Positions 1 through 20,190 of a stretch of DNA of 20,190 nucleotides are shown piece after piece. The stretch is from the IMG/VR virus record IMGVR_UViG_3300035701_002583, positions 1 to 20,190 of that record; one strand, written 5' to 3'. The stretch's first letter is position 1. Each line of letters starts with the position of its first letter. The notes beneath the pieces were generated by a model. The model did no database searches. It had not been told where the DNA came from and was given only the letters and a program-made list of their open reading frames with translations. The DNA comes from a virus. The translations under genes and the position numbers were made by a program.

Positions 1-908
1 ATGGTCCCCCAGGATTACCTGGATCATCTGGTACGAGTGGCACATCAGGTTCAAGTGGCTCAAGCGGAACATTTGGAACATCCGGAACGTCGGGTATAAG
101 TGGATCAAGTGGATCAAGTGGAACATCTGGAACATCTGGAACGTCTGGAACGTCTGGAACGTCTGGAACGTCTGGAACGTCTGGATCATCAGGGGTTGGA
201 ACATCCGGAACATCCGGAACATCTGGAGAACAAGGAATTGATGGACCCCCAGGATTACCCGGATCGTCTGGCACATCAGGTTCAAGCGGTTCAAGTGGAA
301 CATTTGGAACATCCGGAACATCCGGAACATCCGGAACATCTGGAACATCTGGAACATCTGGTTCTTCAGGCTCATCCGGAACAAGTGGTTCTTCAGGATC
401 ATATGGAACATCCGGAACATCCGGATCATCAGGTTCATCAGGAGTTGGAACGTCTGGAACATCTGGAGAACAAGGAATTGATGGACCACCAGGATTACCG
501 GGATCATCTGGTACGAGTGGAACATCAGGATCGTCTGGAACTTCTGGTCAAGATGGAACAAATTTTGGAACATCCGGAACATCTGGAACATCAGGATCAA
601 GTGGATCTTCAGGAACATCAGGAACATCTGGAACATCTGGAACAAGAGGAACATCTGGAACGTCTGGTTCTAGCGGATCTTCAGGTACAAGTGGAACATC
701 CGGTTCATCAGGATCAAGTGGAACATCGGGTACAAGTGGTTCGTCAGGTAGTTCTGGAACATCTGGAATTACAACTGATTTTGTAACAAATACTTGTGAT
801 GTTTGGGCAAGTGTACCCATAGTACTATGTATTGCGACATTAACACAAGCCGAATATAATGCAATTGGAATAAAAGATCCAAATACGCTTTATGTTATTG
901 TAGGCTAA
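1..908 (+). CDS. Collagen-like Gly-X-Y fibre protein, C-terminal part (5' end outside window)
   Basis: The first complete codon is at base 3, and the frame stays open to TAA at 906-908. No ATG occurs in this frame, so the start lies upstream of the window. About 255 residues are Gly-X-Y triplets, nearly all GTS or GSS, with GPPGLPGSSG anchors encoded at about 3, 243 and 483. The triplet register is broken by a recurring G-V-G and by a GTNF segment, as in other bacterial and phage collagen-like proteins. The tail is non-repetitive, about 48 residues, beginning ITTDFVTNTCDVWASVP and containing LTQAEYNAI..KDPNTLYVIVG. From memory, that type of ending recurs in phage tail fibres. Collagen-like segments usually form rigid trimeric rods, so a virion fibre or adhesin is likely. 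The giant fibre gene starts 18 bases downstream. Reading frame and repeat are certain; the role is inferred. Confidence 0.88.
   Translation, partial: GPPGLPGSSGTSGTSGSSGSSGTFGTSGTSGISGSSGSSGTSGTSGTSGTSGTSGTSGTSGSSGVGTSGTSGTSGEQGIDGPPGLPGSSGTSGSSGSSGTFGTSGTSGTSGTSGTSGTSGSSGSSGTSGSSGSYGTSGTSGSSGSSGVGTSGTSGEQGIDGPPGLPGSSGTSGTSGSSGTSGQDGTNFGTSGTSGTSGSSGSSGTSGTSGTSGTRGTSGTSGSSGSSGTSGTSGSSGSSGTSGTSGSSGSSGTSGITTDFVTNTCDVWASVPIVLCIATLTQAEYNAIGIKDPNTLYVIVG
3..770 (+). repeat. Collagen-like repeat with 240-base higher-order spacing
   Basis: The basic unit is 9 bases (GGA-ACA-TCT and variants, Gly-Thr-Ser). On top of it an anchor reading atggaccccc aggattacc recurs at 1, 241 and 481, exactly 240 bases (80 residues) apart. 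An upstream gaacaaggaattg leader is seen before the second and third anchors. Content between anchors differs by whole triplets, so the superunit has expanded and contracted in codon-sized steps. Confidence 0.85.
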
Positions 909-926
909 TTTATATATTACTTATAT

Positions 927-3900
927 ATGTCAGGAGATTTTTTATTAGGAACAGATTATCCTCCATCAATATATATGGGAACAACAGGAGTAACAAACAT
1001 CTGGTTCTCCAATACTATTGTATGGCCCAGAACTCCAACGCCAACACAAACACAAACGCCATCAGTAACACCAACAATAACGCCATCACTATCAATATCA
1101 CCAACTCCATTCTTATCTCCATCAATAACGCCAACAACAACTCCAACAACGACTCCATCATTATCCATATCAGCAACACCAACGGTAACTCCATCACTAT
1201 CAATCTCGGCAACACCATCATTATCAATATCAAAAACACCAACAATAACGCCATCGTTATCGATATCAGTAACGCCATCAATAACGCCAACCATAACGTT
1301 ATCGTTATCAATATCAGCAACGCCATCATTATCTATATCAGAAACTCCCTCAATAACTCCAACGATAACGCCGTCATTAAGCATATCTGCAACGCCATCA
1401 TTAAGTATATCTGCAACGCCAACAGTAACGCCGTCATTGAGTATATCTGCAACGCCATCATTATCAATATCAGCAACACCGTCAATGACGCCAACAATAA
1501 CGCCATCATTATCAATTTCTGCAACTCCATCTTTATCGATATCAGCAACGCCATCAACAACTCCAACAGTTACGCCAATAGTAACGCCATCATTAAGTAT
1601 ATCTGCAACGCCATCATTATCTATATCAGAAACTCCAACAATAACACCATCATTATCAATTTCCGCAACGCCATCTTTATCAATATCAGAGACGCCATCG
1701 ATGACGCCAACGGTAACGCCATCATTAAGCATATCTGCAACGCCATCATTAAGCATATCTGCAACGCCATCGATGACGCCAACGGTAACGCCATCATTAA
1801 GTATATCTGCAACGCCATCATTATCAATTTCTGCAACGCCATCAATAACCCCAACAATAACGCCATCATTATCAATTTCTGCAACACCATCCTTGTCAAT
1901 ATCATCAACACCAACGATAACACCATCATTAAGTATATCTGCAACGCCATCATTATCTATATCAGAAACCCCATCAATAACACCAACAGTAACGCCATCA
2001 TTAAGCATATCTGCAACACCATCATTATCAATATCTACAACACCAACTATAACACCATCGTTAAGCATATCGGTAACGCCATCTTTAAGTATATCTGCAA
2101 CGCCAACCGTAACGCCGTCATTAAGTATATCTGCAACACCATCTTTGTCGATATCAGCAACCCCATCAACAACTCCAACAGTAACGCCATCATTAAGTAT
2201 ATCTGCAACTCCATCCTTGTCAATATCAACAACTCCATCAATAACACCAACTGTAACGTCATCATTATCAATATCTGCAACGCCATCATTATCAATATCT
2301 GCAACGCCATCAATAACACCAACAATAACGCCATCATTAAGTATATCTGCAACGCCATCATTATCTATATCAGAAACCCCATCAATAACGCCAACTGTAA
2401 CGCCATCATTAAGTATATCCGCAACGCCATCATTATCTATATCAGCAACACCATCAATGACACCAACCGTAACACCGTCGTTATCGATTTCCGCAACGCC
2501 ATCGTTATCTATATCAGCAACACCATCAATGACACCAACTGTGACGCCATCATTATCAATTTCAGAGACGCCATCATTATCTATTTCTGCAACACCATCA
2601 ATGACCCCAACAGTAACGCCATCACTATCAATATCAGCGACGCCATTTTTATCTCCATCAGTAACACCAACAACAACTCCATCACTATCAATTTCTGCAA
2701 CACCATCATTAAGTATATCCACAACTCCAACAATAACGCCATCATTATCAATTTCAGCAACACCATCATTAAGTATATCTGCAACGCCATCATTATCAGT
2801 ATCGGCAACACCGTCAATAACTCCAACAGTAACGCCATCATTAAGTATATCTGCAACACCATCATTAAGTATATCTGCAACGCCATCAATAACTCCAACA
2901 GTAACGCCATCATTAAGTATATCCGCAACGCCATCATTATCTATATCGGAAACTCCATCAACAACTCCAACAATAACTGTATCAAATACGGTAACGCCAT
3001 CTATGACACCAAGCCCAGCCGCTCCATTTTCAAGCGGATTAGAGGTTTGTTGGAATTTTGATGAAGCGAGCGGTATTTTTTATGATAGTACTGCAACTCA
3101 TGACCTAACAACAACAAATAATGTAGAATATCAAAAATCGGGTATACTTAATTTTAGTGCCAGATTTAACGATAACACGTCATACGCATATGGAGATACT
3201 GGATTAAATTTAACAACATTATCAATATCTACATGGGTTAATGTTACTGGCACCACAGTAAATAGTGAAAGAATAATATATAGTAAAGTTGGAAGTTATT
3301 TAGCAAATAAAGGTGGAGTTAAATTATTAGTTACAGATACTGGATATGTTCAATTTCAAACTTGGAGTGGAAACACTGACACCGTTATACAATCTGACAT
3401 CACAATAAATGACGGAAATTGGCATCATATTGTTATCACATATGATTATTCCACAAGTACTGCTCATCTTTATATAGACGGATCTGAAGACACTAGTAGT
3501 CCGCATATAATGTCAGTAAAACCATATTATGGAGCTGGCGATGCTAATATAACGATAGGTAACCAATACACTCTTACCGATAGCGCTCTTTACGGCTTTC
3601 TTGACGCCACGGCTGTATGGAGTAGAGTATTAACCATTGCCGATGTTGATGCTTTATGGAATAACGGAAATGGAGTTGCTTGTGGAGTAAGAGCAACACC
3701 AACACCAACAGTAACGCCATCATTATCAATATCCGCAACGCCATCATTATCAATATCCGCAACGCCATCAATGACGCCAACAATAACGCCGTCATTATCA
3801 ATATCCGCAACGCCGTCATTATCAATCTCAACAACGCCAACAATAACGCCAACGGTTACCCCATCGTTAAGTATATCAGCAACACCATCCTTATCGATAT

Positions 3901-6900
3901 CAGCAACACCATCAATGACGCCAACCAGAACTCCAAGTTTATCAATATCCGCAACGCCATCATTATCGATTTCTACAACACCATCAATAACGCCAACTGT
4001 TACACCATCATTAAGTATATCTGCAACTCCATCGTTATCAATATCTAAAACACCAACAGTAACGCCATCATTAAGTATTTCAGCAACACCATCCTTATCA
4101 ATATCAGCAACGCCGACAATAACGCCAACTACTACACCATCATTAAGCATATCAGCAACACCATCATTGTCAATATCATCAACTCCATCGATAACGCCAA
4201 CCAAAACCCCGTCATTATCAATATCTAAAACGCCAACTCCTACTCCTTCAGTTCAATTTCCATCATCTGGATTAATTTCATATTGGAATTTTGAAGAAGC
4301 TTCAGGGGTTGTTGTTGATTGTGTTAGTCATTATTCAGGTGTAACGACATCAGTAACATACAGCGCAGCAGGAATAGTTAATCATTGTCTTAGTTATAAT
4401 GGAACAACATCAAAAGTAACAGTAGGTTCTGGCGGAACAGGATTTCCAAAACCAACAACAGCATTTTCACTATCTTTCTGGATTAAAACAACAGATGCAA
4501 CCAGCAATAAAAAGATTGTTTTTGCTAATAGCTTTAATTACGGATTTATCTTATATTATGCGGGAGCAGGAACAGGCTTAGTATCTCTTTTAATTGGTGA
4601 TGGAACGAATACCATAGAAGCGATATGTACTACAAGAGTAGACACAGGTAACTGGACACATGTTGTTTTTACATTTAACGGTACGGACTTTCTTGGATTT
4701 GTAAATAATTCTCAATGTGCCACAGAAACTTGGGCTTACGATGTTGCTTGGACAGATGTTGATGATTGGACATTTATGGCCAATAATTATGGATCAGGAT
4801 TTGTTGTTGGTTCTTTAGATGAATTTGGCGTGTGGAACCGTGCATTAACAACCACAGAAATTTCAATAATTTATAAGGGTGGAAGTGGATTTGGATATGA
4901 TTGTGGTGTATCACCAACACCAAGTCCAACACCTACTAGAACCCCATCATTGTCAATATCAGCAACGCCATCAATGACGCCAACCAGAACACCATCGCTA
5001 TCAATATCTGCAACATCTTCTCTACCAGCAGGAAGCGCACTTCCAACGCCATCAATAACGCCGACCACAACTCCGTCACTATCAATATCACCAACCAGAA
5101 CTCCGTCACTATCAATATCTAAAACGCCATCAATAACACCAACTAGAACTCCATCACTATCATTACCTTTTGGCGGTAACATATACTATGTCGCGACTGA
5201 CGGACTTAACACCAATCCAGGTACATTTGCAGAACCATGGGCCACTTGGGAATATGGATTTAATCAAATTTCAGCGGGAGATCTCTTATATATAAGGGGT
5301 GGTACATATACTCCAACAAGTTATGTTACAGTATCATCAAGGAATTGTGCAGTGGCAGTTAGTGGTAAAGATGGTTCTTCTGGTAGTAAATATCAGGTGT
5401 TTGCTTATCCTGATGAAACGCCAATTTTAGATTGCAGAAATGTAACCGGAAGTAATGAAAGAATAGGTATATTAATTGTCGATTGTAGTTATTGGTATTT
5501 AAAAGGATTAGAAATAACAAGAGTAGATCAGCCAGTAGCTGGGGGCGTTGGCGGTCAAGGTATTTTTATCTGGGGAATTAATGCTGCAGAACATAATACA
5601 ATAGAAAATTGTAAAGCATATGTTAATGGTGGCCCCGGAATGGGTACTAGAGACTGGGTTAACGAAACTCTTTTCTTGAATTGTGATTGTTATGATAACT
5701 GGGATGCATATTCAGATACGCCTGGCGGTAATTCAGATGGTTTTGATGTTGGATATTCTAACGATATTATAAGATTCACAGGATGTAGAGTATGGCATAA
5801 TGGTGATGACGGGTTTGATATGTATTGTCCTAGTGGCTGGGATAGTACTGTTTATCTAACTAATTGTTGGGCATGGCATCAAGGATATGCCCCAGATGAA
5901 AGTGGAGGTGGTGACGGTGGTGGTTTTAAATTAGGTACAGGTACAGGACTTCAATCTGATGGTATTATAAGACGATATCTATATAATTGTATTGCATATG
6001 ATAACTTAGCTAACGGTTTTGATCAGAATTCCGGTAATATGAAAACAGTTATATATAACAGTATTGCTTATGCAAACGGAACAAGAGGTTATGATTTTCA
6101 TTGGGAAAATCAATATGATGTTTTTATAAATAACACAAGTTATGACAATGGCTCTGCTGATGCATTTCTTTCAAATACGACTCAAACTACCAATAGCTGG
6201 CAAAATGGTATAACGGTTACCGATGCTGATTTTGTAAGTGTGGTTTCTCAGCTTTCATCAACCAGAGAATCAGATGGATCATTACCATTAATGACTTTCC
6301 TTCATCTTGTTTCAGGATCCGATTTAAAATATGCTGGTACAGTAGTTGCCGGATTAGTTTATGATGGAGATGGCGCACTATATAACGATCCACCATCTAT
6401 AGGCCCATTTGAATATGGCGTAAACATTACGCCATCGATGACGCCAACTAGAACTCCGTCATTGTCAATACCTGTAACGCCATCATTGACTCCAACTAGA
6501 ACTCCGTCATTGTCAATACCTGTAACGCCATCAATAACGCCGACTAGAACCCCATCATTATCAATAACATCATCAATAACGCCAACTGTAACACCATCGT
6601 TATCGACATCAAAAACACCAACGGTTACACCGTCACTATCAATTTCAGCAACCCCATCATTATCAATATCAAAAACACCAACTAGAACTCCCTCATTATC
6701 GATATCTAAAACTCCATCAATAACGCCAAGTACAGCTGGCGATCCATTTTCAGGAGCATTAGAAGCTTGTTGGAATTTTGAAGAAGCAAGTGGTACTATT
6801 TATGATAGCACAACAAATAATCATGATTTAACAACAGCAAGTTATGTGAGTTATCATCAAGCAGGTAAAGTCGGTAGTTATTGTGTTGGATTTAGTAATA

Positions 6901-8618
6901 GTGCCGGTTATTTGCAAGGAGACACAGGACTAGATCTTACAACAATAACATTATCTTTTTGGATTAAGTTTATTGGTACAGGTAATGTGGCGTGTACAAT
7001 ATATAATAAAACCGATCCAGCTAACTCTAAAGGGGGTGTTAGGATGGATGCTGGTGCTAGTGGAGTTGTATCGTTTACAACTATTACTACTGGAGGTGAT
7101 AACAATACTATTAGTTCTGATTCTGCATTAAATGATGAAAATTGGCACCATATTGTTGCATCTTATAACGATGCAACTCAGGAAGCTAATTTATATGTTG
7201 ATAATGTGGGTGTTAATGCAAATCCGCAGATTTTTACAAATCGTCCTGATTATGGCGTGGGTGGCGTTAATATACAAATAGGTGGTGACCCTTCCGTTCC
7301 GGATGCTATTCCAGGATATATAGATGCATTCGGTATATGGAGTGCAGCATTAAATGCAACTGATGTTGCAACATTATGGAATGGAGGAAGCGGACTTGTT
7401 TGTTCTGTACCTGATGTAACTCCATCACCAACTAGAACACCATCATTGTCAATAACAAAAACGCCATCGTTGTCAATATCTAAAACACCATCATTATCTC
7501 CGCCAGCCCCGACGCCATCATTGTCAATATCAGCAACGCCATCATTGTCAATATCTAAAACGCCATCATCATCTCCGCCAGCACCGACGCCATCATTGTC
7601 AATATCAGCAACACCATCGTTGTCGATATCTAAAACGCCATCATCATCTCCACCAGCGCCAACGCCATCATTGTCAATATCTAAAACGCCATCAATAACG
7701 CCAAGTAGAACGCCATCGATAACTTCAACGCAACCAAGTAGTGAATATAGTTTTTATCTAACATCATATGCTTCAGCGGCATTAGCTTGTGGTGATGCGC
7801 CATCGCCAAACGGCACAAAATGGTTACCTGTTGGCCATCCTGTACCAGTAATTGGTGATACATTTTACAATGATGCCGCTTGCACAACGCCATTTGCTGG
7901 TGATAATGGTTATTATTATGTTAGAACACCGGCCAGTGGAGAATACGCAATAAAAGTAGCAGTTAATGGTGTTGCTGCTGATGTTTCGGATTGTACTTAT
8001 CCAACACCAACTCCAACAAGAACACAAACTCCATCAAGAACGCCGACACCATCATTGTCAATATCTAGAACGCCATCATTATCTCCACCAGCAGCAACAC
8101 CTTCATTGTCAATATCTATAACACCTTCATTATCAATATCTAGAACACCTTCATTATCTCCGCCAGCAGCAACGCCGTCATTGTCAATATCTAGAACGCC
8201 ATCGCTGTCAATATCTAGAACACCATCCAAAACACCATCAATGACGCCAAGTAGAACACCATCACTATCAATATCGGTTACGCCATCCATAAGTCTTATT
8301 GTATCACCAAGTAGAACACCAACGCCAACAAGAACACCAACGCCATCAACAGCATATATGACATGGTTTGTAAGTGTTAACACTTTAGCCACGATACTTC
8401 TTGCTTGTGGAGATGCTCGTGATGGTACCAAGTATAGTGCTGTTGGTAGAACGCCAGCTAATCTAACTACGCTTTATAACGATACGGGATTAACAAGTGT
8501 ATATATTGCCGGTGGCACTCATCCAGGTTATATATCATTTACTCTTAGCAGCGGTGGAGATTTTTATTATGGAAATCAGAACAGCAGTGGAACAATATCA
8601 GGTAACGGGCTTTGTTAA
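927..8618 (+). CDS. Giant modular Ser/Thr/Pro-rich fibre/adhesin with LamG and beta-helix domains
   Basis: This 2,563-residue protein has no signal peptide. Its N-terminus contains IYMGTTGVTNIWFSNTIVWP, resembling the short YLG..EV.KIY..D..VW motif of phage tail/fibre N-termini. TP/LSIS-repeat linkers then alternate with folded domains: LamG/concanavalin-like at about 704-922, 1113-1327 and 1942-2161 (each opening with WNF[DE]EASG and carrying a NWHHIV or NWTHVV strand); a right-handed parallel beta-helix at about 1416-1833 (YYVATDGLNTNPGT opening, then IENC/LYNC/VIYNS-type rungs, as in pectate-lyase-like and DUF1565 proteins); and two homologous modules at about 2272-2358 and 2477-2563 sharing ACGD, GTK, VG, YND and a final Cys. 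The LamG and beta-helix domains suggest carbohydrate binding or depolymerisation. It is probably a virion-attached receptor-binding fibre. The start is ATG after ttacttatat, with no Shine-Dalgarno sequence. A displayed prophage adhesin is the alternative. Confidence 0.9.
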   Translation: MSGDFLLGTDYPPSIYMGTTGVTNIWFSNTIVWPRTPTPTQTQTPSVTPTITPSLSISPTPFLSPSITPTTTPTTTPSLSISATPTVTPSLSISATPSLSISKTPTITPSLSISVTPSITPTITLSLSISATPSLSISETPSITPTITPSLSISATPSLSISATPTVTPSLSISATPSLSISATPSMTPTITPSLSISATPSLSISATPSTTPTVTPIVTPSLSISATPSLSISETPTITPSLSISATPSLSISETPSMTPTVTPSLSISATPSLSISATPSMTPTVTPSLSISATPSLSISATPSITPTITPSLSISATPSLSISSTPTITPSLSISATPSLSISETPSITPTVTPSLSISATPSLSISTTPTITPSLSISVTPSLSISATPTVTPSLSISATPSLSISATPSTTPTVTPSLSISATPSLSISTTPSITPTVTSSLSISATPSLSISATPSITPTITPSLSISATPSLSISETPSITPTVTPSLSISATPSLSISATPSMTPTVTPSLSISATPSLSISATPSMTPTVTPSLSISETPSLSISATPSMTPTVTPSLSISATPFLSPSVTPTTTPSLSISATPSLSISTTPTITPSLSISATPSLSISATPSLSVSATPSITPTVTPSLSISATPSLSISATPSITPTVTPSLSISATPSLSISETPSTTPTITVSNTVTPSMTPSPAAPFSSGLEVCWNFDEASGIFYDSTATHDLTTTNNVEYQKSGILNFSARFNDNTSYAYGDTGLNLTTLSISTWVNVTGTTVNSERIIYSKVGSYLANKGGVKLLVTDTGYVQFQTWSGNTDTVIQSDITINDGNWHHIVITYDYSTSTAHLYIDGSEDTSSPHIMSVKPYYGAGDANITIGNQYTLTDSALYGFLDATAVWSRVLTIADVDALWNNGNGVACGVRATPTPTVTPSLSISATPSLSISATPSMTPTITPSLSISATPSLSISTTPTITPTVTPSLSISATPSLSISATPSMTPTRTPSLSISATPSLSISTTPSITPTVTPSLSISATPSLSISKTPTVTPSLSISATPSLSISATPTITPTTTPSLSISATPSLSISSTPSITPTKTPSLSISKTPTPTPSVQFPSSGLISYWNFEEASGVVVDCVSHYSGVTTSVTYSAAGIVNHCLSYNGTTSKVTVGSGGTGFPKPTTAFSLSFWIKTTDATSNKKIVFANSFNYGFILYYAGAGTGLVSLLIGDGTNTIEAICTTRVDTGNWTHVVFTFNGTDFLGFVNNSQCATETWAYDVAWTDVDDWTFMANNYGSGFVVGSLDEFGVWNRALTTTEISIIYKGGSGFGYDCGVSPTPSPTPTRTPSLSISATPSMTPTRTPSLSISATSSLPAGSALPTPSITPTTTPSLSISPTRTPSLSISKTPSITPTRTPSLSLPFGGNIYYVATDGLNTNPGTFAEPWATWEYGFNQISAGDLLYIRGGTYTPTSYVTVSSRNCAVAVSGKDGSSGSKYQVFAYPDETPILDCRNVTGSNERIGILIVDCSYWYLKGLEITRVDQPVAGGVGGQGIFIWGINAAEHNTIENCKAYVNGGPGMGTRDWVNETLFLNCDCYDNWDAYSDTPGGNSDGFDVGYSNDIIRFTGCRVWHNGDDGFDMYCPSGWDSTVYLTNCWAWHQGYAPDESGGGDGGGFKLGTGTGLQSDGIIRRYLYNCIAYDNLANGFDQNSGNMKTVIYNSIAYANGTRGYDFHWENQYDVFINNTSYDNGSADAFLSNTTQTTNSWQNGITVTDADFVSVVSQLSSTRESDGSLPLMTFLHLVSGSDLKYAGTVVAGLVYDGDGALYNDPPSIGPFEYGVNITPSMTPTRTPSLSIPVTPSLTPTRTPSLSIPVTPSITPTRTPSLSITSSITPTVTPSLSTSKTPTVTPSLSISATPSLSISKTPTRTPSLSISKTPSITPSTAGDPFSGALEACWNFEEASGTIYDSTTNNHDLTTASYVSYHQAGKVGSYCVGFSNSAGYLQGDTGLDLTTITLSFWIKFIGTGNVACTIYNKTDPANSKGGVRMDAGASGVVSFTTITTGGDNNTISSDSALNDENWHHIVASYNDATQEANLYVDNVGVNANPQIFTNRPDYGVGGVNIQIGGDPSVPDAIPGYIDAFGIWSAALNATDVATLWNGGSGLVCSVPDVTPSPTRTPSLSITKTPSLSISKTPSLSPPAPTPSLSISATPSLSISKTPSSSPPAPTPSLSISATPSLSISKTPSSSPPAPTPSLSISKTPSITPSRTPSITSTQPSSEYSFYLTSYASAALACGDAPSPNGTKWLPVGHPVPVIGDTFYNDAACTTPFAGDNGYYYVRTPASGEYAIKVAVNGVAADVSDCTYPTPTPTRTQTPSRTPTPSLSISRTPSLSPPAATPSLSISITPSLSISRTPSLSPPAATPSLSISRTPSLSISRTPSKTPSMTPSRTPSLSISVTPSISLIVSPSRTPTPTRTPTPSTAYMTWFVSVNTLATILLACGDARDGTKYSAVGRTPANLTTLYNDTGLTSVYIAGGTHPGYISFTLSSGGDFYYGNQNSSGTISGNGLC
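1030..3010 (+). repeat. TPSLSISA/TPSxTPTxTP repeat block 1
   Basis: The 8-residue unit TPSLSISA (24 bases) is often doubled and alternates with TPS[IMT]TPT[VIT], giving a common 24-residue, 72-base superunit. LSIS is written in two main ways, ttatcaatatca and ttaagtatatct, that use different serine codon families. The block spans residues about 35-695 of the giant fibre and is probably an extended or O-glycosylated stalk. Confidence 0.9.
3688..4255 (+). repeat. TPSLSISA repeat block 2
   Basis: The same TPSLSISA/TPSxTPTxTP units link the first and second LamG-like domains of the giant fibre. TPTRTP and TPTKTP variants appear here, adding basic residues absent from most of block 1. Confidence 0.85.
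4908..5165 (+). repeat. TPxxTPSLSIS repeat block 3
   Basis: A short linker between the second LamG-like domain and the beta-helix domain. It is rich in TPTRTPSLSIS and includes one non-repeat insertion, SSLPAGSALP, at about 5018-5047. Confidence 0.8.
6428..6738 (+). repeat. TPTRTPSLSI repeat block 4
   Basis: Linker between the beta-helix and the third LamG-like domain. It contains near-perfect tandem copies of TPTRTPSLSIPVTPS at about 6443-6535, the most regular and probably youngest duplication in the later blocks. Confidence 0.8.
7408..7737 (+). repeat. TPSLSISKTPSSSPPAP repeat block 5
   Basis: Linker after the third LamG-like domain. A unit of about 75-80 bases encoding PSLSISATPSLSISKTPSSSPPAPT is repeated almost identically near 7515-7590 and 7590-7665. 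It is richer in proline and lysine than block 1. Confidence 0.8.
8000..8352 (+). repeat. TPSLSISRTPSLSPPAA repeat block 6
   Basis: Linker between the two related C-terminal modules of the giant fibre. Units are TPSLSISRTPSLSPPAA and TPSRTP. Arginine replaces the alanine or lysine seen in other blocks, so each linker has its own subtype. Confidence 0.8.
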
Positions 8619-8674
8619 AAAATAATAGGTATAAATTAATTGATTATCTTGCTTTATTTCTGTATTATTATGCA

Positions 8675-9904
8675 ATGAAAATACTTTTAGTACAGAAGTT
8701 CTCAATTATTGAACCACTCGGTTTGATGGTAATTGGTAAAGCAATGATGGATAAAGGATATGATGTGGATTATTATCTATATAGTGGTAATCACATACCA
8801 GTTTCTCTTTTTCAACACAGAAAATATGATTTATTTGGATTTAGTACATACACAGGCAATCATCTTGAAGTATACGAAGCTTGTAAAAAATTAAAAGATT
8901 ATAAAATAAAAACGGCAATCGGCGGGCCGCACGCATCGTTTTTTTATGGTGAATGTAAACAATATGCCGACTATGTGTTTCGAGGAGAGAGTGTTTTATC
9001 GTTTCCAAATATGGACGACACAAAAGTATATCCAATGGTTGATCCGGATTTACTATTACCTGATAGAGAAAGATTTTATAATCAATCACCCATACATAAA
9101 AATAATCGAATAAAAAACATGATGACGTCTTTTGGTTGTCCATTCAGTTGTACATACTGTTATAATTCCCTTTATAAAGAGATATATCCCGATGGTAAGA
9201 TACGATTAAGAACGGTTGATTCGGTAATTGAGGAAGCAAATTCATTGGATGCCGAATTAATATATTTCCAAGATGATTTTTTTGGATATAATAAGAAATG
9301 GTTAAAAGAATTTAACGAAAAATGGGGTAAAAGACCATATCATGCTCAAATGAGAATTGAAACTCTTGACGACGAGAAGATTGATCTATTAGTTGAGAGT
9401 GGATGTATCGGAGCAACTATTGCAATCGAAACGTTCAGTGAGGAATATAGAGAAACAGTTCTTAAAAGAAAAATGAGTAATAGAAAAATAATTGATAATT
9501 GTAAAAAATTATTAAATTCAGGTATAAAATTAAGAACAGAACAGATGTTGGGACTTCCAAACACAACATTTGAAGATGAGTTGAATTTATTAAAAATGAA
9601 TTGTGAGATAAATCCAACAATTGCATGGACAAGTATATTTCAGCCATATCGTGGTACTGAATTGGGTGAATATTGTGTTAATAACAATCTTTATGAAGGA
9701 AATAATGAAGATGTTGACGAATCATTTTTTAATACCACAGTATTAAAATTTCCAACAGAACGAAAAAAACAAATAGAAAAATTACAAAAAATATTTGCGT
9801 TATGTACACATATTCCAAATGGATGGGAATATGCTGAACAAATAATAAAATATGATAACGATAATTTAAAAGAACATCTTTATTCTATATTATATAGAAC
9901 ATAA
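8675..9904 (+). CDS. Radical SAM protein with B12-binding-like N-terminal domain
   Basis: Starting at the ATG at 8675 the product has 409 residues and begins MKILLVQKFSIIEPLGLMVIG, a typical Rossmann start. The same frame extends upstream to a TTG at 8612, but that would overlap the fibre stop and add an unrelated leader. The N-terminal third has the fold signature of B12-binding radical SAM enzymes (DLFGFSTYTGN, then AIGGPHASFFYGE and YVFRGE), but no DxHxxG cobalamin motif is visible. The [4Fe-4S] motif is C155-x3-C159-x2-C162 in GCPFSCTYC. Downstream YFQDDFFG, IAIETFSEE and EQMLGLPNTTFED are usual TIM-barrel landmarks of the family. Reaction unknown; as first gene of the modification operon it may methylate or rearrange a sugar or peptide. 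Confidence 0.88.
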   Translation: MKILLVQKFSIIEPLGLMVIGKAMMDKGYDVDYYLYSGNHIPVSLFQHRKYDLFGFSTYTGNHLEVYEACKKLKDYKIKTAIGGPHASFFYGECKQYADYVFRGESVLSFPNMDDTKVYPMVDPDLLLPDRERFYNQSPIHKNNRIKNMMTSFGCPFSCTYCYNSLYKEIYPDGKIRLRTVDSVIEEANSLDAELIYFQDDFFGYNKKWLKEFNEKWGKRPYHAQMRIETLDDEKIDLLVESGCIGATIAIETFSEEYRETVLKRKMSNRKIIDNCKKLLNSGIKLRTEQMLGLPNTTFEDELNLLKMNCEINPTIAWTSIFQPYRGTELGEYCVNNNLYEGNNEDVDESFFNTTVLKFPTERKKQIEKLQKIFALCTHIPNGWEYAEQIIKYDNDNLKEHLYSILYRT

Positions 9905-9907
9905 TAT

Positions 9908-12634
9908 ATGAAAATATTAGCACACACATCATTTATTGGAACAACAGGATATGCTAACCATGCAAGATCATTCTTTTGCTCATTAAACAAATATCACACT
10001 GTTAAAGTACGAAATTTAACAATTGGTGATGGATGGCACGGAATGAATAAAACGCCGCACAATGATGAACCATATATTACAAAAGAAATGAAGGATATGT
10101 TAATTCTTCAAACATTATTTAATAACGATAAGACAAGAACAGATTATCCAATATATGGATATAAGGGTGATTTTAAACCAGATGTTCATATCATTTTAAA
10201 TGATATGGATAATTATTATTTTTATGAAAATTACGATGGGTATAAAATAGGGTTTTGCGTTTATGAATCAACGAGATATCCTGAGAATTTTTTTCAGCGT
10301 TTATTATATTTCGATGAAATGTGGGTGCCAACACAATGGCAATTTGATTCCCTGGCTGACCAAGGATATCCCAGAGAAAAAATTCACATTGTAACAGAAG
10401 GTGTGGATATTGAAACTTTTAAGCCAATAGATGTTATTCCAAAAAAAGATAAATTTAGGTTTTTATATTTTGGTAGATGGGATTATAGGAAATCCACAAC
10501 GGAAGTTCTTAGAACGTTCGGAGAAACATTTAAATATAATCCAAATGTTGAATTAATTGCATCAGTTGAAAATCCCTATCCTTATGATGACACCAGATCT
10601 ACAGAAGATAGAATGAACAAATTTAATATTCATTATGATAATATAAAATATATTAAATTTACTCCAAGAGAAGAATATGTCAAATATCTACAAGAAGGTG
10701 ATGTTTTTGTTTCATGCGCTCGAAGTGAAGGATGGAACTTACCATTAATCGAAGCCATGGCATGTGGTACGCCATCAATATATTCAAATTGGGGCGGACA
10801 ACTTCAATTTGCTAGAAATAAGGGTCTTCCGGTTAAAATCTCTCACATTAGAAGTGCCAACATCGGTGATAAAGAGGTCGGTGGAGAATATTGTGAGCCC
10901 GATTTTATTGATCTATCCAAACAAATGAAAGATATATATGAAAATTATGATGATTGTAAAAAAATTGCAGTAGAAGAATCAAAATTAATTCATAAAGAAT
11001 TCAATTGGGATAAAGTAGCGAGAGATGCAAGTAATATATTAGAAAAAAAAGATAGAGAATTTGTGTTTGTTACATGTGGGGATTTATCATATATGCCAAC
11101 AATTCAAAAATTAGTCGAATCTATAAACGAATTTTCCAAAAATAAAGTTTTAGTATATGGCATAGATTGCGAGGTTCCATTTGAGTCACCAAATATGATT
11201 AAACAAACATTAAATACGCCTAAACACTCTAAATATGATAAATGGTACTGGAAGCACTATGCTTGCCTAGCGTCGTTAAATGAGAACCATGAACGTTTTA
11301 TATGGATTGATGGAGATGCCATTGTAAATTATAATATTGATACTATTGGGAAATATTTTCCACAGATTGAAAACTATCCATTATCTGATATTCATATTCC
11401 AGAAGAATTTTCTGGATATTATACAGATGAAAACGGTAATAATCAGATCCAACTATTTAATGAAAATCTATGTAAATTGTGGAACATAAACATTTCAAAG
11501 CCATATATGCATGTTTGTATGTTCACTTATAATAAAGAATGTAGATGGTGGTTTAACGAAATAGTCAAGGAATACTTGACAGTTGATTTAAGGTTATATG
11601 AAACATATTTCTTATGGAATGATGAGAGTATTTGTAATGGATTAAGATGGAAATATGGGTTTAAAAAACATTTACCATTATCTAATTTTGACACATCAGG
11701 ATATGATGGGGACGACGGATTTACTAAAGGAGTTATAAATCAATTTTATAAATTCTGGAACATTCAAGGTCCTTATAATTTCAATAAAGTTTATGGATAC
11801 CAATATATTCCCGAAGATAAAAATCAAATATTATATTTTCATGGTAATAAGGATATTGAGATTTCAGATAAAATGATTGAATTTATTAAATTCAAAAGAG
11901 ATAATAGTTTTTATCAATCTGAATATTTTTACACCGATCTATATAAACTCACAAATCTAGGAGAAATAAAAGATCTTGAAGGTGGTACAATGTCTGTTGC
12001 TTCAACATATGACTGGGAGCATGCGGTTTATCATGAGGTATATAATTTAAAAGATTATTATCTCAATCGAGAAAAAAGAATTCATAATGGCGATATTGTA
12101 ATTGATTTAGGAGCTAATATTGGAGTATTTACCAGATGGGCATATAAAGAAGGAGCAGCTAAAGTAATAGCATTCGAACCCGATAAAAGATATTTTGAAT
12201 TACTCAAATTAAATTCAGATCCCCGTTCAATATTGTTTAATGCCGCAATGAGTGATTCAATGGGGATAACCACGTTATACGAAAGTGACCATCTTGGGGG
12301 ATCAAACATTTTAGGAATACCAGGATGTTTAAAAAGTTATATTGTTAGAATATATACAATGGATTATCTTTTTGAATCGGGGCTAATCGACAAAATTGAT
12401 TTTTTAAAAATTGACATTGAAGGAGCAGAACATCAGGTCTTCAGGGGAATTTCTGATGATAATCTAAAGAAAATAAAATCAATAGGAATGGAATATCACA
12501 ATTGGGGCGGCCCCGGGTATACTGAAGAAGAAAGAACAAACCTTATTAAAAGATTAAACGGATTAGGATTCAATTCTCATCTTCTATTTTTGGGAACAAA
12601 TCAAGTATTACAAATGTTATATTTTTGGAAATGA
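9908..12634 (+). CDS. Three-domain fusion: GT-B glycosyltransferase, GT-A glycosyltransferase, FkbM methyltransferase
   Basis: A 908-residue protein. Residues about 1-380 look like a GT4-type glycosyltransferase: N-terminal loop GTTGYANHARS, LYFGRWDYRKS, and EGWNLPLIEAMACGTPS near 272-290 as the nucleotide-sugar site. Residues about 385-680 form a second transferase starting FVFVTCGDLSYMP, with the metal-binding DxD motif D468-G-D470 in FIWIDGDA, as in GT-A enzymes. Residues about 700-905 are an FkbM-type SAM methyltransferase (VIDLGANIGVF near 731, IAFEPD, then FLKIDIEGAEHQV). The protein could add two sugars and O-methylate the product. It starts 3 bases after the radical SAM gene, with no Shine-Dalgarno sequence, and shares the ATGA overlap with the next gene. 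Donors and acceptor cannot be read from sequence. Confidence 0.88.
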   Translation: MKILAHTSFIGTTGYANHARSFFCSLNKYHTVKVRNLTIGDGWHGMNKTPHNDEPYITKEMKDMLILQTLFNNDKTRTDYPIYGYKGDFKPDVHIILNDMDNYYFYENYDGYKIGFCVYESTRYPENFFQRLLYFDEMWVPTQWQFDSLADQGYPREKIHIVTEGVDIETFKPIDVIPKKDKFRFLYFGRWDYRKSTTEVLRTFGETFKYNPNVELIASVENPYPYDDTRSTEDRMNKFNIHYDNIKYIKFTPREEYVKYLQEGDVFVSCARSEGWNLPLIEAMACGTPSIYSNWGGQLQFARNKGLPVKISHIRSANIGDKEVGGEYCEPDFIDLSKQMKDIYENYDDCKKIAVEESKLIHKEFNWDKVARDASNILEKKDREFVFVTCGDLSYMPTIQKLVESINEFSKNKVLVYGIDCEVPFESPNMIKQTLNTPKHSKYDKWYWKHYACLASLNENHERFIWIDGDAIVNYNIDTIGKYFPQIENYPLSDIHIPEEFSGYYTDENGNNQIQLFNENLCKLWNINISKPYMHVCMFTYNKECRWWFNEIVKEYLTVDLRLYETYFLWNDESICNGLRWKYGFKKHLPLSNFDTSGYDGDDGFTKGVINQFYKFWNIQGPYNFNKVYGYQYIPEDKNQILYFHGNKDIEISDKMIEFIKFKRDNSFYQSEYFYTDLYKLTNLGEIKDLEGGTMSVASTYDWEHAVYHEVYNLKDYYLNREKRIHNGDIVIDLGANIGVFTRWAYKEGAAKVIAFEPDKRYFELLKLNSDPRSILFNAAMSDSMGITTLYESDHLGGSNILGIPGCLKSYIVRIYTMDYLFESGLIDKIDFLKIDIEGAEHQVFRGISDDNLKKIKSIGMEYHNWGGPGYTEEERTNLIKRLNGLGFNSHLLFLGTNQVLQMLYFWK

Positions 12635-13317
12635 AAAACGGAATATTAGACACGTTAGCAAAAAAATATGGAACGGATAAATCATCTGATATCCATGATT
12701 ATTGTGGAAAATATGAAAAATATTTACCATTTGAAAGAGATCAAAGTCTAAAAATAATGGAAATAGGTGTGCTTGAAGGTGGATCTCTTAAAACATGGCA
12801 AGACTATTTTTTGAATTCTCAAATAGTCGGAATTGATATTAATCCTTATTGTAAAGCGTATGAAGAAAATAGAATTAGAATTGAAATTGGTTCGCAAACA
12901 GATAAAGAGTTTTTACTAGAGCTATCTTTAATGTATGGAACATTTGATATGATTATAGATGACGGATCACATCAAAGTAATGATGTAATATATAGTTTTG
13001 AACAGTTGTTCAAGATGGTTAAATCGGGCGGCATATATATTATTGAAGATACGCATACGTCATATTATCCCGAATATGGAGGAGGAAGGTATAAAAAAGG
13101 ATCAACAATTGAATATTTTAAGGGTATAATAGATGAAATAAATTTTTTTGGCGAAGTACTTGAAGTAGTAAATTCTGGAGGTAAAATCGAGAATTTTGTA
13201 TTTCGAAAAGATCAACCCCTTATTGATCAATTTATGAGAAAAGGATACAGTTATATTGGAACGCAAATAGAGTCAATGAATTTTTTAAATAGTATAATTA
13301 TAATCACAAAAAGATAA
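12631..13317 (+). CDS. Class I SAM-dependent methyltransferase (TylF/CmcI-like)
   Basis: From ATG 12631 the product has 228 residues; this ATG overlaps the upstream stop as ATGA, a normal coupled start. An in-frame TTG at 12625 is less likely. LAKKYGTDKSS is typical of the opening of sugar O-methyltransferases near polysaccharide loci. Motif I is IMEIGVLEGGS (residues 42-52), followed by IVGIDINPY with the ribose-binding acid D69. IIDDGSH (D110, D111, H114) and IYIIEDTHTSY match the metal-dependent cephalosporin-hydroxylase/rhamnosyl O-methyltransferase group. The probable substrate is a hydroxyl on a sugar made by neighbouring glycosyltransferases. It overlaps the next start by one base (TAATG). 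Confidence 0.82.
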   Translation: MKNGILDTLAKKYGTDKSSDIHDYCGKYEKYLPFERDQSLKIMEIGVLEGGSLKTWQDYFLNSQIVGIDINPYCKAYEENRIRIEIGSQTDKEFLLELSLMYGTFDMIIDDGSHQSNDVIYSFEQLFKMVKSGGIYIIEDTHTSYYPEYGGGRYKKGSTIEYFKGIIDEINFFGEVLEVVNSGGKIENFVFRKDQPLIDQFMRKGYSYIGTQIESMNFLNSIIIITKR

Positions 13318-15422
13318 TGGCGCGCTTTAACGAGGATATTTTTGTAATAGATTCATGGCCAGATAATGAGTCAAAAGAACGAGATTTAATTAACTTAATT
13401 AATAGGCTTAAAATATATGAGATACCAATTTTACTAACTGGTCACTATCCAATTAACTCTGATATACAAAAAATGGTAGATTATTATCTATATGATAAAA
13501 GCAATCCATTATTAACCATAGATGAATTTCAGGATTTTGGTGTTAATAGCGTTAGATGGACAGATATGGGAAGTTTTCGTGTTGAAAATCATCGAGAATA
13601 TCATCATGACTATGCTATTTGGGAAACAATGAGAAACTCATTTAACTTCTGTAAATTCCTCGGCAAAAAATATATTCATTTTTTGGAATATGATAATTTG
13701 CCACATCCCATACAATATCGTCAGACATTTTTAGAAAGAATTAGAGACGCTGATGTCGTTCTTTATGAATATAATAAAGGATCTATATCAGAAGAAAATC
13801 CATATTGCTCGACATATATTTTTTCTATAAAAACCGATGTTGCTGTCAATGTCATAGATCAAATAAAAACTAAAGATGATTTTTTCCGCAACAAACCCGA
13901 TAAATGGCAACTAGAAAAGAATTTTTTAAATTCGATTATAAAAGTCAGAGGAATGATATTCATTTGTAAATATATTCCAAATTACCACGAATTAAACACA
14001 CAAGCTGTATGGAATAGAGATGGAATGTATAGAAACGGAACAAATCTTCAGATTTATTTAGCCATCGATGACATGGGTGATTTATATTTACATACCATTT
14101 CAGAAAAAGAACAATTAATAGAAGTAGTGTATAAAGATTATATAAAATTTCATAGTCTTTTAAAAAACAGGTATCAGACATTTAATATGGGTAAATACCA
14201 ACAAGGAGAAAGAGTTGTGATATATTATCAGGGTATAGAGATATTATCCGAAAATCTGGAAAAAACCATGGAGGAATTCAGAATTCTAAATAAAATAGTA
14301 AAAAAAACAAATATAATAGAAGAACCGCCAAAAATCAATATTAATTTTGTTGACGGCCCATTTGTAGAAATTTTAGGAAATCAAAATAAATTATATCACA
14401 TACAATTCATTAATCAAAAAACTAATCTCACTGAATTTGAATTAGATTTAAGAACAAATCATTGGGCTAAATGTTCTAAAAAATATTATATTGATTGGTT
14501 AATAAAAATAAAGGGAATTAATAATGATTTCTATTTAGAAAAATTAATGGATTTAAAAGATAAAAGAGTTTTAATTAGCATTGAATCAAAGTCAATTGGA
14601 GACACATTATCATGGTTCCATCAATGTGAATTATTTAGAATAAAGCACAAATGCGCCATTATTTGTTCAACATTTCACAATAATTTATTTAAAGACCAAT
14701 ATTCGGAGATTGAATTTGTTCCGCCCGGCACAACAGTAAATAACATCAATGCTCTTTACAGAGTCGGCGTCTTTTTTAAAAACGGAGATATTGATTATAG
14801 TAAACATCCATCAGATCCAAAAAAAGAGCCGTTAATAAAGATAGCATCAGATATATTAGGATTGGATTATGTTGAAGCAAGACCGTTATTACCTATACTT
14901 ACAACTAAGAAGAAAAAACAAGTTTCTATAGGGACCATTTCGACGGCACAATGCAAATTTTGGAATCGCCCAAATGGATGGGAAGAAGTTGTAAACTATT
15001 TGAAAGAAAGAGGGTATGATGTTTTATTGTTATCAAGTGAAGAAGATGGTTATATGGGTAATAAAAATCCTGGCGGGGTTATAAAAATAAACCCAACGAC
15101 TCTCGGAAAAGTTGCTAATATTATTCAAGAATCTGAGTTGTTTATTGGTATTAGTAGTGGATTGAGTTGGTTGTCATGGGCAACAGGAACTCCCACAATA
15201 ATTATTTCGGGATTTACTGATGATTATATTGAACCACAGGAAGGTATAATAAGAATAATAAACAAAAAAGTTTGTCATGGCTGCTGGGGAAAATACAATT
15301 TCAATCCCGGCGATTGGCAATGGTGTCCGGTTCATAAAGGAACTGATAGGGAATTTGAATGCACTAAAGAAATTTCATCTGAAGAAGTAATTTATAATAT
15401 TAATTTACTTTTAGAATTATAA
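13317..15422 (+). CDS. Glycosyltransferase with autotransporter O-heptosyltransferase-like C-terminal half
   Basis: A 701-residue protein. Residues about 342-701 match my knowledge of the TibC/Aah autotransporter heptosyltransferase family: a small entry domain (NFVDGPFVEILG, then WAKCSKKYYIDWLI), a GT-B/GT9-like core (SIGDTLSW, ISSGLSWLSWATGTPTIIISGF), and a cysteine finger C653-x2-C656-x13-C670-x11-C682 in the CHGCW...WCPVHKG...FEC context, the metal ('iron-finger') motif of that family. Those enzymes transfer heptose to serines of repetitive adhesins. Residues 1-about 330 are an extra domain (IDSWPDNESKERDL, KYIHFLEYDNLPHP) that may be another transferase; I cannot name it. Family members are usually about 400 residues, so this is a fusion. 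Last gene of the overlapping cassette. Sugar donor and acceptor are inferred only. Confidence 0.8.
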   Translation: MARFNEDIFVIDSWPDNESKERDLINLINRLKIYEIPILLTGHYPINSDIQKMVDYYLYDKSNPLLTIDEFQDFGVNSVRWTDMGSFRVENHREYHHDYAIWETMRNSFNFCKFLGKKYIHFLEYDNLPHPIQYRQTFLERIRDADVVLYEYNKGSISEENPYCSTYIFSIKTDVAVNVIDQIKTKDDFFRNKPDKWQLEKNFLNSIIKVRGMIFICKYIPNYHELNTQAVWNRDGMYRNGTNLQIYLAIDDMGDLYLHTISEKEQLIEVVYKDYIKFHSLLKNRYQTFNMGKYQQGERVVIYYQGIEILSENLEKTMEEFRILNKIVKKTNIIEEPPKININFVDGPFVEILGNQNKLYHIQFINQKTNLTEFELDLRTNHWAKCSKKYYIDWLIKIKGINNDFYLEKLMDLKDKRVLISIESKSIGDTLSWFHQCELFRIKHKCAIICSTFHNNLFKDQYSEIEFVPPGTTVNNINALYRVGVFFKNGDIDYSKHPSDPKKEPLIKIASDILGLDYVEARPLLPILTTKKKKQVSIGTISTAQCKFWNRPNGWEEVVNYLKERGYDVLLLSSEEDGYMGNKNPGGVIKINPTTLGKVANIIQESELFIGISSGLSWLSWATGTPTIIISGFTDDYIEPQEGIIRIINKKVCHGCWGKYNFNPGDWQWCPVHKGTDREFECTKEISSEEVIYNINLLLEL

Positions 15423-15480
15423 TTTTAGGTAATTGAACCGACAAACTTATTATTGATATAACAAAAGAAAAAGATAGAAA

Positions 15481-16437
15481 ATGAATGAGTATATAAGATT
15501 ATGTCCTTCTTGTGGAAAAGAAATAAAATATAAAAATAAAAGCCATCGTATTAGAGCAGATATAAAAAATTCAATATGTCAGGAATGTCAACAAAGAAAA
15601 TACCAATCAATTGAAAAATTTATAAGGAATTGTCCTATTTGTGGTAAAGAAATAAAACATAAGAAAAAAATATCTTATGAACGAAGTATTAAAAAAAATC
15701 AATCTTGTTTATTTTGTTATTCTAAAATAGGAGAATATGAAAATAAAATAAATATAAGAAATTGCCCCACATGCGATAAAAAAATAATCTATTCTAACAA
15801 ATATAAATGTAATTATGCTAATTTAAAAAAATCAGAATGTCGCTCTTGTTCAAAATCAGGAGAAAAAGCTCCGTTATATGGAAGAATAGGTGAAAAAAAC
15901 CATAACTTTGGTAAAAAATTGACAGATGAAAGAAAAAAATTAATTTCATTTTCTAATCGTGGTGAAAAAAACCATAACTTTGGAAAAACGCCCCATAATT
16001 TTGGCGTTCCTATGACACTTGAACAAAAATTAAAAATTTCAGAGACAAAAAAAAGTAAACCAAATCCAAGAATAGGAATTCCTCTTTCTGATGAATGTAA
16101 ACAAAAACTGAGATTATCAAAAATAGAACGTTTAAAAAAATGTTATGGGCAATTATCTCCTTTTTATAATCCAAAAGCATGTCAATATTTTAATAATTTA
16201 ATGGAAGAAACAAACACATATATACAACATGCCGAAAATGGCGGTGAATTTTATATTCGTGAATTGGGATATTGGGTTGATGGTTATAATAAAAAAAACA
16301 ATATAATTTATGAATTTGATGAAAAACATCATTTCGACGTATTTGATAACTTAAAGAATAAGGATATACGACGGCAAAAAGAAATTGAAGAATTTTTAAA
16401 TTGTAAATTTATTAGAATAAAATATAACGAAATATAA
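15481..16437 (+). CDS. Free-standing homing-type endonuclease: three Cys4 fingers, NUMOD3, Vsr-like nuclease
   Basis: A 318-residue protein. Three evenly spaced Cys4 zinc fingers occupy residues 8-36 (C8, C11, C33, C36), 51-79 (C51, C54, C76, C79) and 95-123 (C95, C98, C120, C123). Next come two or three NUMOD3-like DNA-binding motifs (APLYGRIGEKNHNFGK, then RGEKNHNFGK). The C-terminal domain (about 255-318) carries YWVDGYN (D267) and IYEFDEKHHFD (E278, D280, H283, H284), matching Vsr-like/EDxHD homing endonucleases and the PD-(D/E)xK fold. It probably cuts an allele lacking the gene. Upstream bases are A-rich with no Shine-Dalgarno sequence. It ends 3 bases before a convergent small gene, consistent with insertion between transcription units. 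Confidence 0.85.
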   Translation: MNEYIRLCPSCGKEIKYKNKSHRIRADIKNSICQECQQRKYQSIEKFIRNCPICGKEIKHKKKISYERSIKKNQSCLFCYSKIGEYENKINIRNCPTCDKKIIYSNKYKCNYANLKKSECRSCSKSGEKAPLYGRIGEKNHNFGKKLTDERKKLISFSNRGEKNHNFGKTPHNFGVPMTLEQKLKISETKKSKPNPRIGIPLSDECKQKLRLSKIERLKKCYGQLSPFYNPKACQYFNNLMEETNTYIQHAENGGEFYIRELGYWVDGYNKKNNIIYEFDEKHHFDVFDNLKNKDIRRQKEIEEFLNCKFIRIKYNEI

Positions 16438-16440
16438 AAT

Positions 16441-16617
16441 TTATTGATGTGTTAATATCTCGTTTAACTTCTCCACAATTTTATTCACGTCTTGTGGGGG
16501 GACTATTGGTGATGGTGCTGGAATAGATTTCACTTCTCCATTTTCTACTATTATAACTCTTGCTGGCTGTTGAGCCGGAGATACTATTGTTTTTTTCTTA
16601 CATCCGCATGGACTCAT
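16441..16617 (-). CDS. Small Cys-rich/Pro-rich 58-residue protein
   Basis: On the minus strand, ATG at 16617-16615 opens 58 codons ending in TAA at 16443-16441. The product begins MSPCGCKKKTIVSPAQQPAR, contains VIIVENGEVKSIPAPSPIVPPQ, and ends with a short amphipathic helix DVNKIVEKLNEILTHQ. CGCKKK near the start resembles the N-terminus of small uncharacterised proteins in Bacteroidetes phages, from memory. It fills the whole gap between a convergent endonuclease gene and a divergent methyltransferase gene, which supports it being real. I do not recognise a function; the CxC could bind metal. Confidence 0.68.
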   Translation of the reverse strand: MSPCGCKKKTIVSPAQQPARVIIVENGEVKSIPAPSPIVPPQDVNKIVEKLNEILTHQ

Positions 16618-16629
16618 TTTAATTTTTCT

Positions 16630-16637
16630 TATAAATA
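16630..16637 (+). promoter_or_regulatory. TATAAATA box, candidate T4-type late promoter
   Basis: The octamer TATAAATA exactly matches the T4 late-promoter -10 consensus. It lies 70 bases upstream of the DNA methyltransferase start, in the divergent gap, and is followed by tttggt as at 18589. In a genome this AT-rich the octamer can occur by chance, and no gp55-like sigma factor is in the window. Confidence 0.4.
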
Positions 16638-16707
16638 TTTTGGTTTTTAATTTATTTTAATGTATCTTTAATCAAAAGTAATTAATTTAACCCCAAAAGT
16701 AAAGTAA

Positions 16708-17352
16708 ATGGATAAAGATTTCATACCAGTAAGAAGTGTTTATAACAGTAATTATGAGGTCATCAAGAACATAATGTCTTTATATGAGATTGATCAATTT
16801 GATCTTGACTGTACATATTCAAGAGGATTATTTTGGAAAAATCTACCAGAGCCTAAAATAAAGACAGATTTGGTTCCAGTAACCGAAGATACAATACGGG
16901 CCGATTCTGAGCATTTGCCATTTGAAAACGAATCAATGAAAAATATAATGTATGATCCGCCGTTCACAATTTCGGGGAAATCATATAAAGAAAATAAAGA
17001 TGGTAGTTCTGTAACCGCTAAAAGATTTCAAGGATATACCACATATGATAAATTAACAACCAATTATTATAACACATTGATTGAACTTTATCGAATTTGT
17101 CAAAAAAATGGGCTTGTAGTGATGAAGCTGATGGATACCGTGAGTGGCGGCAAGAACCATTTTACGCATGTAATGGTTATGAATATGGCAATGAAAATCG
17201 GGTTTTATCCAAGAGATTTATTTGTTTTAGTTGCAAAAATGAGAATTAATAGTTTTGGCGGAAAATGGAACAAACAAGAACATGCACGCAAACATCATTG
17301 CTACTATTGGATCTTTGAAAAAACAACGCCAAGAGTAAAATATTTGTTCTAA
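16708..17352 (+). CDS. DPPF-type DNA methyltransferase (adenine-specific, phage family)
   Basis: A 214-residue protein with catalytic motif IV DPPF at residues 83-86 (NIMYDPPF), the N6-adenine/N4-cytosine form. An early FDLDCTYSRGLFW and IRADSEHLPF supply acidic SAM-site residues. A C-terminal QEHARKHHCYYWIF stretch is, to my memory, characteristic of small phage methyltransferases of this type. There is no separate target-recognition domain and no restriction endonuclease nearby, so it is an orphan enzyme, plausibly protecting phage DNA from host restriction. The leader aaaagtaaagtaaATG has no Shine-Dalgarno sequence. The stop overlaps the minus-strand DUF192 remnant, suggesting that this convergent pairing is ancestral. 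Confidence 0.8.
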   Translation: MDKDFIPVRSVYNSNYEVIKNIMSLYEIDQFDLDCTYSRGLFWKNLPEPKIKTDLVPVTEDTIRADSEHLPFENESMKNIMYDPPFTISGKSYKENKDGSSVTAKRFQGYTTYDKLTTNYYNTLIELYRICQKNGLVVMKLMDTVSGGKNHFTHVMVMNMAMKIGFYPRDLFVLVAKMRINSFGGKWNKQEHARKHHCYYWIFEKTTPRVKYLF

Positions 17353-17535
17353 AGGGATGGCCTTACCGGATTTTGAGGTGCTCCAAGGTACATATTAACT
17401 CGGTCGCCTACTTTCCAATCGCTGGCAGTACCTGCGGGGAATTCTAAGACATGATCAGCCATTCCTGTATATCTGGGTAGGGTCATTTGATGACTGTCAG
17501 GAACGGGACAATTACGATGAATTTGACTTAAAATT
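17349..17535 (-). pseudogene. Truncated DUF192 gene remnant (3' half)
   Basis: Reading the minus strand from about 17525 gives QIHRNCPVPDSHQMTLPRY, then TGMADHVLEFPAGTASDWK and VGDRVNMYLGAPQNPV, ending RPSL and TAG at 17351-17349. This aligns without gaps to residues 66-120 of the intact DUF192 protein at 18223-18585, with about 42 of 55 identical by my count. Upstream the frame meets TAA within a few codons and no start follows; resemblance fades beyond about 17535, so the first half, including the FWMK core, is missing. Conservation of the remaining protein despite about 30% base differences means it diverged as a functional gene and was truncated recently. Confidence 0.85.
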
Positions 17536-17578
17536 TATCGGATTACCTGGATGAAATTTTGTCCATCATGTAGATATT

Positions 17579-17586
17579 TATTTATA
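17579..17586 (-). promoter_or_regulatory. TATAAATA box on the minus strand
   Basis: The minus strand reads TATAAATA here, just upstream of the DUF192 remnant and overlapping the HNH start on the other strand. It may be a relic late promoter of the truncated gene, or simply AT-rich leader sequence (atatttatttatATG) of the HNH gene. Confidence 0.2.
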
Positions 17587-18230
17587 TGGATATACAATTA
17601 AAAAAATGTTCGACTTGTAAAATTGAGCAATCACTCGATCAATTTCATAAATATAAAGGTTCAAAGGATGGATTAACACATCGATGTAAATCTTGTGTTA
17701 GTAGAAGAAAGAATTTACCTACTGACAGTAAAATATGTACATTATGCGGTAATAAAAAATCTTTGAGTGAATTCGGCAAAAGAAAAATGGGCAAACTTAA
17801 AAGATCGTCAATGTGTAAAGAATGCATTAACGCCAAGACAAAAAAATACCGAAAAAATAATATAATGAGGATCAGAAAAGTTAAAAATAAATGGAGAAAC
17901 GAAAGGCGTAAAAATGATCCAATATACAAACTCGAATGTAATATGCGATGTAGGATTTATGATTTTTTAAATGGTAGATATATGAAGAAAAATAATACAA
18001 CATTTAACATAATTGGATGTTCGCCTAAAGAATTAAAACAATATCTTGAAAATAAATTTACAGATGGAATGTGTTGGGAAAATTATGGATACGATGGTTG
18101 GCATGTCGATCATATAATTCCTTTAGATTTTGCAAAAACCGAGAATGAAATTTATCAACTTTGTCATTTTACCAACCTACAGCCACTATGGAAACAAGAT
18201 AATTTTGATAAAGGATATAAGATTATTTAA
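17586..18230 (+). CDS. HNH homing-type endonuclease with two N-terminal zinc fingers
   Basis: A 214-residue protein. Two Cys4 fingers (C8, C11, C34, C37 and C51, C54, C77, C80) precede a very basic helix (KTKKYRKNNIMRIRKVKNKW). The C-terminal HNH core is GWHVDHIIPLDFA (H173, D175, H176), then FTNLQPLWKQDNFDKG (N197, N206). This finger-plus-HNH arrangement is common in free-standing phage homing endonucleases. The gene sits between a truncated and an intact DUF192 copy, and its last 8 bases overlap the end of the intact one. Its leader ends in tttatATGG, like the DUF192 leader. Mobility is inferred from family and context. Confidence 0.9.
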   Translation: MDIQLKKCSTCKIEQSLDQFHKYKGSKDGLTHRCKSCVSRRKNLPTDSKICTLCGNKKSLSEFGKRKMGKLKRSSMCKECINAKTKKYRKNNIMRIRKVKNKWRNERRKNDPIYKLECNMRCRIYDFLNGRYMKKNNTTFNIIGCSPKELKQYLENKFTDGMCWENYGYDGWHVDHIIPLDFAKTENEIYQLCHFTNLQPLWKQDNFDKGYKII

Positions 18231-18585
18231 CGGGGTTCTGTGGCGCTCCAAGATACATCTTAACACGATCGCCTATCTTCCAATCCGAAGCTGTTCCAGC
18301 GGGAAATTCAATCACATGGTCTCCTATTCCTGTGTATCTTGGAAAAGTCATTCGATGAGGATCTTCAATAGGACAATTTTTATGAATCATACTAATCCGA
18401 TTATTTAAAACAAAAATAATATCGAGATTTACCAAACATCCTTTCATCCAAAACGAATGATGTCCTTTTCCCACTTTAAATACCATACACCCTTCAAGTC
18501 TATCTCTCCCCATCATACCTCTGGCAAGTTCTTCGGGCTTTGATAGATATTCTGCTGGAAATTGTTTATTATTTACTATAACCAT
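18223..18585 (-). CDS. DUF192 family protein (intact copy)
   Basis: A 120-residue protein showing the usual DUF192 order: GMMGRDRLEGCMVF (residues 23-36), the core HSFWMKGCLVNLDIIFV (43-59), HKNCP, and EFPAGTASDWKIGDRV (93-108). Many cellular members have a signal peptide or lipobox; this one has neither and starts directly at MVIVNNKQFP, so it should be cytoplasmic or virion-internal. The biochemical role of the family is unknown. Its 3' end overlaps the HNH gene, and a diverged copy of the 3' half lies on the far side of that gene. It diverges from the gene at 18634 across a 48-base gap. Confidence 0.87.
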   Translation of the reverse strand: MVIVNNKQFPAEYLSKPEELARGMMGRDRLEGCMVFKVGKGHHSFWMKGCLVNLDIIFVLNNRISMIHKNCPIEDPHRMTFPRYTGIGDHVIEFPAGTASDWKIGDRVKMYLGAPQNPVK

Positions 18586-18588
18586 ATA

Positions 18589-18596
18589 TATAAATA
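18589..18596 (+). promoter_or_regulatory. TATAAATA box, candidate T4-type late promoter
   Basis: TATAAATA followed by tttggt, the same 3' context as the box at 16630 (there with one extra T). It lies 37 bases upstream of the gene at 18634 and only 3 bases from the divergent DUF192 start. It would drive the run of genes from 18634 onward. Confidence 0.4.
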
Positions 18597-18633
18597 TTTG
18601 GTAATGTAAATAATTTTTCTTATATTTAAAAGT

Positions 18634-18849
18634 ATGAAATCAATATTTGGTGGTTTATTAGAATTTGATAGTCAATTTAATTTGACCAATTTCGCAGAAG
18701 CGTTGGATATTAAGACATCCATAAAAATATTAGAAAATGCGGCAGAATATGGTATGAAGAATGGGCTTTACTCATTAGAAGAAGCATATTGTTTATATAT
18801 GTGTTTACAAAAACTAAAAGTGATGGAAGTTGTTGAGAAATCAATATGA
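18634..18849 (+). CDS. Hypothetical protein, 71 residues
   Basis: A small, probably all-helical protein (MKSIFGGLLEFDSQFNLTNF, then SIKILENAAEYGMKNGLYS and LEEAYCLYMCLQKLKVMEVV). I do not recognise it. It ends with an ATGA overlap with the Dam-type methyltransferase, so the two are probably translationally coupled. It follows a possible late promoter and has no Shine-Dalgarno sequence. A partner or regulator of the methyltransferase is possible but unsupported. Confidence 0.72.
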   Translation: MKSIFGGLLEFDSQFNLTNFAEALDIKTSIKILENAAEYGMKNGLYSLEEAYCLYMCLQKLKVMEVVEKSI

Positions 18850-19643
18850 ATTCACCAATCAAATACTATGGCGGAAAAGGAACCATGTTCAACAGTATAA
18901 TTGAATATTTTCCAAAAAAAGAAGAGTATAATACATATATTGAGCCCTTTGGAGGATCATATAGTATAGGGTTAAAAAAAGATCCCGTGGAGATTGAAAT
19001 ATACAATGATATGGAACAAAATGTTTATTCACTGTATAAGGTATTATCTGATCCCGATATGTATCGTGTTTTTAAAGAAAGATGTGATCTTGCGTTATAT
19101 TCCGAAGATCTTCGGTCCGAATTTAAAGAGAGTCTGAAACGCGATGATCTTCCGATACTTGAACGAGCATTTTGTTTTTTCTATGTGAATAGAACATCAC
19201 ATAATGGCGTAGGAGGATTCTCTAGGAACACATATATAAGAAGAGGTATGAGTAAATCTATTTCGGACTTTCTATCTTCAATCGATAGATTGGATGCATT
19301 ACACGATAGGCTCTCTAGAGTTATTGTAACTAATACCGATGGAATGGAATTGATTAGAAAATATAACGCCCCAAATGTGTTTTTTTATTGCGATCCGCCA
19401 TATGAACAATCAACGAGAACCACCACCAGATATAAAGTAGATATGGATAGAAATGGCCATATTGATTTTTTGAACACCGTCATGGAAAGTAAGGCCAAAA
19501 TCCTAATTAGTGGATATGATTGTGAATTATATGATATTCTGAGTGAAAACGGATTTAAGAAAGTTAGTTTTGAAGTAAAAACAATCGACGGAAATTTTAA
19601 ACCAAAAACAAAGAGGGAATATTTATATTATAACTATGCTTAA
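18846..19643 (+). CDS. dam: DNA adenine N6-methyltransferase, Dam/D12 class
   Basis: A 265-residue protein, within the usual 260-290 of the family. The order of motifs is that of D12-class (alpha-group) adenine methyltransferases: YYGGKG at residues 7-12, motif I YIEPFGGSYSIGL at 31-43, IYNDME at 52-57, ERAFCFFYVNRTSHNG at 106-121, and catalytic DPPY at 183-186 (FFYCDPPY). The target may be GATC, but specificity cannot be read reliably. No cognate restriction enzyme is visible, so it probably protects phage DNA or modulates expression. The last 8 bases overlap the next gene. Confidence 0.92.
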   Translation: MNSPIKYYGGKGTMFNSIIEYFPKKEEYNTYIEPFGGSYSIGLKKDPVEIEIYNDMEQNVYSLYKVLSDPDMYRVFKERCDLALYSEDLRSEFKESLKRDDLPILERAFCFFYVNRTSHNGVGGFSRNTYIRRGMSKSISDFLSSIDRLDALHDRLSRVIVTNTDGMELIRKYNAPNVFFYCDPPYEQSTRTTTRYKVDMDRNGHIDFLNTVMESKAKILISGYDCELYDILSENGFKKVSFEVKTIDGNFKPKTKREYLYYNYA

Positions 19644-20118
19644 ATTATTGGATATAATATATGAAGGAGCTTACGATGCTCAAGGTGTCGGTGATAAAGC
19701 ATATGAAAAATTTCACATTCCCACGGATAAGGCAAATTTAAAAGCCATGGCGGAATTACAAAGACAAGAAAATGGTAAACCCGTCGCTAGGGTTGGGAAA
19801 GATGGTACTTACATATTTTTGAATCCCCGAAGTTTGAGATATTTTGATCGGAATGTAAGAGCTGTTGCTGATAATCATGGTAATATATATGTTGCCCAAA
19901 AAGATGGCGATTTCATACATTTTAATATTGCAAAAGCCGTGGGGATTGCTCCGTCTGATCCATATGATCGAAGAAATAACTTTCTAAGTTTAATAAGAAC
20001 AAGAAATAATAATTATTTTATTGATACATCAACTGATTTAGATGATGATGATCACGCAGACGCGATCAGGGCTCTTCGTATGAAGCACATAAATTTTAAA
20101 ATAGTTTCACGATATTAA
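19636..20118 (+). CDS. Hypothetical protein with possible capsid-targeting leader
   Basis: A 160-residue protein I do not recognise. It begins MLKLLDIIYEGAYDAQGVG; the IYE-G site resembles the [IL]xE cleavage site of T4 prohead protease after a short amphipathic leader. The body has KDGTYIFLNPRSLRYFDRN, NHGNIYVAQKDGDFIHFN and an acidic DLDDDDHADAIRAL helix. Length and composition suit a small globular protein. It overlaps the Dam gene by 8 bases, and the next gene begins 3 bases after it with a similar leader. Confidence 0.78.
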   Translation: MLKLLDIIYEGAYDAQGVGDKAYEKFHIPTDKANLKAMAELQRQENGKPVARVGKDGTYIFLNPRSLRYFDRNVRAVADNHGNIYVAQKDGDFIHFNIAKAVGIAPSDPYDRRNNFLSLIRTRNNNYFIDTSTDLDDDDHADAIRALRMKHINFKIVSRY

Positions 20119-20121
20119 ATT

Positions 20122-20190
20122 ATGTCATTAAAGTTAATGGATATTATAACTGAAGATCACAAACATGAATATGGTTGTGTTATATTGTTT
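20122..20190 (+). CDS. Start of an unidentified gene, cut by the window end
   Basis: ATG at 20122 opens 23 codons that run off the window: MSLKLMDIITEDHKHEYGCV then ILF. The leader LKLMDIITED parallels LKLLDIIYEG of the preceding gene, which supports the start. EYGCV recalls the first strand of phage 2'-5' RNA ligase-like proteins, but 23 residues are too few to assign. Confidence 0.6.
   Translation, partial: MSLKLMDIITEDHKHEYGCVILF

Follow-up and report, generated by a model that had tools for sequence, protein, structure and literature searches.

The virus described here very probably decorates its own tail fibres with sugars by means of its own enzymes. Its cassette is best understood, with reasonable confidence, as a virion-glycosylation system in which a TibC-type domain would act on the serines of a collagen-like rod, and the glycan would then be extended and methylated. 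The window, i.e. the whole stretch of DNA that was analysed, is the entire 20190-base virus record, probably a fragment of a genome, and every feature located below lies on its plus strand. A megablast search of the cassette against the phage collection gave 0 matches.

P0006 (13317-15422) is a fusion of two enzymes, a GT-A glycosyltransferase fold and a full TibC/Aah domain. The N-terminal GT-A domain (residues 1-240, 13317..14036) was recognised in an AlphaFold2 model and resembles mannosylglycerate synthase 2bo7 (Z 14.7, rmsd 3.2, 178 residues aligned). The TibC/Aah-type O-glycosyltransferase domain covers residues 335-701 (14319..15419); it scores 268.1 bits in the NCBIfam family TIGR04414 (cut-off 200, residues 335-696), and TibC (4rap) matches P0006 at E 2.7e-55. 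The model of residues 337-701 superposes on TibC with a Z of 40.6 and an rmsd of 2.1 over 356 residues, and both the beta-barrel and the GT-B catalytic core of TibC are present in it. In the alignment D110, T226, K230 and W305 of TibC correspond to D429, T543, K547 and W618, the codon at 14601..14603 specifying Asp429, the equivalent of the catalytic base Asp110; these four residues and four cysteines are kept in all 60 phage domains compared. The cysteines (Cys653/656/670/682) form a predicted Cys4 iron-finger stretch (15273..15362) and align with Cys339/342/358/370, the iron ligands of TibC (PMC4358343). The preliminary description had named a TibC/Aah-like transferase with a Cys4 finger and suggested a structural comparison of its C-terminal part with TibC; the identification was borne out, and the data support placing this phage-encoded transferase in the TibC/Aah family by fold as well as by sequence. 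TibC-type domains are encoded in at least 583 viral stretches.

The most likely acceptor is the collagen-like rod protein at 3..908, the 5' end of which is cut by the window edge (Pfam Collagen 1e-35, Phage_tail_C 6e-12; PHROG tail fibre). It contains 84 Gly-X-Y triplets, 42 of them GTS and 24 GSS, with patches of GPP/GLP, and has a phage tail tip domain at its C-terminus; the Gly-X-Y repeat together with Phage_tail_C identifies it as a collagen-like phage tail fibre. Related rods combine Collagen with Peptidase_S74, an intramolecular chaperone of trimeric tail fibres. The rod lies outside the region first described (927-15422), yet it is the key partner of the cassette. Since GTS/GSS triplets hold almost no proline, a stable triple helix is not assured from the sequence of such rods.

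The TibC domain is usually found beside such a rod. Of 45 non-redundant phage TibC loci flanked on each side by at least 5 kb, 38 carry a Gly-X-Y rod no farther than ~10 kb away, compared with 2 of 28 terminase controls, which were drawn from a single phage lineage (p 3e-11). The rod is the immediate neighbour of TibC in 17 of 46 rod-bearing clusters. Its triplets in the TibC loci are 39.6% GSS and 36.0% GTS (together ~76%), with Ser at Y in 79% and Pro in 1.7%. The linkage was also seen in reverse: TibC occurs in 22 of the 70 records found by the GTS/GSS DNA pattern, the other 48, many of them fragments, giving no TibC match, and in 0 of 43 with GPx rods, a comparison confounded by G+C. As the GPx pattern equals its reverse complement and is biased to high G+C, only true Gly-X-Y runs were admitted to this control, and G+C is given alongside; at G+C <= 0.45 the counts are 16/57 for GTS/GSS and 0/10 for GPx (p 0.05). 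TibC loci with no rod nearby exist, notably a four-member clade (L084, L098, L108, L109). P0010 was tried as a neutral control query and set aside, as it gave 3 loci only. It should be mentioned that in phage genomes the genes for fibres and for glycosyltransferases share one variable region in any case.

The few rod-less loci in which TibC adjoins sheath, tube or terminase genes could point to another target, either a different virion protein (capsid, tail tube) or phage DNA, and Freeman 2023, as cited in PMC12619734, indeed describes mycobacteriophage glycosyltransferases that modify capsid and tail tube. Nevertheless, the substrates of the TibC family are serines in repeat proteins and the association with rods is strong, so that such a target is very improbable.

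The giant fibre (927..8618), delineated by its ORF, domain search and repeat counts, is a protein of 2563 residues in which SLSIS and TPxxTP linkers connect three LamG-like domains and a beta-helix. Its 86 exact SLSIS copies are encoded by 46 different DNA sequences, and a double-repeat DNA pattern has 35 matches in the gene where 0.00 are expected in shuffles, so the repeats are not due to chance. The length and the SLSIS richness had been described correctly, while the threonine-proline spacing had not: TPxxTP occurs 88 times and literal TPxTP 0 times. The linkers of this fibre had been put forward as acceptor; they might serve as such alone or along with the rod. The cassette follows directly on the fibre gene, whose product can supply hundreds of serines, and TibC modifies Ser, not Thr (PMC4358343); against this, no TibC locus in the first two viral scans has an SLSIS/TP fibre, the SLSIS pattern was found in two other viral contigs only, neither of them with TibC and one (L447) with a GTS rod directly upstream, and the close relatives L003 and L004 retain the cassette beside a different fibre. 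The expected co-occurrence of the transferase with LSIS-repeat fibres was therefore rejected as a general rule for the TibC loci checked. Because of these counts the acceptor was shifted from the linkers to the GTS/GSS rod, the other candidate named in the preliminary description; modification of the linkers is an improbable explanation of the cassette, and the giant fibre is a possible second acceptor, which co-occurrence does not support.

The same TibC clade exists outside any phage, in methane-oxidising bacteria, where it adjoins the gene of a secreted GTSGTSG protein. The two genes stand head-to-tail, 12-153 bp apart, in seven Methylococcales loci and in L118/L450. A draw of 369 genomes across the class had yielded the TibC domain only in two genomes already known, hence the survey was then confined to the order. 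In the tree the phage/GTS clade is separate from the autotransporter clade (support 100/98); autotransporter-type repeats adjoin TibC only in the latter, and phage loci have rods or fibres instead.

These observations bear on the possibility that the cassette alters the LPS or O-chain of the host against superinfection, its adjacency to fibres reflecting a shared variable host-recognition region. Such a role has been published for glycosyltransferases in pelagimyophage host-recognition clusters (PMC7029224), and GT9 enzymes are often LPS heptosyltransferases. However, the domain resembles TibC, which modifies proteins, more closely (Z 40.6) than it does WaaC/WaaF (Z ~19), the bacterial TibC genes are paired with GTS-repeat protein genes where there is no phage fibre region, and the domain goes with GTS/GSS rods, not with GPx rods; modification of host glycans is thus unlikely. 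Relatives inside lipopolysaccharide or capsule loci, named earlier as the finding that would speak against fibre glycosylation, were not what was encountered: TibC relatives adjoin repeat fibres.

TibC, a dodecamer, transfers heptose from ADP-heptose to serine, and heptose had been suggested as the added sugar in the present case as well. Arg286 of TibC contacts the adenine of ADP-heptose; its equivalent in P0006 is Val599, and the arginine is missing in 58 of 60 phage domains and present in all seven autotransporter-clade sequences. Since the adenine-contacting residue has been lost in the phage clade, the case for heptose is weakened and, judged from the sequences, heptose as the sugar transferred by this clade is unproven. 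The window holds no sugar-nucleotide gene. HldE-like adenylyltransferases occur in 10/50 TibC records and in 6/50 controls, none above cut-off, and a GmhA-like SIS domain in 2/50 TibC records, one above cut-off; phage-supplied heptose was consequently discarded as a general rule. HldE-like genes adjoin TibC in few relatives only, and in L065, L084 and L108 kinase and adenylyltransferase are found together next to it.

As regards the gene run after the fibre, the radical SAM enzyme, the fusion of GT4, middle and FkbM domains, the methyltransferase and the TibC-like transferase are all present as first described, except that the radical SAM gene probably does not overlap the fibre gene. Its ORF opens at TTG 8612 (8612-9904), but homologues begin at residue 22, for which reason ATG 8675 is probably the true start of this B12-binding enzyme (8675..9904; Pfam Radical_SAM 2e-17, B12-binding 2e-12). 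In L002-L004 a radical SAM gene, 82% identical, stands in the same place. P0004 (9908-12634) begins with a GT4 glycosyltransferase domain of GT-B fold (residues 1-384, 9908..11059; Pfam Glycos_transf_1, PHROG 2170 glycosyltransferase), and its model matches the chlorella virus glycosyltransferase 3oy2 with a Z of 33.9. The middle domain (residues ~385-690, 11060..11977) has a confident model and an invariant D468-G469-D470, and by this DGD motif only it may be a GT-A-type transferase; it is absent among the structural matches listed because these were taken up by the GT4 domain. The FkbM-type methyltransferase domain follows at residues 731-865 (12098..12502; NCBIfam fkbM_fam, 82.8 bits against a cut-off of 37.7; Pfam Methyltransf_21). 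The stand-alone SAM methyltransferase P0005 (12631..13317; PHROG 21658 methyltransferase, 4.6e-32) has an ORF opening at TTG 12625, with ATG 12631 as the probable start, and a homologue in 18 of 60 loci. In the Microcystis phage isolate Mel-JY01 and in L014 the GT4, methyltransferase and TibC domains are fused in a single protein.

According to the proposed mechanism, the TibC-type domain of P0006 would start the glycan by attaching a sugar to serines, most probably those in the GTS/GSS triplets of the rod, the GT-A domain of P0006 would lengthen it together with the first two domains of P0004 (GT4 and middle), the FkbM domain and P0005 would methylate it, and the modified rods would be assembled into the tail fibre. 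The benefit might be stability of the proline-poor triple helix, solubility and protection; a stiffer stalk, resistance to proteases or concealment from host defences, the gains first suggested, are hypothetical. The system shares with TibC/Aah (TIGR04414) the sequence family, the fold, the N-terminal beta-barrel, the iron finger, the catalytic Asp, Thr, Lys and Trp and a partner rich in repeated serines; it differs in the fusion to a GT-A transferase, in having a collagen-like rod and no autotransporter as partner, in phage domains without the adenine-reading Arg286 and in the separate clade. Bacillus BclA and galactosyl-Thr worm collagen also consist of Gly-X-Y repeats and carry an O-linked sugar on the hydroxyl residue at Y, and sugar stabilises collagen. 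The rods resemble them in the repeats and in the hydroxyl residue at most Y positions; unlike their Gly-Pro-Thr triplets, modified by other transferases, the rods are nearly proline-free and the enzyme is of TibC type. Work on such glycosylated collagen-like proteins is cited in PMC3368898. It is a tentative idea that the widespread phage and bacterial TibC clade makes a new glycosylated collagen, with near-proline-free helices stabilised by sugar at each GTS/GSS serine and a donor other than ADP-heptose.

Phage-encoded glycosyltransferases of mycobacteriophages are likewise thought to act on phage structural proteins, although the targets given in the available part of PMC12619734 are capsid and tail tube C-termini, with neither a TibC-type enzyme nor a collagen rod mentioned there. 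Pelagimyophage clusters have comparable glycosyltransferase and radical SAM cassettes next to tail fibres in aquatic phages, which were read as modifying the host O-chain (PMC7029224), whereas we read the present cassette as modifying the phage's own rod. This offers a concrete substrate for phage glycosyltransferases, which are mostly regarded as host- or DNA-modifying. Should these sugars be what keeps the rods together, collagen stability would have been solved otherwise than by proline hydroxylation, and both the host range of the phage and its persistence would hinge on an overlooked glycan. Across hundreds of aquatic phages, an adhesin-glycosylating family is tied to tail rods of the collagen-like kind, and the methane-oxidising bacteria supply a simple two-gene counterpart.

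The gene content around 927-15422 was upheld as it had been described, in a virus record of 20,190 bases that is probably a genome fragment. The collagen-like rod gene (3-908), whose 5' part is lost at the window start, encodes a product matching Pfam Collagen (1e-35) and Phage_tail_C, and the 2563-residue fibre (927-8618) carries 86 SLSIS and 88 TPxxTP motifs, three LamG-like domains and a beta-helix. Next to the fibre gene is that of a radical SAM enzyme with a B12-binding domain, which probably starts at 8675, then that of P0004 (9908-12634), in which GT4, middle and FkbM domains are fused; the methyltransferase P0005 (12631-13317) and P0006 (13317-15422), a GT-A-fold domain joined to a TibC-type domain, complete the cassette. 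The genes directly 3' of it, for a putative NUMOD3 homing endonuclease, two DNA methyltransferases and an HNH nuclease (15481-20118), are outside the cassette; most of them recur in the same order in L002-L004.

The assignment of P0006 to TibC/Aah-like enzymes proved correct at family level. Residues 335-696 scored 268 with TIGR04414, the autotransporter O-heptosyltransferase model (NCBIfam cut-off 200 bits), and TibC was matched in the PDB search with E 2.7e-55 and 37% identity. The proposed structural search gave a strong match: the AlphaFold2 model (pLDDT 83.6) superposed on TibC over 356 residues with Z 40.6 and rmsd 2.1, whereas LPS heptosyltransferases reached only Z about 19. The activity of TibC requires Asp110, Thr226, Lys230, Trp305, the iron-finger cysteines and Arg286 (PMC4358343). 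In the alignment the first four residues and all four cysteines are kept in P0006 and in 60/60 phage domains, whereas the adenine-contacting Arg286 is Val in P0006 and non-Arg in 58/60 phage domains, compared with Arg in 7/7 autotransporter-clade sequences. At position 300, on which heptose stereoselectivity depends, P0006 shares Ser with Aah. The first 240 residues of P0006 adopt a GT-A fold, with Z 14.7 against mannosylglycerate synthase, so the protein unites two transferases in one chain.

In P0004 the GT4 domain resembles a chlorella virus glycosyltransferase (Z 33.9), the middle domain has an invariant DGD motif and the third is an FkbM methyltransferase; full-length homologues occur in 21/60 loci, those of P0005 in 18/60. 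The isolated Microcystis phage Mel-JY01 encodes a 1227-residue fusion of GT4, P0006-type transferase, methyltransferase and TibC domain, adjoining a rod gene and a fibre gene, and another locus (L014) a fusion protein of 2859 residues. These domain fusions and the conserved order support joint action of the cassette enzymes on one glycan: the TibC-type domain would attach the first sugar, the other transferases would lengthen the glycan and methyl groups would cap it. We infer this sequence of steps, as well as the part of the radical SAM enzyme. Sugar-nucleotide genes were not found in the window, and HldE-like genes showed no clear enrichment across records (10/50 with TibC, 6/50 controls).

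In Mel-JY01 (L030, PP395634.1) a long plus-strand rod ORF at 2-3052 is packed with GTS/GSS and GPP triplets, whereas the genes annotated there in the deposited record are on the minus strand (1-651 and 739-2298, reading PEVPRVPLVPELP), probably a misannotation.

The collagen-like rod is most likely the sugar acceptor. Viral contigs were scanned with an alignment (A1) of the phage domains; at least 583 stretches encode relatives of the TibC-type domain, and 128 loci analysed fell into 60 clusters at 80% identity. A Gly-X-Y rod was present within about 10 kb in 38 of the 45 clusters having at least 5 kb on both sides, and was the next gene in 17 of 46 rod-bearing clusters, often after a gap of 46-101 bp. 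Among terminase-centred loci of similar G+C, a non-random sample of one terminase lineage, only 2/28 had a rod (Fisher p 3e-11). The triplets of the rods near TibC are 39.6% GSS and 36.0% GTS, with Ser at Y in 79% and proline in 1.7%. In the reverse test, where records were picked solely by the GTS/GSS DNA pattern, the TibC domain was found in 22/70 records against 0/43 with proline-type (GPx) rods, two sets unequal in G+C; the difference was 21/63 against 0/16 at G+C up to 0.50 (p 0.004) and 16/57 against 0/10 at G+C up to 0.45 (p 0.05). Absence of TibC from these records is weak evidence, because many are fragments.

The preliminary description had named the SLSIS/TP linkers as alternative acceptors to the GTS/GSS rod, and the co-occurrence check went against them: SLSIS/TP fibres were absent from the TibC loci of the first two viral scans. 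The SLSIS DNA pattern, with 35 matches in the window, was found in only two other viral contigs, both lacking the TibC domain; in one (L447) a GTS rod directly precedes the SLSIS protein, as in the window. The cassette is complete in the nearest relatives (L003, L004), which have a different fibre. The linkers may be modified in this virus too, though nothing singles them out.

TibC and GTS repeats are also paired where there is no phage fibre region, which speaks against the idea that variable phage genes simply cluster together. The domain was present in 15/251 genomes of the methane-oxidiser order searched. Seven loci in the phage-like clade (L449, L451-L454, L456, L458) have a gene for a secreted GTSGTSG-type repeat protein at 12-153 bp from that of TibC; L457 has such a gene at 91 bp, and one locus (L455) has none; the same pair occurs in a non-Methylococcales genome (L118/L450). 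Most methane-oxidiser pairs are co-directional with the repeat protein ahead of TibC, and L457 and L458 differ from the other pairs in orientation. The repeat proteins of L449-L458 are small and secreted. In the autotransporter clade at least three loci (L460-L462) adjoin autotransporter-type SGG repeat proteins, and one branch, with support 100/98 (bootstrap not fully settled), parts the phage/GTS group from the autotransporter group. As a whole, the system fits best as a collagen-rod branch within the TibC family.

The rod end domains are of tail fibre type (Phage_tail_C in the window, S74 chaperone in 5/6 related rods examined). The collagen triple helix is stabilised by proline and hydroxyproline, for which glycosylated threonine can substitute. 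Being almost proline-free, GTS/GSS rods would be expected to be unstable unless modified, and we hypothesise that the sugar is needed for their stability.

Separate adjoining genes for an HldE-like heptose kinase and adenylyltransferase stand next to the TibC gene in L065, L084 and L108, which suggests that a few phages supply heptose locally; in the latter two no rod was seen within the available flanks. In 14/60 TibC loci (L035, L045, L051, L193 and others) between one and four small genes of 2OG-Fe(II) oxygenase type precede the cassette by a few kb. Divergent TibC-type domains were also seen in two huge phages with genomes of 636-735 kb (W02/W03; LR756504, LR756501), and LR756504 also has a SIS-domain gene at a distance of about 27 kb from that of TibC.
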